From: Aequorivita iocasae | GTDB taxonomy: Bacteria; Bacteroidota; Bacteroidia; Flavobacteriales; Flavobacteriaceae | Length of the DNA: 64,000 nucleotides | Reading direction: 5' to 3' | Assembly: GCF_016757735.1 (NCBI RefSeq) | Contig: NZ_CP068439.1 | Span: 434,001-498,000 of the forward strand | In this document: positions 1 to 64,000 of the stretch, piece by piece | Position numbering within the stretch: position 1 is the first letter of the stretch | Layout of the letters: each line of letters opens with the position of its first letter | Made by a program: the position numbers and the translations under genes | Notes under the pieces: generated by a model | Seen by the model: the letters and a program-made list of their open reading frames with translations, nothing else | Database searches by the model: none | Told to the model about the DNA's origin: nothing

Positions 1-740
1 AAATGGTAATCGCCGCCAATATTTCTTTACAATTAAGCGAATTGGGCTATGAAGTAACAGGCATTTTGCCCCGTGGCGAAGAAGCGCTTTCCCATATAAA
101 AATTGACACCCCGGACATTGTTCTTTTAGACATCAGGCTAAAGGGCAAAATGGACGGTATTGAAACTGCACATGAAATCCAAAAACAATACAACATTCCT
201 ATCATCTATCTCACGGCAAACGCCGATGAGGAGCATTTTAACCGCGCCAAGGAAACGCATCCCTATGCTTTTATCTCAAAACCTTTTAAAAAACTGGATT
301 TACAGCGTGCCATTGAGTTGACGGTAGATAGAATATCAATTGAAAACACTTCAGAAAAAAATAATGGCAGCGCAAACGGCAACGGCAACAATTTTATTAA
401 TAGTGAAAACGCAACAGATTTTATATTGAACGACCGCATCTTCGTGCGCCATAATGAAAAGATGCTGAAAATAGATATTAAGGATATCTACTATATTGAA
501 GCCGATCGGAATTACTGCCGCATTTTTTCACAAGACAGGGAATATCTATTGGTGATGACCTTAAAAGATATTGACGAAAAACTTCCGCAGAACCATTTTT
601 TAAGAATACACCGCTCTTACATTATCAATATTTCCCAAATAGACGAAGTGGCCGGCACCCACGTAGTTATTTCGAAAAAAGCCATCCCCATGAGCAAGGC
701 TATGCGGGCAGAACTTCTTAAGAGACTGCAAACCATTTAA
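1..740 (+). CDS. LytTR-family response regulator (5' end outside window)
   Basis: Receiver domain followed by a LytTR DNA-binding domain. The first in-frame ATG (position 3) is probably internal, because receivers normally begin with an acidic VEDE-type strand just before the MVIAANIS segment seen here, so the true start lies left of the window. Counting from that Met, the phosphoacceptor is Asp43 (LLDIRL), with the conserved Thr71 (YLTAN) and Lys93 (SKPF). The LytTR domain covers about residues 146-245, with the typical YIEADRNYCRI and FLRIHRSYIIN motifs. Such regulators usually pair with a membrane histidine kinase, probably encoded upstream. Its targets are unknown; the next gene is a lectin-like secreted protein. 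Confidence 0.93.
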   Translation, partial: MVIAANISLQLSELGYEVTGILPRGEEALSHIKIDTPDIVLLDIRLKGKMDGIETAHEIQKQYNIPIIYLTANADEEHFNRAKETHPYAFISKPFKKLDLQRAIELTVDRISIENTSEKNNGSANGNGNNFINSENATDFILNDRIFVRHNEKMLKIDIKDIYYIEADRNYCRIFSQDREYLLVMTLKDIDEKLPQNHFLRIHRSYIINISQIDEVAGTHVVISKKAIPMSKAMRAELLKRLQTI

Positions 741-1006
741 ATTTTTTTACTGTTTGCACCAAGACAATTGGAGCCACAACTCTTAAATTATTATAAATGA
801 AATACTTAATAATGATTTATAACAATCCGTCGTGTAAGCAAACGTCGTGTGCTCAATCTTAATTTTTCTTGTTCGGCAAACAAAAACATCCCTTCGGACA
901 GAAATTGACCTTCTTCGTCCTAAATCGTTTTTAATATTCTCTGATTGTCAGTTATTTAGATGCTCTCCCCAGAACATTTATTTTCAACTAACCAAAATTT
1001 TCAATC
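741..1006. other. Intergenic region between the response regulator and the lectin gene
   Basis: 266 bases with no credible ORF. The only structure seen is an 8-base direct repeat CGTCGTGT at 828-835 and 843-850 (15-base period). No convincing Bacteroidota promoter box or terminator hairpin was found, although a promoter for the lectin gene is expected here. Confidence 0.5.
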
Positions 1007-2617
1007 ATGAAACCAATTAATGAAACTTTAGCTTACATTATATCACCACCATCATTTAATGTAAAATTTGGGATAGCTTTTGTTACCGCAATACTGTTTC
1101 AATTTACAGGTATTGCCCAACAACAATGGACCCCTTTGGATCCCAGTAATATTGCCCAATTAAAACCTACCAAACAAAGCAGTGTTCATAATGGTGGAGC
1201 CGCAAACCGAGCCGTAGATGGCAATACGGACGGCAATTGGGGCGCCATAAGTGTAACGCATACCCAAGGAGAGGACAGCCCGTGGTGGGAAGTAAATCTA
1301 CTCGCAAAATATAAGATTTCTTCTATTACCATATATAATCGTACAGATTGTTGCCCAGAACGGCTGAAAAATTTTACAATCAGAGTTTCGGACCAACCCT
1401 TTAGCGGAAACTACGGCGGTGAAGTTTTTGGCCAAGAACCCCAATGGTTTCAAGGAAATAAAACTTTCTCTGGCAACATGATAGGCCAATACATTCGCAT
1501 ACATTTAAACGGTCGAGATGCATTAAGTTTGGCTGAAGTAGTTGTAAGGGGCGAACCCGTGCTAGTACTAAATGATGGCGTGTGGACTGAACCTGCAGTC
1601 GGCAAAGATGAAAACCTTGCCCTTGGCAAAAAAACAAGACAATCGAGCACCCATGAATTCGGAGTTTCCAATAGAGCAAATGATGGCGTTACCGAAGGCC
1701 ATTGGGGAAATGGCTCTGTAACCCATACCCAAGGGGAGTCAAGACCTTTTTGGGAAGTAGATTTAGGCAAGAAATTTCTTGTAGATGAAGTTAAGCTTTA
1801 CAATCGTACCGATTCCTATAGTGACAGATTAAATAATTTTAATATTTGGGTCACCAACAGACCGTTCGACCAAACTACGGGTCGTATAGTCCCTTTTGCT
1901 GAAGAGCCCACAAACTTTCTTCCCGAAACAAATAAATCATATACAGGCAAAAAAGTAGGACGTTATGTTCGTGTTCAGCTTAAAAATTCGAACGCCCTTA
2001 CTTTAGCCGAAGTAAAGGTCTTTGGAACAGAGATTGGCGATCTTAGTCAGGGCGAGGCAGAATCTAACGTATTGTATAAAGTTAGCATCTTCCGAAACGT
2101 CACTCCCATTGAAAACTCCATAAAATCATCCATTACCACCAGTGTCTCTGAAGGAATGGATTTTAACAGAACCGTAAGTGCTGAGGATCAAAAACATTGG
2201 TCATTATCTACTACGGCCAAAGCAGCGGTAAATTACGCAATTGTCTCCTTCGAACTTGAGGTGACCGCTGCCGGCGGGGGCACCACTACCAACCGCGAGG
2301 AGAATTCACAAAGCAATAACGTAACCCAATCTACGGAGCAAAATACGGAGATTTCTCAAATGGTACCCGGCGGATGCACCCGCTATGAATTTCATAAATT
2401 CATCATTAATCAAGCGCCCGTAAACTATAAATTCAATGGAAAAAATTATTCATGGTTCAAAATTAATGAGCAGGCCAAACCTGTGGGAGATATAACGGTG
2501 ATGGTTTTTCCCAATGATGTAAAGCCAGACTTAAAAGCTACTGATGATAATTGGGTGACAGCTTCTAATTATGAAAGAGTGCTACAAAGCCATCCAAACT
2601 ATGTTCAAGCAGAATAA
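1007..2617 (+). CDS. Secreted tandem F-type lectin with aerolysin-like C-terminal region
   Basis: 536 aa. A hydrophobic export signal spans about residues 20-38 and ends in IAQ. Two F-type lectin (fucolectin) domains follow, at about 48-182 and 203-340. Each keeps the fucose-binding triad with eel-fucolectin spacing: His85, Arg112, Arg119 in domain 1 and His240, Arg267, Arg274 in domain 2. Domain 1 also has the vicinal Cys115-Cys116 (RTDCC); domain 2 has Ser-Tyr there. Residues 355-536 are rich in Ser, Thr and Asn with alternating polarity, a Gly-rich turn (AAGGGTTT, about 421-428) and a VPGG segment (about 453-456), which resembles aerolysin/ETX-MTX2 pore-forming modules. The lectin call is strong; the pore-former call is inference. 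No T9SS sorting domain is seen. Confidence 0.85.
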   Translation: MKPINETLAYIISPPSFNVKFGIAFVTAILFQFTGIAQQQWTPLDPSNIAQLKPTKQSSVHNGGAANRAVDGNTDGNWGAISVTHTQGEDSPWWEVNLLAKYKISSITIYNRTDCCPERLKNFTIRVSDQPFSGNYGGEVFGQEPQWFQGNKTFSGNMIGQYIRIHLNGRDALSLAEVVVRGEPVLVLNDGVWTEPAVGKDENLALGKKTRQSSTHEFGVSNRANDGVTEGHWGNGSVTHTQGESRPFWEVDLGKKFLVDEVKLYNRTDSYSDRLNNFNIWVTNRPFDQTTGRIVPFAEEPTNFLPETNKSYTGKKVGRYVRVQLKNSNALTLAEVKVFGTEIGDLSQGEAESNVLYKVSIFRNVTPIENSIKSSITTSVSEGMDFNRTVSAEDQKHWSLSTTAKAAVNYAIVSFELEVTAAGGGTTTNREENSQSNNVTQSTEQNTEISQMVPGGCTRYEFHKFIINQAPVNYKFNGKNYSWFKINEQAKPVGDITVMVFPNDVKPDLKATDDNWVTASNYERVLQSHPNYVQAE

Positions 2618-2650
2618 AAATAAATACTAACCAATTTAAAATTTAAAACA

Positions 2651-3175
2651 ATGAAAAAACTACTCTTTTTAGGACTTGCAATAGTCCTTTCAACAACAGC
2701 TTGTCAACAACAGGAAAAACGCTACACCCAACAATCCCCGGAAATTGACACTTATAAAAAAGTGATTGATGCTTACGAAAAACAAGACTGGGAGGCCATG
2801 GCCAGCCATTATGCAGACACTGCAAAAATAATGAACAATGTGGAAGAAAAAGATGGTCAAACACTAGCCCAACTGGTGCAAATGAATAAAGACGACGCTT
2901 CGCTCTTCTCAAGCTGGGATTATGTAGACGGAGAATCTGAATACGAAATGGTAGTGACCGATAAAGGCAAAACCTACGTAAACTTTTGGGGCCTTTGGAA
3001 AGGAACGCTCGCCGCAAATAACAAGACCTATACCATTCCTACACATATTACTGCCCAGTTTGTGGATGGCAAAGTGGTGAAGGAGTTTGGATATTGGGAT
3101 TTATCAAAAATAATGCTGGATATGCAAGCCATGCAGCAGGCAGAAGCGCCCGTAGTAAACGATACAATCAAATAA
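2651..3175 (+). CDS. SnoaL/NTF2-like lipoprotein
   Basis: 174 aa. The signal peptide ends in a lipobox-like STTAC with Cys18 as the expected lipidation site. The rest has the pattern of an NTF2/SnoaL-like cone fold: a helical start (VIDAYEKQDWEAMASHYAD) followed by strands ending in a WDLSKIMLD tail. The fold is used both by enzymes and by plain ligand-binding proteins, so no reaction can be assigned. It starts 33 bases after the lectin gene and begins a run of same-strand genes that contains three more NTF2-like domains. Confidence 0.75.
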   Translation: MKKLLFLGLAIVLSTTACQQQEKRYTQQSPEIDTYKKVIDAYEKQDWEAMASHYADTAKIMNNVEEKDGQTLAQLVQMNKDDASLFSSWDYVDGESEYEMVVTDKGKTYVNFWGLWKGTLAANNKTYTIPTHITAQFVDGKVVKEFGYWDLSKIMLDMQAMQQAEAPVVNDTIK

Positions 3176-3195
3176 TAATTCAAATATTCAAAGAG

Positions 3196-4200
3196 ATGAA
3201 AGTGAACGGATACGCGGCCATTGAGCCCAAAGCAGAATTAACGCCTTATTCCTACGAATTGGGACCCATAGGTTCGGAACAAGTAGATATTAAGGTTTCC
3301 TATTGTGGTATTTGCCATTCAGACTTAAGCATGATAAATAATGATTGGGGAATGACACAATATCCACTCGTTCCTGGCCATGAAATAATAGGAGAAGTAA
3401 TCGCTACGGGTAATGCGGTTAAAAATGTAAAAGTGGGCGATAAAGTAGGATTGGGATGGCAGTCTGGGTCGTGTATGAGCTGTGATCAATGCATGGAGGG
3501 TCATCATCATCTCTGCGCTCAAGGCGAAGCTACTATTGTAGGTAGAAACGGGGGGTTTGCCGACTATGTTCGTGGGCATTGGTCCTGGTCTATTCCACTT
3601 CCGGATGCTATTGATATGAGTAAAGCTGGACCTCTATTTTGTGGAGGAATTACTGTTTTCAATCCAATACTATTAGCTGGAGTTAAACCAACGGATAAGG
3701 TGGGTGTAATAGGAATAGGTGGGTTAGGACATATGGCTATCAAGTTTCTAAAACATTGGGGCTGCGAAGTAATCGCGTTTAGTTCAAACCCGAATAAAAA
3801 GGAAGAAATATTGAAGATGGGCGCCAGTCGGGTTATTAATTCTAAAGCTCCTGAAGAAATAGAAAGCATTACGGGCAAACTAAATTTCATTTTAAATACC
3901 ACCAATGTAACCTTGGATTGGAACTCATATTTGACAGCATTGGCACCAAAAGGAAAATTCCATACGGTAGGAGCTGTTTTGGAACCGATGGAAATACCGG
4001 CATTCAGTTTAGTTATGGGAGAAAAAACAGTGGGAGGAAGCCCCATAGGCAGCCCTGCTTTAACTAAAACCATGCTTGATTTTTGTGTAAGACACAAGAT
4101 TTATCCAGATGTTGAGGAATTCCCCATGGCAAGGGTAAATGATGCAATTGAACACTTAGAAAAGGGTAAAGCTCGATTTAGAATAGTATTAAAAAATTAA
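3196..4200 (+). CDS. Zinc-dependent alcohol dehydrogenase, YahK/CAD type
   Basis: 334 aa from the ATG at 3196; this start avoids overlap with the preceding lipoprotein gene and begins where family members begin. It is a medium-chain dehydrogenase expected to interconvert aldehydes and alcohols with NADP(H). Catalytic zinc ligands are Cys40 (CGICH), His62 (GHE) and Cys149 (PLFCGG); structural zinc cysteines are Cys93, 96, 99 and 107. The Rossmann motif GIGGLGHMA lies near residue 175. Full length for the family. It lacks a signal peptide, so it is cytoplasmic, unlike most of its neighbours. The substrate is unknown. Confidence 0.92.
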   Translation: MKVNGYAAIEPKAELTPYSYELGPIGSEQVDIKVSYCGICHSDLSMINNDWGMTQYPLVPGHEIIGEVIATGNAVKNVKVGDKVGLGWQSGSCMSCDQCMEGHHHLCAQGEATIVGRNGGFADYVRGHWSWSIPLPDAIDMSKAGPLFCGGITVFNPILLAGVKPTDKVGVIGIGGLGHMAIKFLKHWGCEVIAFSSNPNKKEEILKMGASRVINSKAPEEIESITGKLNFILNTTNVTLDWNSYLTALAPKGKFHTVGAVLEPMEIPAFSLVMGEKTVGGSPIGSPALTKTMLDFCVRHKIYPDVEEFPMARVNDAIEHLEKGKARFRIVLKN

Positions 4201-4360
4201 TTATTGCCCAAAGCCAGGCCGTTTCAGAAAAAACAGTATGAAAGAGTTAAAATCCCAAGAGCGTACTGGCATTGCAAATGATTTGACTACGACCCCTTAT
4301 GTGCCTTATTACCATTTAGCCAAAATCATACAATAATTTAAAAAAATAAAATACGAAAAT

Positions 4361-5299
4361 ATGAAAACTGTAGGTATCATAGGTGGTTCAGGCTTTATAG
4401 GAAGTTATATAACCAAGAAATTTCTGGAAGAAGGGTACAGTGTAAAAGTATCGGTAACCGACATTAAAAAGAGCGAAAAATATCAACATCTTTTCAATCT
4501 TGAAAACTCAGATAACCTCAATATCAGCGCACTGAAAGTAGAAGATTTAGAAACTTTGAAAGATTTCATCAGCGACTGCGAAGTTGTAATACACGGAGGA
4601 ACCCCTTTTCAGCTAGACGTGAAAGATCCACAAACAGAACTTTTTGACCCAACCTTAACAGGTACCGAGAATTTTCTGGAAGCCATACAGCAAGCCCCAA
4701 TGATTGAGAAGGTCATTTTTATAGCTTCTGTTGCGGCTTATAATACCAATTTTCCATTGCCTGCAGAAGGTAAAAAACCTACTGACACCTTCAGCGAAAA
4801 AGATACTCCTTTTATGAGTGAAGAAAGTCATCCATATGCACAGGCTAAGTTCATCGCCAACCAGACGGTGGAAAAATTCATACAAGAAAACCCAAGGCTT
4901 TCCTTTGAAATAATTTCGGTCTCCCCTGTGGGTGTCATGGGAAAATCGCTTTCAAATAGAGAAGATTCCACTTCAACCGGCTTACAGTTTCTTTTCAAAA
5001 ACAAAATAGCGCCCAATCCATTTGTACAAATGCTTTATGACACAAACGCAGAAATGGCCGTAGTAGATGTTAACGATGTTGCGGAAGCAGTTTTTAAAGC
5101 TTCAACAACTACTGGACTGCACGGCAAAAATTATTTATTGAGCAGCGAAAGCTATCCAGTGAGCGATATGAGCCTAATGCTAAACCATCAAGCCCCAAAA
5201 AACAAAGGCAGCGTAATTTACAAAAACACACTGGCCATGAACGATTTGGGAATAAAATTCAGGCCCGTTCAGGAAACTTTAAACAATTATTCACAGTAA
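4361..5299 (+). CDS. Extended SDR, NAD(P)-dependent epimerase/dehydratase-like
   Basis: 312 aa. N-terminal Rossmann motif GGSGFIG (residues 8-14) and catalytic Tyr159-x-x-x-Lys163 (YAQAK), with an upstream Ser in IASVAAY. The overall pattern fits dihydroflavonol-4-reductase-like or cinnamoyl-CoA-reductase-like extended SDRs, which reduce carbonyls or act on nucleotide sugars; the substrate cannot be told. It follows the alcohol dehydrogenase on the same strand, so both may act on the same type of carbonyl compound (inference). Confidence 0.85.
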   Translation: MKTVGIIGGSGFIGSYITKKFLEEGYSVKVSVTDIKKSEKYQHLFNLENSDNLNISALKVEDLETLKDFISDCEVVIHGGTPFQLDVKDPQTELFDPTLTGTENFLEAIQQAPMIEKVIFIASVAAYNTNFPLPAEGKKPTDTFSEKDTPFMSEESHPYAQAKFIANQTVEKFIQENPRLSFEIISVSPVGVMGKSLSNREDSTSTGLQFLFKNKIAPNPFVQMLYDTNAEMAVVDVNDVAEAVFKASTTTGLHGKNYLLSSESYPVSDMSLMLNHQAPKNKGSVIYKNTLAMNDLGIKFRPVQETLNNYSQ

Positions 5300-5337
5300 A
5301 ATATAAAAGAGAATATTAACCAAATAAATACATAAAA

Positions 5338-6279
5338 ATGAAAACAATTAAAACTACAGCCCTATCGGTGATGATGCTTATTGCATTTATTTCCACAGCA
5401 CAAAAAAAGAACGGAACTATTTACGTAGAACATCCGGCAATTACCACAGTGGAGGCTATGACACAAGCATTTGTGAAAGGCGACACCCAAAAAGTTGCAA
5501 GCTATCTGGCCGATGATTTTAAGGCCTATAACGGTACTAGCATAGACCCAAACGATAAAGGACAGGATAAAGAAAGTTTTTCAAATGCTGCAAAAGGCTG
5601 GAATGACGCCCTTGACTATTTTTCAATCAGCCGTTCCCCAGGAGCTTATCCTGACGCTCTGGAATATAAAGATGACAACCAAAAAGATGTGATGTGGGTA
5701 CAGACCTGGGAAGACATGAAAGGCGTGCACAAAAAAACAGGAGTCAAGATAAACCAGCCTATGCACCGCTTGTTTATTGTTAATAAAAACAATAAAATAC
5801 AAACCATTATAACCTATAGCAACGCCAATATTGGTTCAGAAATTCGCCAAAGTTTTAGCGACAGAAAGAATGGAACCATTTATAACCATCACGAAAACAT
5901 AAATACAGTTCGTAAAATGATGTATGCTATAGAATTCAATGATTGGGATAAAGTATACAGTTTTTATGATAAGGATGTAGAGTTTGTAGATTCCAGTTCA
6001 CCTACTATGAAAAGCATTTCCTTAGCAGAACAAAAAGCAATAGACAAACAGATTTTAGAGAAATATGATGTTTCCAGTATAGACATGGTAGGCTATCCAG
6101 ACTATTTACATTATGAAATGGGTGATATTGGGGTAGTTCTTTCTTGGTGGAATATAAATTTTATCCGCAAGGCTGACAAAAAAGCCATCACCATGCCAAT
6201 TCACTATCAAATGAATTTCAATGAGGAGGGCAAGATAACTTCCGAAACTGCCTACTACAACCCAAAACTATTGGATTAA
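5338..6279 (+). CDS. Secreted protein with two NTF2/SnoaL-like domains
   Basis: 313 aa with an N-terminal signal peptide (about residues 1-21, ending STAQ). The mature part seems to be two related halves: each begins with a similar KNGTIY segment (about residues 24 and 180), followed by a helix and a W-rich strand region (DVMWVQTWEDM; VVLSWWNINF). This suggests a tandem duplication of an NTF2-like domain. No catalytic signature is evident. A TA-rich 38-base gap separates it from the SDR gene. Function unknown. Confidence 0.65.
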   Translation: MKTIKTTALSVMMLIAFISTAQKKNGTIYVEHPAITTVEAMTQAFVKGDTQKVASYLADDFKAYNGTSIDPNDKGQDKESFSNAAKGWNDALDYFSISRSPGAYPDALEYKDDNQKDVMWVQTWEDMKGVHKKTGVKINQPMHRLFIVNKNNKIQTIITYSNANIGSEIRQSFSDRKNGTIYNHHENINTVRKMMYAIEFNDWDKVYSFYDKDVEFVDSSSPTMKSISLAEQKAIDKQILEKYDVSSIDMVGYPDYLHYEMGDIGVVLSWWNINFIRKADKKAITMPIHYQMNFNEEGKITSETAYYNPKLLD

Positions 6280-6376
6280 ACCAACAAGCCTTTTAATAAT
6301 AAACCCCAAAATTTTATTAAGTGAAAAAGTAAATACTAACCGTTTTCGCCCAAGGCGGAAACACAATATTAAAATT

Positions 6377-7147
6377 ATGAGAAAATTAATCTTTACAATG
6401 CTCTTATTGCCACTTTTGGCAATAGGACAGGAAAGTACCGAATACGGCGTATTCGAAACGGCAAACATTACTCCAAATCCAGCACAAGTAACCCAGTTTG
6501 AAAAGGGGTTAGCAGAACACAATAAAAAATACCACGGCGAGGGACCTTACGGAGTAAGAGTTTATTGGATTGCAAACGGACCAAATACAGGTAGTTATCA
6601 TTGGAGTATGGGACCGTTTCCATGGAGCTCTTTAGACAATAGACCTGCTCAAAAAGATGGTCATGACAACGATTGGAATAAAAATGTAGCCCCTTACACA
6701 ACGGAGGGAAGTGGCGCCCAAAGCTACTGGCGCAGTCATCCTGAACTTTCGCGCTTTCCAAAGGATTTTACCATAAAAAATATGTCGGTAGATTATTGGG
6801 ACATCAAAAGAGGCAAATATGAAGATGCCATGAAACTAGTTGAAAAAGTAAATAAAGTGTACGCTGCAAAAGCGCCCAATGAAATTTGGGGCATCTACAC
6901 CAACGAATTTTCAAGTACCAAGGAAGGCCGTGACTTGGCCGTTATTTCCTTTTTCGATAAATCTGCTTGGTTAGGCCAGGATAACAGCATTGCAAAAAAA
7001 TATGAAGAAATGAACGGTGCCGGAAGTTGGGCTCAATTTATAAAAGATTGGATGGATGTAACCAATGGCGGTGAAACCGAAATTTGGATTTACCGACCAG
7101 ATTTAAGCGGTATTAGTGGTGATGTAAAAGTTGCACCCTCAAAGTAA
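6377..7147 (+). CDS. Secreted protein of unknown function
   Basis: 256 aa with a clear signal peptide (MRKLIFTMLLLPLLAIGQ). I do not recognise the family. The sequence is rich in Trp and Tyr and has two halves with a similar helix-strand feel (FEKGLAEHNKKY...VRVYWI and MKLVEKVNKVY...IWGIYTNEF), which might be a pair of dimeric alpha/beta-barrel-like domains; this is a weak inference. The upstream gap holds a short hairpin (GTTTTCGCC / GGCGGAAAC, 6342-6362) of unknown role. A terminator-like hairpin follows the gene. Confidence 0.6.
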   Translation: MRKLIFTMLLLPLLAIGQESTEYGVFETANITPNPAQVTQFEKGLAEHNKKYHGEGPYGVRVYWIANGPNTGSYHWSMGPFPWSSLDNRPAQKDGHDNDWNKNVAPYTTEGSGAQSYWRSHPELSRFPKDFTIKNMSVDYWDIKRGKYEDAMKLVEKVNKVYAAKAPNEIWGIYTNEFSSTKEGRDLAVISFFDKSAWLGQDNSIAKKYEEMNGAGSWAQFIKDWMDVTNGGETEIWIYRPDLSGISGDVKVAPSK

Positions 7148-7156
7148 ATTTTAAAG

Positions 7157-7194
7157 AAAATGTGCGGTGCAGCTTGGTTGCACCGTACATTTTC
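7157..7194 (+). terminator. Intrinsic terminator-like hairpin
   Basis: TGTGCGGTGCA (7161-7171) pairs with TGCACCGTACA (7179-7189) over 11 bases with one G-U pair, flanked by AAAA on the left and TTTT on the right. It lies 10 bases after the preceding stop codon, so it may end or reduce read-through inside this same-strand gene run. Confidence 0.65.
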
Positions 7195-7230
7195 AAAATA
7201 GGGAAGTTAGAAAAAATTAAAATTAAAGTT

Positions 7231-7668
7231 ATGGACACAAAATTAATTACTCTTCTAATCATTCTTTTTACGGGCGTCTTTTGTGCACAGGCTCAAAGCA
7301 ACGATCCGCATGCCAACCATGATTCTGCCATAACTGGAATTCCTTCGGAAAAAATTTTAATGGTTTTGGATATTACGGTGAAGGATTCCCTTCAATACCA
7401 GCAGTATCGATTAAAAGCGGAACCGCTTATAGAGCAATTTGGCGGCATCTATTTGGTGCGCTCTGGCGGAATGGAATTTGATTCAGACCCAGCCCGAAAG
7501 GTAACACCTGTAGAGGGAAACTGGAACCCAAACCGGTTTATAATCCTGCAATGGGAATCCATGGAACAACTTCAGAATTTTGCTTCCTCGGAAGAATATA
7601 AAGCCGTGGCAAAATTGCGGGAGAATTCAGCTTCAACCAAGTCGATTATCGTGAAGAAATATCAATAA
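7231..7668 (+). CDS. Secreted DUF1330-like protein
   Basis: 145 aa from the ATG at 7231, which gives a proper signal peptide ending in AQAQ. An upstream in-frame start at 7162 would place coding sequence inside the terminator hairpin and is rejected. Residues about 40-145 fit the DUF1330 dimeric alpha/beta-barrel fold: a first strand (ILMVLDITVKD), the YQQYRLKAEPLIEQFGGIYLVR helix-strand segment, and an FIILQWESMEQLQNFASSEEY motif. DUF1330 proteins are normally cytoplasmic and of unknown function, so an exported version is unusual. It is followed after 18 bases by the RidA-like lipoprotein. Confidence 0.8.
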   Translation: MDTKLITLLIILFTGVFCAQAQSNDPHANHDSAITGIPSEKILMVLDITVKDSLQYQQYRLKAEPLIEQFGGIYLVRSGGMEFDSDPARKVTPVEGNWNPNRFIILQWESMEQLQNFASSEEYKAVAKLRENSASTKSIIVKKYQ

Positions 7669-7686
7669 TTACAAATAATTTCTAAA

Positions 7687-8214
7687 ATGAAAAACACACA
7701 ACCTTTCATAATATTATTAACATTTTTAGCCATCATTTTAAGCACAGGTTGTAATGAAAAACCGAAAGCTGAAACAACTGCAGAAAAACCGAAAACCACT
7801 GAAGTAGCTGTTGCAAATGAAACTCCAGACTACTTTCTACTGCGTCCTGAAGTTGAGAAAGCCTACGGCTATTCGCACGCCGTAAAAATTGGTAACGATA
7901 TAAAAATATCCGGGGCCGTCAGTATGGACGATGAAGGTAATCCCACCGCCGTGGGCGATCTGGAACAACAGATGAAAAACTGTTATGCCGATATAGAAAA
8001 AATTCTAAATCACTACGGTTGCACCTTTGACGATGTGATTGTGGAAAATGTAATCACCACAAATATGTCCAAATTTTTAGAAGTGGCCGCTTATAGGGCA
8101 GAAATCTATAAAAACCATTTCCCAACTGGATCGTGGCTTGGCGTAAAAGAATTGGCGCTTCCAGAATTTATGATTGAGATTGAGTTGGAAGTGCATAAAG
8201 GCATTAGGCATTAG
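7687..8214 (+). CDS. RidA/YjgF-like lipoprotein lacking the catalytic arginine
   Basis: 175 aa. The signal peptide has a lipobox (LSTGC, Cys at about 22), then a low-complexity Lys/Thr/Glu linker, then a Rid-family domain at about residues 50-170 with the typical MKNCYADIEKIL helix and a FPTGSW...MIEIELE end. In RidA the imine-hydrolysing Arg lies just after the FPA motif; here the matching position is Gly-Ser-Trp, so the classical enamine/imine deaminase activity is unlikely. It probably binds a small ligand in the periplasm or at the membrane (inference). Confidence 0.82.
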   Translation: MKNTQPFIILLTFLAIILSTGCNEKPKAETTAEKPKTTEVAVANETPDYFLLRPEVEKAYGYSHAVKIGNDIKISGAVSMDDEGNPTAVGDLEQQMKNCYADIEKILNHYGCTFDDVIVENVITTNMSKFLEVAAYRAEIYKNHFPTGSWLGVKELALPEFMIEIELEVHKGIRH

Positions 8215-8253
8215 GCACATTAAAATATTTAAAACCAATAAATTTTAGAAATT

Positions 8254-9099
8254 ATGAAAATATTTAAAATCCATCTTTTTTTAATAACGCTATTTGTGAT
8301 AATAGGCAGTGCCTTTTCACAAGAAAAAAATATAGTGTACAAAACCGGTAATCCTACCGATTGGCCTTCCGAACTCGACGCAGTTATTGCAGCACCAAAA
8401 AACCATAAAATACTGTTGGAAAATGACAAGGTACGCGTGCTTGAAGTGACCTTGGCGCCGGGCGAAAAAGAGGCCCTGCACCACCACCGTTGGCCAAGTG
8501 CTTTATACATTCAAGAAGCAGGAGATTTTATTGATTACGAAGGTGATGGCAATGTAATTTTCGATTCACGTCAGCTCCCAGAACCATTACCCATGCCATT
8601 TACAATGTACAAAGAGCCAGAAGCTCCACATTCGGTAGTGAATTTGAGCAAAACGAAACCCATACGACTTATTCGGGTTGAAATGAAACAAGGGAATACA
8701 GCTCAAAACATTGCCATTATAGAGGGACTATACAAAGCTTTTTCGGCTGGCGATATTCCCACGGTACTTGCTGGATTGGATCCAAAAATAGTATGGAATG
8801 AAGCGGAGGGAAATTCGCTTGCAGACGGAAATCCATACATAGGTCCAGAGGCAGTGCTTAACGGTGTTTTTGCGCGTATTGGCGCAGAAAATGAATACTT
8901 CAAACTTAAGGATATTGAGTTGCACAATATGGACAACAACCAGGTTTTGGCAACGCTTCGGTATGAGGGAAAATTCAAACAAACCGGTAAAATATATGAT
9001 GTACAAGCCGCACATCTTTGGACATTAAAAAATGGGAAAATAGTTGCTTTTCAGCAATATGTGAACACCAAAAAATTGGCAGAGGCAGAGAAAATGTAA
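8254..9099 (+). CDS. Secreted cupin - NTF2-like fusion protein
   Basis: 281 aa with a signal peptide ending in AFSQ. Residues about 45-150 look like a cupin barrel, with a possible metal-binding HHHRW cluster and a later EAPHSV histidine. Residues about 155-275 look like an NTF2/SnoaL domain (IIEGLYKAFSAGDIPTVLAGLDPKIVWNEAEG; HLWTLKNGKIVAFQQYV). The combination suggests an exported small-molecule enzyme or sensor, but no reaction can be named. It starts 39 bases after the RidA-like gene. Confidence 0.75.
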   Translation: MKIFKIHLFLITLFVIIGSAFSQEKNIVYKTGNPTDWPSELDAVIAAPKNHKILLENDKVRVLEVTLAPGEKEALHHHRWPSALYIQEAGDFIDYEGDGNVIFDSRQLPEPLPMPFTMYKEPEAPHSVVNLSKTKPIRLIRVEMKQGNTAQNIAIIEGLYKAFSAGDIPTVLAGLDPKIVWNEAEGNSLADGNPYIGPEAVLNGVFARIGAENEYFKLKDIELHNMDNNQVLATLRYEGKFKQTGKIYDVQAAHLWTLKNGKIVAFQQYVNTKKLAEAEKM

Positions 9100-9234
9100 T
9101 TTCCCAATCAACTATATACTTCAACACGAAGTGAAAAATTTCGCCGAATGGAAAAAATTTAAGCAGAAAAGACAGTTTCCCCATGTCCCTAATTAAAAAA
9201 GGAGAATTCAATCCTCCCTTTAAAACCTAAAATC

Positions 9235-10599
9235 ATGGCAAAAGAAACTACAATAAAAAAAACAAGATTAGGAAGAGCGCTAACCGATAATGCCTTAACA
9301 AGGTACATTACCTTTTCGGCACTGTACATTGCACAGGGAATTCCAGAGGGTATCACCTATTTTGCAATACCTGCTTGGTTAGCAATGAACGGAAAATCTG
9401 CTATGGAAATCGCAGCGTATGTGGGAGTGATTGGAATTCCATGGAGTTTTAAAATTATCATTGCGCCTTTAATGGACCGTTTTACCTTGTTGGCAATGGG
9501 TAGAAAAAGGCCCTGGGTCATTTTCGGACAGCTTGGTTTAATTATAAGCTTTCTAATTATTGGATTTGTTCCAGATCCCTTGAACAATCTTTCCGCTTTA
9601 ATGACTGCTGGCTTTTTCATCAGTTTTTTTGGAGCATTTCAGGACGTGGCAACGGATGGAATGGCTGTAGATGTAATTCCGGAAAACGAACAAGCAAGAG
9701 CCAATGGCCTGATGTGGGGAACCAAAACCATTGGCATTTCGTCTTCGTTGATTATAGGTACTTGGCTTATTAATAATTTTGGTTTTTCAACAGCTATTTC
9801 TTCCCTCTCCATCGCAGTCGCAACTATTATGCTTTTCCCAATTTATTTTAGGGAACGGCCTGGCGAAAAAACAATGCCATGGACAAATGGTAAAGTTTCG
9901 CCAGATTCAAAACAAACACAGTTGAAGAGCTGGAAGCAAATTTTTAGAAGCCTCTATAAAGTTGTAAGATTAAAGTCGAGCTTGGTGTTTGCCTTCGGGA
10001 TATTTGCCGTAGGCTTGATGTTTGGGCTTATAGATACACTTTTACCTATTTTCAGCATACAGGAATTGGGGTGGACCAATTCTTCCTTTTCAAATGTATT
10101 CTCTATTACCACAGTGGTAGGAGGATTTTTGGGCATGTTTATTGGCGGTTATTTGGTAGATTATTTTGGGAAAATTAAAATGCTTTCGGTGTATTTAAGT
10201 TTCTTAACCATTCTTATTGCCGTATTTGCATCCCTAAATAATTTATGGAGCAATAATATAATTATTTATGCCTTCATCCTATCCTATTATACGCTATACA
10301 CTTTTTTATGTATTGCAATGTTCGCCTCGGCCATGCATCTTTGCTGGAAAACGGTTGCAGCTACACAATTTACGCTTTATATGGCACTTTCAAACATGGG
10401 GCGTGCAGCCGGAGCTGCAATGTTGGGTGTCTTGAAAACTAATTTCAACTGGGAAATCGTCTTTCTTGTTATCGCCCTTATGCCCGTTATTATGGTAATT
10501 CTTATTCAGTTTATAAACTTCAAGAAACATCGTGTTGCCGTAGATAGCTTTGTTATTTTAAAACATACCGTAGTGGCGCCGCACGTGATAAAAGATTAA
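9235..10599 (+). CDS. Major facilitator superfamily transporter
   Basis: 454 aa with about 12 predicted membrane segments and a central hydrophilic loop near residues 200-235. A PWVIFGQLG segment after the third helix and the early YIAQGIPEGITYFAIPAWL segment resemble AmpG-like MFS permeases, but the substrate cannot be assigned. It is the last gene of the same-strand run that begins at 2651 and could export or import the small molecule handled there (inference). Confidence 0.85.
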   Translation: MAKETTIKKTRLGRALTDNALTRYITFSALYIAQGIPEGITYFAIPAWLAMNGKSAMEIAAYVGVIGIPWSFKIIIAPLMDRFTLLAMGRKRPWVIFGQLGLIISFLIIGFVPDPLNNLSALMTAGFFISFFGAFQDVATDGMAVDVIPENEQARANGLMWGTKTIGISSSLIIGTWLINNFGFSTAISSLSIAVATIMLFPIYFRERPGEKTMPWTNGKVSPDSKQTQLKSWKQIFRSLYKVVRLKSSLVFAFGIFAVGLMFGLIDTLLPIFSIQELGWTNSSFSNVFSITTVVGGFLGMFIGGYLVDYFGKIKMLSVYLSFLTILIAVFASLNNLWSNNIIIYAFILSYYTLYTFLCIAMFASAMHLCWKTVAATQFTLYMALSNMGRAAGAAMLGVLKTNFNWEIVFLVIALMPVIMVILIQFINFKKHRVAVDSFVILKHTVVAPHVIKD

Positions 10600-10721
10600 T
10601 TAAAAATTCAATTTTTTTCAAAAAGATATTAAAACAAAAAAACTATAAAGATCATATTGTGGTTAGAGCTCCTTTGATTGTTCCGTTTAAAAACTTTTCT
10701 CAATTCTTTTCGAACTTTCCC

Positions 10722-10729
10722 TATCTTTA
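10722..10729 (+). promoter_or_regulatory. Possible -7 promoter box upstream of carbonic anhydrase
   Basis: TATCTTTA matches the Bacteroidota TAnnTTTG box in seven of eight positions and lies 29 bases before the carbonic anhydrase ATG. No clear TTTG element is seen at the expected distance upstream. Confidence 0.35.
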
Positions 10730-10757
10730 AATTCTGAAATAAATCTTCAGATGAACT

Positions 10758-11384
10758 ATGAATATCGATCAAATTTTCAAGAATAATCAAAATTGGGTAA
10801 ACGAGAAATTAGGGCTTGACCCAAATTATTTTAAAAATCTTTCCGAAGGGCAAAACCCCGAGGTGCTTTATATAGGCTGCAGCGACAGCCGTGTTACCGC
10901 AGAAGAAATAATGGGCGCCAAACCCGGCGAAGCTTTTATATTGCGAAATATCGCCAATATGGTTTCCAATTTGGACCTCAGCGCAATGAGCGTCATCAAT
11001 TATGCGGTGAGCCATTTAAAGGTAAACCATATAATCGTGTGCGGCCATTATGGTTGTGGCGGTGTAAAAGCGGCAATGCAAAGCCAGGATTTGGGAATTT
11101 TAAATCCGTGGTTGCGAAATATTCGAGATGTATATAGATTACATAAGCAGGAATTGAATAATATAAAAGACGAAGAAGAAAAATACCGCAGACTGGTTGA
11201 ACTAAACGTGCAGGAACAATGTGTAAACGTTATCAAAACCGCTGATGTTCAGATTGCCTACCGAAGTAGAAACCTTACCGTACATGGCTGGGTCATGGAT
11301 ATGGCCACCGGAAAATTGATTGATTTAAAAATTGATTTCGATAAGGTTCTCAAAGACATTATGGAAATTTACCATTTAGACTAA
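10758..11384 (+). CDS. Beta-class carbonic anhydrase
   Basis: 208 aa, usual length. It catalyses reversible hydration of CO2 to bicarbonate in the cytoplasm. The zinc-site motifs are present: CSDSR (about residues 41-45) and, further on, VCGHYGCGG with the His and Cys ligands. It is preceded by a 158-base gap with a possible promoter and followed after 33 bases by an M28 peptidase gene on the same strand. Confidence 0.96.
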   Translation: MNIDQIFKNNQNWVNEKLGLDPNYFKNLSEGQNPEVLYIGCSDSRVTAEEIMGAKPGEAFILRNIANMVSNLDLSAMSVINYAVSHLKVNHIIVCGHYGCGGVKAAMQSQDLGILNPWLRNIRDVYRLHKQELNNIKDEEEKYRRLVELNVQEQCVNVIKTADVQIAYRSRNLTVHGWVMDMATGKLIDLKIDFDKVLKDIMEIYHLD

Positions 11385-11417
11385 GAATAATACAAAACAT
11401 AAACTTTAAAAAAACCT

Positions 11418-12920
11418 ATGAAGAAATTTACAATCCTTGCTATTACATTTTGCTGCTTCATAAATACCTTTTCCCAAACCGAAAAGGAGAAAGTTGAAGC
11501 TACCGTTTCCAAAAACAAAATTGAGGGCCACATTTATTTTCTAGCAGACGATCTTTTGAAAGGAAGACAAACAGGTACTCCCGAAAATAAAATTGCGGCA
11601 TCTTACCTTGCTAATACACTTCGAAGTTATGGAGTAGAACCGGTAACCAAAAATGTAATGAAAGGATCAAGCACAGCTAGCTATTTCCAAGAAATAAAAC
11701 TGAACAAAGTGAGCCCCATAAAACGTTTGGTTTTGGCAATAGACGGAAAGGAACTCAAGAAAAAAGTGGTTTTAAAACCAAATAAAATGGAAATCATCAC
11801 CCAAGGAATCTATTTGGGCTATGGCCTAGAAGAGGATTATAAAGGAAAAGATGTCTCCGAGAAAATAATTGTAGTACGTTCTGGTGGCCCCAAAAATACC
11901 AATGTCCGCGGCGCTTTCGGGCTGGTAGAAAAAAAAGAGGAATTGGCCAAGGACCACGGTGCCATTGCTGTAATAGAGTTAATAGATGCCAGCGAAAATA
12001 GCTGGAGTTTCATTGATCACAATTTTAATAACGAGCGCTTAGAAATTGCTGAAAAAGAAAAGTCAAATAGTAATGAAAAAAATATTGGTTATTTATGGGT
12101 TCAGGACGAAAATCACATTTTTGCCAAATCGCTTGAAGAAAAAAATAATATAAAAATTAAATTGATGATGGAAGGAGAAGATAAAACCGAAATCATTACC
12201 CAAAACGTTATTGGCATGGTGGAAGGTTCTGATCCAAAACTAAAGGAAGAATTCATCATTTATTCGGCACATTACGATCATGTAGGCATCGGTAAACCAG
12301 ACGAAAATGGAGATGACATATACAATGGTGCAAGGGACAATGCAGTAGGAACCACAACAGTTTTAAGTATGGCCGAAAACATCGCAAAACATCCAACCAA
12401 ACGTTCGGCTTTATTCATTTTTTTCACAGGGGAAGAAAAAGGTTTGCTCGGAAGTCAATATTACGTTGAAAACCCATTGCTCCCCTTAAATAAAATGGTT
12501 TATTGTTTCAATAGTGACAATGGAGGCTATAATGACACTTCTGTAATTTCAATTATAGGCTTACCCAGGACTACTGCTGCTGCAAATATAAAAGAAGCCG
12601 CAACTGTTTTTGGATTAAAAGCAATAGATGATGCCGCTCCCGAACAAAATCTTTTTGACCGAAGCGACAACGTGGTTTTTGCTCAAAAAGGTATTCCCGC
12701 GCCTACTTTTTCTTTAGGATTTCAATCTTTTGATGGCGACGTTACCAAATACTACCATCAACCCAGTGATGAGGCAGACACGCTGGACTATGACTATTTG
12801 CTGAAATTTTTTCAAAGCTATGTGATGGCAGGAAGGTTAATAGCGAACGACCCCACAACCCCTAAGTGGACAAGTGGTGACCAATATGAAGAAGCCGGTA
12901 AAAAGCTCTACGTAAATTAA
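11418..12920 (+). CDS. Secreted M28-family metallopeptidase
   Basis: 500 aa with a signal peptide (ending NTFSQ). The M28 zinc-aminopeptidase ligands are recognisable: AHYDHVG (His), GARDNAVG (bridging Asp), FTGEEKGLLGS (catalytic Glu plus ligand), NSDNGG (Asp) and YHQPSDEAD (His). The region around residues 100-230 would be a PA-like insert. It likely removes N-terminal residues from peptides outside the inner membrane. Full length; substrate unknown. Confidence 0.93.
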   Translation: MKKFTILAITFCCFINTFSQTEKEKVEATVSKNKIEGHIYFLADDLLKGRQTGTPENKIAASYLANTLRSYGVEPVTKNVMKGSSTASYFQEIKLNKVSPIKRLVLAIDGKELKKKVVLKPNKMEIITQGIYLGYGLEEDYKGKDVSEKIIVVRSGGPKNTNVRGAFGLVEKKEELAKDHGAIAVIELIDASENSWSFIDHNFNNERLEIAEKEKSNSNEKNIGYLWVQDENHIFAKSLEEKNNIKIKLMMEGEDKTEIITQNVIGMVEGSDPKLKEEFIIYSAHYDHVGIGKPDENGDDIYNGARDNAVGTTTVLSMAENIAKHPTKRSALFIFFTGEEKGLLGSQYYVENPLLPLNKMVYCFNSDNGGYNDTSVISIIGLPRTTAAANIKEAATVFGLKAIDDAAPEQNLFDRSDNVVFAQKGIPAPTFSLGFQSFDGDVTKYYHQPSDEADTLDYDYLLKFFQSYVMAGRLIANDPTTPKWTSGDQYEEAGKKLYVN

Positions 12921-12929
12921 ACTTTAAAA

Positions 12930-14717
12930 TCACATCCGTTCGGGAACTTCAATACCCAAAAGAGCAAAAGCACTTTTTATAACCTCTCCCACAGCTTTTG
13001 AAAGTTTTACGCGGAATGCTTTTTCTGTTTCATTATCCGTTGCTAAGATTGGTACATTTTGGTAAAAACTGTTAAATTCCTTTACCAAATCATAGGTATA
13101 GTTCGCAATAAGCGCAGGACTGTAATTCTCAGCCGCCAAGTGGATAGTATGTGGGAATTGCTGGATAATTTTAATGAGCTCTTTTTCTTTTGGATGTATT
13201 TCAAATTGTTCACCAATAAAAGTTTCGACAGCGCTCAACTTGACATCGGCCGCTTTTCGTAAAATAGACTGAATCCGCGCATAGGTATATTGAATAAACG
13301 GCCCCGTATTTCCTTGAAAATCCACACTTTCCTCGGGATTGAAAAGAATCCGTTTTTTAGGATCAACTTTCAAAATGTAATATTTCAAAGCACCCAAACC
13401 AATCATTCGGTAAAGTGCTTCCTTTTCTTCTTTTGAAAAATCATCAATCTTTCCAAGTTCTTCCGAAATAGTGCGAGCAGTCTCAGTCATTTGCGAAATC
13501 AAATCATCTGCGTCAACTACCGTCCCCTCTCGGCTTTTCATTTTACCGGAGGGCAGATCCACCATTCCATAACTTAAATGAAACAGATTTTTAGCCCAAC
13601 TGTAACCCAGTTTTTTCAGAATCAAAAACAAAACCTTAAAATGGTAATCCTGCTCGTTACCAACGGTATAAATCATTCCGCCAACGTCTGGGTGATCTTT
13701 AACGCGTTGCACGGCAGTACCGATGTCCTGCGTCATATAAACCGCTGTGCCGTCGCTTCGTAATACAAGTTTTTCATCAAGGCCTTCTTCGGTCAAATCG
13801 CACCAAACAGAGCCATCATCCTTCATAAAAAAAACGTCTTTTTTTAAGCCTTCCTCTATAATATCTTTTCCTAAAAGATAGGTATCGCTTTCGTAATAAT
13901 AAAAATCGAAATCTACGCCAATGGATTTATAAGTTTCCTCAAAACCACTGTAAACCCAGCCGTTCATTTTATTCCAAAGCGCGACGGTTTCTTTATTGCC
14001 AGCCTCCCATTTTCTAAGCATTTCCTGTGCTTCCAGAATAAGGGGCGCTTGGGCTTTTGCTTCTTCCTCAGTTTTACCTTCGGCTTTTAAAGCCTCTATT
14101 TGCTTTTTGTATTCCTTATCAAATTTTACATAGTAGTTCCCAACAAGTTTATCGCCTTTCAAATCAGTACTATTGGGAGTTTCCCCATTTCCGAATTTTT
14201 CCCAAGCGAGCATACTTTTACAAATATGTATCCCGCGGTCGTTGATGATTTGTGTTTTATACACTTTTTTTCCTGCAGCTTTTTCAATTTCTGCCACGGA
14301 ATAGCCGAGCAATACATTCCGAACGTGCCCCAAGTGCAGCGGTTTATTTGTATTTGGAGATGAATATTCTACCATCAATGCTTCCTTACCCTGCGGAACT
14401 TTTCCGAAGGAAGAAAAATCAGGAACGGAGTTGAAAAAATTCAAATAGTACGAATCGCTCAAAACAATGTTCAAAAAGCCCTGTACAACGTTGAATTTTT
14501 CAATCTCAGAAACATGTTCAACCAAATAGTCGCCAATGGCCTCCCCTATTTGCACAGGATTTCCTTTAACAACGCGCAACATCGGGAAAACAACAGCGGT
14601 GATATCGCCTTCAAAATCCTTGCGGGTGGGCTGTAATTCTACCGATTCAAGTTTTGCACCGTACAGTTTTTCGACTGCGATTTTAATTTGGGTTTCCAAT
14701 GTTTGCTGAAATGTCAT
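12930..14717 (-). CDS. argS: Arginine--tRNA ligase
   Basis: 595 aa class I aminoacyl-tRNA synthetase that charges tRNA-Arg. N-terminal Add1-like domain, then the HIGH-type motif SSPNTNKPLHLGHVRN near residue 120, a KMSKS-equivalent GKMKSREGT, and a DALR-type anticodon-binding domain at the C-terminus (ending ALLGIEVPERM). It is convergent with the M28 gene (9-base gap) and divergent from MarC. The leader upstream of its start holds an array of 7-base AT-rich repeats. Confidence 0.98.
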   Translation of the reverse strand: MTFQQTLETQIKIAVEKLYGAKLESVELQPTRKDFEGDITAVVFPMLRVVKGNPVQIGEAIGDYLVEHVSEIEKFNVVQGFLNIVLSDSYYLNFFNSVPDFSSFGKVPQGKEALMVEYSSPNTNKPLHLGHVRNVLLGYSVAEIEKAAGKKVYKTQIINDRGIHICKSMLAWEKFGNGETPNSTDLKGDKLVGNYYVKFDKEYKKQIEALKAEGKTEEEAKAQAPLILEAQEMLRKWEAGNKETVALWNKMNGWVYSGFEETYKSIGVDFDFYYYESDTYLLGKDIIEEGLKKDVFFMKDDGSVWCDLTEEGLDEKLVLRSDGTAVYMTQDIGTAVQRVKDHPDVGGMIYTVGNEQDYHFKVLFLILKKLGYSWAKNLFHLSYGMVDLPSGKMKSREGTVVDADDLISQMTETARTISEELGKIDDFSKEEKEALYRMIGLGALKYYILKVDPKKRILFNPEESVDFQGNTGPFIQYTYARIQSILRKAADVKLSAVETFIGEQFEIHPKEKELIKIIQQFPHTIHLAAENYSPALIANYTYDLVKEFNSFYQNVPILATDNETEKAFRVKLSKAVGEVIKSAFALLGIEVPERM

Positions 14718-14749
14718 ACTAAAATTTTAGAGTGCAAAGATACTTTTTT

Positions 14750-14786
14750 GAATTTTGAATTTTCAATTTTGAATTTTGAATTTTTA
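14750..14786. repeat. Heptamer-type tandem repeat upstream of argS
   Basis: Five 7-base units of the type GAATTTT (one unit reads CAATTTT) lie 33 bases outside the argS start codon. The unit length equals that of the ACTCAAT arrays upstream of trpC and trpB. Confidence 0.75.
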
Positions 14787-14864
14787 GAAGCCATCAAATA
14801 ACTTTCTTTTAAAGTTTTGGTAATCTTCAAACACAAAAACCAAACGTCCTTTGCCGAAAAAACT

Positions 14865-15497
14865 ATGGACATTTTTTTATATGTATTTGCCGCGCTTTTT
14901 TCAGTAATAAACCCATTGGGTACGGTACCAGTATTTGTAGGGTTGACGAGCGATGAAAGCACTCAGGAACGCAACAAGACCTCGCTTTTGACCACGATAA
15001 ATGTGGTGGTAATTTTAATCATTTCCTTCTTTGCCGGAACCTATTTATTGGCCTTTTTCGGAATAAGTTTGAACGCACTCCGGATTGCAGGAGGAATGAT
15101 AATAGTAACCTCTGGCTTTGCGCTGTTGACGGGAACTTTTTCAAAGCACAAAGGGATGAAAAATAAAAGGGTGCAAAAGGATTTGGACAAACGCGAAAAG
15201 TTTTCGCTCACTCCGCTTGCAATCCCTATGCTTGCAGGGCCTGGCTCCATTTCACTATTGATAACGTTCAATCAGGAATATCAAAAAACAGCAGCTATAT
15301 TTTGGGTAATTCTCGCTGTATTGGCTGTGGGGCTATCCACATTTATTATTCTGAGAAGTTCGCACTACATAAGCAAATTTTTAGGTGCTTCGGGCATTAA
15401 TGCTATTTCCAGAATAGTTGGATTTATAGTAATTTCAATAGGTGTGGAATATATCAGTGCAGCCGTAATTGCAATTCTTCAAAACATTCAATTTTAA
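14865..15497 (+). CDS. MarC-family integral membrane protein
   Basis: 210 aa from the ATG at 14865. An upstream in-frame codon at 14817 would add a hydrophilic extension before the first membrane segment and is less likely. Six hydrophobic segments and the conserved FSVINPLGTVPVF and PLAIPMLAGPGS motifs identify the MarC/UPF0056 family. Despite the name, the family has no established transport substrate. It ends 4 bases before a small convergent gene. Confidence 0.92.
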   Translation: MDIFLYVFAALFSVINPLGTVPVFVGLTSDESTQERNKTSLLTTINVVVILIISFFAGTYLLAFFGISLNALRIAGGMIIVTSGFALLTGTFSKHKGMKNKRVQKDLDKREKFSLTPLAIPMLAGPGSISLLITFNQEYQKTAAIFWVILAVLAVGLSTFIILRSSHYISKFLGASGINAISRIVGFIVISIGVEYISAAVIAILQNIQF

Positions 15498-15500
15498 ATA

Positions 15501-15707
15501 TTAACGACGGTTTTTAAGCAGTGCGCTAGCAATAAGCGCCAAAACCCCAATACCAATCATTCCAAGTGTTTGATTGGTCAATCCTTCCTTTGCATTTACT
15601 TCCAAAGGGCCTATATCCAAAACCTGTTGTGGAACAAAAGCATTGTAAAGTCCAAAAACAATCAAAACCACTCCTACAATTAGCAATACAATTTTTAAAA
15701 TTTTCAT
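15501..15707 (-). CDS. Small two-helix membrane protein, DUF3185-like
   Basis: 68 aa from the ATG at 15707. Two hydrophobic segments (about residues 3-22 and 47-64) flank a short soluble loop and end in a basic LLKNRR tail. The layout resembles DUF3185 proteins; function unknown. It is convergent with MarC. Confidence 0.7.
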   Translation of the reverse strand: MKILKIVLLIVGVVLIVFGLYNAFVPQQVLDIGPLEVNAKEGLTNQTLGMIGIGVLALIASALLKNRR

Positions 15708-15832
15708 GATTTTTGATTTATTTGGTTGAAGTTTTAAAGATACCGCATTGAAAAAGATGCGCTGCAACAACTTAACGGGTTTTTAACTATTGTTTAATTA
15801 TTAAAATTTATCTTTAAACAAAATATTTTAAA

Positions 15833-17266
15833 TTGAAAATTCTACTCACAGGCGCCAATGGATACATTGGTATGCGATTGCTTCCCGAACTTTTGGAAAA
15901 CGGACACGATATAATTTGTGCCGTCCGGGACAAAAATAGGCTTCCGCTCGATTCGGAAACCACGAAAAAGGTAACCGTAATTGAAGTAGATTTTGCCGAT
16001 GAAGTAAACACCGAATCATTCCCAAAAGATATTGATGCCGCTTATTATTTAATACACTCGATGAGCGGCTCCACCAAAAATTTTGATGAAGTTGAAGCCC
16101 GATCTGCAGAAAACTTCAATAAATATATGGCTTCCACTACTGTAAAACAGGTTATATATTTAAGTGGTATTATAAATCAGGAAGAACTTTCAAAACACCT
16201 TTCTTCCCGAAAAAAAGTAGAGGAAATTTTATACAAAGGCAACTATAACCTTACTGTGCTACGTGCGGGAATTGTTGTGGGCAGCGGCAGTTCATCGTTT
16301 GAAATCATCAGGGATTTGTGCGAAAAATTGCCTGTAATGATCGCTCCAAAATGGTTAAAGACTAAAATCCAACCCATCGCCATTCGCGATGTGATTGCAT
16401 TTCTTTCGGGCGTATTGGATAACGAAAAATGTTTTAATCAATCTTTCGATATTGGCGGGCCGAATGTATTGACCTATAAGGAAATGTTGATGAAATATTC
16501 AAAAATCCGGGGACTGAAACTTTGGATAATTTCGGTTCCGGTTATGTCGCCACGGCTTTCTTCGTATTGGCTGTATTTTGTAACTTCAACTTCATATAAA
16601 CTCGCTGTAAATCTCGTGGACAGCATGAAAATGGAAGTTGTGGCAAGAGATAATAAATTGCAGGAAATTTTAAACATAAAGCCTATTTCATACGAAGAAG
16701 CAATAAAAAAAGCATTTTTGAAAATTGAACAAAACCTCGTGATTTCCAGTTGGAAAGATTCATTAGTGGCCGGAAGAATTTCAAATTTGAAAGAATATAT
16801 CCAAGTGCCAAAATATGGTTGTCTTAAAGACAAAAAAGTATTGAATGTAGATGACCCCGAAAGAGCGCTAAACAATATATGGGCAATTGGCGGAAAACGC
16901 GGATGGTACTATGGAAATTCACTGTGGAAAATCCGCGGATTTATGGACAGATTGGTAGGTGGAGTGGGTCTTAGACGCGGAAGAACGCACCCAGACCAAA
17001 TTTATACAGGTGATGCACTGGACTTTTGGCGTGTGCTCTACGCTGATAGGGAACGTAAGAGACTCCTACTTTTTGCTGAAATGAAACTTCCTGGCGAGGC
17101 CTGGCTGGAATTCTGCATTAATGAAAACAATGAATTAATACAGACCGCCACCTTTAGACCCAAAGGTTTGTGGGGCAGACTGTATTGGTACTTGATGCTG
17201 CCCTTCCACTATTTCATTTTTGGTGGAATGATACGAAATATAGCCAAAGCAAAAAATATAGCTTAA
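15833..17266 (+). CDS. SDR-family oxidoreductase with DUF2867 domain (TTG start)
   Basis: 477 aa, starting with TTG at 15833. This codon places the Rossmann motif (TGANGYIG) at residue 6, as in relatives; there is no ATG near it. The N-terminal 290 residues form an atypical SDR/NmrA-like NAD(P)-binding domain. The C-terminal part, about 310-475, matches DUF2867 (GGKRGWYYGNSLWKIRGFMDRL; DFWRVL). Substrate unknown. Its stop overlaps the stop of the convergent ctlX gene within the palindrome TTAA at 17263-17266. Confidence 0.88.
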   Translation: MKILLTGANGYIGMRLLPELLENGHDIICAVRDKNRLPLDSETTKKVTVIEVDFADEVNTESFPKDIDAAYYLIHSMSGSTKNFDEVEARSAENFNKYMASTTVKQVIYLSGIINQEELSKHLSSRKKVEEILYKGNYNLTVLRAGIVVGSGSSSFEIIRDLCEKLPVMIAPKWLKTKIQPIAIRDVIAFLSGVLDNEKCFNQSFDIGGPNVLTYKEMLMKYSKIRGLKLWIISVPVMSPRLSSYWLYFVTSTSYKLAVNLVDSMKMEVVARDNKLQEILNIKPISYEEAIKKAFLKIEQNLVISSWKDSLVAGRISNLKEYIQVPKYGCLKDKKVLNVDDPERALNNIWAIGGKRGWYYGNSLWKIRGFMDRLVGGVGLRRGRTHPDQIYTGDALDFWRVLYADRERKRLLLFAEMKLPGEAWLEFCINENNELIQTATFRPKGLWGRLYWYLMLPFHYFIFGGMIRNIAKAKNIA

Positions 17267-18195
17267 GCCTTGGGCAGAAAAACTTCGGCCATCATACAGC
17301 GAGCGCTTCCGCCACCACAAGTTTCAATGGTGTGAAGGTCACTGCTTAAAATTTCACAATGTTTTTCTATGGCAGCAATTTGCTGTTTCGACAAACTATT
17401 ATGTGCAGCTGCACTCATTACCAAATATTTTTTGTCTCGCCCCTGTACTTGAAGCATATTGCCTGCAAAGTGATGCATTTGGCCTTCGGTGATTGTGATA
17501 ATTTCCTTGCCGTCAGTTTTTAAGTGCTGTACCACATTTTTCTTTTCCTTAGCATCATCAATCGTGTCCAAGCAAATCACACAGAATTCTTCCGCAAGGC
17601 ACATCATTACATTTGTGTGATAGATAGGCAATCGCTTGCCATCCACCGTTTGGTTTGCAGTAAAAATTACAGGCATGTATTCAAAATCCTCACAAAATTC
17701 AATAAGCAATTCTTCATCAGCGCGTGGTGATAGGGCGCAATACGCCTTTCGGTTTACACGGTCCATCAAAATACTTCCTGTTCCTTCAAGAAAAAAGCCT
17801 TCGTCTTCGGCAGGAGTATAATCGTAAATATTATTGATTTTGAAACCTTCGTTCTCTAAACGTATCAAAACTTCCTCACGCCTTTCACGACGGCGGTTTT
17901 CGGCAAACATGGGATAGAGACCTACATCGCCATTTTCGTGAAAACTGATCCAATTATTCGGAAAAATGGAATCTGGCGTATCCATCCTTGAATCATCATT
18001 TTCAACAATCACGTTTACGCCCACGCCTCGTAACTTTTGCACAAACGCATCAAACTCTGCCTGGGCTTTGGTATTAATTTCAGCATTCTTTAGCGCTATG
18101 TCTTCCTGAAAAAAATTGTTTACTGCCGTTTGTTCGTTCATTCGGAACGCAACCGGACGAATCATTACGATGGTATCTGTGATTTGTCTTGCCAA
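17263..18195 (-). CDS. ctlX: CtlX-like amidinotransferase/deiminase
   Basis: 310 aa of the guanidine-modifying (arginine deiminase-like) superfamily. Visible landmarks are FPNNWIS (about residues 78-84), EGTGS with DR just after it, a PIYHTNVMMC His region, and a C-terminal catalytic Cys in CGGGSARCMM. CtlX has been linked to citrulline/arginine use; the exact reaction here is inferred. Cytoplasmic. It stands alone between the DUF2867 gene and a divergent DinB gene. Confidence 0.85.
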   Translation of the reverse strand: MARQITDTIVMIRPVAFRMNEQTAVNNFFQEDIALKNAEINTKAQAEFDAFVQKLRGVGVNVIVENDDSRMDTPDSIFPNNWISFHENGDVGLYPMFAENRRRERREEVLIRLENEGFKINNIYDYTPAEDEGFFLEGTGSILMDRVNRKAYCALSPRADEELLIEFCEDFEYMPVIFTANQTVDGKRLPIYHTNVMMCLAEEFCVICLDTIDDAKEKKNVVQHLKTDGKEIITITEGQMHHFAGNMLQVQGRDKKYLVMSAAAHNSLSKQQIAAIEKHCEILSSDLHTIETCGGGSARCMMAEVFLPKA

Positions 18196-18303
18196 TTGAG
18201 AAAAATTTAGGCTGCAAATTTACAGGAATTTCCTGTTGAAAAAATGCTTTTAAATGGGTAAATTAGTTGTGCAAGAAAATACATTTTTTAATACCGAAAA
18301 ACT

Positions 18304-18798
18304 ATGGATACTATAAAAAATTTAATGGACGAACTTACTGAGGAATACAACACCACTAAAAAATTTCTGAATAACTTTCCAAAGGATAAAAACGATTATG
18401 CGCCACACAAGAAAAGCATGAAGCTAATGGATTTAACTACGCATATTGTTGATATTTTTGGCTGGCCTCAGGTGATATTGAATACAGACTATTTGGATTT
18501 TGCCGATGGCTACCACCCCGAAAAAATGGACGGTAAAGAAAATTTGCTACAACAGTTGGAAAAACAGTATATAGCTGGCATAAAAGCTTTGGAAAGTGCA
18601 TCGGAAGAGGATTTAACGCCTGATTGGAGCATACGGATGAACGGCCAAAAAATAATGGAATGGAGCAAATATGGAGCAATTCGTCACGGTCTTAACCAAA
18701 TCACACACCATAGAGCACAACTGGGGGTGTATTATAGATTATTGGATATTCCGGTACCGGGAAGTTATGGGCCATCGGCAGATGAGCAAAACAGGTAG
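18304..18798 (+). CDS. DinB-family four-helix protein
   Basis: 164 aa, no signal peptide. The metal-binding histidine pattern of DinB/YfiT-like proteins is visible: His near residue 47 (TTHIVD) and HHRAQLG near 139-145. These proteins often act as metal- or thiol-dependent transferases or stress proteins; the role here is unknown. Confidence 0.85.
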   Translation: MDTIKNLMDELTEEYNTTKKFLNNFPKDKNDYAPHKKSMKLMDLTTHIVDIFGWPQVILNTDYLDFADGYHPEKMDGKENLLQQLEKQYIAGIKALESASEEDLTPDWSIRMNGQKIMEWSKYGAIRHGLNQITHHRAQLGVYYRLLDIPVPGSYGPSADEQNR

Positions 18799-18876
18799 AT
18801 AAATTTTGCGGCAAATTAAATTCACCGCGGCACTAATTTTGAATATAATACGTTATTAAAAAATTAGATACCCCCT

Positions 18877-19314
18877 ATGAAGAAAATCATTTTATTAGTT
18901 GCTGTAATTTTTTGCTCTTTTAAACTTTCAGCCCAAGAATGGCAGACCGATTTTGAAACCGCAAAACAAATTTCTTCTGAAGAAAACCGCCCAATAGTCC
19001 TTGTTTTTCAAGGAAGCGATTGGTGCGCCCCCTGTATAAAATTGGATCGTGAAATATGGAGTTCCGAAGAATTCAAAGCATATGCAAAAGACCATTTTGT
19101 TATGTTGCAAGCAGATTTTCCCAGAAAAAAGAAAAACTCCCTTCCCGATGTCCAGCAGCAAAAAAACAATCAGCTTGCTGAAAAATACAACAAGCAAGGT
19201 TACTTTCCTTTTGTAGTTGTTCTTGATAACGAAGGCAACGTATTAGGCGAAGCAGGTTATGAAAAAACTACCCCCGCTGCATATATCGAAAAACTTGAAT
19301 CGTTTGTGAAATAA
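18877..19314 (+). CDS. Secreted thioredoxin-family protein
   Basis: 145 aa with a signal peptide ending in LSAQ. The thioredoxin-like domain has the redox motif WCAPC (GSDWCAPCIKLD) at about residues 49-53 and a cis-Pro segment GYFPFVVV. It likely works as a periplasmic disulfide reductase. It is the first gene of a tight operon with ApbE, DUF4266 and DUF3570 genes; ApbE begins within two bases of its stop. Confidence 0.9.
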   Translation: MKKIILLVAVIFCSFKLSAQEWQTDFETAKQISSEENRPIVLVFQGSDWCAPCIKLDREIWSSEEFKAYAKDHFVMLQADFPRKKKNSLPDVQQQKNNQLAEKYNKQGYFPFVVVLDNEGNVLGEAGYEKTTPAAYIEKLESFVK

Positions 19315-19315
19315 T

Positions 19316-20299
19316 TTGAAAAAAGCAATTCCTATATTAATAGCACTGCTTTGTGTGAATTTTACATTCTCACAAGAAATTTTCAAACGGACTTTAAAAT
19401 TGATGGGCAGCCGTTTTGAAATTACAGTGATAGCAACAGATTCCATCGAAGCAAACACTTACATTGACGCGGCTGTTGTTGAAATAACCCGTATTGAAAA
19501 ACTTATTTCCTCTTGGGATCCTGCTTCACAGACTTCAGAAATAAATCGAAATGCCGGCATAAAACCTGTAAAGGTTGATGAAGAACTCTACAATTTGATT
19601 GGCCGCTCCGTTGAAATTTCAAAATTGACCGATGGTGCTTTTGATATCAGTTTTGCCTCGATGGACAAAATCTGGAAGTTTGACGGCAGTATGACTCAAA
19701 TGCCTTCCGAGGAAGCCATAAAACAATCCATTTCAAAAGTGGGCTATCAAAACATTCTACTTGATCCTGAAAATTTGACGGTTTTTTTGAAGTTGGAGGG
19801 AATGAAAATAGGTTTTGGGGCCATAGGGAAAGGCTATGCGGCCGATAAAGCCAAAAAATTGTTGATGGAAAAAGGTGTCAGTGGCGGAATCATAAATGCC
19901 TCCGGCGATATGAACACTTGGGGAACACAACCCGATGGAGAGTTTTGGAAAGTGGCAATTACAAATCCCATGGACAAAAGCAAGGCTTTTGCTTTGCTAC
20001 CTTTAAACGAAAATGCTGTAGTAACTTCTGGTAATTATGAGAAATATGTTACCTTTAATAACATCCGTTACACACATATAATTGATCCACGTACAGGCTA
20101 TCCCGCAACTGGAATTATTAGCGCAACAGTTTTTGCGCCTAAAGCCGAAATTGCCGATGCCCTGGCCACTTCAATTTTTGTGATGGGAAAGGATGTTGGT
20201 ATTGATTTTATCAATCAACTCCCCAAAATAGAATGTATCATTATTGATGAAAAAGGTGAGATCTTCACTTCTGAAAATATAGAAATAGCGCATAAATAA
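19316..20299 (+). CDS. apbE: FAD:protein FMN transferase (TTG start)
   Basis: 327 aa, starting with TTG at 19316, one base after the thioredoxin stop. The start is supported by the signal peptide that follows (MKKAIPILIALLCVNFTFSQ). ApbE attaches FMN covalently to Thr/Ser of target proteins outside the cytoplasm using FAD. Family motifs: GFGAIGKGYAADKA, NASGD, HIIDPRTGYP and the metal-site ADALATSIFVMG. Its stop overlaps the next start by one base. No obvious flavinylation-motif protein is encoded next to it, so its target is unclear. Confidence 0.94.
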   Translation: MKKAIPILIALLCVNFTFSQEIFKRTLKLMGSRFEITVIATDSIEANTYIDAAVVEITRIEKLISSWDPASQTSEINRNAGIKPVKVDEELYNLIGRSVEISKLTDGAFDISFASMDKIWKFDGSMTQMPSEEAIKQSISKVGYQNILLDPENLTVFLKLEGMKIGFGAIGKGYAADKAKKLLMEKGVSGGIINASGDMNTWGTQPDGEFWKVAITNPMDKSKAFALLPLNENAVVTSGNYEKYVTFNNIRYTHIIDPRTGYPATGIISATVFAPKAEIADALATSIFVMGKDVGIDFINQLPKIECIIIDEKGEIFTSENIEIAHK

Positions 20300-20514
20300 T
20301 GAAAAAAGCAATAATACTTTCAAGTGTAATTTTGATGGGCTTTTTAAGTTCCTGCACGGTGGTAAAAGAATACCAAAAGGTAAATTTAAACGACCCTGAT
20401 ATGGTCTTGGGCGACAAGCCCGTTGACAGGTTTGAAATTAATGCGCAGGCATATCGCGAGGCTGCATCAGGAGCTAACGGAGGTAAAACAGGCGGCGGTT
20501 GTGGCTGTAATTGA
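20299..20514 (+). CDS. DUF4266 lipoprotein, Cys-rich C-terminus
   Basis: 71 aa. The signal peptide ends in a lipobox (LSSC, Cys19). The short mature part contains the DUF4266 pattern EYQKVNLNDPDMVLG and FEINAQAYREAASG, and ends in a Gly-rich GGGCGCN tail with two cysteines. It overlaps apbE by one base and is followed by the DUF3570 gene after 7 bases. The Cys-x-Cys tail could be a metal or redox site served by the operon's thioredoxin (inference). Confidence 0.88.
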   Translation: MKKAIILSSVILMGFLSSCTVVKEYQKVNLNDPDMVLGDKPVDRFEINAQAYREAASGANGGKTGGGCGCN

Positions 20515-20521
20515 TGTTTTT

Positions 20522-21757
20522 ATGAAAAATCTATTCAGCTTATTTATCCTACTTTTTTCGGCAACAATTTTTGCCCAGGATTCAACTTCAACCTACAAAA
20601 AACGCGTGCTACAAGCCCCAGAAATAGATTTTCTTGTAAGCTACTACAGTCAAGATGGTGAAAATGCTGCAGTAAGTGGTGGTATTGGTACTGAGAAACT
20701 TACAGACTTTACTCCAACTATCGTTGTTGCTATTCCATTAAATGACGATGATGTTTTAACAATAGATGCGGGCGTTTCAGCCTATACATCTGCATCCTCA
20801 AGTAACGTAGACCCTTTTGACAGCAATAATCCAGCAGATCCTTTTGTAGCGTCATCAGGGGCTTCAGCAAGCGATCTTTGGGCAGGTGGAAATTTTAGCT
20901 ATTCCCACAGTAGCGATGACCGAAATGATATTGTGAGCGCCAAGGTTTCCGTTTCTTCGGAATATGATTATTTCTCATTAGGTTTTGGCGGAAGCTATAC
21001 CAAACTTTTTAATGAAAAGAATACCGAAGTAAGCGTGCATGCCAATGTATATTTGGATACCTGGAAATTACTATACCCGATAGAGTTGCGAGAGTCTTCA
21101 AATTTTATTGGTTTGGATAAGAAAAACAGAAACTCCTATTCACTTGGATTTGGGTTTTCACAAATATTATCAAAAAACCTTCAAGGGATGCTTTCTCTAG
21201 ATCTGGTTCAACAGCAAGGTCTTCTATCCACACCATTCCAAAGGGTTTATTTTAGCGATCTTTCCGATCGTTTTCGTGAAAATTTTCAACTGGCTGATGA
21301 TATTGAGAGATTACCGGATACTCGATTTAAAACTGCTGTGGGCGGAAGGTTGAATTATTTTATTAATGAAATGTTTGTTTTAAGAACCTATTATCGTTAC
21401 TATTTTGATGATTGGGGAATAGCCTCGCACACTGCTAGTATTGAAGTTCCTATAAAAATCTCGGATAAATTCACTTTATATCCTAGCTATCGTTTTTACA
21501 ACCAGACTGCGGCAGACTATTTTTATCCATATGAAACAGCTTTGTCAACCTATGAATTTTACACTTCAGATTATGACCTTTCAGAATTTTCGGCAAACCA
21601 ATTCGGTTTCGGAGTTGGGTATACAGATATTTTTACAAAGCTGAAATTGGCAAATTTTGGGCTGAAAAGTGTAGATTTAAAATATGATTACTATAAGCGT
21701 GACAGTGGCTTGCATTACAGTCTAATTTCCGCAGGGTTTAAATTTATAGGAAATTAA
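20522..21757 (+). CDS. DUF3570 outer-membrane beta-barrel-like protein
   Basis: 411 aa from the ATG at 20522, which begins a signal peptide ending in FAQD. The rest alternates aromatic and polar residues in many short strands, ending in an aromatic strand (LISAGFKFIGN), as in outer-membrane barrels. It matches DUF3570, which typically sits next to DUF4266. It probably forms the outer-membrane part of the thioredoxin-ApbE-DUF4266 system. It is convergent with an unknown gene one base away. Confidence 0.88.
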   Translation: MKNLFSLFILLFSATIFAQDSTSTYKKRVLQAPEIDFLVSYYSQDGENAAVSGGIGTEKLTDFTPTIVVAIPLNDDDVLTIDAGVSAYTSASSSNVDPFDSNNPADPFVASSGASASDLWAGGNFSYSHSSDDRNDIVSAKVSVSSEYDYFSLGFGGSYTKLFNEKNTEVSVHANVYLDTWKLLYPIELRESSNFIGLDKKNRNSYSLGFGFSQILSKNLQGMLSLDLVQQQGLLSTPFQRVYFSDLSDRFRENFQLADDIERLPDTRFKTAVGGRLNYFINEMFVLRTYYRYYFDDWGIASHTASIEVPIKISDKFTLYPSYRFYNQTAADYFYPYETALSTYEFYTSDYDLSEFSANQFGFGVGYTDIFTKLKLANFGLKSVDLKYDYYKRDSGLHYSLISAGFKFIGN

Positions 21758-21758
21758 A

Positions 21759-22136
21759 TTAGGCACTCATAGCATCATCTTCGTTTGGAAGATATTCATC
21801 ATATTTCAAAAGTAGTTTTTTATAAAAATTGGTTTGAAGATGACCGTCTTCAATGCAACCATCAAGAGTCTCCTGCAAATTTGTATACCCCACCAAATCT
21901 GCAATAGCTTCATTTATATCAAAAAGTCGTAACGGATTTGTGGTTAATGGCTTGGTATTCCAAATAGAAATTAATTCTTCCTGATAATCAATATTTACAT
22001 CAACAGCGTTGAAATAAAACTTAAGCAAAGACACATGCAGTTGTTCAAATTCCTTTGTAGGACGAATATCGAAATTGCAACTATGCGCCACAAGTTGGTG
22101 CATTTTTAGTTGTATCCTATTTTTTATTTCTTTCAT
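21759..22136 (-). CDS. Hypothetical protein
   Basis: 125 aa from the ATG at 22136; an upstream in-frame ATG at 22166 is possible but less favoured. No signal peptide or membrane segment. A helical, acidic protein that I do not recognise (VGYTNLQETLDGCIEDGHLQ is its most distinctive part). Convergent with the DUF3570 gene. Confidence 0.65.
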   Translation of the reverse strand: MKEIKNRIQLKMHQLVAHSCNFDIRPTKEFEQLHVSLLKFYFNAVDVNIDYQEELISIWNTKPLTTNPLRLFDINEAIADLVGYTNLQETLDGCIEDGHLQTNFYKKLLLKYDEYLPNEDDAMSA

Positions 22137-22266
22137 AACTTCTTTATTCGCACAAGTAAGATACATAAAGTAACTATATATAATTTTTACAAAAACTCTT
22201 TTTAGCGAGAGTTTAACTTATATTCCTCTAATGAGTTAAAAAATTAGGAAAGCAATTAACAGGCTT

Positions 22267-22665
22267 TTAATTTTTTGTTTGAAGACCTTGACTCTCCCAA
22301 TTCAAAAAGCCGCCTTCCATATCATAGATTTCCTTAAAGCCCATATCCTTCATTATTTGGGCCGCTCTAGCGCTTCTTTTGCCGCTTCTGCAGTATAAAT
22401 AAACAGGTTCATTTTTATCAAGTTTGGCAACTTTCTCCTTAAAATCATCGTCTGTTACGCAAATATTCTGGGCAGTTTTCAAATGGTCTTCCCCATATTC
22501 TTCTTGGGTACGTACATCAACCAGTTGAAGGTTTTGATTATCATTTACTGCTTTATAAACCTCTTCTGGGGAAATTACTTTAATTTGCTGTGCAGTTGTA
22601 TTTTCTTTACATGACGTAAAAAAAAGCAACATTGTTAATCCAAAAAGAAAAGCTATATTTTTCAT
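22267..22665 (-). CDS. Rhodanese-like lipoprotein
   Basis: 132 aa. Lipobox FFTSC with Cys19 as the lipidation site. A single rhodanese domain with active-site loop CRSGKRS, catalytic Cys about residue 92. It likely moves sulfane sulfur or binds it in the periplasm. It follows the cytoplasmic rhodanese gene on the same strand after 13 bases, so the two are probably cotranscribed. Confidence 0.92.
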   Translation of the reverse strand: MKNIAFLFGLTMLLFFTSCKENTTAQQIKVISPEEVYKAVNDNQNLQLVDVRTQEEYGEDHLKTAQNICVTDDDFKEKVAKLDKNEPVYLYCRSGKRSARAAQIMKDMGFKEIYDMEGGFLNWESQGLQTKN

Positions 22666-22678
22666 AATAAGATATTTT

Positions 22679-22990
22679 TTAATCTGTTATTTCACCATCC
22701 CATTCCATAATTCCACCTTTTAAATTGTATGCATTTTTTATACCAATAGAGTTCATTAGCATACAAGCCTGACCGCTTCTTCCGCCAGAACGACAATAAA
22801 CATAGTAATTTTTTTGTGTATCCAACTCCTTTACACGCTTAAGGAATTCAGCGCCGTTATAAATATCTATCTGTACCGCTCCTGGAATATATCCTTCTTC
22901 AAATTCAGCATCGGTACGCACATCAATTATTACTGCATTGTCATCGTTCTTAAGCTGTTCGCTCCACTGTTCTTGGGTCAAGTCTGCCAT
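22679..22990 (-). CDS. Rhodanese-like protein
   Basis: 103 aa from the ATG at 22990 (MADLTQEQW), the usual start for small cytoplasmic rhodaneses. The active-site loop is CRSGGRS with the catalytic Cys near residue 74. No signal peptide. A terminator hairpin at 23040-23069 separates it from the peroxiredoxin-like gene upstream. Confidence 0.92.
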   Translation of the reverse strand: MADLTQEQWSEQLKNDDNAVIIDVRTDAEFEEGYIPGAVQIDIYNGAEFLKRVKELDTQKNYYVYCRSGGRSGQACMLMNSIGIKNAYNLKGGIMEWDGEITD

Positions 22991-23039
22991 ATTGTAATTT
23001 TTTTTTGTAAAAATAATAAATGCCAAGGGTTTATAAATA

Positions 23040-23069
23040 AAAAAACCGAAAACAAATGTTTCCGGTTTT
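23040..23069 (-). terminator. Terminator hairpin after the peroxiredoxin-like gene
   Basis: A 13-base stem with one mismatch (AAAAACCGAAAAC / GTTTCCGGTTTTT) around an AAAT loop. On the minus strand it is followed by a T-rich tract. It lies 21 bases after the stop of the gene at 23091. Confidence 0.85.
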
Positions 23070-23090
23070 TAATAATTATGTGCAAAGCTA

Positions 23091-23786
23091 TTATTGTTTT
23101 ACAGAACAGCCAATGGCCTTGGTTTCTTTTACTGAAACCTCCTTGCCCGCCAGCAATTCATTTACGGCATTCGCCAAAAAGCGATCTTTCACTTCAGAAA
23201 CGTTACGTACATTATCATCGATAGCACCAATGTATTTTACGATGTTTTTTCCATCTTCCTTTTGAAGTAGATAAACGTGGGGCGTTTTGGTGGCGCCATA
23301 TTTGGCATAAACCGTTTGGCTTTCATCAAATAAATAGGGAAAGGTAAACCCGGCCTCCTTCGCTTTTTGCTGCATCAACTCGTACGAATCATCGGGCTGA
23401 ACGGCAGGATTGTTCGGATTTATAGCTATTACGGGATAACCTTTGGCTTTAAATTCCTTGTCCAAACCAACAATTCTTTCTTCGCTCGCAACCGCGAATG
23501 GGCAGGTATTGCAGGTAAAAATCACGATAAACCCTTTGGCATCCTTATAATCTGAAAGGGAAACCATTTTACCATTTACGTCTTTCAATTTAAAATCAGT
23601 TGCTTCATCGCCAATGCTGTAGCCATAATTTGCAGTTGGAGTAGGGATTTCAGTAAATACAGGTTGTACTTTTTGGTTTACCGCAACTTCAGCGGTATCG
23701 TTTGTAGGTTCGTTTTTACAACTGCTTAAAGCGATAAAACCTATTGCCGCCAAGGCCAAGCCACCAAATATTTTGATTGTTTTCAT
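23091..23786 (-). CDS. Peroxiredoxin-like (PRX-like) thioredoxin-fold lipoprotein
   Basis: 231 aa. Signal peptide with lipobox ALSSC (Cys23). An AhpC/TSA-type thioredoxin fold follows, starting at GDEATDFKLKDVNGK, with the unusual active site FTCNTCPFA (Cys-Asn-Thr-Cys-Pro) at about residues 91-99. The C-terminus has one more Cys (AIGCSVKQ). Likely an exported thiol-disulfide or peroxide-reducing enzyme. The TlpA-like gene lies 5 bases upstream on the same strand. Confidence 0.9.
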   Translation of the reverse strand: MKTIKIFGGLALAAIGFIALSSCKNEPTNDTAEVAVNQKVQPVFTEIPTPTANYGYSIGDEATDFKLKDVNGKMVSLSDYKDAKGFIVIFTCNTCPFAVASEERIVGLDKEFKAKGYPVIAINPNNPAVQPDDSYELMQQKAKEAGFTFPYLFDESQTVYAKYGATKTPHVYLLQKEDGKNIVKYIGAIDDNVRNVSEVKDRFLANAVNELLAGKEVSVKETKAIGCSVKQ

Positions 23787-23791
23787 ATTTT

Positions 23792-24355
23792 TTATTTTTT
23801 TAAAAATGCTTTTAACTCAGTTTCAAGTTCTTCAAAAGTGAAGCTTTGTTCGTAAAATTTCCTTTTCTTTTTATTATAAATAATTGTTGCTGGAATGGCG
23901 CCGCTCCACTCCTTTGAAACCCGCGGGATCCAATTATTAGCGTCCGGATCATCCAATAATACAACTTCAGACTTTATGTTATTCTTTTTATTGAAAGGAA
24001 TTACTTGACTTTCAATTTTATCAGCAAAATCAAGGCTAACCAAAAGTACCTTTACTTTTTTAGAAGAATAATCCGCAGAAATTCTTTCGAAAGCGGGCAG
24101 TTCCTTTACGCAAGGTTTGCACCACGTGGCCCAAAAATTTATCACATAAATTGAATCGTTATTCTTTTGAAAATATTTCTTCTCAAGTTGGTCAAAATTG
24201 AAGGAAATTATCTTTCCTGAATTGGGATTTTCATCATTATTCTGAAGGTTTTTAACTTCGGCAAGTTCTGAAACCAAACCTGTCGATTGGCGTTCATTAT
24301 TTTCCCCACAGGAAAAAATTAAAATTGAAAAAAATATAATTACCCCTATTTTCAT
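23792..24355 (-). CDS. TlpA-type thiol-disulfide oxidoreductase lipoprotein
   Basis: 187 aa from the ATG at 24355, which gives a short n-region and a lipobox (IFSC); an in-frame ATG at 24388 would add 11 residues. Thioredoxin fold with active-site motif WATWCKPCVKELP near residue 80. Expected to reduce disulfides in the periplasm. First gene of a minus-strand unit with the PRX-like gene. Confidence 0.92.
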   Translation of the reverse strand: MKIGVIIFFSILIFSCGENNERQSTGLVSELAEVKNLQNNDENPNSGKIISFNFDQLEKKYFQKNNDSIYVINFWATWCKPCVKELPAFERISADYSSKKVKVLLVSLDFADKIESQVIPFNKKNNIKSEVVLLDDPDANNWIPRVSKEWSGAIPATIIYNKKKRKFYEQSFTFEELETELKAFLKK

Positions 24356-24469
24356 CGGCCAAAAATATTGAAATTCAGTTGATTTCATTTATGCGTTAAC
24401 GTTTGATTAGTAGTGTTGCGTATTTGGAGTTTGTTACACTTTAAAACTTTATTCTTAAAGTTTACAATA

Positions 24470-24504
24470 TTGGGAATCCTTTTTCAAAAAAATATCTATA
24501 TTCG
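24470..24504 (+). promoter_or_regulatory. Possible trp operon promoter
   Basis: TATATTCG at 24497-24504 resembles the Bacteroidota TAnnTTTG box. A TTG at 24470-24472 is a possible upstream element, with 24 bases between, slightly long. Transcription would begin very close to the leader peptide start at 24515. Confidence 0.35.
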
Positions 24505-24514
24505 CAACGAAATA

Positions 24515-24571
24515 ATGAACAATTTTACACAAAATACTTGGTGGTGGAAAAACTTACGGAAAACCTCGTGA
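24515..24571 (+). CDS. trpL: trp operon leader peptide with three consecutive Trp codons
   Basis: 18 aa, MNNFTQNTWWWKNLRKTS, with three adjacent TGG codons at 24539-24547. It ends 30 bases before a strong intrinsic terminator that precedes trpE. This is the classical layout of ribosome-mediated attenuation: when charged tRNA-Trp is scarce the ribosome stalls on the Trp codons and lets the operon be read. The translation is read directly; the mechanism is inferred from the arrangement. Confidence 0.88.
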   Translation: MNNFTQNTWWWKNLRKTS

Positions 24572-24601
24572 GCGGAACACCTGTAGTATAAAATATACGA
24601 A

Positions 24602-24632
24602 AAGGCTTGTCAATCACGACAAGCCTTTTTTT
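24602..24632 (+). terminator. trp attenuator terminator hairpin
   Basis: A perfect 10-base stem, AAGGCTTGTC / GACAAGCCTT (24602-24611 and 24618-24627) around the loop AATCAC, followed by a T tract to 24632. A possible competing antiterminator pairs CCT (24580-24582) and GTAT (24586-24589) with ATAC (24595-24598) and AGG (24603-24605), which would capture part of the terminator's left arm. The alternative fold is inference. Confidence 0.88.
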
Positions 24633-24650
24633 ATTCAAATATTTTACGAA

Positions 24651-26078
24651 ATGAAATACAATTTAAAAACATATTCAAAAAAACTGCTGGCAGACACGCT
24701 TACGCCGGTTTCGGTGTATTTGCGCTTGCGCGATAAATTCCCGAATAGCCTTTTGCTTGAAAGTAGCGATTATCACGCCAATGACAATAGTTTCAGCTAC
24801 ATCTGCTTTAACCCAATTGCTTCCATAAAAGTTCAGAATGAAACCATTTTTCAGCAATTTCCCGATGGAAAAAATACAATTATTGATTTAAAAAGTCCCC
24901 CTTCGAAGGGGGATTTAGGGGGATGTTCACCGAGTGTTCCAACTATTTTGAACGAATTTGCTGCCTCCTTTTCTTCGGAAAAAAGCAATTTCAAGGTCAT
25001 AAACAATGGTCTTTTCGGTTTTATGGCATTTGATGCCGTGCGTTATTTTGAGGATATTGAACTTCACAAAAAAGAGGAAAATCTTGAAATGCCCGATTTG
25101 TTTTATGCGGTTTACCAAAACATCATCGCGATAAATCATTTCAATAACGAAGCGTATATTTTTGCCCACACATTTGAAGCTGAAAATAATATTCCACAGA
25201 TAGAGCAGATTTTAAAATCGAAAAGTTTTGCTGAATATCTTTTTCAGAGAAATGGGGAGCGCACTACCAATTTAAACGATGAAGATTTTAAGAGTTTAGT
25301 CCGAAAATGCAAGGAGCACTGTCAGCGCGGCGATGTGTTCCAAATTGTACCGAGCAAGCGGTTTTCGCAAAAATTTACTGGTGATGAATTCAATGTTTAC
25401 AGGGCTTTGCGAAGCGTAAATCCTTCACCTTACCTTTTCTATTTTGACTACGGAAATTTTAAAATCTTCGGAAGTTCACCCGAGGCGCAATTGGTTGTAA
25501 AAGGAAATACTGCAGAAATCCACCCAATCGCGGGAACTTTCAAACGCACGGGAAACGATGAGCAGGATGCCGAACTCGCCAAAAAACTTGCTGAGGATAA
25601 AAAAGAAAACAGCGAACACGTAATGTTGGTCGATTTGGCGCGAAACGATTTAAGCCGACACGGTACAAATGTGAAAGTTGAAAATTATAGGGAAGTTCAG
25701 TTTTTTTCGCACGTAATCCATTTGGTGAGTAAAGTTACTGCTACCAAAAATCCAAATACTTCAACAATGCAGATTGTCGCCGATACTTTTCCCGCTGGAA
25801 CCTTGAGTGGCGCACCAAAGCACAAAGCGCTGCAACTTTTGGAAAAATATGAAAACAGAAGCCGTGAATTTTACGGTGGCGCCATCGGTTTTATGGATTT
25901 CAAAGGTAATTTTAACCATGCGATTATCATTCGCTCATTTATGAGCAAAAACCACACATTGCATTACCAAGCGGGCGCTGGTGTGGTTTCTGGAAGCAAT
26001 GAGGAAAATGAATTACAGGAAGTTTATAACAAACTCGGCGCACTTACAAAAGCGCTGGAATTAGCGGAAAGTATATAG
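24651..26078 (+). CDS. trpE: Anthranilate synthase component I
   Basis: 475 aa. Makes anthranilate from chorismate together with TrpG. The chorismate-binding C-terminal domain has the expected motifs: FQIVPSKRF, SPEAQLV, HPIAGTFKRTGNDEQD, ENSEHVMLVDLARNDL and FPAGTLSGAPK. The N-terminal domain contains an unusual short segment at residues 82-92 (SPPSKGDLGGC) encoded by a G/C-block palindromic repeat, apparently a repeat inserted in frame. First gene after the attenuator; trpG starts 2 bases later. Confidence 0.98.
   Translation: MKYNLKTYSKKLLADTLTPVSVYLRLRDKFPNSLLLESSDYHANDNSFSYICFNPIASIKVQNETIFQQFPDGKNTIIDLKSPPSKGDLGGCSPSVPTILNEFAASFSSEKSNFKVINNGLFGFMAFDAVRYFEDIELHKKEENLEMPDLFYAVYQNIIAINHFNNEAYIFAHTFEAENNIPQIEQILKSKSFAEYLFQRNGERTTNLNDEDFKSLVRKCKEHCQRGDVFQIVPSKRFSQKFTGDEFNVYRALRSVNPSPYLFYFDYGNFKIFGSSPEAQLVVKGNTAEIHPIAGTFKRTGNDEQDAELAKKLAEDKKENSEHVMLVDLARNDLSRHGTNVKVENYREVQFFSHVIHLVSKVTATKNPNTSTMQIVADTFPAGTLSGAPKHKALQLLEKYENRSREFYGGAIGFMDFKGNFNHAIIIRSFMSKNHTLHYQAGAGVVSGSNEENELQEVYNKLGALTKALELAESI
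24895..24924 (+). repeat. G/C-block palindromic repeat inserted in trpE
   Basis: Reads GTCCCCCTTCGAAGGGGGAT followed by TTAGGGGGAT: a CCCCC-TTCGAA-GGGGG palindrome followed by a second GGGGG block. It stands out against the AT-rich gene and encodes SPPSKGDLGG in frame. Its look is that of dispersed repeats common in Bacteroidota genomes, but only one copy is seen in this window. Confidence 0.7.
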
Positions 26079-26080
26079 CT

Positions 26081-26647
26081 ATGAAAATATTGGTAATAGA
26101 CAATTACGACAGTTTTGTTTACAATCTAGTTCATTATTTAGAAGAATTGGATTGTGAGGTAACCGTAAAACGTAATGATAAATTTTCGCTTGAAGAAGCA
26201 GAAAACTATGATAAAATCCTGCTTTCACCGGGCCCCGGAATTCCAGAGGAAGCAGGTTTGCTGAAAGAAGTGATCCAAACATACGCAACCTCAAAACCTA
26301 TTTTTGGCGTGTGTTTGGGGCAACAGGCAATCGGGGAAGTTTTCGGTGGAAAGCTGGAGAACTTGAGCAAGGTTTTTCACGGCGTTGCCACAACGGCCAC
26401 AATTATAAAGGAAGATGAACCTCTCTTCAAAGGAATTGAAAAGGAATTCGAAATAGGCCGTTACCACAGTTGGGTTGTTTCAAAAGAAGATTTTCCAGAG
26501 GTTTTGGAAATCACTTCCGTAGATGAAAATGGGCAGATTATGTCCGTCCGTCATAAGCTTTATGACATTTGCGGAGTACAGTTCCACCCCGAAAGTGTGC
26601 TTACTCCAATGGGCAAACAGATTATTAAAAATTGGATTGAAAGCTAA
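26081..26647 (+). CDS. trpG: Anthranilate synthase glutamine amidotransferase component
   Basis: 188 aa class I glutamine amidotransferase that supplies ammonia to TrpE. Catalytic Cys in GVCLGQQAIG, and the His-Glu pair in VQFHPESVLTPMG. Begins DNYDSFVYNLVHYLEE, typical of TrpG/PabA. It is a separate gene, not fused to trpD; its stop is directly followed by the trpD ATG. Confidence 0.97.
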   Translation: MKILVIDNYDSFVYNLVHYLEELDCEVTVKRNDKFSLEEAENYDKILLSPGPGIPEEAGLLKEVIQTYATSKPIFGVCLGQQAIGEVFGGKLENLSKVFHGVATTATIIKEDEPLFKGIEKEFEIGRYHSWVVSKEDFPEVLEITSVDENGQIMSVRHKLYDICGVQFHPESVLTPMGKQIIKNWIES

Positions 26648-27640
26648 ATGAAACAGATTTTAAATAGGTTAATAAACCACGAACAACTCAGCAAAACTGA
26701 GGCTCGCACTGTTTTGGTAAACATTTCCGAAGGGAAATACAACCAAAGCCAGATTGCCGCTTTTTTGACGGTTTACATGATGCGGAATGTGAGTTTGGAA
26801 GAACTGGAAGGTTTTCGAGATGCTTTGTTGGACCTGTGTTTGGCGGTAGATTTCAGCGAATACAACTCCATCGATTTATGCGGTACGGGCGGTGACGGAA
26901 AGAATACGTTTAATATTTCAACATTGGCATCATTTGTAACTTCAGGCGCTGGTGTCAAAGTTACCAAACACGGTAATTACGGGGTTTCATCCGTTAGCGG
27001 AAGTAGTAATGTGATGGAAGCGTTGGGAATAAAATTCAGTAATGAAAAGGATTTTTTAAAGCGTTGTTTGGACGAAGCGGGAATCTGCGTGTTGCACGCG
27101 CCACTCTTCCACCCTGCGATGAAAAATGTTGCACCAATCCGCAAGGAATTGGGCGTAAAAACTTTTTTCAATATGCTCGGGCCAATGGTGAATCCAGCCT
27201 TTCCGAAAAACCAATTGGTCGGCGTTTTCGATTTGGAATTGGCACGAATGTATGGTTATCTCTATCAAAAAAGCGAGAAAAATTACGCTGTGCTGCACGC
27301 AATGGATGGCTATGATGAAATTTCGCTGACAGGAACAGTAAAAGTGATTTCAAAAGCTTCGGAAACTATTTTGAATGCTTCAGATTTCGGGGTGAAGCAG
27401 ATTGAGGAATCTGAAATATTCGGTGGCGAAACGGTGAAGGATTCTGCAACAATTTTTCTGAATATTTTAAACGGAAATGGCACCGAAGCCCAAAATAATG
27501 TGGTCTGCGCAAATGCCGCAATGGCGATTTCTGTAGTTCAAAATTGTACAATTAAAGATGGTTTTGAAAAAGCCAAAGAATCTTTACAATCTGGAAAAGC
27601 CCTGAATTCATTAAAGAAATTGCAGGAATTATCAAATTAA
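26648..27640 (+). CDS. trpD: Anthranilate phosphoribosyltransferase
   Basis: 330 aa. Transfers phosphoribose from PRPP to anthranilate. Diagnostic motifs: the glycine-rich DLCGTGGDGKNTFNIST near residue 77, KHGNYGVSSVSGSSNVMEALG, and GPMVNPAFPKNQLVGVF. Full length. It begins immediately after the trpG stop. Confidence 0.97.
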   Translation: MKQILNRLINHEQLSKTEARTVLVNISEGKYNQSQIAAFLTVYMMRNVSLEELEGFRDALLDLCLAVDFSEYNSIDLCGTGGDGKNTFNISTLASFVTSGAGVKVTKHGNYGVSSVSGSSNVMEALGIKFSNEKDFLKRCLDEAGICVLHAPLFHPAMKNVAPIRKELGVKTFFNMLGPMVNPAFPKNQLVGVFDLELARMYGYLYQKSEKNYAVLHAMDGYDEISLTGTVKVISKASETILNASDFGVKQIEESEIFGGETVKDSATIFLNILNGNGTEAQNNVVCANAAMAISVVQNCTIKDGFEKAKESLQSGKALNSLKKLQELSN

Positions 27641-27723
27641 AGCAGAATCAGGAACCAAGAAACACGAACCACGACTCAATACTCAATACTCAATACTCAA
27701 TACTCAATACTCAATACTCAAAA
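27641..27723 (+). repeat. ACTCAAT heptamer array upstream of trpC
   Basis: Six perfect copies of ACTCAAT run from 27674 to 27715, followed by a partial seventh (ACTCAA) that ends at 27721, two bases before the trpC ATG at 27724. The preceding 30 bases (about 27645-27673) share AACCACGA-type words with the leader upstream of trpB. Confidence 0.95.
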
Positions 27724-28506
27724 ATGACAATTTTAGATAACATAACAGCCTACAAACAAAAAGAAGTTGTCGCAAAAAAAGAAGCAATCCCAACTCGTTT
27801 GTTGGAGAAATTTCCACTTTTTGCAAAGGAAACCAAATCATTGGCGGAGGCTTTGCGAATTTCCACAACGGGAATTATTGCCGAGCACAAACGCCGTTCG
27901 CCCAGCAAATCGGTGATTAACGACAAGGTTTTGTTGCCCGAAGTGGTTTCGGGCTATGAAAATGCCGGCGCAAAAGGAGTTTCGGTTCTAACGGATTCCA
28001 ACTTTTTTGGTGGTTCGCTCGATGATCTTTTGGTTGCTGAAAAAACGGTTTCCATTCCTATTCTACGGAAGGAATTCATCATCGATCCCTATCAGATTTA
28101 CGAGGCAAAAGCTTACGGTGCCGATGCTATTTTGTTGATTGCGGCTTGCCTTTCAGCGGAAGAATTGAAACAGTTTTCTTTTTTGGCAAAAAATTTAAAA
28201 CTCGATGTTTTATTGGAAGTCCACAATTCCGAAGAGCTTCAAAAATCACTTTTGCCCAATGTGGATATGATTGGCGTAAACAATCGAAACCTTAAAAATT
28301 TCAAGGTAAATATCGACATCAGCAAAAAACTGTCCGAAGAAATTCCACCCGATTTCTTAAAAATTTCCGAAAGCGGAATTAGCGATGTGGAGAAAATAAA
28401 AGATTTGAGAACCTACGGTTTTGAAGGGTTTTTGATTGGTGAAAATTTTATGAAAACCGAAAATCCCGGCGAAACCGCAAAACAATTTATAGAAAAACTG
28501 AGATGA
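27724..28506 (+). CDS. trpC: Indole-3-glycerol-phosphate synthase
   Basis: 260 aa TIM barrel, full length. Closes the indole ring of indole-3-glycerol phosphate. Motifs: AEHKRRSPSKSVIN near residue 56, VLTDSNFFGG, ILRKEFIIDPYQI, VNNRNLKNF and the ISESGIS phosphate loop. It overlaps trpF by 4 bases (ATGA), suggesting coupled translation. The start sits directly behind an ACTCAAT heptamer array. Confidence 0.97.
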   Translation: MTILDNITAYKQKEVVAKKEAIPTRLLEKFPLFAKETKSLAEALRISTTGIIAEHKRRSPSKSVINDKVLLPEVVSGYENAGAKGVSVLTDSNFFGGSLDDLLVAEKTVSIPILRKEFIIDPYQIYEAKAYGADAILLIAACLSAEELKQFSFLAKNLKLDVLLEVHNSEELQKSLLPNVDMIGVNNRNLKNFKVNIDISKKLSEEIPPDFLKISESGISDVEKIKDLRTYGFEGFLIGENFMKTENPGETAKQFIEKLR

Positions 28507-29138
28507 AACCATTGCTGAAAATTTGCGGAATTACACACAACATTGCTGGAGTTGCCGAGCTTCAGCCAGATTATTTGGGTTTCATTTTTTATGATAAAAG
28601 TCCGCGTTTTTTTGAAGGTGAAATTTCTTCACTTCCACTCGGAATAAAGAAAGTTGGTGTTTTTGTGGACGAAAAAGTTTCAAAAATTATTGAATTATGC
28701 ATAAAGTATTCTTTGGATGTAATCCAACTTCACGGAAATGAAACGAAAGAATATGTGCTCGACTTGCAGGGTTATTTGACTTTGTATTGTCCAGATGTAT
28801 TGATTTGGAAGGTTTTTAGCGTTGATGATAATTTTGATTTTGGGCAATTATCGGTTTTTGAAAAAAAAGTGGATGCATTTCTTTTTGACACAAAAGGAAC
28901 CGAAAAAGGTGGAAACGGCTATACTTTCAATTGGGAAATTCTTAAAAATTATCCTTCAAAAAAACCATTCATTTTAAGCGGTGGAATTGGTTTGCAAGAA
29001 ATTGATTCCCTTAAAGAATTATTGAAAACAAACCTTCCAATCCACGCAATTGATGTGAACAGTAGGTTTGAAACTGAGCCGGGAATGAAAGATGTTTCAG
29101 CTTTAAAAGTATTTATCGAAATATTGAAACACGACTGA
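28503..29138 (+). CDS. trpF: Phosphoribosylanthranilate isomerase
   Basis: 211 aa TIM barrel. Converts phosphoribosylanthranilate to the ribulose form. The catalytic Cys lies in KICGITH at the N-terminus; the Asp is in LFDTKG; the phosphate loop includes FILSGGIG and DVNSRFETEPGMKD. Overlaps trpC by 4 bases. Confidence 0.96.
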   Translation: MKPLLKICGITHNIAGVAELQPDYLGFIFYDKSPRFFEGEISSLPLGIKKVGVFVDEKVSKIIELCIKYSLDVIQLHGNETKEYVLDLQGYLTLYCPDVLIWKVFSVDDNFDFGQLSVFEKKVDAFLFDTKGTEKGGNGYTFNWEILKNYPSKKPFILSGGIGLQEIDSLKELLKTNLPIHAIDVNSRFETEPGMKDVSALKVFIEILKHD

Positions 29139-29170
29139 AATGAACCACGAACAAAGACACAAGAACCAAA

Positions 29171-29194
29171 ACTGAATACTCAATACTCAATACT
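29171..29194 (+). repeat. ACTCAAT-type heptamer array upstream of trpB
   Basis: One imperfect (ACTGAAT) and two perfect ACTCAAT units, then ACT, end 6 bases before the trpB ATG. Same unit as the trpC array. Confidence 0.9.
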
Positions 29195-29199
29195 AAAAA

Positions 29200-30381
29200 A
29201 TGAATTATAACGTAAACGAAAAAGGCTATTACGGCGAGTTTGGCGGCGCATACATTCCCGAAATGCTGTACCCAAATGTGGAAGAACTTCGGCAGAATTA
29301 TTTAAAGATAATGGCCGAGGAATCTTTTCAAAAGGAATTCCGACAACTGCTGAAAGATTACGTGGGCCGGCCAACACCGCTTTATTTCGCGAAACGTCTT
29401 TCGGAAAAATACGGTACAAAAATATATTTGAAGCGCGAAGATCTTTGCCACACCGGCGCACACAAAGTAAACAATACCATCGGCCAGATTTTAATGGCGA
29501 AACGGTTGGGAAAAACCCGAATAATCGCCGAAACAGGCGCCGGACAGCACGGAGTTGCAACCGCAACGGTTTGTGCTTTAATGGGTTTGGAATGCATCAT
29601 TTTTATGGGTGAAATCGATATAAAACGGCAGGCACCAAACGTAGCCCGAATGAAAATGCTGGGCGCAAAAGTGGTGCCCGCCACCAGTGGCAGCAAAACA
29701 CTAAAAGATGCCACAAATGAAGCTATTCGAGATTGGATAAACAATCCAATTGACACACATTATATAATTGGAAGTGTTGTTGGTCCGCATCCGTACCCTG
29801 ATATGGTGGCACGGTTTCAAAGCGTAATTTCAGAAGAAATAAAAACACAGCTCAAAGAAAAAGAAGGACGTGAAAATCCAGATTTTGTGGTAGCCTGTGT
29901 GGGTGGCGGAAGCAATGCCGCAGGGGCTTTTTATCATTATTTGAATAAAGCGGAAGTCGGAATTATTGCAGTTGAAGCCGCGGGAAAAGGCATTGACAGC
30001 GGCGAAAGCGCGGCAACCTCGGCTTTGGGAAAAGTGGGGATTATTCATGGTAGTAAAACGTTGTTGATGCAGACTAATGACGGACAAATTACCGAGCCCT
30101 ACTCTATTTCCGCAGGTTTGGATTATCCAGGGGTCGGACCTCTGCACGCCCATCTTTTTGCAAGTGGCCGCGGGGAATTTATATCAATTACTGATGACGA
30201 AGCAATGCAGGCAGGACTGGAGCTTTGCAAACTTGAAGGCATTATTCCCGCCATTGAAAGCAGCCATGCGTTGGCGATTTTTGAGACCAGAAAATTTAAA
30301 AAGGACGATGTGGTTATTGTGAATTTGAGCGGCCGTGGGGATAAGGATTTGGATACATATATAAAACATTTCAATTTATAA
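29200..30381 (+). CDS. trpB: Tryptophan synthase beta chain
   Basis: 393 aa PLP enzyme that joins indole and serine. PLP lysine in [10 protein letters not shown] (about residue 90); the glycine loop [10 protein letters not shown] binds the phosphate. [13 protein letters not shown] near the N-terminus is diagnostic. Full length. trpA follows after one base. Confidence 0.98.
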
Positions 30382-30382
30382 G

Positions 30383-31150
30383 ATGAACAGAATTCAAAAC
30401 AAACTTTTAGAAAATAAAAAACTCCTTTCAATATATTTCACCGCAGGCTACCCAAAATTGGAAGACACCGTTGAAATTCTTCAACAGTTGGAAAACAATG
30501 GTGTAGATATGGTTGAAATCGGTTTGCCCTTTAGCGATCCGTTGGCCGATGGACCAACGATTCAGGCGATTTCGCAAAAGGCTTTGGAAAATGGAATGAC
30601 TACAAGTTTGCTTTTTCAGCAATTGAAAGATATTCGAAAAACGGTTTCCATTCCTTTGATAATTATGGGGTATTTCAATCCGGTGCTTCAATTCGGGATA
30701 GAAAATTTCTGCCGAAAATGTGCTGAAGTTGGTATTGACGGTTTGATCCTACCCGATCTTCCGTTGTCGGAATTTCAGGTAAATTATGTTGAAATCTTCA
30801 AAAAATATGGGTTATTAAATATCTTTTTGATCACGCCCCAGACTTCCGACGAACGCATCCGGCAGATTGACGCAGCTTCCGAAGGCTTTATTTATATGGT
30901 GAGCAGCGCGAGTGTTACCGGAACCTCTTCAGGTTTTGGAAATGCTCAAGAAGAATACTTTAAAAAAATTGCTTCGCTTTCACTTAAAAATCCACAGATT
31001 GTTGGTTTCGGAATAAATAATTCCAAAACATTTCAGCAAGCAACAAAATATGCAAAAGGCGCAATCATTGGGAGTGCGTTTATTAAAATGCTTTCAGAAA
31101 AAGAAATAGCAGGAATTTCAGCGTTTGTGGGTTCAATTTGGAAGGTTTAA
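30383..31150 (+). CDS. trpA: Tryptophan synthase alpha chain
   Basis: 255 aa TIM barrel that releases indole for TrpB. Catalytic Glu in MVEIGLPFSDPLADGP (Glu about residue 47) and Asp in LILPDLPLSE (about residue 117). VSSASVTGTSSGF is the phosphate/loop region. Last gene of the trp operon; a weak hairpin (AACCATT / AATGGTT) lies at its stop, without a strong T tract. Confidence 0.97.
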   Translation: MNRIQNKLLENKKLLSIYFTAGYPKLEDTVEILQQLENNGVDMVEIGLPFSDPLADGPTIQAISQKALENGMTTSLLFQQLKDIRKTVSIPLIIMGYFNPVLQFGIENFCRKCAEVGIDGLILPDLPLSEFQVNYVEIFKKYGLLNIFLITPQTSDERIRQIDAASEGFIYMVSSASVTGTSSGFGNAQEEYFKKIASLSLKNPQIVGFGINNSKTFQQATKYAKGAIIGSAFIKMLSEKEIAGISAFVGSIWKV

Positions 31151-31234
31151 CCATTCTTTAGCAATGGTTTAAGGGAATTTGTGATTTGGTTTCTCTATTT
31201 TAGGTATTCAATTATAAACGAAAAAAATAATACT

Positions 31235-31363
31235 ATGGCTAAGAAATTTGAAAGAGATACAGAGCAAAAACATCCAACAAACCCAACTGGAAAGACCAAT
31301 AAGCAAACTAATGAGTTTGATATAGATAAGAAAACCATTAAAAAACAACAAAACAAAAAATAG
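31235..31363 (+). CDS. Small basic hypothetical protein
   Basis: 42 aa from the ATG at 31235 (MAKKFERDTEQKHPTNPTG...). Very hydrophilic, rich in Lys, Gln and Thr, probably disordered. Its last base is the first base of the next gene's GTG (TAGTG), so translation may be coupled with THX. No family recognised. Confidence 0.55.
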   Translation: MAKKFERDTEQKHPTNPTGKTNKQTNEFDIDKKTIKKQQNKK

Positions 31364-31494
31364 TGGGTAAAGGTGACAAAAAAACTAAACGTGGAAAGAT
31401 AAACATTGGAAGTTTCGGAAAATTGAGACCGAGACGCAAAAAATTCAATATCCGCCCAAAACCGACCAAAGACGCACAAAAAAAAGAAGCTTAA
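31363..31494 (+). CDS. 30S ribosomal protein THX (GTG start)
   Basis: 43 aa, very basic, beginning MGKGDKKTKRGKINIGSFGK and continuing with LRPRRKKF; this is the THX pattern of a small peptide that stabilises the 30S head. The start codon is GTG at 31363, overlapping the upstream stop by one base. Being short, it is easily missed by ORF callers. Confidence 0.88.
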   Translation: MGKGDKKTKRGKINIGSFGKLRPRRKKFNIRPKPTKDAQKKEA

Positions 31495-31504
31495 AATAAA
31501 TTGA

Positions 31505-31537
31505 CTTTTCCGCTGTCTCAATTTTTTGACAGTGGAA
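31505..31537 (+). terminator. Hairpin after THX
   Basis: TTTCCGCTGTC pairs with GACAGTGGAAA (11 bases, one G-U) around a T-rich loop, 11 bases after the THX stop. No T run follows, so it may be a transcript-end or stability hairpin. Confidence 0.5.
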
Positions 31538-31604
31538 ATCTCCAAATGGAAATCCATCGATATATTTTAATTTGATCATGGATATTTCGTTTTAAGTTGA
31601 ATGG

Positions 31605-31652
31605 AAAGGGTTTTTAAGAACAAATTTTAGTTCTTAAAAACCTTTTCTTTTT
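31605..31652 (+). terminator. Intrinsic terminator before HMG-CoA reductase gene
   Basis: AAAGG(G)TTTTTAAGAAC pairs with GTTCTTAAAAACCTTT with a single bulged G, loop AAATTTTA, followed by a T-rich TTTCTTTTT tract. It would end transcripts from the trp/THX side. Confidence 0.75.
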
Positions 31653-31683
31653 ACAAGATTCCGAAGAAACCACACTGAAACAT

Positions 31684-31691
31684 TATCTTTG
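31684..31691 (+). promoter_or_regulatory. Promoter -7 box for HMG-CoA reductase gene
   Basis: TATCTTTG is a perfect match to the Bacteroidota TAnnTTTG box, 22 bases before the ATG at 31714 and just after a terminator. No clear upstream TTTG element. Confidence 0.6.
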
Positions 31692-31713
31692 CCACTAAAT
31701 GACACTTATTTAA

Positions 31714-33027
31714 ATGAACCAACCTGTTTCTGGATTTTCAAAAAAAACAAAAGCCGAAAAAATTGATTGGCTTGCAAAAAATTACTTGCAAAGCAATTCT
31801 GATTCCGTTCAAATTCTAAAAAAGTATTGGAATGAAGATGCACAATTGCAGCAACTTCACGACGATTTTATAGAGAATACCCTTTCCAACTATTACCTGC
31901 CTTTTGGCATTGCACCTAACTTTTTGATTAACGGAGAACTATTTGCCCTGCCCATGGTAACGGAAGAAAGTTCAGTGGTAGCTGCCGCTAGCAATGCCGC
32001 GAAATTTTGGTTGGAACGTGGAGGTTTTAAGACCAGCGTGATTTCTACTGAAAAGAACGGGCAAATTCATTTCAATTTCTACGGAGATGAAAAAAGCATG
32101 GAAACATTCTTTGAAGTTGTAAAACCAAAACTTCGCAACAGTATTGAATCCATTGAAAAAAACATGAAAGCGCGTGGTGGCGGACTGTTGGATCTTTCAT
32201 TAGTAGATAAATCGCATATTTTAGAAGGTTATTTTTACATTCACGCTACTTTTGAAACTTTAGATGCCATGGGGGCTAATTTCATAAACAGTTGTTTGGA
32301 GCAGATGGCGCATACTTTTGAGGAAGAAGCCCAAAATTTTGAAACATTCCAAAAAAAAGAAACCTATCCGGAAGTGGTTATGAGCATTCTTTCTAATTAC
32401 GTTCCTGAGTGTTTGGTGCGTGCGGAAGTAAGCTGCAAAGTGGAGGAACTTACCACAAAACATTACGAAGGCAGGCAATTTGCTGAAAAGTTTGTACGCG
32501 CCATTGAAATCGCCAAAACAGAATCGCGGCGTGCCGTAACACATAACAAAGGAATTATGAACGGAGTGGATGCGGTGGTTTTGGCAACAGGAAATGATTT
32601 TCGCGCTGTGGAAGCCGGCGTACACGCATACGCTGCCCGAAACAGTTATTACAGCAGTTTGACACACGCAAAAATTGAAGAGGGGGTTTTTACTTTTTGG
32701 ATTGAATTGCCTCTGGCAGTAGGTACCATTGGTGGATTGACGTCGCTTCACCCATTGACCAAACTGGCTTTTGAAATTCTTCAAAAACCCGATGCAAAGC
32801 AATTGATGGAGATTTTGGCAGTCGCCGGACTGGCGCAAAATTTTGCCGCTGTGCGTTCTTTGGTAACAACCGGAATCCAAAAAGGACATATGAAAATGCA
32901 CTTGATGAATATTTTGAATCAATTAAAAGCTACTAAAGAAGAAAAAGAAAAAGCGATGGACTATTTTAAAGAAAATGCGGTTTCACATAGCGCTGTAGTT
33001 TCTTTTCTAGAAAAGTTGAGAAAATAA
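31714..33027 (+). CDS. mvaA: Hydroxymethylglutaryl-CoA reductase, class II
   Basis: 437 aa, the class II length. Interconverts HMG-CoA and mevalonate, the key step of the mevalonate route to isoprenoids. Motifs: PMVTEESSVVAAAS with the catalytic Glu near residue 84, THNKGIMNGVDAV with the catalytic Lys, ATGNDFRAVEAGVHAYAAR, and AVGTIGGLTSLHP. No membrane anchor, so cytoplasmic. It sits 2 bases before a GHMP kinase gene, as expected for a mevalonate pathway pair. Confidence 0.95.
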   Translation: MNQPVSGFSKKTKAEKIDWLAKNYLQSNSDSVQILKKYWNEDAQLQQLHDDFIENTLSNYYLPFGIAPNFLINGELFALPMVTEESSVVAAASNAAKFWLERGGFKTSVISTEKNGQIHFNFYGDEKSMETFFEVVKPKLRNSIESIEKNMKARGGGLLDLSLVDKSHILEGYFYIHATFETLDAMGANFINSCLEQMAHTFEEEAQNFETFQKKETYPEVVMSILSNYVPECLVRAEVSCKVEELTTKHYEGRQFAEKFVRAIEIAKTESRRAVTHNKGIMNGVDAVVLATGNDFRAVEAGVHAYAARNSYYSSLTHAKIEEGVFTFWIELPLAVGTIGGLTSLHPLTKLAFEILQKPDAKQLMEILAVAGLAQNFAAVRSLVTTGIQKGHMKMHLMNILNQLKATKEEKEKAMDYFKENAVSHSAVVSFLEKLRK

Positions 33028-33029
33028 TT

Positions 33030-33932
33030 ATGCAAAAGTTCCACAGCAACGGAAAATTATTGTTAACGGGCGAATATGTGGTGCTGAAAGGAGCAACGGC
33101 CTTGGCCATTCCCACTAAATATGGGCAATCTTTGGAAGTTGATTTTTCAGAAAAAAAAGAAATTTACTGGAAAAGCTATGACGAAAATGGATCTGTTTGG
33201 TTTGAAGATTATTTTGACTTAAAAAATTTAGAAGTCTCAAAAAACAGGAATAACATTTCAAAAACGCTTTCAAAAATACTTTGTGAAGCCAGAAAACTAA
33301 ATCCCACATTTCTTTTGGAACAAAATGGGTTTAATGTAAAAACAAAACTGGATTTTCCGCGCAATTGGGGTTTGGGCACTTCTTCAACATTAATAAATAA
33401 TATTGCACAGTGGGCAGGTGTAGACGGCTTTGCGCTACTCGCCAATAGTTTTGGCGGCAGTGGTTATGATATTGCCGCCGCACAAAATGACACTCCTATT
33501 TTATATGAGTTGAAAAATGGAAATCCTGAATATAGAAAAATACATCTTCCGTGGGATTTTACGCGGTCTTTATTTTTTGTGCACTTAAATAAAAAACAGG
33601 ACAGCAAAAAAGAGGTTACGAGATTTAAAAAGACTTCAGTAGATAAAAAAGTCCTTCAAAGAATTTCAGATATCAGCAATAAATTGTTGGTATGTTATTC
33701 CCTTTCAGACTTTGAAAAATTGATGAATGTCCACGAAGAAATCATTTCAAAAAATATTAAACTCCCCACAATCAAAGAGCAACTTTTTAGTGATTATTCC
33801 AGAGCAATAAAGAGTTTGGGGGCTTGGGGCGGAGATTTTGTTTTGGCTACTGGAGAGGAAAATGAAATGGATTATTTCAAGGAAAAAGGGTTTGGGACAA
33901 TTATTCCTTTTGGTGAAATGATGAAGCAATAA
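33030..33932 (+). CDS. GHMP-family kinase, probably of the mevalonate pathway
   Basis: 300 aa. N-terminal GKLLLTGEYVVLKGATALAIPT is typical of mevalonate/phosphomevalonate kinases; the ATP loop is NWGLGTSSTLIN, and GGSGYDIAAAQ is the third landmark. Adjacent to the HMG-CoA reductase gene, so mevalonate or phosphomevalonate is the likely substrate; which of the two cannot be told from sequence. Confidence 0.88.
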   Translation: MQKFHSNGKLLLTGEYVVLKGATALAIPTKYGQSLEVDFSEKKEIYWKSYDENGSVWFEDYFDLKNLEVSKNRNNISKTLSKILCEARKLNPTFLLEQNGFNVKTKLDFPRNWGLGTSSTLINNIAQWAGVDGFALLANSFGGSGYDIAAAQNDTPILYELKNGNPEYRKIHLPWDFTRSLFFVHLNKKQDSKKEVTRFKKTSVDKKVLQRISDISNKLLVCYSLSDFEKLMNVHEEIISKNIKLPTIKEQLFSDYSRAIKSLGAWGGDFVLATGEENEMDYFKEKGFGTIIPFGEMMKQ

Positions 33933-33956
33933 ACTCTAAACAAATATTTTAAAACA

Positions 33957-33986
33957 AAAAACCCGAAACAGTTGTTTCGGGTTTTT
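33957..33986. terminator. Bidirectional terminator between GHMP kinase gene and tRNA-Phe
   Basis: ACCCGAAAC (33961-33969) pairs perfectly with GTTTCGGGT (33974-33982) around AGTT, flanked by an A run on the left and a T run on the right, so it can work for the plus-strand kinase gene and the minus-strand tRNA. Confidence 0.88.
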
Positions 33987-33987
33987 G

Positions 33988-34060
<73 letters not shown>

Positions 34061-34204
34061 ATTATTGAGACGGCAAATATAAAGCTATTTTCGTTTTTGC
34101 AAAACAATAATTAAAAAAATAAAAAGATTATCTTCTTCAATTTAATAGAGCCTTAACAATTACTTCATTAGCGTAGTTGTATTTTTATCGCCTTATTCAC
34201 AAAA

Positions 34205-34933
34205 ATGAATCTCGTAATTGATGTTGGGAACACGTTGGTAAAGCTTGGCGTGTTTGATTCTGGAATTTTAAAGCATAAAAAAACCTGTGTTAAATCAGAT
34301 TTTTTGGCCACACTTGCTGAATTTTTTGAAAACTTTCCAGCTATTGCAGATTGCATTGTTTCTTCAGTTTCAAATCTTTCAGAACATCAGTATTCAAAAA
34401 TACAGCAATACTGTAGTGTTTTATTTTTAAACCACGAAACAAAAGTTCCCTTTACTAATAGGTACGGCACGCCCCAAACATTGGGAATTGACCGTATTGC
34501 ATTGGTAAGCGCAGCTGCACATCTATACGCTCAAAAAAATGTTTTGGTAATTGATGCAGGAACATGTATTACCTATGATTTTCTGAATTCTGAAAACGAA
34601 TATTTTGGAGGAGCCATTTCTCCCGGTATGTTATTGCGATATAAATCTTTACATACATTTACTGATAAACTACCATTATTGGAGGCAAACAATCCTAAGT
34701 TATTTATAGGCAACACTACAGCTACGTCTATACATTCGGGCGTAGTGAATGGGGTTTTGTACGAAATAGAGGGCTTTATTGAAGCTTATAAAAAAAATTA
34801 CGACAATTTAACAGTTATTTTAACAGGAGGAGACGCACATTTTTTGCGAGAAACCATAAAAAATGACATCTTTGCCAACTCAAATTTTTTATTGGAGGGC
34901 TTGAACCATATTTTAGAATATAACAAACATTGA
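34205..34933 (+). CDS. coaX: Type III pantothenate kinase
   Basis: 242 aa ASKHA-fold kinase for the first step of coenzyme A synthesis. Motifs: DVGNTLVKLGVFD at the N-terminus, GTPQTLGIDRIAL, and VIDAGTCITYDF. Full length. It overlaps the following outer-membrane gene by one base (TGATG). Confidence 0.96.
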   Translation: MNLVIDVGNTLVKLGVFDSGILKHKKTCVKSDFLATLAEFFENFPAIADCIVSSVSNLSEHQYSKIQQYCSVLFLNHETKVPFTNRYGTPQTLGIDRIALVSAAAHLYAQKNVLVIDAGTCITYDFLNSENEYFGGAISPGMLLRYKSLHTFTDKLPLLEANNPKLFIGNTTATSIHSGVVNGVLYEIEGFIEAYKKNYDNLTVILTGGDAHFLRETIKNDIFANSNFLLEGLNHILEYNKH

Positions 34934-36171
34934 TGTTTAGACAAATAGTAGTCGGTTTATTTATACTTATTGCAGGTGTAACAGTGGCCCAGGAAGGAAC
35001 CACATCTCCATATTCATATTATGGTATAGGAACCTTAAAATTTCGCGGAACCGCTGAAAATAGATCTATGGGAGGTTTGGGCGTTTTTTCTGATAGTATC
35101 CATATTAATCTTCAAAACCCTGCTTCATATGCAGGTTTAAGATTGATTAATTTTTCAGTGGGAGGCAGTCATAAAGCGTCAAAGCAGAAAACAGAAACCG
35201 ATAGCCAAAATACTTCTACCACAACGCTTGATTATATTGCGATGGGTATTCCCACGGGAAAATTCGGAATAGGTTTTGGAGTAATTCCATATACTTCCGT
35301 AGGCTATGATTTCAATTCAGAATTGCCAGACGGGCTTACCCAATATGAAGGCAGTGGAGGGCTAAACCGAGCTTATCTTTCGTTAGGTTATCAAGTAACT
35401 ACAGAGCTTAGTGTAGGTATTGACGCAAACTATAATTTCGGAAAGATAGAAAACACGGCCACTACTCAAAAAAGCGACCTACAGTACGGCACCCGAACAT
35501 TTAATAGGTCTGATGTATTGGGTTTTAGTTTTAATTTTGGAGCCATGTATAAAAGAATGGTTACTGATAACCTACAACTTACCGGTTCTGTAACATTTAC
35601 ACCGGGCACCAATTTTACTTCAGAAAACTACAGAAGAATTTCGACAGTGTCTATAATACCTGCGGGAATATTCACTATTGACGAAAGAGAAATCACAGTG
35701 GCGGATACAGACTTTACTTTTCCTTCACAAATTACTGTTGGCGCTGGCATAGAAAGACCAAAATATTGGGGAGTTGGCGCAGAATTCACCAATCAAAAAA
35801 CCAGTAATTTTACAAATCGTGCCTTTACTATTGATAATGTGAGCTATGAAAATGCCTCTAAGTTTCGCTTGGGAGGTTATTATATACCCAATTATAATTC
35901 TTTTGGAAATTATTTTAAAAGAGTGATTTATCGTGCTGGAGCAAGGTTTGAACAGACCGGCTTAAATGTGAATGGACAAGACATAAACGAGTTTGGCATA
36001 TCTTTTGGACTAGGGTTGCCCGTAGGCCGATTATTCTCTAATATGAACTTAGGAGTTGAAATCGGAAGACGTGGAACCACCGACTTTGGCTTGATTCAAG
36101 AAAACTTTATTAACACCTTTTTAAGCTTCTCTTTAAATGACCGTTGGTTCGAAAAAAGATTATATGATTAA
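34933..36171 (+). CDS. Outer-membrane barrel protein, OmpP1/FadL-like
   Basis: 412 aa from the ATG at 34933. Signal peptide MFRQIVVGLFILIAGVTVAQ. The PYSYYGIG...SMGGLGVF...NLQNPASYAGL opening is typical of flavobacterial FadL-like outer-membrane proteins, and the rest alternates as beta strands with an aromatic end (FLSFSLNDRWFEKRLYD). It is likely a hydrophobic-substrate channel; the substrate is unknown. In one unit with coaX and the TPR and lptC genes. Confidence 0.8.
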   Translation: MFRQIVVGLFILIAGVTVAQEGTTSPYSYYGIGTLKFRGTAENRSMGGLGVFSDSIHINLQNPASYAGLRLINFSVGGSHKASKQKTETDSQNTSTTTLDYIAMGIPTGKFGIGFGVIPYTSVGYDFNSELPDGLTQYEGSGGLNRAYLSLGYQVTTELSVGIDANYNFGKIENTATTQKSDLQYGTRTFNRSDVLGFSFNFGAMYKRMVTDNLQLTGSVTFTPGTNFTSENYRRISTVSIIPAGIFTIDEREITVADTDFTFPSQITVGAGIERPKYWGVGAEFTNQKTSNFTNRAFTIDNVSYENASKFRLGGYYIPNYNSFGNYFKRVIYRAGARFEQTGLNVNGQDINEFGISFGLGLPVGRLFSNMNLGVEIGRRGTTDFGLIQENFINTFLSFSLNDRWFEKRLYD

Positions 36172-36190
36172 TACCAATAAAAAAAATACC

Positions 36191-37555
36191 ATGAAAACAA
36201 AATTTGTTCTATTATTCACAATTCTACTACTATCCTTCTCGGGAAAATCATTTGCACAAGCTCCTGATGATTGTGCAATATCACTTTCTTATTTTACAGA
36301 GCCGGCTAAAATAAAGAATTACGAAGCTGCTCTTCCCCATTACGAGAAATTGATAAAAGAATGTCCAGATTACAATCTTGCTATCTACCAATATGGCGTA
36401 AAGATGTTTGAATACTTCATTGAAGAAAAAGGCGATAAAAGCAAAGTTGAAGACTTAATTCAGGCATACAGATTGAGATTGCAAAACTTTCCTGAGCAAA
36501 CCAAGGAAGGGGACGTTCTTGCAACAATTGCTCAAATAAAATTTGACAATAATCTTGGATCAAAGGCAGAACAATTCAAAGCATTTGATGAAGCTTTTAC
36601 AAAATATCCAGAAGATTTCACCAGCGGAAAAAGTTTATATACATACTTTTCCCTGGCTGTAGATTTGTACAATAGCGGAGAAAAAGACCTTCAGGAAATT
36701 TTCAACCTATATGACGTAGTGATCAGCAAAATAGATTCTGAAAAAAATAGTCTTGCATCAAAACTTACCCCATTAATGGATAAGGAAGAAGCAGGAAATA
36801 CACTAACCGACAAAGAGAAACGCGCAAAAGATGTTTATGACAACAACTTGGGGGTGTACGCTACTGTTGAAGGAAGTGTAAATGCAACATTGGGTAAATT
36901 AGCAGATTGTGACAATCTTGTTCCTTTCTACGAAAAAGACTTCGAAGCAAAAAAGAATGATATTGATTGGTTAAAATCTGCAAGTAACAGACTGGATGCC
37001 AAAGATTGTGAAACGCCTCTTTCAAATAAATTGGCAGTTCGCCTTCACGAATTGGAGCCAAGTTCTACCTCGGCCTATTTATTAGGAAAACAAGCTGAAG
37101 CGGAAGGTAAAGCTTCAAAAGCACTAGAATACTTCAACCAAGCGGCAGATCTTGAAAAGGATAATTCCAAAAAAGCAAGAATTTATTACAGTATAGCCGA
37201 AAACTACCGTAAAAAAGGAAGCTACGGAACCGCAAGATCTTATTACAATAAAATGATTGATGTAAAACCATCGGCAGGTATTGCCTATTATAAAATTGGT
37301 TCCATGTATGCAGACAGTGCAAACAACTGTGGCACCACTGTATTTGAAAAAAGAGCTATGTATTGGCTTGCTGCCGACATGATGGACAAAGCAGCCCGTG
37401 TTGATGGTACCGTTGCAGGAAATGCTCGTGCCGCCGCAAGCAGCTATAGACAACGTGCCCCGCAAGCTAGCGATATCTTTTCTGAAGGAATGGCGGGAAA
37501 AACCGTTACCTTTAACTGTTGGGTTGGCGGAAGCGTTAGAGTTCCTAACTTATAA
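36191..37555 (+). CDS. Secreted TPR-repeat protein
   Basis: 454 aa from the ATG at 36191; the earlier in-frame codon at 36137 overlaps the previous gene. Signal peptide ends KSFAQ. Several TPR-like helical pairs, e.g. ALPHYEKLIKECPDYNLAIYQYG and KALEYFNQAADLEKDNSKKARIYYSIA. The C-terminus ends in FNCWVGGSVRVPNL, possibly a small domain. A probable scaffold for envelope assembly. The lptC start follows within 2 bases. Confidence 0.85.
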   Translation: MKTKFVLLFTILLLSFSGKSFAQAPDDCAISLSYFTEPAKIKNYEAALPHYEKLIKECPDYNLAIYQYGVKMFEYFIEEKGDKSKVEDLIQAYRLRLQNFPEQTKEGDVLATIAQIKFDNNLGSKAEQFKAFDEAFTKYPEDFTSGKSLYTYFSLAVDLYNSGEKDLQEIFNLYDVVISKIDSEKNSLASKLTPLMDKEEAGNTLTDKEKRAKDVYDNNLGVYATVEGSVNATLGKLADCDNLVPFYEKDFEAKKNDIDWLKSASNRLDAKDCETPLSNKLAVRLHELEPSSTSAYLLGKQAEAEGKASKALEYFNQAADLEKDNSKKARIYYSIAENYRKKGSYGTARSYYNKMIDVKPSAGIAYYKIGSMYADSANNCGTTVFEKRAMYWLAADMMDKAARVDGTVAGNARAAASSYRQRAPQASDIFSEGMAGKTVTFNCWVGGSVRVPNL

Positions 37556-37557
37556 GA

Positions 37558-38136
37558 ATGTACACCGCAATAAATATGTTTAAAAGCGTGATGGCCCTGG
37601 TATTGGCCATCACGCTTTTTGCATGTGAAAGTAATTACCAAAACGTTAAAAAGATGAGTCTTTCAGATGGCGCTCCAGTAGCTGAAGGAAAAGACATCAA
37701 CTTTAAATACACTGATTCTGGAAAATTGGTGACAAACCTTTTGGCTCCCAAACTACTGGATTATTCAAACTTGGAATTTCCATTTAAAGAATTTCCCAAT
37801 GGCATTGAAGTTCGATTTTGGGATGAAAAAGGAAAAAAAAATACGGTAACGGCAGATTATGCCATTCAATTTGACAACACTGGTTTAGTAGATTTACAGG
37901 ACAATGTTGTGGTAATAACAGCAGATAGTGTGGTTCTAAAAGCAAATCAGCTTTATTGGGACCAAAAAAATAAATGGGTTTTTACAGACCAACCTTACCA
38001 AATTAAATTTAAGGACGGCTCATATAATGATGGCGCCGTGGGGTTTGACAGTAGCGAAGATTTTACTACCTTCCTATCCAGAAAAAACCAAGGAGTACAA
38101 TTAGTAGACAAAACCAAAAAAGAAGATGCTAACTAA
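37558..38136 (+). CDS. lptC: LptC-like lipopolysaccharide transport lipoprotein
   Basis: 192 aa from the ATG at 37558; ATG at 37576 (MFKSVMALV) is an alternative. Lipobox TLFAC with the Cys at about residue 23, then an LptC/OstA-like beta-jellyroll (GIEVRFWDEKGKKNTVTADYAIQ; VVVITADSVVLKANQLYWDQKNK). LptC belongs to the bridge that carries lipopolysaccharide to the outer membrane. A terminator-like hairpin lies inside its signal-peptide codons. It overlaps the next gene by 11 bases. Confidence 0.88.
   Translation: MYTAINMFKSVMALVLAITLFACESNYQNVKKMSLSDGAPVAEGKDINFKYTDSGKLVTNLLAPKLLDYSNLEFPFKEFPNGIEVRFWDEKGKKNTVTADYAIQFDNTGLVDLQDNVVVITADSVVLKANQLYWDQKNKWVFTDQPYQIKFKDGSYNDGAVGFDSSEDFTTFLSRKNQGVQLVDKTKKEDAN
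37582..37620 (+). promoter_or_regulatory. Terminator-like hairpin within the lptC signal-peptide codons
   Basis: A perfect 15-base stem, AAAAGCGTGATGGCC (37582-37596) and GGCCATCACGCTTTT (37605-37619), loop CTGGTATT, followed by a T run. The same bases encode VMALVLAITLF of the lipoprotein signal, so it is not a standard post-gene terminator. It could reduce lptC transcription relative to the upstream genes (inference). Confidence 0.7.
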
Positions 38137-38323
38137 AGTTTACCGTTTTTTTGAATACGTTTATCTTATTATTGCAGCATTTTTTGCATATGAAGCTATA
38201 AACAATTGGAATGACGCCCCCAACAGGGCCTACTTATTTATATTCTTTGTTATTCTTGCTGTCTTTATGTTCTTTTTTAAAAGAAATTTTCGAAAGAAAA
38301 TGGAAGAACAGAATAGAAAATAG
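38126..38323 (+). CDS. Small membrane protein
   Basis: 65 aa. Two hydrophobic segments (about residues 10-25 and 36-52) and a very basic C-terminus (KRNFRKKMEEQNRK). Overlaps lptC by 11 bases, so likely co-translated with it. Function unknown. Confidence 0.75.
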   Translation: MLTKVYRFFEYVYLIIAAFFAYEAINNWNDAPNRAYLFIFFVILAVFMFFFKRNFRKKMEEQNRK

Positions 38324-38374
38324 TTGGTTTTGTAGACCAAAAGCTTAAATTTCAAAATAACCCATACACTCGAT

Positions 38375-39628
38375 TTGGATTACAGTATTATTATCATTTT
38401 AACAATGCTTATACTCTCCGCCTTCTTTTCAGGTATGGAGATTGCCTATGTTTCTTCCAATAAAATTCATATTGAAATTGAAAAGAAACAAAACACATTT
38501 CTAGCAGGAATTCTAAAAAAAATAACCAAACGCCCCTCAAAGTTTATTGCCACCATGCTTGTAGGCAATAATATTGCACTGGTGATCTACGGTTTCTTTA
38601 TGGGCGATCTGCTAATGGAATACATCCCCATTGCTGGGTTTACAGGTTTAATTATACAAACCATAATTTCTACGATTGTAATCTTGCTTACCGCAGAGTT
38701 TCTGCCAAAAGTTTTCTTTCAGATTTATGCAAATAGCTTGGTCAAAATTTTTGCGGTTCCAGCATATTTCTTCTATTTTCTATTTTCTTTGATTTCTGAA
38801 TTTATCATTTGGATTTCAGATTTGGTGCTGAAATTAATATTTAAATCTGAAGGCGATACCGTACAACTCAGTTTCAGCAAATTGGAACTAGGAAATTACA
38901 TTTCTGAACAAATGGAGATTGCCGAAACCCAGGACGAGATGGATTCTGAAATACAGATCTTCCAAAACGCCCTTGATTTTTCCGAAGTAAAATCGCGCGA
39001 GGCAATGATACCGCGTACAGAAGTAGTGGCGGTAGAAATTGACACAACCCCAAAGGAGCTCGCAAAACTTTTTACCGAAACCGGCCTTTCAAAAATTCTG
39101 GTCTATAAAGAAAATATAGACGATATTTTGGGCTACGTGCATTCCTTTGAACTTTTCAAAAAGCCTGCAAGCATCAAAAAGGTACTGATGCCCGTCGTTT
39201 TTGTTCCCGAAACCATGCTTGTCAAAGATGTATTGGGCATTCTAAGCAAAAAGAGAAAAAGCATTGCGGTAGTAATTGACGAATATGGCGGGACCAGCGG
39301 GATAATTACTGTAGAAGATATTATAGAAGAACTTTTTGGCGATATTGAAGACGAACACGACAGCATTGCCCTTATTGAAGAAGAACTGGGCGATGGCCAT
39401 TATAAATTCTCAGCGCGCTTGGAAGTAGATTACCTAAATGAAACCTACAAGTTGGATTTGGAAGAAAGTGAAAACTACGAAACCCTGGGCGGGCTGATAG
39501 TGAACCATACCGAAGAAATCCCGGAACAAGGCGAAACCGTTGAAATTGAAGATTATATTTTTACAATTCTAGAAGTTTCAAGCACCAAAATTGAACTCGT
39601 GGAAGTAAAAAACCTTTCCGAGGATTAG
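38375..39628 (+). CDS. CNNM/CBS/CorC_HlyC transporter-associated protein (TTG start)
   Basis: 417 aa, starting with TTG at 38375. N-terminal DUF21/CNNM membrane domain with about four segments (about residues 3-150), then a pair of CBS domains (MIPRTEVVAVE; EYGGTSGIITVEDIIEELFGDI) and a C-terminal CorC_HlyC domain. Called hemolysin-like; a role in cation efflux is probable but unproven. Related to GldE of gliding bacteria, though the usual gldD/mutY neighbours are absent here. Confidence 0.9.
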   Translation: MDYSIIIILTMLILSAFFSGMEIAYVSSNKIHIEIEKKQNTFLAGILKKITKRPSKFIATMLVGNNIALVIYGFFMGDLLMEYIPIAGFTGLIIQTIISTIVILLTAEFLPKVFFQIYANSLVKIFAVPAYFFYFLFSLISEFIIWISDLVLKLIFKSEGDTVQLSFSKLELGNYISEQMEIAETQDEMDSEIQIFQNALDFSEVKSREAMIPRTEVVAVEIDTTPKELAKLFTETGLSKILVYKENIDDILGYVHSFELFKKPASIKKVLMPVVFVPETMLVKDVLGILSKKRKSIAVVIDEYGGTSGIITVEDIIEELFGDIEDEHDSIALIEEELGDGHYKFSARLEVDYLNETYKLDLEESENYETLGGLIVNHTEEIPEQGETVEIEDYIFTILEVSSTKIELVEVKNLSED

Positions 39629-39822
39629 ATTTTCAATTATATCTCACTTTTTTTAATATACTTTTTTATTAATGGCAGGAAAATGGTATTTTCGCCCCCT
39701 AAATAATTAAAAAAACAATACTTTCAGAACCTTATTATTTATTAGTAACTAGAAGAATATCACAACCAACCCCTTCCTCTTCGCAAATGCGAAAATGAAG
39801 CAATATAAATTACGAACATCAA
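39629..39822. other. Intergenic region before the PpiD-like gene
   Basis: 194 bases, AT-rich. A TATTTTCG box resembling the Bacteroidota promoter motif lies near 39686. No ORF and no clear terminator. Confidence 0.4.
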
Positions 39823-41934
39823 ATGGCAATCTTAAACAGTATTAGAAAACGTGGGATATTTCTTATCCTCATTATTGCATTGGCGCTTTTCGCCTTTATT
39901 TTAAGTGATGTATTAACCAAAGGCGGCGGCACAAAAGTTCAAGACACCATTGCCACAGTTAATGGCACCGATATTTCCAGACAAAGCTTTATGGAAGAGG
40001 TAGAAGCTACCCAGCGTAGCATGGGCCCAAATGCCAATACCTCACAAGCCGTAAATATGGTATGGGAACGTGAACTTCGTCGCGTGATCTTAGATGAGCA
40101 ATATGAAAAAGCAGGCCTTTCCGTTGAAAAAGCCCAATTGGATGACGCCCTTAAATCTTCATTGGCAAACAATCCAACTTTTCTAAACGAAGCTGGCCAG
40201 GTTGATGATGGCAAAATACAGGAATATATTGCAAGCATTAAAACTTCTTCTCCTGAAATGTACCAGCAGTGGTTAAACTTTGAACAAAATACTGCAGATG
40301 CTGTACTTCAGCGCACCTATTTAAATATGGTAAAAGGCGGTTTGCGCACCACCATTGCAGAAGGGGAGCAAGAATACCATTTCCAGAACGACAATCTAAA
40401 TTTTAACTATGTAATGGTTCCTTATAGCAAAATTGCAGATGAGGAGGTAAAAGTTTCTGATGAAGAAATAAAAAAGTATGTTGCCGCACATCCTAATGAG
40501 TATGAAGTTGAGGCACAGGCTGACATTCAATATGTATTCTTTTCTGAAGAACCATCAGAATCAGACATTGAAGAAGCAAAAACTGAAACTGCTGCTTTGC
40601 TAAATAACAAGGTAGAGTTCAACCAAGACACTAAAAGCAATGATACCATTGCCGGTTTCAGAAACACAACAGATTATGAAGAGTTTGTAAACGTAAACTC
40701 TGACGTTCCTTACTACGACCGTTGGATGTTTAAGGACGAACTGCCCCAAACAGTTGCGGACACCCTGATCAATCTGAACGAAGGCGCAATATACGGACCT
40801 TATAAGGTTGACAATTCATTCTACCTTTCCAAAGTTTTGGAAACCAAAAAAATGCCTGATTCTGCTGAGTCAAAGCATATTTTAATTCGCTATGTCGGAA
40901 CTTTAAGAGCTCCAGAAACTATTACAAAAACCAAGGAAGAGGCTCAAAAATTGGCCGATAGCATCCTGAATGTTGTGAAGAAAGACAAATCTAAATTTGC
41001 GGAGCTTGCAACCGAATTTTCTGATGACAGTTCAAAAGATAACGGTGGTGAGTTAGGAAACTCCACACCTGGAAGAATGGTGCCAGCTTTTGACAAATTT
41101 ATTTTCAATAATCCTACAGGAACCATTGGTCTTGTAGAAACTGATTTCGGTTTTCACATTGTGGAAGTAGGAAAGCAATCTGAGCCCAAAAAAGCAATAA
41201 AGCTTGCTACTGTTGTCAAAGAAATAGAGGCTTCAGATAAAACAATCAATGATGTTTTTTCAAAAGCTTCTAAGTTTGAAGTAGCCTTACAGGATGGTGA
41301 TTTTTCAGAATTGGCAAAAGCACAAAATCTTGAAGTAAAGCCTGTAAACAATCTTGGGAAGATGGAATCGAATATTCCCGGTATTGGCGCTAATCGCCCT
41401 ATAGTTAATTGGGCTTTTGAAGATGACACAAAAGTTGGTGACATAAAACGATTCAGTATTCCGGAAGGATATATCTTAGCTCAACTTACGCGTAAAAATG
41501 AAAAAGGATTAATGAGTGTTGAGCAAGCTTCGCCTACAGTTAAACCGATCCTTTTAAATGAGAAAAAAGCCAAGAAAATACGTGAGTCTATATCTGGAAA
41601 TACCCTTGAGGAAATTGCCAAAAACCAAAATGTAAGCGTGCAAACAGCCACAGGCGTTACAATGGCAAACCCTATGATCGGCGCAACGAACGAACCGAAA
41701 GTAGTGGGCGCAGCTTTTGGAACAAAACCCGGCCAGACTACTAGTCTGATTGATGGTAAAAACGGCGTTTATAAAGTTAAGACTACTGCTTTCAATCCAG
41801 CTCCGAAAATGGAATCTTACGTAAATTATGCCAACCAATTGAGTACCAAAGCTGCTCCTGCTTCACAAAATGCTGTTTACAATGCATTAAAGAAGAAAGC
41901 AGATATTGAAGATAATCGTGCTACTTTCTATTAA
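39823..41934 (+). CDS. Peptidylprolyl isomerase, PpiD/SurA-like
   Basis: 703 aa. An N-terminal membrane anchor (GIFLILIIALALFAFILSDVL) is followed by a SurA-N-like helical domain (VNGTDISRQSFMEEVEAT), then a parvulin domain at about 345-450 (SKHILIRY; FAELATEFSDDSSKDNGGELG; GRMVPAFDKFIFN) and a long C-terminal part. A periplasmic foldase for outer-membrane proteins anchored in the inner membrane. A strong terminator follows. Confidence 0.93.
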   Translation: MAILNSIRKRGIFLILIIALALFAFILSDVLTKGGGTKVQDTIATVNGTDISRQSFMEEVEATQRSMGPNANTSQAVNMVWERELRRVILDEQYEKAGLSVEKAQLDDALKSSLANNPTFLNEAGQVDDGKIQEYIASIKTSSPEMYQQWLNFEQNTADAVLQRTYLNMVKGGLRTTIAEGEQEYHFQNDNLNFNYVMVPYSKIADEEVKVSDEEIKKYVAAHPNEYEVEAQADIQYVFFSEEPSESDIEEAKTETAALLNNKVEFNQDTKSNDTIAGFRNTTDYEEFVNVNSDVPYYDRWMFKDELPQTVADTLINLNEGAIYGPYKVDNSFYLSKVLETKKMPDSAESKHILIRYVGTLRAPETITKTKEEAQKLADSILNVVKKDKSKFAELATEFSDDSSKDNGGELGNSTPGRMVPAFDKFIFNNPTGTIGLVETDFGFHIVEVGKQSEPKKAIKLATVVKEIEASDKTINDVFSKASKFEVALQDGDFSELAKAQNLEVKPVNNLGKMESNIPGIGANRPIVNWAFEDDTKVGDIKRFSIPEGYILAQLTRKNEKGLMSVEQASPTVKPILLNEKKAKKIRESISGNTLEEIAKNQNVSVQTATGVTMANPMIGATNEPKVVGAAFGTKPGQTTSLIDGKNGVYKVKTTAFNPAPKMESYVNYANQLSTKAAPASQNAVYNALKKKADIEDNRATFY

Positions 41935-41956
41935 TTGAAAAGCATACAAATATATC

Positions 41957-41995
41957 AAAGCCCTGTTACAAAGTTTGTAACAGGGCTTTTTCTTT
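41957..41995 (+). terminator. Intrinsic terminator after the PpiD-like gene
   Basis: AAAGCCCTGTTAC (41957-41969) pairs perfectly with GTAACAGGGCTTT (41977-41989), and the T run continues to about 41995. Confidence 0.92.
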
Positions 41996-42071
41996 AAAAC
42001 TGTATGTTAGAATACTTAAAAAAACCGAAAATATCCTTTATTTTTAAAGAGTTTTTATCAGAATAGACAAA

Positions 42072-42977
42072 ATGGACAATACAGAAATTATAAAAGCAAT
42101 TGAAGAGAAATATAAAAACCTGGGCGAAAATCCCGAAACCTACCTCAAGGGACTTTTACAGGCAAAACCCATAACCTATTGGGACTATATTCAAGTGGAC
42201 ACCTTGCTTTCACTCCAAAAAACAAGAACTGATTTTAAGGATGAAGAAATATTCGTGATGTACCATCAGGTAACGGAACTTACCCTCAAAATGATGATCC
42301 ACGAAATAAAACAACTTTCTGAGGGTGAAAACCTTTCAGAGGAAATTTGGTTGACAAAACTTGATCGTTTAAAAAGATATACCCGAATGCTCATCACCAG
42401 TTTCGATATTATGAAAGATGGCATGAGCTATGAAGATTATAACACCTTCCGTTCTACCCTCACCCCTGCTAGCGGTTTTCAGAGCGCACAGTTCAGAATA
42501 TTGGAACTTTACAGCACTCGGCTTAAAAATTTAATCAATTCCGAAGGAAGGGAAAGATTACCGCAAAACCCCACACTTGATGATTACTTCAAGCATATTT
42601 ATTGGAAAGATGCCGGTCTAAACAGAAAGACTGGTAAAATGACACTCACCCTTCAGCTTTTCATCGAGAAATATGAAGCAGATTTCAAAGCCCTGGCTGA
42701 AAATGTAAAAGGAAAAACCCTGGAAGAACGAGTGGCCCAAATGGAAAACCCTTCCGAAGAATTAAAAGAAAAGTTGAAACAGTTTGATCATTTTTACAAC
42801 GTCGCTTGGCCTATGGTACATTTAGATACCGCACAGCATTATTTAAACAGTAAAGGGGAAAATAAAACCGCAACGGGCGGTTCGGAATGGAAAAAATACC
42901 TACATCCAAAATACCAACAGCGCAAATTCTTCCCTACCCTCTGGACCGATGAAGAAATTGCCAACTGGGGCGAATAA
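42072..42977 (+). CDS. Tryptophan 2,3-dioxygenase family protein
   Basis: 301 aa heme enzyme family that opens the indole ring of tryptophan to N-formylkynurenine. Landmarks: ITYWDYIQVDTLLSLQ near residue 34, FVMYHQVTELTLKMMIHEI (heme pocket His region), and SGFQSAQFRILELYS. The distal and proximal His are likely in YHQVTE and the later MVHLDTAQHYL. No kynurenine pathway genes are next to it. About 11 kb from a full biosynthetic trp operon. Confidence 0.9.
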   Translation: MDNTEIIKAIEEKYKNLGENPETYLKGLLQAKPITYWDYIQVDTLLSLQKTRTDFKDEEIFVMYHQVTELTLKMMIHEIKQLSEGENLSEEIWLTKLDRLKRYTRMLITSFDIMKDGMSYEDYNTFRSTLTPASGFQSAQFRILELYSTRLKNLINSEGRERLPQNPTLDDYFKHIYWKDAGLNRKTGKMTLTLQLFIEKYEADFKALAENVKGKTLEERVAQMENPSEELKEKLKQFDHFYNVAWPMVHLDTAQHYLNSKGENKTATGGSEWKKYLHPKYQQRKFFPTLWTDEEIANWGE

Positions 42978-42998
42978 CCATTTGGAATTCGTGAAATT

Positions 42999-43346
42999 AT
43001 GGACATACAAACAAAACGGATATACGAAAAACCAGCCAACCTTGATGGTACAAGGATTTTGGTAGATCGCGTTTGGCCACGTGGCATAAGCAAGGAAGAT
43101 GCAAAATTGGACGAATGGATGAAGGAAATCGCCCCTTCAACGGAACTTCGAAAATGGTTTGACCACGAAGAAGAACGATTTGATGATTTCTCAAAAAAAT
43201 ATAAAAAAGAACTGGAAGACCGTTCAAAACTGGTACAACAACTGTTGGAAAAAGCAAAGGAAAAACGCCTCACTCTTCTCTATGGGGCAAAGGATGAAAA
43301 ACACAACCAAGCCATTGTTCTAAAAAATTATCTGGAAAACCAGTAA
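42999..43346 (+). CDS. DUF488 family protein
   Basis: 115 aa. Typical DUF488 sequence: YEKPANLDGTRILVDRVWPRGISKEDAKLDEW, with conserved W, P and R residues, then LTLLYGAKDEKHNQAIVLK. No catalytic residues are established for the family. Starts 21 bases after the dioxygenase gene. Confidence 0.9.
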   Translation: MDIQTKRIYEKPANLDGTRILVDRVWPRGISKEDAKLDEWMKEIAPSTELRKWFDHEEERFDDFSKKYKKELEDRSKLVQQLLEKAKEKRLTLLYGAKDEKHNQAIVLKNYLENQ

Positions 43347-43408
43347 ACTCCTCTTATTTAAACCTTTTCATTATTTTTAAGATTCCTAACCAATTATTGA
43401 AAATTAGC

Positions 43409-44161
43409 ATGAAATATCCAATTGCGCTCTTCTTCATATGCTTTTCATTTACTGCAAAATCCCAAATACTCAATGCCGAATCGCTTCGGAAAGTAACTGA
43501 TACCTCTGGTTTTTCGGGTTCTGTAAGTCTTGGCTTTTCATTGAAACGCGATGTAAATGACTATTTCGCCTTTAGCAGCAGTACACACCTACAATACAAA
43601 ATGAATAAGCATTTGGTACTGTTGAAGAATGATATTGAATTAAAAAACATTGAAGGCAACAAATTTGAGAATGCGGGAATAACCCATCTTCGCTATAACT
43701 ATAGGTTTCATCCTAGAATAGCATGGGAGGTTTTTGGGCAAGCGCAGTATAACAAAGTTTCAAAAATAGATTTTAGGGGACTCGTTGGAACGGGACCGCG
43801 CTTTAAACTAACTACTTCAGAAAATTATAAATTCTATTTGGGAACGCATATAATGTATGAACAAGAGGAGCTCAGCGATGGTGTAACACCGCTTCAACGC
43901 GATTTTAGGAGCACTTCCTACCTTTCCTTCAGTTTGTACCCAACCGAAACCATAAGCCTTGTAAGTACTACTTATTATCAACCTAAACTTAAAGACTTTG
44001 GCGATTATCGTATATCAAACCAAAGTTCATTGCTGATTGATTTATTTAAAAACTTTGCCTTCAAAACCACTTACACATTTATATATGATGAAACCCCCGC
44101 TCTTGGCATTCCAAACTCACAGTACAATCTGGAAAGCGGCTTTGTTTATTCTTTTGATTAA
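43409..44161 (+). CDS. DUF2490 outer-membrane protein
   Basis: 250 aa from the ATG at 43409; an in-frame TTG at 43397 would add four residues. Signal peptide ends TAKSQ. The barrel-like region includes GITHLRYNYRFHPRIAWEVFGQAQYN and an aromatic C-terminal strand (NLESGFVYSFD), the DUF2490 pattern. An outer-membrane beta barrel of unknown role. Confidence 0.82.
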   Translation: MKYPIALFFICFSFTAKSQILNAESLRKVTDTSGFSGSVSLGFSLKRDVNDYFAFSSSTHLQYKMNKHLVLLKNDIELKNIEGNKFENAGITHLRYNYRFHPRIAWEVFGQAQYNKVSKIDFRGLVGTGPRFKLTTSENYKFYLGTHIMYEQEELSDGVTPLQRDFRSTSYLSFSLYPTETISLVSTTYYQPKLKDFGDYRISNQSSLLIDLFKNFAFKTTYTFIYDETPALGIPNSQYNLESGFVYSFD

Positions 44162-44188
44162 ATTGTTAAACTTTCGTAAGCATGCCTC

Positions 44189-44222
44189 TTTGTGAAAGAC
44201 TACTTGCCTATATTTACCTTTA
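44189..44222 (+). promoter_or_regulatory. Possible promoter of the arsenosugar locus
   Basis: TTTG at 44189-44192 and TACCTTTA at 44215-44222 resemble the two Bacteroidota promoter boxes, with 22 bases between. A 50-base leader would follow to the ATG at 44272. Weak but in the right place. Confidence 0.35.
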
Positions 44223-44271
44223 TTGAAAACCAAAACACCTAAAATTTCGTACTTATAAATAAAGCACTCCT

Positions 44272-44610
44272 ATGGCCTCACAAAATTATTATGACCCAGC
44301 AGATTTAAAAAAATTCGGAAATATCACAGAATGGAGCAAAGAGCTCGGTGAAAAATTTTTTGAATATTATGGAAAAGTTTTTGAAGAAGGCGCACTATCT
44401 GCCCGTGAAAAATCGCTCATCGCGCTTGCCGTGGCCCATACTGAAATGTGCCCTTATTGTATTGATGCCTATTCAAAGGACGGACTACAACGCGGCATCA
44501 CCAAAGAAGAAATGATGGAAGCCATACATGTGGGAGCAGCCATTAAAAGTGGCGCCAGCCTCGTACACGGAGTACAAATGATGAATAAGGTGAATAAACT
44601 TGAAATGTAA
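44272..44610 (+). CDS. Arsenosugar-associated CMD-family peroxidase-like protein
   Basis: 112 aa carboxymuconolactone-decarboxylase-like protein with the AhpD-type motif CPYCIDAYSKDGL (two Cys near residues 62 and 65, then His in IHVGA). Proteins of this subgroup sit next to arsS in many genomes and carry the name arsenosugar biosynthesis-associated peroxidase-like protein; their reaction is unproven. It may protect or process arsenic intermediates by redox chemistry (inference). First gene of the arsenosugar run. Confidence 0.87.
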   Translation: MASQNYYDPADLKKFGNITEWSKELGEKFFEYYGKVFEEGALSAREKSLIALAVAHTEMCPYCIDAYSKDGLQRGITKEEMMEAIHVGAAIKSGASLVHGVQMMNKVNKLEM

Positions 44611-44622
44611 AATAGAACAACA

Positions 44623-44796
44623 ATGATGAAAAACAAAATCAATCTATTCCTTCTCTCTTTAGGTCTGTCTGTAAATGCAACAACATTTATACTTACACAA
44701 TACATCAACCTTTCCGATTTTTTAAAGGGAGGTTTATTCGGAATTGGTATTGGTTTAATGCTCATGTCCTTTCTCAAGAAAAGACAAACTGCTTAA
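44623..44796 (+). CDS. Small two-helix membrane protein
   Basis: 57 aa (MMKNKINLFLLSLGLSVNATT...), or 56 aa from the second ATG at 44626. Two hydrophobic segments (about residues 7-24 and 37-50) and a KKRQTA tail. It lies between the peroxidase-like gene and arsS on the same strand. No family recognised; it could be a minor membrane part of the pathway or an unrelated peptide. Confidence 0.6.
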   Translation: MMKNKINLFLLSLGLSVNATTFILTQYINLSDFLKGGLFGIGIGLMLMSFLKKRQTA

Positions 44797-44832
44797 AATC
44801 ATTCTCCCGAATTTTCATTCGAAAAAAATTAT

Positions 44833-45909
44833 ATGCTTAAGGAAAAAAAGAAAAAACAACAATCTCTTCATAAACGCCATAGCGATCTTGCTATCGCAAA
44901 TAAACAGTTGGAAAAACTCTCCAACGGCATATTTGCCAATGGCGAGCTTCCTACTTTTTCAGAAAAAATAAACGAAACCAATCAGTTTCCCCTGCGACCG
45001 AAGAAACTTGAAATTCTTCAAATTAACGTTGGCTATATGTGCAATCAGGTTTGCGAGCATTGCCACGTAGACGCAGGCCCGGATCGAAAGGAGATAATGA
45101 CGCGCGAAACAATGGAGCAGTGTTTGGAGGTTATCCGAAACACGGGCGCCCATACGTTAGACTTAACTGGAGGCGCTCCCGAAATGAACCCAGATTTCCG
45201 TTGGTTTGTTGATGAGGCAAGTAAAGCTGGTATTCAAGATTTTATCGTTCGAAGTAACTTGACGATTATCCGCGCCAATAAAAAATATTACGATCTTCCG
45301 GAGTTTTTCAAAAGTCACAATGTACACGTTGTTAGCAGCATGCCACATTGGACTCGTGGAAAAACTGATAAACAACGTGGTGAGGGTGTTTTTGACCAAT
45401 CCATTAAAGCATTACAGGAATTGAATGCCGTCGGTTACGGAATGCCCGATAGCGATTTGCAGTTGGATTTAGTCTATAATCCAAGTGGTGCTTTTTTGCC
45501 GGGTGACCAGGCGAGCATGGAAAAAGATTTCAAGAAAGCATTATTGGAAGATTTCGGGATTCATTTCCACAATCTTTTTGCCATAACCAATTTACCCATT
45601 TCAAGATTTTTGGACTATTTGATCGCTTCGGACAATTATGAAGATTATATGTATTCTTTGGTTGAAGCATACAATCCCCTTGCCGTAAAGAATGTTATGT
45701 GTCGCAATACCATCTCAGTAAGTTGGGACGGCTATTTGTATGATTGCGATTTCAACCAAATGTTGGAATTGAAGGTTGCCAGTAAAATCCAGCACATTTC
45801 AGAATACAACGAAGATATTTTGAACGATAGAAAAATTGTAATTTCACAACATTGTTATGGTTGTACGGCAGGAGCAGGAAGCAGTTGCCAAGGCGCGACG
45901 GCAACATAA
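44833..45909 (+). CDS. arsS: Arsenosugar biosynthesis radical SAM protein
   Basis: 358 aa. Radical SAM motif CNQVCEHCHVD with [4Fe-4S] cysteines Cys70, Cys74 and Cys77. C-terminal cysteine-rich segment (VMCRNTISVSWDGYLYDCDFNQ; CYGCTAGAGSSCQG) matching the DUF3641 auxiliary region of ArsS. ArsS links the 5'-deoxyadenosyl group of SAM to trimethylated/dimethylated arsenic, the committed step to arsenosugars. The gene stands 36 bases after the small membrane gene and 28 bases before a rhodanese gene. Confidence 0.94.
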   Translation: MLKEKKKKQQSLHKRHSDLAIANKQLEKLSNGIFANGELPTFSEKINETNQFPLRPKKLEILQINVGYMCNQVCEHCHVDAGPDRKEIMTRETMEQCLEVIRNTGAHTLDLTGGAPEMNPDFRWFVDEASKAGIQDFIVRSNLTIIRANKKYYDLPEFFKSHNVHVVSSMPHWTRGKTDKQRGEGVFDQSIKALQELNAVGYGMPDSDLQLDLVYNPSGAFLPGDQASMEKDFKKALLEDFGIHFHNLFAITNLPISRFLDYLIASDNYEDYMYSLVEAYNPLAVKNVMCRNTISVSWDGYLYDCDFNQMLELKVASKIQHISEYNEDILNDRKIVISQHCYGCTAGAGSSCQGATAT

Positions 45910-45937
45910 ATACTACTATTTTGGTTTAAACAATTTC

Positions 45938-46438
45938 ATGAAAACATTTTTTACATTCTTAGTTTGCTTGCTTTTTTCAGGTATGATGGTGGGTCAAAAG
46001 CCACTTGATGAATTGTTGAAACAATACAACACCCAAAGTGTCCCTTACATTGCTGTTGAAGAATTGCGCATGTTTCAAATGAATGACACGGTTACAATAT
46101 TAGATGCGCGAGAGCCCGAGGAATTTAATGTAAGCCACATAAAGTCCGCAATAAATGTTGGATATAACAATTTTTCTTTAGAGGAAAAACAAATCCAAAA
46201 ATTGAATAAATATATTCCTGTAATTGTATATTGCTCGGTTGGAATCCGTTCTGAAAAAATAGCCGAAAAATTGAAAAATGCTGGTTTTGATACCGTAAAA
46301 AATCTTTACGGCGGTATCTTTGAATGGAAGAATAAGGGTTTTCCAATTATTGATCCTGAAGGAAAAGAAACTGAAAATGTGCACGCCTTTTCCAGCCATT
46401 GGAGCAAATATTTAACTGCCGGAAACCCTGTTTACTGA
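45938..46438 (+). CDS. Secreted rhodanese-like protein
   Basis: 166 aa from the ATG at 45938; an earlier in-frame codon at 45857 lies inside arsS and is rejected. Signal peptide ends MMVGQ. A single rhodanese domain with active-site loop CSVGIRS (Cys near residue 98). In the arsenosugar run it may deal with sulfur species or simply share the operon (inference). Confidence 0.86.
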   Translation: MKTFFTFLVCLLFSGMMVGQKPLDELLKQYNTQSVPYIAVEELRMFQMNDTVTILDAREPEEFNVSHIKSAINVGYNNFSLEEKQIQKLNKYIPVIVYCSVGIRSEKIAEKLKNAGFDTVKNLYGGIFEWKNKGFPIIDPEGKETENVHAFSSHWSKYLTAGNPVY

Positions 46439-46440
46439 CA

Positions 46441-46465
46441 CTAATTACTGATTACTTATTACTGA
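46441..46465 (+). repeat. Degenerate heptamer array upstream of the TIGR04282 glycosyltransferase gene
   Basis: Three 7-base units TAATTAC, TGATTAC and TTATTAC at 46442-46462, then TGA, ending 4 bases before the ATG at 46469. Same period and position as the trpC and trpB arrays but a different unit. Confidence 0.75.
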
Positions 46466-46468
46466 AAA

Positions 46469-47161
46469 ATGGGCTTACTTTCCTCAAAACAAACTGACGG
46501 CGACAATGAAATGGCTTTCGATTTTCATTTCCCCACTTCAAAAAAGGCATTGCTAATTTTTACGCGAAACCCAGAATTGGGAAAAGTAAAAACGCGCTTG
46601 GCAAAATCGGTTGGCGATGAAAGCGCACTGAAAATTTACAAGTTTCTGCTGAAACATACAGTGGAAATCACAGAGAAATTGAATGTGGATAAATATGTTT
46701 TTTATTCAGAAAACATTCATCGTGATGACATTTGGAATCCAGATATTTTCAGAAAAAAATTACAAATAGGAAATGATTTAGGCGAAAGGATGAAAAATGC
46801 CTTTTCGGAAATCTTCGGGATGGGCTATGAAAAAGCAATCATCATTGGCAGTGATATGTTCGATTTAAGCAAAAATGATTTGGAAACTGCTTACGATGTG
46901 CTAGAAACAACTCCATTCGTGATTGGCCCCGCGACCGACGGCGGTTATTATTTATTGGGAATGAAAGAATTGAATCCCGAAATATTTCAAAATAAAGATT
47001 GGGGAACTAGTAACGTTTTGGAAACTACGCTGAAAGATTTACCAAACGAAAAATATGTTCTGCTCGAAGAACGCAATGATGTTGATTATTTTGAAGACAT
47101 TAAAGAGATTGACGCATTTCAGCAATTTCTACCACCTTATTTGGACAAAAATTTTTTATAG
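46469..47161 (+). CDS. TIGR04282-type arsenosugar glycosyltransferase (DUF2064)
   Basis: 230 aa nucleotidyl/glycosyltransferase-A fold. Landmarks: ALLIFTRNPELGKVKTRLAKSVG, IIIGSDMFDLS (DxD-like site) and FVIGPATDGGYYLLGM. Members are placed in arsenosugar loci and are thought to modify the ribose. A second in-frame Met (residue 15) is a possible start. Stops 3 bases before the phosphorylase gene. Confidence 0.9.
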   Translation: MGLLSSKQTDGDNEMAFDFHFPTSKKALLIFTRNPELGKVKTRLAKSVGDESALKIYKFLLKHTVEITEKLNVDKYVFYSENIHRDDIWNPDIFRKKLQIGNDLGERMKNAFSEIFGMGYEKAIIIGSDMFDLSKNDLETAYDVLETTPFVIGPATDGGYYLLGMKELNPEIFQNKDWGTSNVLETTLKDLPNEKYVLLEERNDVDYFEDIKEIDAFQQFLPPYLDKNFL

Positions 47162-47164
47162 AAT

Positions 47165-47983
47165 ATGAATACTTTAAAATACATTGAAGAAGCGGCGGCC
47201 TATCTTCAACAAAGAGAGTTTGACAAACCCGAAATAGGGATTATTCTCGGGACCGGCCTCGGGAAAATAATTGAAAAGGTGAACGTTGAGGCAGAAGTAA
47301 GCTACAACCACATTCCCAATTTCCCTACGGCCACCGTTGAATTTCACAAAGGAAAATTGATTTACGGTACGTTGGAAGGGAAAAAAGCAGTGCTTATGCA
47401 GGGCCGCTTTCACGTCTATGAGGGCTATTCACTTACCGATGTTACCTTCCCCGTGCGTGTGATGCACCTTTTGGGAATCAAGCAATTGCTGGTAAGCAAC
47501 GCTTCGGGAGCTATAAATAGCAATTTCAAAAAAGGTGAAATCATGCTAATTGACGACCACATAAACCTCCAGGGAGATTCGCCCCTTGCCTTTCGCGGAG
47601 TAGAAAAAATGGGGGAACGTTTTGTAGATATGAGCGCACCTTACAATGCTGAAATGAATCAGAAAATGGAGCAGATTGCTTCAGAAAAAAATATAAAACT
47701 GCACAAAGGTGTGTACGTCAGCGTGGTTGGGCCACAATTGGAAACCCGTGCTGAATATCGCTATTTAAAAATAATAGGTGCCGATGCAGTGGGAATGAGC
47801 ACAGTGCCAGAAGTTATCGTCGCCAATCATTTGGGGTTGCCCGTTTCGGCAGTTTCAATCCTAACTGATGAATGTGATCCAAACGACCTAAAACCTGTGA
47901 ATATTGAAGAAATAATCGCAATGGCTGCCAAAGCGGAACCAGACATGATTACGTTATTTACAGAATTAATCAAACAACTTTAG
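47165..47983 (+). CDS. Trimeric-type purine nucleoside phosphorylase
   Basis: 272 aa. Family landmarks: ILGTGLGKI, MQGRFHVYEGYS, SNASGAIN, GPQLETRAEYR and GADAVGMSTVPE. Glu193 corresponds to the purine-binding Glu of trimeric PNPs. At the next specificity position (SILTDECD) it has Asp235, where the human and Cellulomonas enzymes have Asn; Asp there favours 6-amino purines. Placed between the TIGR04282 glycosyltransferase and arsM, so a role in removing adenine from an arseno-deoxyadenosine is plausible, though general purine salvage is also possible. Confidence 0.93.
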   Translation: MNTLKYIEEAAAYLQQREFDKPEIGIILGTGLGKIIEKVNVEAEVSYNHIPNFPTATVEFHKGKLIYGTLEGKKAVLMQGRFHVYEGYSLTDVTFPVRVMHLLGIKQLLVSNASGAINSNFKKGEIMLIDDHINLQGDSPLAFRGVEKMGERFVDMSAPYNAEMNQKMEQIASEKNIKLHKGVYVSVVGPQLETRAEYRYLKIIGADAVGMSTVPEVIVANHLGLPVSAVSILTDECDPNDLKPVNIEEIIAMAAKAEPDMITLFTELIKQL

Positions 47984-47992
47984 AATAATACC

Positions 47993-48961
47993 ATGAGCTA
48001 TCTAGATATCACAAACAACGTATACAAACAAGCGGCACTCACCCCAGATGTGGGGCTATGCTGCACCACAAACCCCATTTGGGAACTTCCCGGACTAAAG
48101 ATTCCTAAGATTATGCAGGAAATGAACTATGGCTGCGGAAGCACCGTAAATGCACGCGATCTTACCAATAACCCGAAAATATTATATGTTGGCGTTGGTG
48201 GTGGAATGGAACTGCTTCAGTTTTCATATTTCAATAGAACTGAAAATGGCGTTATTGGGATTGATACGGTAGGTGAAATGCTTGAAGCTTCCCGAAAAAA
48301 CTTTGCGGAAGCTGAAAGATTAAACCCCTGGTTTAAAAGTGAGTTTATAGATTTAAAAAAAGGCGATGCCCTAAACCTTCCCGTAGAAGATAATAGTATT
48401 GATGTTGCGGCACAGAACTGTCTTTTCAATATTTTTAAGGCTGAAGATCTTAAAAAAGCTATTGAAGAAATGTACCGTGTTTTAAAACCTCACGGACGTT
48501 TAGTTATGAGCGACCCGATTTGCGAACAGCAAATGAACCAAACCCTTCGCGAAGATTCCCGCCTTCGCGCACTTTGTTTAAGCGGAAGCATTCCAATTGC
48601 TGAATACGTGAAAGCGTTGACCGATGTAGGTTTCGGCACTATTGAAATTCGCGCTAGAAAACCATACCGAATTCTTGATCCAAAAAACTATCCAACGGAC
48701 GAATTAATCTATATCGAATCAATTGAGGTTGCTGCAATAAAAGACCCAATGCCCGAAGACGGACCGTGTATTTTTACGGGAAAAGCCGCTATTTATTACG
48801 GAAACGAAGCTTATTTTGATGATAAAAAAGGACACATCCTTTTAAAAAACCAACCCTTAGCAATTTGTGATAAAACCGCGGGAGCTATAGCAAACTTAAA
48901 TCGTGATGACATTTTTATTAGCGAATCTACATTTCATTATGACGGGGGAGGCTGTTGTTAA
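47993..48961 (+). CDS. arsM: Arsenite methyltransferase of the arsenosugar type
   Basis: 322 aa. SAM-binding Rossmann motif YVGVGGGMELLQ near residue 65. The arsenic-binding cysteines of ArsM are present: Cys48 (YGCGS), Cys143 (QNCLFNIF) and Cys195 (LCLSGS), along with extra Cys23-Cys24 near the N-terminus and a GGGCC C-terminal end that may bind metal. Converts arsenite stepwise to methylated forms, the substrate of ArsS. 10 bases after the phosphorylase gene. Confidence 0.93.
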   Translation: MSYLDITNNVYKQAALTPDVGLCCTTNPIWELPGLKIPKIMQEMNYGCGSTVNARDLTNNPKILYVGVGGGMELLQFSYFNRTENGVIGIDTVGEMLEASRKNFAEAERLNPWFKSEFIDLKKGDALNLPVEDNSIDVAAQNCLFNIFKAEDLKKAIEEMYRVLKPHGRLVMSDPICEQQMNQTLREDSRLRALCLSGSIPIAEYVKALTDVGFGTIEIRARKPYRILDPKNYPTDELIYIESIEVAAIKDPMPEDGPCIFTGKAAIYYGNEAYFDDKKGHILLKNQPLAICDKTAGAIANLNRDDIFISESTFHYDGGGCC

Positions 48962-49014
48962 AGTGTTGTAATCGTCACAGGCGTTTTCCGTCTAAAGACA
49001 GATAAAACTTTGCA

Positions 49015-49911
49015 GTGGAAAAATACTTTGAAATCTTTAAAAACTCCTACCAGGGTTACTTTAACTATCTGTGGAATGAAATTACTCACTTCCATTGGGA
49101 AAACTATTTTTACGGATTGATCGCTGTTTCTTTTATGGTCTGGGTTTTAGAACTTTTATTTCCCTGGCGGAAAAATCAAAAAATTTTCCGAAAAGATTTT
49201 TGGCTGGATACCTTTTATATGTTCTTTAATTTTTTCCTTCTAAATTTAATTGTACTTATTTTTTTATCAAATGCTTCTGCAGAACTATTCAACGATCTTT
49301 TGGCAATTTTAGGATTGGAACTTTCAGATTTTCAGTTTCTTAATTTGGATGCGCTTCCTTTTGGATTGGGGCTTTTAATTTTCTTTCTGGTTACCGATTT
49401 TGTGCAGTGGAATACCCACAGACTGCTACATTACTCCCCTTTTCTTTGGAATTTTCACAAACTGCACCATTCGGTAAAAGAGATGGGATTTGCGGCACAT
49501 CTGCGTTACCATTGGATGGAACCTGTGGTTTACAAATCGCTGCTTTACATCCCACTTGCCATCATTGGTGGTTTTGATGTGGAATCGGTTGCGATTGTAC
49601 ATTTTTCGGCGCTCGCCATTGGTCACTTAAATCACGCCAATCTGGGATGGGACTATGGTTTTTTGAAATACATTTTCAACAATCCAAAAATGCACATTTG
49701 GCATCACGCTAAAGTTTTACCAAAACACGCCCAATATGGTGTTAATTTCGGGATCAGTTTGAGTATTTGGGATTATCTTTTCAAAACAAATCATATTCCG
49801 TACAATGGAAGGGATATAGAGTTAGGCTTTGATGGGGACGAAAAATTTCCTTCAAGCTTTATTTCCCAAGAATTGTATCCCATCAAAACCAGACAGCGAA
49901 ATAATTCGTAA
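49015..49911 (+). CDS. Sterol desaturase/fatty acid hydroxylase family protein (GTG start)
   Basis: 298 aa, starting with GTG at 49015. Several membrane segments and the tripartite His boxes of the di-iron FA-hydroxylase superfamily: NTHRLLHYSPFLWNFHKLHH, IGHLNHANLGW and KMHIWHHAK. Would use O2 to hydroxylate or desaturate a lipid or carotenoid. It sits immediately after arsM on the same strand, so a lipid-linked arsenical as substrate or product is possible (inference). Confidence 0.9.
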   Translation: MEKYFEIFKNSYQGYFNYLWNEITHFHWENYFYGLIAVSFMVWVLELLFPWRKNQKIFRKDFWLDTFYMFFNFFLLNLIVLIFLSNASAELFNDLLAILGLELSDFQFLNLDALPFGLGLLIFFLVTDFVQWNTHRLLHYSPFLWNFHKLHHSVKEMGFAAHLRYHWMEPVVYKSLLYIPLAIIGGFDVESVAIVHFSALAIGHLNHANLGWDYGFLKYIFNNPKMHIWHHAKVLPKHAQYGVNFGISLSIWDYLFKTNHIPYNGRDIELGFDGDEKFPSSFISQELYPIKTRQRNNS

Positions 49912-49939
49912 TTATTTCAACACCAAAATTTATTCCTAA

Positions 49940-50743
49940 ATGAAAACCATCTTTAACCTAGCAACAATACTTTTTTTGGCATTTTCATTACAAAGCTGTA
50001 ATCTGCTTTCCGCCGCAGGCGTTAGCAGTCAAGGGCAACCCACTAAAGAAGTTCAGTCCGAACTCACCTCAACTACCGCAAATTCTGCAGTAAATGTAGA
50101 GCATTCACAATGGGACAAATTGCTGAAAAAACATGTAGACAGTGAAGGTATGGTAGATTATAAAGGGTTCAAAAAAGACGAAGCCAAACTGGATGAATAT
50201 TTAAATATGCTTTCAGAAAAAAAACCGACTGATGATTGGAGCGTCCAGGAATTGCTGGCGTATTACATCAATCTTTACAACGCAGCGACCGTAAAATTGA
50301 TCGTGGAAAACTATCCCGTAAAAAGTATAAAAGATATTGACGGTGCCTGGACTAAAGGCCGTGTGGCTGTTGGTGATAAAATGCTATCCCTCGGCGGAAT
50401 TGAAAACGGAATTCTTCGAAAAATGAACGAGCCACGTATCCATTTCACTATAAACTGTGCTTCCATTTCCTGCCCAAAACTTTTGGATGAAGCGTACACA
50501 GCTGCAAAAATTAACGAGCAATTGGATCGTGCCACCAAAGAATTCATCAATAGCGATAAAAACGATATTTCACCACAAACTCCACAAGTTTCCTCTATTT
50601 TTGATTGGTACCAAAAAGATTTCAAAGTAAACGGCAAACAGGATGTTATTGGGTTTATCAATAGATACGCAAATACAAAGATAAATTCCGAAGCAAGTTT
50701 AAGTTACAAGAGTTATAATTGGGAATTGAACGAACAAAATTGA
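49940..50743 (+). CDS. DUF547 lipoprotein
   Basis: 267 aa. Lipobox LQSC (Cys20). DUF547 signatures: LAYYINLYNAATVKLIVENYPVKSI, and the cysteine/histidine-rich HFTINCASISCPKLL. Located at the membrane or periplasm. DUF547 proteins have no known reaction. It lies in the arsenosugar run between a hydroxylase and a glycosyltransferase. Confidence 0.9.
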   Translation: MKTIFNLATILFLAFSLQSCNLLSAAGVSSQGQPTKEVQSELTSTTANSAVNVEHSQWDKLLKKHVDSEGMVDYKGFKKDEAKLDEYLNMLSEKKPTDDWSVQELLAYYINLYNAATVKLIVENYPVKSIKDIDGAWTKGRVAVGDKMLSLGGIENGILRKMNEPRIHFTINCASISCPKLLDEAYTAAKINEQLDRATKEFINSDKNDISPQTPQVSSIFDWYQKDFKVNGKQDVIGFINRYANTKINSEASLSYKSYNWELNEQN

Positions 50744-50789
50744 TTTTGTAAAAATCAATAAATTGCAAACTGCAACCAAAAAAAATTGA

Positions 50790-51551
50790 ATGCTTTCCAT
50801 CATCATCCCGGTTTTAAACGAAGCCGAAAACATCACCAATTTACTTGAGCATTTAACCGAAAATATATCGGAAAAAGGCAAAGTTGAATTGATTGTGGTA
50901 GACGGTGGAAGCAACGATGGCACTCCCCAGTTAATCAAAAACTTTACTGAAAGCCAAACTATACCTATTAGTTTAATCACCACTTCCGAGAGTGGCCGTG
51001 CAAAACAGATGAACGAAGGTGCGCGAAACGCTTCGGGAGAAATTCTTTACTTTCTGCACGCTGATTCATTTCCGCCGAAAAACTTTGATAGTTATATTCT
51101 TTCAGAAGTAAAAAGGGGAAATCCCGCAGGCTGTTTCCGAATGAAATTTGATAGCGACCATTGGTGGCTGCAACTTGCCGGATGGCTTACGCAATTTAGC
51201 TGGCGTGCATGCCGTGGTGGTGATCAAAGCCAATTTATAACCAAAAAACTTTTTGATGAAATTGGCGGTTTTGATGAAAACTACACAATTTATGAAGACA
51301 ATATTTTAATTAACGAGCTTTACAAGCGGAAGAAATTTGTGGTAATTCAAAAATGCATAACCACCTCAGCGCGCCTTTACAGACAAAAAGGCGTTTGGAA
51401 CTTGCAATATCACTTTTGGGCAATTTATGTGAAACGTTGGTTTGGTGCAGATGCCGAGGAACTGTACAAATATTATTTGAAGCATATCAAGCAAGCGAAT
51501 AACACGGAAATTTCAGAAGAAAAATTCTCCAATCAAGTTGCTGAAAATTAA
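50790..51551 (+). CDS. TIGR04283-type arsenosugar glycosyltransferase (GT2)
   Basis: 253 aa, GT-A fold. Landmarks: SIIIPVLNEAENI at the start, VVDGGSNDGT, SGRAKQMNEGA, FLHADSFPP (DxD-like), and WRACRGGDQSQFITKKLFDEIGGFDE. This subgroup is tied to arsenosugar loci. It probably adds a sugar or glycerol unit to the arsenic nucleoside. Follows DUF547 after 46 bases. Confidence 0.92.
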   Translation: MLSIIIPVLNEAENITNLLEHLTENISEKGKVELIVVDGGSNDGTPQLIKNFTESQTIPISLITTSESGRAKQMNEGARNASGEILYFLHADSFPPKNFDSYILSEVKRGNPAGCFRMKFDSDHWWLQLAGWLTQFSWRACRGGDQSQFITKKLFDEIGGFDENYTIYEDNILINELYKRKKFVVIQKCITTSARLYRQKGVWNLQYHFWAIYVKRWFGADAEELYKYYLKHIKQANNTEISEEKFSNQVAEN

Positions 51552-51637
51552 AGAGATTTAAAATCTTTTGATTTTCAAAGTGGTTTCTTTCCAAAATTTT
51601 TAGGATATTGTAAAGAAAAACCAACAAAAACAAAGCT

Positions 51638-52072
51638 ATGAACATTTTTGAAGCAATTAGAAAAGACCACGACAAACAACGCGAACTCTGCCGTTTGGTA
51701 ACCTCCACTTCGGGTGATTCAAAAGGAAGAAAGGAAATGTGGGAAAAACTGAAGCACGAATTAAAAATACATGCAGACGCAGAGGAGCGCACATTTTATT
51801 CACCTCTAATCCACAACGATATGATGCAGGAACACGCCCGCCACGGAATTGCGGAGCATCACGAAATGGACGAACTAATGGAAAAAGTAGACGAAACCGA
51901 TATGGATTCTCCCGCTTGGCTTATTTACGCAAAACAACTTTGCGAAAAGGTAGAGCACCATTTGGAAGATGAGGAGCACAGCTTTTTTCAATTGGCAGGA
52001 AAAGTTTTCACCGAAACACAAAAAACAGCCATTGCCAAGGATTATTTGGAAGAAATGAAAAAGAATAGATAA
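51638..52072 (+). CDS. Hemerythrin-domain protein
   Basis: 144 aa, no signal. HHE-type four-helix bundle with iron ligands visible in IRKDHDKQRE, LKIHADAEERTFY, HHEMDEL and HHLEDEEHSFF. Di-iron site for O2, NO or redox sensing. It closes the plus-strand run before a minus-strand gene. Confidence 0.9.
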   Translation: MNIFEAIRKDHDKQRELCRLVTSTSGDSKGRKEMWEKLKHELKIHADAEERTFYSPLIHNDMMQEHARHGIAEHHEMDELMEKVDETDMDSPAWLIYAKQLCEKVEHHLEDEEHSFFQLAGKVFTETQKTAIAKDYLEEMKKNR

Positions 52073-52083
52073 GTTGTGAAGCG

Positions 52084-53139
52084 CTACTCTTTTTTGGTAG
52101 AATACTGTTTTAAAATTAGCTGCAGTGCAGGTTTGTTTTGTGGCGTAAACTGATTGTCATCGGGCCCTCCCACTTTTTCGTTTATAATAAACCATTTCCA
52201 AAGGAAACCACCCGCAAACCAATCCTCTTCCCAAACCGATTTGTAGAGTCCTTCCAGTAAATTTATTTGGGCCTCTAAGTTTACAGAAGTCATTTCCCTA
52301 TTGCTTTTCCACGGTTCTTTGCCACTAAAATCCACACTTCGATAACCGTATTCCGCAAAGAGGATTTTTTTATTTTCCTTTTCTGAAATGGTTTTTAATT
52401 CTTTTTTCCATCGCTCCCAACCTGCTATTGCCTCTTCAACAGTGGGGGTTTCGCTCTCCGAAATGGGGAAATAAGCATCCACGCCAATATAATCCAGTGC
52501 ATCCCAAAACGGTACGCGCTTGTATTCATCCCAATTGGCGGCATAGGTCAATTTGCCCGTGTAAATCTTTTTCACTTCCGCAATCAATTCTCGCCAATAG
52601 TTTGGGCGGTGCTCAATGAATTTTTCCAACTCGGTACCAATACAGAAAATTTCAATCTCTTCTGCCTCTGCAACTTTTGCAAAATTGAGGATGAAATTTT
52701 TATAATTGATTTCAAGTTGAAGCCAATCTGCTTCCGAAGCCATTTCAACCCAACCCGTATATCCGCCATTCCAAACCCATATTTGGGGTTTCATCATTAC
52801 CTTAATTTCATTTTTGTGGAGCAATTCAACATATTGTGTTACCCCTTCGCGCGTTTCACCAAACCATTGCCGCTCTTGGTCGTAGATTATTTCGGGATGG
52901 TTTAAACTTCTTATAAAACCGAACGGCATTACGGTAACATAATTGGCATGGACTTCCTTTAAAGAAGCAACATTTTTGTGCGAAAGTGAATCTGGAGCTG
53001 CCACAAGGCTCACACCGTTTATTTTGGAAACGGTCAAATTTTGAATTATTTTTTCTCCGGAAGAATTCTTCTTTTGGGCGCATCCAATTATAATGGTGAA
53101 AAGAAGAATACCGTGTAGAAAGCGATGAAGCAATAGCAT
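52084..53139 (-). CDS. GH113-like glycosidase lipoprotein
   Basis: 351 aa. Signal peptide with lipobox IIGC (Cys20). TIM-barrel sequence resembling glycoside hydrolase family 113 beta-mannanases: PQIWVWNGGYTGW, FCIGTEL (acid/base Glu), DYIGVDAYFPIS and FAEYGYRS (nucleophile Glu), then GFLWKWF. Location and lipid anchor suggest a role at the cell surface. It interrupts the plus-strand arsenosugar run in the opposite direction. Confidence 0.85.
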   Translation of the reverse strand: MLLLHRFLHGILLFTIIIGCAQKKNSSGEKIIQNLTVSKINGVSLVAAPDSLSHKNVASLKEVHANYVTVMPFGFIRSLNHPEIIYDQERQWFGETREGVTQYVELLHKNEIKVMMKPQIWVWNGGYTGWVEMASEADWLQLEINYKNFILNFAKVAEAEEIEIFCIGTELEKFIEHRPNYWRELIAEVKKIYTGKLTYAANWDEYKRVPFWDALDYIGVDAYFPISESETPTVEEAIAGWERWKKELKTISEKENKKILFAEYGYRSVDFSGKEPWKSNREMTSVNLEAQINLLEGLYKSVWEEDWFAGGFLWKWFIINEKVGGPDDNQFTPQNKPALQLILKQYSTKKE

Positions 53140-53270
53140 TTTGAAAGTATTAAAAGTTGAATTTAAGGTTTTATTTCAGAAATTAGGGAATTATTAATAA
53201 CCGTTTCGAAACTGCCCAAATTGGAATTGCGTAAATTTATAGACGACTGAAAAAACCAATCACCAAAAGT

Positions 53271-54572
53271 ATGGAGCACATCGTCATTATAGGCAACGGA
53301 ATTGCTGGAGTTACTGCAGCTCGACACATCCGAAAACTTTCCAATAAAAAAATTACTATTATTTCCGCTGAAGCCGGCCATTTTTTCTCCCGAACTGCTC
53401 TAATGTACGTTTACATGGGCCATATGCGATGGCGCGATATTGAACCCTATGAAAGCTGGTTTTGGGAAAAAAACAGGCTGGAACTCAAAAGAGAATATGT
53501 TGAAACTGTTGACACAAACAACAAAATACTTCATTTTAAAGGCGGCGGTAGCCTAAGCTACGACAAATTGATTATCGCCTCAGGCTCGGTAACAAATACC
53601 TTTGGCTGGGAAGGTTTGGAATTGAATGGCGTACAGGGTTTGGTGACAAAACAGGATTTGGAAAAACTCGAAAAAAATGCACCAAACAACAAAGAATGTC
53701 CCCGCGCGGTAATCGTCGGTGGCGGTTTGATAGGCGTTGAAATGGCCGAAATGCTCCGAACACGTGATATTGAAGCAACCATGCTGGTCCGCGAAGAGGG
53801 GTTTTGGAGCAACGTCCTTCCAAAACATGATGCCGAAATGATTTCGAAACATATATTATCACATGGAGTTGATCTAAGACACAACGAAGAACTTAATAAA
53901 ATTTTGGGTGATGGCAAAGGCAATGTACGCGCCATTGTAACCAAAGATGGGGAGGAAATTCCGTGTTGCGTGGTTGGAATTACCACAGGCGTAAAGCCAC
54001 AGATTTCTTTTTTGAAGAATTCAAAAATTGAAACCGATAAAGGTATTTTGGTAAACCGAAAACTGGAAACCAACATTGAAGGGGTATATGCCATTGGCGA
54101 TTGCGCCCAACAGCGCGAGACTATCGGCAACCGCCCACCCGTAGAGGCGGTTTGGTACACCGGCAGAATGATGGGCGAGACTTTGGCACAGACTATTTGC
54201 GGAAAACCTTTTGAGTACAATCCCGGAAACTGGTTTAACAGCGCCAAATTTTTTGACATTGAATACCAAACCTACGGATGGGTTTTTTCAGAAAGTAAAC
54301 TGAAGGATTACGAAAAACAATTCCACTGGAAATGTGCGAGCGACCTTCGCTGCGTAACAATTTCATATAATAAAAATTCAAATGAATTTCTGGGAATAAA
54401 CACCTTCGGAATAAGGATGAAACATGAGGTTTTTGACAAATGGCTAAATGAAAAGCGAAGTGTTGGTTATGTAATTGAAAATTTAAAACAAGCCAATTTC
54501 GACCCAGAATTTTATAAAAAATATGAAGCGGAAATTCAATCAATATTTTTCAACCAACCCGTAAATGTTTAA
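53271..54572 (+). CDS. FAD/NAD(P)-dependent pyridine nucleotide-disulfide-like oxidoreductase
   Basis: 433 aa. Two dinucleotide-binding motifs: IIGNGIAGVTAA at the N-terminus and IVGGGLIGVEMAEML near residue 148, plus the FAD motif VYAIGDCAQ. Resembles the NADH-nitrite-reductase/ferredoxin-reductase subgroup. It overlaps the following membrane Fe-S protein gene by 8 bases, indicating that the two form an electron-transfer pair. Confidence 0.9.
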   Translation: MEHIVIIGNGIAGVTAARHIRKLSNKKITIISAEAGHFFSRTALMYVYMGHMRWRDIEPYESWFWEKNRLELKREYVETVDTNNKILHFKGGGSLSYDKLIIASGSVTNTFGWEGLELNGVQGLVTKQDLEKLEKNAPNNKECPRAVIVGGGLIGVEMAEMLRTRDIEATMLVREEGFWSNVLPKHDAEMISKHILSHGVDLRHNEELNKILGDGKGNVRAIVTKDGEEIPCCVVGITTGVKPQISFLKNSKIETDKGILVNRKLETNIEGVYAIGDCAQQRETIGNRPPVEAVWYTGRMMGETLAQTICGKPFEYNPGNWFNSAKFFDIEYQTYGWVFSESKLKDYEKQFHWKCASDLRCVTISYNKNSNEFLGINTFGIRMKHEVFDKWLNEKRSVGYVIENLKQANFDPEFYKKYEAEIQSIFFNQPVNV

Positions 54573-56163
54573 TCAAATGAGTACAGTGCAACGAAACATG
54601 TCGCTTACGGGGGAACCGCCAAAAACCATAAACACACAACAAAAGCTCGCTTCTGCTATAGGTTTGATAGGTTTGTCCGTACTTTTTTTGGCCTTATTAA
54701 ATGTAAACTTTCCAAATAAAACCCTTTGGCTCACAGCCTCCTTAATAATGATTGGAGGAGGAACCATCTGGTTTTCCACGGCAGCATATTTAAATAAACA
54801 CGAAGGCATTAAAAATGACGGCGTGTATTTTAAATCGCTCACTTCGAAGGGATTTTGGGCTTGGGTTTTAGGTATTATTCTCACTCTATTTTATGTGGTA
54901 CTTTATTGGTTTCCGCAGTATTTGGGGTTAGTGAAGAATGGTGAAAACAAGGGAATAGTAGCGCTTTTTGACCCCTTGAGCAAATTGCTGAACGGTGGCC
55001 CCGCAAGTCAATGGTTTGTTTACGGAACCCTTTATACCTTGGCAATATTGGCATTTGGGATAAAATTCATCTTAAAATACCGCCATAATAAATACGAAAA
55101 ATTGCGAACCTATTCAGTGATGTTCTTTCAATTGGGTTTCGCGTTTTTGATTCCCGAACTCATGCTGAGATTAAACAGTGAATCCTTTTCCCTTCCCTAT
55201 TACGACCTAAAAAATATTTGGCCCCTCAATTATTACAATTTTGAGCAATACAGGGTAGATCAGTTTATTTCGGCTGGCGATATTGGCTTGGCATTATTGA
55301 TTTTTGGAATCGTGTCCATTTTTGTAATCACGCCAATTTTAACCTATAAATACGGCAAACGCTGGTACTGTAGTTGGGTCTGCGGTTGCGGGGGATTAGC
55401 AGAAACCGCCGGCGATGCCTTTCGGCATTTGAGCGACAAACGGCAAATAGCCTGGAAGGTGGAACGCTGGGTAATCCACAGCGTGCTGGTGTTTGTGGTT
55501 TTGATGACTACGGCGGTGGTGCATAGCTATTTGGGCGATGACAGTTCAAAATATTGGTTGACGAAAGACGTGTTCCTAATTTCCGTGGCAGTAATCCTAA
55601 CGGCCGTTTTTGCGGGAACGTTTATTTTTAAAAAGGAGGAATTACAAAAAGACGCCCGTTACGGGGCAATCGGTTATTTCGTGATTATTATTTCGTTAAT
55701 TGGGTTTCACTATTTTTCTGGAAAAACTTTGTTTCTATTTGAAGCCGAGACCCTTCGAAAAAGCTATGGTTTTTTAATAGGCGCCGTTTTTAGCGGAGTG
55801 ATTGGCGTAGGTTTTTACCCCATCTTCGGAAGTCGTGTTTGGTGTCGTTTCGGTTGCCCGATGGCTGCAATTCTTGGTTTTCAGCAACGGCTTTTTTCGC
55901 GTTTCAGAATTACCACAAACGGCGGACAATGCATCAGCTGCGGCAATTGTTCCACCTATTGCGAAATGGGCATCGACGTTCGTGCTTATGCCCAAAAAGG
56001 AGAAAACATTGTACGTTCCAGTTGTGTGGGCTGCGGAATCTGCTCGGCAGTTTGCCCGCGTGGGGTATTGAAACTTGAAAATGGTCCTCTGGAAAAAAGA
56101 ATTGATTCAAACGAAGTTCTTTTGGGAAATGATGTGGATTTGATGAATTATGTAAATAAGTAG
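54565..56163 (+). CDS. Membrane-bound 4Fe-4S protein, NapH/NosR-like
   Basis: 532 aa with about eight or more membrane segments. Cysteine sites CSWVCGCGG (about 270), CRFGCPM (about 427), then two ferredoxin clusters CISCGNCSTYC and CVGCGICSAVCPRG near the C-terminus. The layout matches NapH/NosR-type quinol or ferredoxin electron carriers, with the upstream flavoprotein as the likely NAD(P)H side. It could supply electrons to the di-iron hydroxylase or to ArsS upstream (inference). Confidence 0.88.
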   Translation: MFNQMSTVQRNMSLTGEPPKTINTQQKLASAIGLIGLSVLFLALLNVNFPNKTLWLTASLIMIGGGTIWFSTAAYLNKHEGIKNDGVYFKSLTSKGFWAWVLGIILTLFYVVLYWFPQYLGLVKNGENKGIVALFDPLSKLLNGGPASQWFVYGTLYTLAILAFGIKFILKYRHNKYEKLRTYSVMFFQLGFAFLIPELMLRLNSESFSLPYYDLKNIWPLNYYNFEQYRVDQFISAGDIGLALLIFGIVSIFVITPILTYKYGKRWYCSWVCGCGGLAETAGDAFRHLSDKRQIAWKVERWVIHSVLVFVVLMTTAVVHSYLGDDSSKYWLTKDVFLISVAVILTAVFAGTFIFKKEELQKDARYGAIGYFVIIISLIGFHYFSGKTLFLFEAETLRKSYGFLIGAVFSGVIGVGFYPIFGSRVWCRFGCPMAAILGFQQRLFSRFRITTNGGQCISCGNCSTYCEMGIDVRAYAQKGENIVRSSCVGCGICSAVCPRGVLKLENGPLEKRIDSNEVLLGNDVDLMNYVNK

Positions 56164-56275
56164 CAGTATTCAGTTGTAGTGCGCAGCATAGAGCTTTCAG
56201 GTTTAAGAATATACTTGTCAAACGGAATGTCATATATTTTTCTGAAATTCGCAATTCAAAAATTCCCCAGTTTTA

Positions 56276-56971
56276 ATGTCCAAAATTATTAAAGTAATAA
56301 TTCCCGCCTATAATGAAGAAGCCTCTATAGGGAAAGTGATTGCTGAAATTCCGGATATCGTTTCAGAAATAATTGTGGTCAACAATAACTCTACCGACAC
56401 TACTGCCGAAGTTGCCAAAAAGGCGGGTGCCACAGTACTGTTTCAACCACAAGCCGGCTACGGAAACGCCTGCTTAAAAGGGATGGAATACATTTCAGAA
56501 GAAAAAACAAAACCAGAAATAATAGTTTTTCTCGATGGCGATTACAGTGATTACCCTTCGGAGTTGCCGCAAATCGTAGCTCCTATTATAGAGAATAATA
56601 TAGATTTTGTAGTGGGTGCACGGGTAAAAGCATTGCGAGAATCTGGGTCGATGACTTTTCCCCAGCGCTTTGGCAATGAATTGGCAACAAAACTGATGAG
56701 ACTTTTTTTCAATTCAAAATTTACCGACCTGGGACCCTTTCGTGCCATTAAATATGAAAAATTGCTTTCCCTAAACATGGAGGACAAAACCTATGGCTGG
56801 ACTGTGGAAATGCAACTGAAAGTTTTGAAAAAGAAATTTACATATGCTGAAGTGCCTGTAAAATATAAAAACCGCATCGGGGTCTCCAAAGTTTCGGGTA
56901 CGGTAAAAGGTGCTATCTTTGCGGGCGTAAAAATCCTTAGCTGGATCTTTAAATACAGTTTCAAAAAATGA
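56276..56971 (+). CDS. Glycosyltransferase family 2 (dolichyl-phosphate mannose synthase-like)
   Basis: 231 aa. Starts KVIIPAYNEEASIGKVI; catalytic Asp in NNNSTDTT, then DGDYSDYP as the DxD-like site. Resembles DPM-type polyprenyl-phosphate glycosyltransferases. It overlaps the next glycosyltransferase gene by 4 bases. Confidence 0.9.
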   Translation: MSKIIKVIIPAYNEEASIGKVIAEIPDIVSEIIVVNNNSTDTTAEVAKKAGATVLFQPQAGYGNACLKGMEYISEEKTKPEIIVFLDGDYSDYPSELPQIVAPIIENNIDFVVGARVKALRESGSMTFPQRFGNELATKLMRLFFNSKFTDLGPFRAIKYEKLLSLNMEDKTYGWTVEMQLKVLKKKFTYAEVPVKYKNRIGVSKVSGTVKGAIFAGVKILSWIFKYSFKK

Positions 56972-58458
56972 TTCTTGAATCAATAATCATTGCCGTTTAT
57001 TCCATTGCCCTGCTCCTCATTTTTATGTATGCCTTGGCGCAGTTGAATTTGTTATTCAACTATTTAAAGGCTCGAAAAAGCAATAAATATTCACCAACAT
57101 TTGATTTTTCAAATGAAGAAGAAGTTCCCTTGGTAACCATCCAACTTCCGGTTTATAACGAGCTTTACGTAATGGAACGTCTGCTGGATAATATAGCCGA
57201 AATTGATTATCCAGCGGAAAAGTTTGAAATACAAGTGCTTGACGACAGCACCGATGAATCTTTTGAGGAAACCGCAAGGCACATTAAAGCGCTTCAGAAA
57301 ACAGGTTTGGACATTCATCATGTAACGCGCGAAAACCGTAAAGGTTTTAAAGCTGGCGCGCTGAAAGAAGGCTTAAAAACTGCCAAAGGCGAATATATAG
57401 CTATTTTTGATGCAGATTTTCTTCCAAAGAAAAATTGGTTAAAAAATACCATACCATATTTTAAAGATGAGAAAATTGGAGTGGTGCAAACCCGCTGGGG
57501 GCATTTAAACCGTGACTACTCCATACTTACGCGTGTTCAAGCCTTTGCGCTCGATGCACATTTCACTTTGGAACAGGTGGGAAGAAACAGCAAAGGACAT
57601 TTTATAAATTTCAATGGAACGGCGGGCGTTTGGCGAAAGGAATGCATTCTGGACGCCGGCAACTGGGAAGGCGACACACTTACCGAAGATTTGGACCTCA
57701 GCTACCGTGCGCAGCTTAAAAACTGGAAATTTAAATATTTGGAAGAAGTTGAAACCCCGGCGGAACTTCCGGTGGTTATCAGTGCGGCGCGTTCCCAACA
57801 ATTTAGGTGGAACAAAGGCGGAGCCGAAAATTTTCAGAAAATGGCGTGGCGTGTTTTTAAAAGCCACGATATTTCTGCGAAAACCAAAATACACAGCTTT
57901 CTGCATTTGCTAAACAGCACCATGTTTTTGAACATTTTGATAGTGGCAATTTTAAGCATTCCGATGCTTTATATCAAAAATGAATACGAACATTTGAAAT
58001 TGTACTTCTATGTGATGAGCTTTTTTGTCGCCAGCACGATTATTTTTTTCATCTGTTATTGGTTTACTTACAAAACTATCTATGGCGGCGGTTTTAAACA
58101 TTTTGTGAAATATTCAGCTATGTTTTTCACCTTTTTTTCAGTAGCAATGGGCTTTTCACTACACAATTCCATTGCAGTCTTGGAAGGACATTTTGGTAAG
58201 AAAAGCGAATTTATACGTACCCCAAAATTCAATATAAGTACTTTAAAGGAAAGCTGGAAAGGCAATAAATACCTGGCCAAAAACATCTCACCAAATGTGA
58301 TTTTTGAAGGTATTTTAATGCTCTATTTCGCCTTTGGGATGTACAGTGCCTTTGTGGTTGGCGATCAAGGAGGCGATTTTGGACTGTTCCCGTTTCACCT
58401 CATGCTTTTTTTGGGATTTGGGTTTGTGTTTTTTAAATCATTGACTTCAAAAGCATAG
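56968..58458 (+). CDS. Processive-type GT2 membrane glycosyltransferase
   Basis: 496 aa. An N-terminal membrane segment, cytoplasmic GT2 domain with VLDDSTDES, DADFLP, TEDLDLSYRAQ, and QQFRWNKG, i.e. the D,D,D,QxxRW signature of cellulose-synthase-like enzymes, and about four or more C-terminal membrane segments. It forms a long sugar or a lipid-linked glycan; substrate unknown. Pairs with the upstream DPM-like enzyme. Confidence 0.92.
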   Translation: MILESIIIAVYSIALLLIFMYALAQLNLLFNYLKARKSNKYSPTFDFSNEEEVPLVTIQLPVYNELYVMERLLDNIAEIDYPAEKFEIQVLDDSTDESFEETARHIKALQKTGLDIHHVTRENRKGFKAGALKEGLKTAKGEYIAIFDADFLPKKNWLKNTIPYFKDEKIGVVQTRWGHLNRDYSILTRVQAFALDAHFTLEQVGRNSKGHFINFNGTAGVWRKECILDAGNWEGDTLTEDLDLSYRAQLKNWKFKYLEEVETPAELPVVISAARSQQFRWNKGGAENFQKMAWRVFKSHDISAKTKIHSFLHLLNSTMFLNILIVAILSIPMLYIKNEYEHLKLYFYVMSFFVASTIIFFICYWFTYKTIYGGGFKHFVKYSAMFFTFFSVAMGFSLHNSIAVLEGHFGKKSEFIRTPKFNISTLKESWKGNKYLAKNISPNVIFEGILMLYFAFGMYSAFVVGDQGGDFGLFPFHLMLFLGFGFVFFKSLTSKA

Positions 58459-58532
58459 AACTTTTTAACTACTTTTAAATACTGTCAATTTTGGAGAAAT
58501 CGCAATTCTTCAACCTAAAATCGTAAATCAAA

Positions 58533-59129
58533 ATGTATCCACCCCCGCACCACCAAAGCCACGATATTGAAAAAATGATTTCCGTTATCAAGCATTTTCC
58601 TTTGGGAATGTTAGTTACGGCGAAGGATAAAAAACCCTACATCACGCACATTCCCTTTATTTACAATGAAACCACCAAAAAATTGGTTGCCCATATAGAC
58701 CGCAGCAATCCACAAATGGAAACAATGACTGAAAACGCGAGAGTTACGGTAGTTTTCAAAGGGCCAGATACCTACATTTCGCCTAGTATATATATTACGC
58801 CACAATTACCCACCTGGAATTATATCATCGTTCATATTACAGGCAGCCTTCAACTTATAAATGATCCGGAAGCGGCTAAGCAAACAATTGTAAACATGAC
58901 CGAATTTTTGGAAGGCGAAGCACAAAAATTCATTCTAAAAAAAGACGACCCACGCATGGAGCGTTTGATAGATTACATTCAAGCTTTTGAAATAGAAATT
59001 ACCAATTGGGAAGGGAAATTAAAGCTTTCACAAGATAAAATCCCCCAGGATTTTGAGAATGCGAAAGAGGAATTAATAAAAAAATCCCGAAACGATGTTT
59101 CGGGATTTATCAATAAAATATTTGAATAA
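58533..59129 (+). CDS. PaiB-like FMN-binding protein
   Basis: 198 aa, with the PaiB/FMN-binding split-barrel pattern: PPHHQSHDIEKMISVIKHFP at the start, GMLVTAKDKKPYITHIPF, and the middle HIDRSNPQ segment. Named as a negative transcriptional regulator in Bacillus; here the flavin-binding role is the better guess. Its 3' end encodes a terminator-type hairpin. Confidence 0.87.
   Translation: MYPPPHHQSHDIEKMISVIKHFPLGMLVTAKDKKPYITHIPFIYNETTKKLVAHIDRSNPQMETMTENARVTVVFKGPDTYISPSIYITPQLPTWNYIIVHITGSLQLINDPEAAKQTIVNMTEFLEGEAQKFILKKDDPRMERLIDYIQAFEIEITNWEGKLKLSQDKIPQDFENAKEELIKKSRNDVSGFINKIFE
59082..59108 (+). terminator. Terminator-like hairpin inside the PaiB coding end
   Basis: AAATCCCGAAAC (59082-59093) pairs perfectly with GTTTCGGGATTT (59097-59108) over a 3-base GAT loop. 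It lies 21 bases before the stop of the PaiB-like gene and encodes KSRNDVSGF. The stem is nearly identical to that at 33961-33982. There is no long T run. Confidence 0.6.
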
Positions 59130-59131
59130 TT

Positions 59132-59791
59132 CTATTCAGCAATATTATAGGAAACTAATCTTCTTTCAACTCTTGTCAATGAATCTGATACAAAAGAACA
59201 CGTTGATTTTACTTGTCCAATTTCTTCTGAATAAGAATAATAATCTCTTCCTGGTGATATATTCCCGTTGGTAAATTTTGCAAAAAGCTCATTTACAGAA
59301 CATACAAAATCTCCAGCCGCAACTTGCACATTTGAATCAACACTCGCCAATACTCCATATATTTTTGCATCTCCAGGAGCATCTCTGATTAAATATTCCT
59401 GATTGATGTTGGAATTTGAAAAATATTTTAAATGATTTTCGTCAATTAAATATCCTGATGAATCTCTTAGTTTGGTGACCACAGTTCCATTATCTGGCAC
59501 AATTGCACTTGTACCATCATTTCCCGATGTAGTGGTTTCGAAAGTATAAAATGTATTACCATTAATTTCAGATGTTCCAGTAATAGATACATCATCGAAT
59601 GCACCCAAACTTTCAAATTCATCCGTTCGATCAATTCTTTGGAAATATTCATACCGCCAAGAATTACCAACAGTTAAAGCATAAAAATTGGGTTCGGAAA
59701 GTTCTTGCGCCTCTTGCGGAGTGCCGTCATCTTTATTACAGGAAGTAAATAAAACTGAAAATACAATTAAAACGGATAGGGAAAATTTCAT
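59132..59791 (-). CDS. Lipoprotein of unknown function
   Basis: 219 aa. Lipobox FTSC (Cys18). The mature part is beta-rich with a GNSWRYEYFQRI segment typical of small Bacteroidota envelope proteins of unknown role. Convergent with the PaiB-like gene with a 2-base gap. Confidence 0.75.
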   Translation of the reverse strand: MKFSLSVLIVFSVLFTSCNKDDGTPQEAQELSEPNFYALTVGNSWRYEYFQRIDRTDEFESLGAFDDVSITGTSEINGNTFYTFETTTSGNDGTSAIVPDNGTVVTKLRDSSGYLIDENHLKYFSNSNINQEYLIRDAPGDAKIYGVLASVDSNVQVAAGDFVCSVNELFAKFTNGNISPGRDYYSYSEEIGQVKSTCSFVSDSLTRVERRLVSYNIAE

Positions 59792-59838
59792 AAGATTGGA
59801 TTAACGTTAGTCACCTTATAACGCAATGTATTTCCAAT

Positions 59839-61194
59839 TTATTTTAAATACTTCTTTACTTCCTCAAAATCCAACCCTCCATAATTGCCGCTGCTCATTA
59901 AAAGCAAGCAAGTATTGTCATAATCCTGAGAAAAAAGATACGTTTTAAAATCGGCCGGATTGGTGAACACTACTAGATCGTCTCGATCAAAAGCCTCGTC
60001 AATCTGCTCACCTTTTATTTCTTCCAACTGTTTTATCATCACCGCATGCGGCGAATAGAAAACTACCGCACTATCCGCTGCATCCAAGGTGCCTTTATAT
60101 TCCTTTAAAAATTCCGGGTTTAGGCTGCTGTAAGTGTGCAATTCCAAACAGGCAATGAGTTTTCTCTCGGGATACTGGTTTTTAACCGCTTGGGTAGTGG
60201 CTTTTACTTTGCTGGGCGAATGTGCGTAATCTTTATATGCAACAGCAGTTTTGGTTTCAGCAATTTTTTCCAAACGTTTGCTTGCACCTTTGAAGGTTGC
60301 GATGGCTTCGTAAAAATCATCGGCATCTACACCCATCAATTGGCAAATCCAGCGGGCACCTTCCAGATTATTTAAGTTGTGTTTTCCGAAGATTTCCACC
60401 GGCATTGGCCCTTCGGGAGTTTCCAAAAGGGTGGTTCCGTCTTCCACGGAATATGCTGGTGTTTGATAGGGATATTTCTTGATCGGGTTGGCAGCTGCTT
60501 CTACCACCCGCTTCACCTCAGCGTCTTCTTCATTATAAATAATTGCACCGCCGTTTGTTATTTCCTTCAGAAATATTTCAAACTGTTCCACATAATTTTC
60601 ATAGGTTGGAAAAACATTGATGTGGTCCCACGCAATGCCGCTGAGTAAAGCAATGTTCGGTTTGTATAGATGGAATTTTGGGCGACGGTCAATGGGAGAG
60701 GAAAGGTATTCATCACCTTCAATCACCATAAAATCATTGTCATCGGTTATCTTTACCATAGTGTCAAACCCTTCCAATTGGGCGCCTACCATGTAATCTA
60801 CATCCTTGCCATGATAGTTCATCACGTGAAGAATCATAGATGTAATAGTAGTTTTTCCGTGAGAACCACCAATGACCACGCGGGTTTTGTTTTTGGACTG
60901 TTCGTAAAGAAATTCTGGGTAACTGTAAATTATTAAACCCAGTTCCTTCGCCTTTAAAAGTTCTGGATTGTCCGCTTTGGCGTGCATTCCGAGAATTACT
61001 GCATCAATTTCCGAAGATAACTTTTCGGGAAACCAGCCTTCTTTTTCTGGTAAAAGACCTTTGTTTTTCAATCTGCTTTTAGATGGTTCAAAAATCTCGT
61101 CGTCGCTCCCTGTTACAGTATCTCCTTTTTGATGTAATGCCAATGCAAGGTTGTGCATTGCGCTGCCGCCTATGGCTATAAAGTGGATTTTCAT
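59839..61194 (-). CDS. mpl: UDP-N-acetylmuramate:L-alanyl-gamma-D-glutamyl-meso-diaminopimelate ligase (Mpl)
   Basis: 451 aa Mur-ligase fold. Starts HFIAIGGSAMHNLALALH; ATP loop GGSHGKTTITSM; central VIEGDEY and YKDYAHSPSKVKAT are typical of Mpl rather than MurC. It reattaches the recycled murein tripeptide to UDP-MurNAc. Confidence 0.92.
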   Translation of the reverse strand: MKIHFIAIGGSAMHNLALALHQKGDTVTGSDDEIFEPSKSRLKNKGLLPEKEGWFPEKLSSEIDAVILGMHAKADNPELLKAKELGLIIYSYPEFLYEQSKNKTRVVIGGSHGKTTITSMILHVMNYHGKDVDYMVGAQLEGFDTMVKITDDNDFMVIEGDEYLSSPIDRRPKFHLYKPNIALLSGIAWDHINVFPTYENYVEQFEIFLKEITNGGAIIYNEEDAEVKRVVEAAANPIKKYPYQTPAYSVEDGTTLLETPEGPMPVEIFGKHNLNNLEGARWICQLMGVDADDFYEAIATFKGASKRLEKIAETKTAVAYKDYAHSPSKVKATTQAVKNQYPERKLIACLELHTYSSLNPEFLKEYKGTLDAADSAVVFYSPHAVMIKQLEEIKGEQIDEAFDRDDLVVFTNPADFKTYLFSQDYDNTCLLLMSSGNYGGLDFEEVKKYLK

Positions 61195-61276
61195 AAAATA
61201 GTTTCAAATTTCAGGTTTTAAAATGCTTCCTGAGTTTGCTTCAACAAATATAAAATTTCTAATTCTGAATTAGAGA

Positions 61277-62281
61277 TTACATCGCTAAGATGAGTGATTT
61301 TTCTTTTTGCGCTTCATCAAAATCATTTCGATCTGCCAAGGCTTTGTTTATCCAGGTGAGGGCAATTTCCTTTTTGCCGAGATTTTTATAAATCTGCGCC
61401 AAACGGAAGTATGCCCAATCCTTGGGGACGCCATCTTTTATGGAGTAGTTGGCCAAATATTGGCTAAGGCATTCAATACCGTATTGGGGCTGCAGATTGT
61501 ACTGCGCTGCAATTTTCCCAATTTGATAATTGAGTTGGTTGCGCTTATGGATTTTTAAGGATTTTGAAGTGGTTTCCAACGCTTCCATTGGCTGATTGTT
61601 CTTTTCATAAAGACCTGCAAGTTTTTCATAGGTATGTGGTGAACCGCCCACTTCAATTGCTTTTTTGTAAAATAGTTCCGCATCTTTCGGTCTGTCGGAA
61701 TACTCGGCGATGTAGCCTTTCGCGAGGTATTCGTCCACTTTTGAAATGGCTCTCAATTCATCGGCATAGGCAATTGCTTTTTTTTCACTTCCACCGATAA
61801 TGCCCGGCAACTGAATGTAAAACTCCACTAAGGCCCACCGCGCCTCAATATGGTTTGGGTCCAGGGTTGCTGCTCGTTCCAAATGGTGTTTTATATCGCC
61901 AATGTATGTAACCGCCCGAAGACGGCTTACGGATAGCGCTTTCATCCCCAGAGCACCGCCATATTTAAAATGGTAATTGGCACTGGTTCCTTCTTCTTTG
62001 ACTAAGCTTTCATAATAAGAAACAGCTGTATCCCAATTCTTTCCATAAGCTGCTATATCACCTAAATATTCTCGGGTTTTTTTATCAGTGGGATTTTGTT
62101 TTAAATACTTTTCAAAAATAGGTTTTGCCTTGTTGAAGTTTTCTTGCTCAAAGTATTTTTCTGCCTTTTGGTAATTGTTTTGGGCAACTGTTCCGAGTGG
62201 AAATAATAGCGTAGGCACTAGCATCCAAAAGAATAAGGTATGCGCGTAATGTTTAAATAACTTTAAATCGTTACTGCGCAC
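61277..62281 (-). CDS. TPR-repeat protein
   Basis: 334 aa with an N-terminal hydrophobic export signal ending around GTVAQ. Several TPR-like units: AEKYFEQENFNKAKPIFEKY, DPNHIEARWALVEFYIQL, KEIALTWINKAL. Function unknown; probably protein-protein contact in the envelope. Starts 3 bases after the DUF4136 gene stop on the same strand. Confidence 0.85.
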   Translation of the reverse strand: MRSNDLKLFKHYAHTLFFWMLVPTLLFPLGTVAQNNYQKAEKYFEQENFNKAKPIFEKYLKQNPTDKKTREYLGDIAAYGKNWDTAVSYYESLVKEEGTSANYHFKYGGALGMKALSVSRLRAVTYIGDIKHHLERAATLDPNHIEARWALVEFYIQLPGIIGGSEKKAIAYADELRAISKVDEYLAKGYIAEYSDRPKDAELFYKKAIEVGGSPHTYEKLAGLYEKNNQPMEALETTSKSLKIHKRNQLNYQIGKIAAQYNLQPQYGIECLSQYLANYSIKDGVPKDWAYFRLAQIYKNLGKKEIALTWINKALADRNDFDEAQKEKSLILAM

Positions 62282-62284
62282 GGC

Positions 62285-62806
62285 CTACTTATCTTTTGGT
62301 GGATATTTCGCTAAAATTCTCTGTAAGACCGAAACGTAATATGTTTCTTTTTGTTGTGGCGTTGCACGTTCTTTCATCTCCCCTTCTGCCACGGCCTGCC
62401 AAACCAAATCGTCTTTTTCAACATCAATAAAATCCATTGTCAATTGTTGGTTTATTACTCTTCCGCCAATTGGAATGCCACCGCTTACGCCCACGCCCAC
62501 GTTGCCCCCACCTCCACCAACCCCAATACCAATAGTATTGCGTGAGCGGGAAACGCTCTCGCGCGCATAAAAGTTGATGTACAATTGGGGAGTGTCACTT
62601 TTTACGAAACCTCGCTGCTGCAGCAAACTATCTGTAATCTGCATGATACGGCTATCGTCTAATTGGTTTAACCCTGAATCTATCGTAGGAAAATAGTTAT
62701 AGGTAGAATATTTTGAAAAATCCGCTTGCTTGTCATAATCCACGGCCACCGTGGCGCCACAGGAAATAAAAAATATGGAGAGTACTAAAATTGAGAGCAA
62801 CTTCAT
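62285..62806 (-). CDS. DUF4136 lipoprotein
   Basis: 173 aa. Lipobox FISC (Cys16). The DUF4136 pattern is clear: DYDKQADFSKYSTYNYFPT and a Gly-rich stretch (GIGVGGGGGNVGVGVSGG), followed by TMDFIDVEKDDLVWQA. Located at a membrane; function unknown. In one unit with the TPR gene. Confidence 0.9.
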   Translation of the reverse strand: MKLLSILVLSIFFISCGATVAVDYDKQADFSKYSTYNYFPTIDSGLNQLDDSRIMQITDSLLQQRGFVKSDTPQLYINFYARESVSRSRNTIGIGVGGGGGNVGVGVSGGIPIGGRVINQQLTMDFIDVEKDDLVWQAVAEGEMKERATPQQKETYYVSVLQRILAKYPPKDK

Positions 62807-62861
62807 TGCATTATCTTTTCCTTAAAAATACGCAAAAAAGCTGCCTTTAGTTTTGGGTTTG

Positions 62862-62960
62862 CTATTCTTTAACAATTTTCTTTGTCACAGTACCTTTATT
62901 GGTAACCACTTCCACAAAATAGATGCCTGCGGAAAGGTCTTCCATATTTGAAAACTTAAT
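62862..62960 (-). pseudogene. Remnant of a T9SS type A sorting domain
   Basis: Minus strand, one open frame of 32 codons plus stop, ending in MEDLSAGIYFVEVV followed by TNKGTVTKKIVKE. This is the end of a type A C-terminal sorting domain for the Bacteroidota type IX secretion system. An in-frame TAG lies just upstream and no larger ORF leads into it, so it is a decayed or cut-off fragment. Confidence 0.8.
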
Positions 62961-63009
62961 CTAATTAATTACCGCTCACACTTTGACTTCCCTCGACCTG
63001 ACATTGGTT

Positions 63010-64000
63010 CTAATTCAACATCGCCCAAAGTTTATCCTTTAACTCTGTCAAACCTTGTTGCGCCACGGAAGAAATAAACAGATACGGAATACCCTTAAAC
63101 TGTTTGTCGAGAATCTTTTTCATCTCGGCTTTCAATTCATCATCTAGCATATCGCTTTTGCTGATGGCTACTAAACGTTCCTTATCTAAAAGTTGTGGAT
63201 TGTAACGGCGCAGCTCATCTACCAAAATATCGTATTGTTCCTTAATATCCGGTGCATCTGCGGGAATCAAAAACAGCAAGGTAGAGTTACGCTCAATATG
63301 GCGAAGAAAACGATGCCCAATCCCTTTACCTTCAGCAGCACCTTCAATGATTCCGGGAATATCCGCAACTACAAAAGTTTTAAAATCGCGGTATTTAACA
63401 ATCCCCAAGTTTGGCTTCAATGTGGTGAATTCGTAATTAGCAATCTTAGGTTTTGCTGCGGTAATAACGGAAAGCAGGGTAGATTTACCGGCATTGGGGA
63501 AACCAACGAGACCCACATCTGCCAGGATTTTAAGTTCAAGAATAATATCTACTTCTTCTCCTTCCTCGCCAGGCTGTGAGTAGCGTGGAGTTTGGTTGGT
63601 TGCACTTTTAAAATGGGCATTCCCTAATCCGCCGCGACCGCCTTTGGCAACTACTTTTTCTTCCCCGTCTTCGGTGAGCTCAAAGAGTATTTCCTCGGTT
63701 TCCTTATCGCGTACTACTGTACCCAAGGGTACTTCAATATAAACATCGGCACCATCGGCACCTGTGCTTGTTTGCTTGCTGCCGTGTTCGCCGTGTTCGG
63801 CTTTAAAATGTCTTTTGAATTTTAAATGGTACAATGTCCAAAGGTTTTTGTTGGCCTTTACAATTACGTGTCCGCCGCGGCCACCATCACCACCATCGGG
63901 ACCACCTTTGGGAATATACTTTTCCCGACGCATGTGCTTACTGCCCTGTCCTCCCTTTCCGGAAGTAACATGGACCTTTACGTAATCTACAAAATTGCCT
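63010..64000 (-). CDS. obg: GTPase Obg/CgtA (5' end outside window)
   Basis: At least 330 aa; the frame stays open to the window edge, with [20 protein letters not shown] upstream of the first Met, so the true start lies beyond 64000. Gly-rich Obg fold ([11 protein letters not shown]), then the GTPase domain with P loop GFPNAGKST and switch [16 protein letters not shown], and [13 protein letters not shown] at the C-terminus. A ribosome-associated essential GTPase. Confidence 0.97.

Follow-up and report, generated by a model that had tools for sequence, protein, structure and literature searches.

A candidate locus for de novo arsenosugar synthesis and its conserved outer genes in Aequorivita iocasae

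To our knowledge, the route from the arsenic nucleoside made by the radical SAM enzyme ArsS to an arsenosugar, and the partner to which the sugar is attached, are still open. A locus in Aequorivita iocasae, lying in a window of 64,000 nucleotides (the whole stretch of DNA analyzed; contig NZ_CP068439.1, 434,001 to 498,000), places several unexplained genes beside an arsenosugar cluster and raises the question of which of them serve it. In the literature on arsenosugar genes and lipids, with most subscription journals outside its scope, we found no paper on such a locus. From family membership, gene order, and co-occurrence, we consider it probable, at roughly two chances in three, that this is a locus for de novo arsenosugar synthesis with a conserved outer shell. 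The comparison across relatives suggests that several of the unexplained genes belong to the same system, and co-occurrence in 80 genomes of the family and 149 of the class narrows the genes worth testing to a few: the purine nucleoside phosphorylase (PNP), TIGR04282, FADox-NapH, and the hydroxylase.

Gene content of the locus

Gene families were called against curated NCBIfam cut-offs and Pfam for 20 proteins between positions 42072 and 59791 (Table 1). All genes named in an earlier sequence-only reading were confirmed at their coordinates in the ORF list, on the plus strand: CMD, ArsS, TIGR04282, PNP, ArsM, and TIGR04283 scored above their curated cut-offs, and the sterol-desaturase-type hydroxylase, DUF547 protein, FAD oxidoreductase, Fe-S protein, and both GT2 enzymes passed Pfam. 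That reading described a cluster on a single strand, which is true of the genes it named but not of the GH113 gene among them, which is on the minus strand. It had overlooked GH113, as well as a rhodanese between ArsS and TIGR04282 and a hemerythrin-like protein.

Table 1. Features of the locus, with window coordinates and recurrence among 100 ArsM neighborhoods. The rhodanese start was chosen by eye; the ORF as listed begins at 45857.
Feature	Coordinates	Strand	Family evidence	Loci (of 100)
CMD/AhpD-type peroxidase-like protein, TIGR04169	44272..44610	+	188.7 bits, cut-off 120	70
ArsS radical SAM enzyme, TIGR04167, DUF3641	44833..45909	+	444.8 bits, cut-off 300	74
Rhodanese, signal-peptide-like start, NF045521	45938..46438	+	198.6 bits, cut-off 145	81
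TIGR04282 CofC-like nucleotidyl/glycosyltransferase	46469..47161	+	210.4 bits, cut-off 134	95, at least 38% identity
PNP, NF006054	47165..47983	+	347.6 bits, cut-off 218	96
Arsenosugar-type arsenite methyltransferase ArsM, NF038099	47993..48961	+	565.5 bits, cut-off 400	100 (anchor)
Fatty-acid hydroxylase/sterol desaturase superfamily membrane protein (FAH), PF04116	49015..49911	+	passes Pfam	35
DUF547 lipoprotein	49940..50743	+	passes Pfam	84, 83 on ArsM strand
TIGR04283 GT2 glycosyltransferase	50790..51551	+	233.6 bits, cut-off 182	86
Hemerythrin-like protein, PF01814	51638..52072	+		6, probably local
GH113-family protein	52084..53139	-	syntenic	81, 0 on ArsM strand
FAD/NAD(P) pyridine nucleotide-disulfide oxidoreductase (FADox), PF07992	53271..54572	+	passes Pfam	75
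NapH-like membrane polyferredoxin, two C-terminal 4Fe-4S motifs	54565..56163	+	passes Pfam	66
GT2a, GT2 most like polyprenyl/dolichyl-phosphate-sugar synthases	56276..56971	+	passes Pfam	53
GT2p, processive-type GT2	56968..58458	+	passes Pfam	50

The CxxxCxxC motif previously noted in ArsS was found as C70-x3-C74-x2-C77, its three cysteines unchanged in all of the 10 members aligned; ArsS also has C-terminal cysteines at C341, C344, and C352. The ArsM cysteines were likewise as claimed: Cys48, Cys143, and Cys195, which we take to be the classical ones, are invariant in all three aligned sequences. The TIGR04282 protein is related to a solved structure, 3cgx (E 2.8e-26). Family membership supports the predicted presence of the core arsenosugar pathway. 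Sigma-70 promoter counts (46, versus 38.9 in shuffles) and terminator counts (13 versus 16.5) lay near those of shuffled sequence and were set aside.

Conservation across relatives

For co-occurrence, 80 of 249 family genomes were picked by completeness and few contigs (59 with ArsS, 21 without; counts uncorrected for descent), and 100 ArsM loci with enough contig room were taken from the 147 family genomes carrying ArsM. The class comparison comprised 149 genomes. Genes of the locus named earlier recurred on one strand in 35 to 96 of the 100 ArsM neighborhoods, versus 0 to 11 for flanking genes (TDO 2, DUF488 1, DUF481 11, FMN-binding 0), a grouping that is more than chance. Looser counts that include distant paralogues are 100 for TIGR04282, 88 for DUF547, 36 for FAH, and 82 for the rhodanese; the stricter ones are 95, 84, 35, and 81. 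The hemerythrin and FMN-binding genes were rejected as members of the system (6 and 0 of 100 loci). In compact loci such as L116, L243, and L247, the order is ArsS-TIGR04282-PNP-(ArsM)-FADox-NapH-GT2a-GT2p with no genes interposed. Loci cited by number here come from the top 80 among at least 593.

TIGR04282 was present in all 59 genomes with ArsS and in 6 of the 21 without it, and these same six retain NapH as well. Together with eight ArsS-lacking class genomes that have NapH, they indicate that the outer shell can exist without ArsS. Secondary loss of ArsS in the six appears likelier than an arsenic-free pathway: in one of them, G184, CMD-ArsS is missing between the second TIGR04282-like gene and the TetR gene beside it, and L201, L213, and L253 carry CMD-ArsS at that position.

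A candidate pathway

In the pathway that we propose, ArsM would dimethylate As(III), and ArsS would link dimethylarsenic with the 5'-deoxyadenosyl group from SAM, forming dimethylarsino-adenosine; both reactions are known for these families and are assigned here from membership. Adenosylation of arsenic by ArsS is described in PMC12159101, there citing Cheng 2021. PNP could then remove adenine to leave arsenoribose-1-phosphate, and TIGR04282, a relative of CofC-like nucleotidyltransferases, may activate this as an NDP-sugar, from which arsenoribose would be moved to an acceptor by TIGR04283 and/or the GT2a-GT2p pair. TIGR04283 may be no universal last step, since it was not found, nor were DUF547 and the rhodanese, in the sequence retrieved for six compact loci (L116, L137, L243, L244, L246, and L247). 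FADox and the NapH-like polyferredoxin might supply electrons, either for ArsS or for reducing pentavalent methylarsenic, and the putative targets of the hydroxylase and the DUF547 lipoprotein are the acceptor or the envelope.

Hydroxylase, DUF547, and a possible lipid product

The sequence-only reading suggested that the product may be carried to or built into lipid; on this view an arsenosugar phospholipid or another arsenolipid would result, its lipid part assembled by the hydroxylase and the GT2 enzymes. We regard such a lipid product as possible though doubtful. In its favor, a fatty-acid-hydroxylase relative is encoded by 64 of the 65 TIGR04282-bearing genomes and by 1 of the other 15; by ArsS, the gene occurs anywhere in the genome in 58/59 carriers and 7/21 non-carriers. 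This co-occurrence supports FAH as part of the system, even though it stands at the ArsM locus in just 35 of 100 cases and otherwise usually elsewhere in the genome; constant co-occurrence of the hydroxylase, DUF547, and NapH-like genes, for which the sequence-only reading proposed a test, does not hold. DUF547, a lipoprotein and to that extent also in favor of a lipid, is supported as a member by its conserved position, on the ArsM strand in 83 of 100 loci. The His boxes of FAH and the lipobox LQSC of DUF547 were read by eye. Also consistent with an arsenolipid are a GT-C-like protein that follows GT2p in 40 of 90 GT2a loci and weakly resembles the polyprenol-phosphomannose-dependent MptB (35.5 bits, cut-off 40), and the cyanobacterial arsenolipids that appear among the references of PMC12159101. 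Against it, the scan of 20 proteins detected no phosphatidyl- or glycerophosphate-transferring enzyme, GT2p is followed in this window by the FMN-binding gene, and FAH falls far under the cut-off for the lipid hydroxylase OlsE.

ArsM-less relatives and a possible import cassette

Eleven genomes with ArsS matched neither of two ArsM models, which another methyltransferase could escape, and in nine of these ArsS is accompanied by a cassette of SusC-SusD, symporter, and phosphoesterase, whose symporter occurs in 5 of 48 other ArsS-bearing genomes. The locus of Aequorivita soesokkakensis (L176) does contain ArsM. The cassette suggests import in place of synthesis. The cargo of the SusC-SusD pair might instead be an ordinary nucleoside: G227, which lacks ArsS, has SusC-SusD relatives (43 and 37%) followed by a nucleoside hydrolase. 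We tentatively entertain a modular arsenical-sugar system in Bacteroidia with exchangeable parts, of which this locus would be one form, although the odds are well short of even: its arsenic source would be either ArsM or import (SusC-SusD outer-membrane pair, sodium symporter, and phosphoesterase), its membrane redox/thiol slot would be filled by FADox-NapH or a MerT-like protein, and its output would be arsenoribose that GT2a and a GT-C enzyme deliver, on polyprenyl phosphate, to a glycan or lipid of the envelope. If true, bacteria would have a way to take up organoarsenic nucleosides or sugars, and arsenic would have a function at the cell surface. The ArsM-less, cassette-bearing relatives make organoarsenical uptake by bacteria testable.

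Core and outer shell

Alternatively, the core alone (CMD, ArsS, rhodanese, TIGR04282, PNP, ArsM, and TIGR04283) would make the arsenosugar, with FADox, NapH-like, GT2a, GT2p, and GH113 forming an unrelated envelope operon held nearby by conserved synteny. This is unlikely, and the outer genes differ in how they bear on it. GT2p was found in 59/59 genomes with ArsS and also in 11/21 without, and five genomes lacking both ArsS and TIGR04282 still have it; this leaves the case for the GT2 pair as part of the arsenosugar system weaker. GH113 is opposite to the ArsM strand in 81 of 81 loci, and outer genes are kept without ArsS in the six genomes described above, both in favor of a separate operon.

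The NapH-like gene, by contrast, speaks for a shared system. It occurs in 54/59 family genomes with ArsS versus 6/21 without, and at the class level in 24/28 versus 8/121, with descent gauged there only by the 17 family codes that have both genes, and with the two on different contigs in 17 of the 24 genomes that have both. It is also contiguous with ArsS-PNP in the compact loci, and in some relatives a MerT-like protein replaces FADox-NapH in the same slot: among 77 family genomes with GT2a in the fetched locus, the four genes upstream include NapH in 70, the MerT-like protein in 5, neither in 2, and both in 0. AlphaFold models of the two proteins (mean pLDDT 50.4 for NapH-like and 63.2 for MerT-like) were too poor for use. 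Membership of the NapH-like protein in the arsenosugar system is supported by co-occurrence, and that of FADox by adjacency to NapH. The accessory genes assigned to the system by the sequence-only reading have fared unevenly: NapH-like and the hydroxylase track it, DUF547 does so by position, and the GT2 pair less clearly. For some of them, the extended-system idea withstands the refutation proposed with it, namely equal frequency away from arsS/arsM.

Role of the phosphorylase

A further possibility, again improbable in our estimate, is that PNP stands outside the arsenic pathway and salvages 5'-deoxyadenosine or methylthioadenosine formed by SAM enzymes. Phosphorylases are known to salvage by-products of radical-SAM enzymes, and presence in 96 of 100 loci would fit a helper role as well. 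Against this, ArsS leaves the adenosyl group on arsenic and need not release deoxyadenosine, and PNP begins 3 nt after TIGR04282, suggesting onward use of ribose-1-phosphate. PNP carries Asp at position 235, as do 120 of 120 PNPs between 240 and 330 aa long, taken singly from each genome; we take this to match Asn243 of human PNP. Human PNP with both E201Q and N243D cleaves adenosine-based prodrugs (PMC2799393), in favor of the proposed step. Here the Glu is retained, the same Asp is found in three solved PNPs, and the protein passes the inosine/guanosine-specific (6-oxopurine) model TIGR01700 (306.3 bits, cut-off 293.35), all of which would count against action on an arsenic nucleoside. A tree of PNP alone had poor resolution (3 pairs on starred branches, sign test median p 0.5), and eight joined locus proteins were then used for a second tree.

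Arsenic resistance genes

No arsR, arsC, or efflux gene was found among the 20 proteins scanned, and thus no classical ars resistance operon at the locus. Their absence, noted earlier, is true there and does not extend to the genome, which has ACR3 (C1:427101-428087, 5.9 kb left of the window) with ArsC-like and ArsN1-like genes. Although this operon could serve detoxification by efflux only, with the cluster a dispensable add-on, such a reading is very hard to sustain when ACR3 lies ~50 kb off and 147 of 249 family genomes retain an arsenosugar ArsM.

Comparison with known systems

The locus resembles the ArsM-ArsS pathway of cyanobacterial oxo-arsenosugars, as cited in PMC12159101, in having ArsM and ArsS above cut-off with their cysteines. 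In this comparison of protein families, it appears to differ in that PNP, TIGR04282, TIGR04283, rhodanese, FADox-NapH, hydroxylase, DUF547, and the GT2 pair share one conserved locus with them. FAH shares the FA_hydroxylase superfamily with the ornithine lipid hydroxylase OlsE (NF052566), the only lipid family matched, but at 85.1 bits against a cut-off of 475 it is a non-member. The NapH-like protein has the C269-x3-C273 and C427-x3-C431 pairs and two C-terminal 4Fe-4S motifs of NapH/MauN-type membrane ferredoxins, yet scores 53.6 bits, below the TIGR02163 cut-off of 213.05, and is partnered by an FAD oxidoreductase; neither nap nor mau genes turned up in the scan of 20 proteins. Finally, the small membrane protein of relatives weakly matches the mercuric transport protein MerT and shares its vicinal CC near the first predicted helix; unlike MerT, it scores below the Pfam cut-off (17.9 versus 32.9 bits) and occupies the usual place of FADox-NapH.

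Layout of the locus

G numbers denote the genomes compared (G000, the window's own, is a single contig of 3.35 Mb) and L numbers individual gene loci. Running along the + strand of the window are genes for CMD, ArsS, rhodanese, TIGR04282, PNP, ArsM, a fatty-acid hydroxylase (FAH), DUF547, TIGR04283, and hemerythrin, with intergenic gaps of 3–222 nt. GH113 on the − strand comes next, followed, again on the + strand, by an FAD/NAD(P) oxidoreductase (FADox), a NapH-like membrane polyferredoxin, and the GT2 pair GT2a and GT2p (processive). These short gaps, along with overlaps between FADox and NapH and between GT2a and GT2p, make two operons likely. Profile scores exceeded curated cut-offs for the core genes, bearing out the arsenosugar core of the sequence-only reading, and Pfam cut-offs for the accessory genes; the lipobox and His boxes were assigned by eye. 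Among the matches listed, the closest named relative was Aequorivita soesokkakensis (ArsS 96%).

Positions of features in the window and of loci in the genomes compared
Feature	Position or loci	Strand	Remark
Window	G000:C1:434001-498000		
Bacteroidete trp leader RNA	window 24495-24611	+	
tRNA-Phe	window 33988-34060	-	
Rhodanese start	window 45938	+	assigned by eye
GH113-family protein	window 52084-53139	-	divergent from FADox
DUF6428, ArsN1-like, ArsC-like, ACR3	L260 (G000:C1:425601-429587)		consecutive; outside window, ~50 kb from locus
Short FAH match near ArsM	G125:C1:2461342-2461614		91 aa, 66%; full copy elsewhere in genome
SusC-SusD/symporter/phosphoesterase cassette beside ArsS in ArsM-less relatives	L136, L138, L139, L141, L143, L147, L148, L149, L150		
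MerT-like CC protein directly before GT2a	L084, L106, L135, L137, L142, L223, L238, L244, L246		in FADox-NapH position of other loci

Conservation and co-occurrence

Among the 249 family genomes, 147 have a protein scoring above cut-off for the arsenosugar-type ArsM model, NF038099; we compared neighborhoods in 100 of these, from 7 kb upstream to 13 kb downstream. Identity-thresholded counts per 100 loci were PNP 96, TIGR04282 95, TIGR04283 86, DUF547 84, rhodanese 81, GH113 81, FADox 75, ArsS 74, CMD 70, NapH 66, GT2a 53, GT2p 50, and FAH 35, those for distal genes being too low because stretches stop at +13 kb. The window's locus-flanking genes, as controls, reached only 0–11 (TDO 2, DUF488 1, DUF481 11, FMN-binding 0). 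All counted genes shared the ArsM strand except GH113 (0/81) and one DUF547. A looser count over the same loci gave TIGR04282 100, DUF547 88, rhodanese 82, and FAH 36, differing by a few units only. Hemerythrin was found at six.

The whole-genome comparison covered 80 of these 249 genomes, half of them (40) passing the NF038099 cut-off and the other 40 not; Fisher tests at this family level ignore descent. ArsS was present in 40/40 and 19/40, respectively, giving 59 ArsS-positive and 21 ArsS-negative genomes. TIGR04282 occurred in 59/59 versus 6/21 of these, and NapH in 54/59 versus 6/21, the latter six being the same genomes that carry TIGR04282. Sorted by TIGR04282 status, NapH was found in 60/65 with and 0/15 without. 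FAH anywhere in the genome likewise followed ArsS (58/59 versus 7/21) and TIGR04282 (64/65 versus 1/15). A copy of ≥68% identity lay at the locus or its split-off part in 27 genomes; the remaining 38 matches were 50–58% copies, away from the locus except in G143, and two full copies occurred only in G087 and G101. As FAH is distant from the locus in many genomes, the two go together whether adjacent or not. The proposal that accessory genes co-occur with arsS/arsM thus stood for NapH and FAH, but FAH is present at only 35 of the 100 ArsM loci, and GT2p, in 59/59 ArsS-positive genomes, is also in 11/21 without ArsS.

Across the class, taking the ArsS and NapH draws as the same 149 genomes, each listing covering all but ~100 unmatched rows, ArsS was found in 28, NapH in 32, and both in 24 (Fisher p 5e-17); counting against the association, NapH was absent from 4 ArsS-positive genomes and present in 8/121 ArsS-negative ones. 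The pair lay on one contig within ~10 kb in 7/24 (G000, G131, G259, G272, G278, G284, and G350) and on separate contigs in the other 17.

A possible import cassette in ArsM-less loci

In G027, from the window's genus, the whole locus is present minus ArsM, with 43 nt between PNP and FAH; this genome encodes a classical ArsM (NF008823) on a different contig. Of the 19 ArsS-positive genomes lacking NF038099, eight had classical ArsM above cut-off (the G121 copy with an internal stop) and 11 matched neither model. Nine of these 11 share a cassette at the ArsS locus, made up of SusD plus genes for a sodium symporter and a phosphoesterase; SusC was recognized in eight (not in G176, at the end of the stretch); eight of the nine genomes also had a second, partial TIGR04282-like gene. 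G046 and G098 have neither ArsM nor cassette. Genome-wide, the symporter occurred in 9/11 ArsM-less, 1/8 classical-ArsM (G121), 4/40 NF038099-positive, and 0/21 ArsS-negative genomes; it was at 10/100 ArsM loci. In the window itself ArsM is present, and G000 lacks the cassette-type symporter.

A tree built by joining eight locus proteins gave 11 independent pairs, in which the cassette went in the same direction 8.3 times on average and in the opposite direction 0.0 times (sign test, median p 0.0078, range 0.0039–0.031). A PNP-only tree was too poorly resolved (median p 0.5). The simplest reading is that import replaces synthesis in the ArsM-less form. Part of PMC12608789 describes arsenosugar uptake as largely unknown. 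Separately, at L258, whose genome is without ArsS, SusC-SusD relatives stand alongside a nucleoside hydrolase and a second TIGR04282-like gene.

Exchange of NapH before GT2a

Five ArsS-positive family genomes (G142 and four others) lack NapH; the four in which the stretch before GT2a was covered (G038, G046, G098, and G143) carry a small CC-pair membrane protein directly before GT2a. Within four genes upstream of GT2a at 90 loci, 13 of them named records that possibly repeat some of the genomes, we counted NapH at 79, the CC protein at nine, neither at two, and both at none (by genome, 70, five, and two of 77). Both "neither" genomes have a more distant NapH, within the same locus (G042) or elsewhere (G014). 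The CC protein matched MerT weakly, below cut-off, and the CC-protein genomes (G143, G098, and G038/G046) fell in at least three places on the joined tree. This exchange suggests a membrane step, redox or thiol in kind, for which two alternatives exist.

Proposed pathway and relation to known systems

ArsM and ArsS would have the chemistry of their families; an excerpt of PMC12159101 describes a radical SAM enzyme adenosylating arsenic in oxo-arsenosugar biosynthesis. PNP keeps Asp235 and Glu193 in 120/120 proteins, and among solved PNPs the former residue is Asp in 4lna, 8swt, and 4m1e and Asn in 8swu and 4ns1. Human PNP with Glu201Gln and Asn243Asp accepts adenosine-based prodrugs, according to part of PMC2799393; because Glu is retained here, Asp235 is only suggestive of an adenosine-type substrate. 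TIGR04282 is related to 3cgx, by name a putative nucleotide-diphospho-sugar transferase, on which basis it would activate arsenoribose-1-phosphate as an NDP-sugar (step 4). Some compact loci with no TIGR04283 in the compared stretch keep GT2a-GT2p, often with a GT-C-like gene, so in general the pathway may end in a GT2a-based step; the window has no GT-C gene directly after GT2p.

Searches of openly licensed literature on arsenosugar genes and lipids did not turn up the extended, modular organization, which is no proof of novelty. A lipid product, suggested by the sequence-only reading, is one possible outcome of the pathway. As a genomic association, it is supported, and the arsenosugar core around which it is built is of an already known kind.
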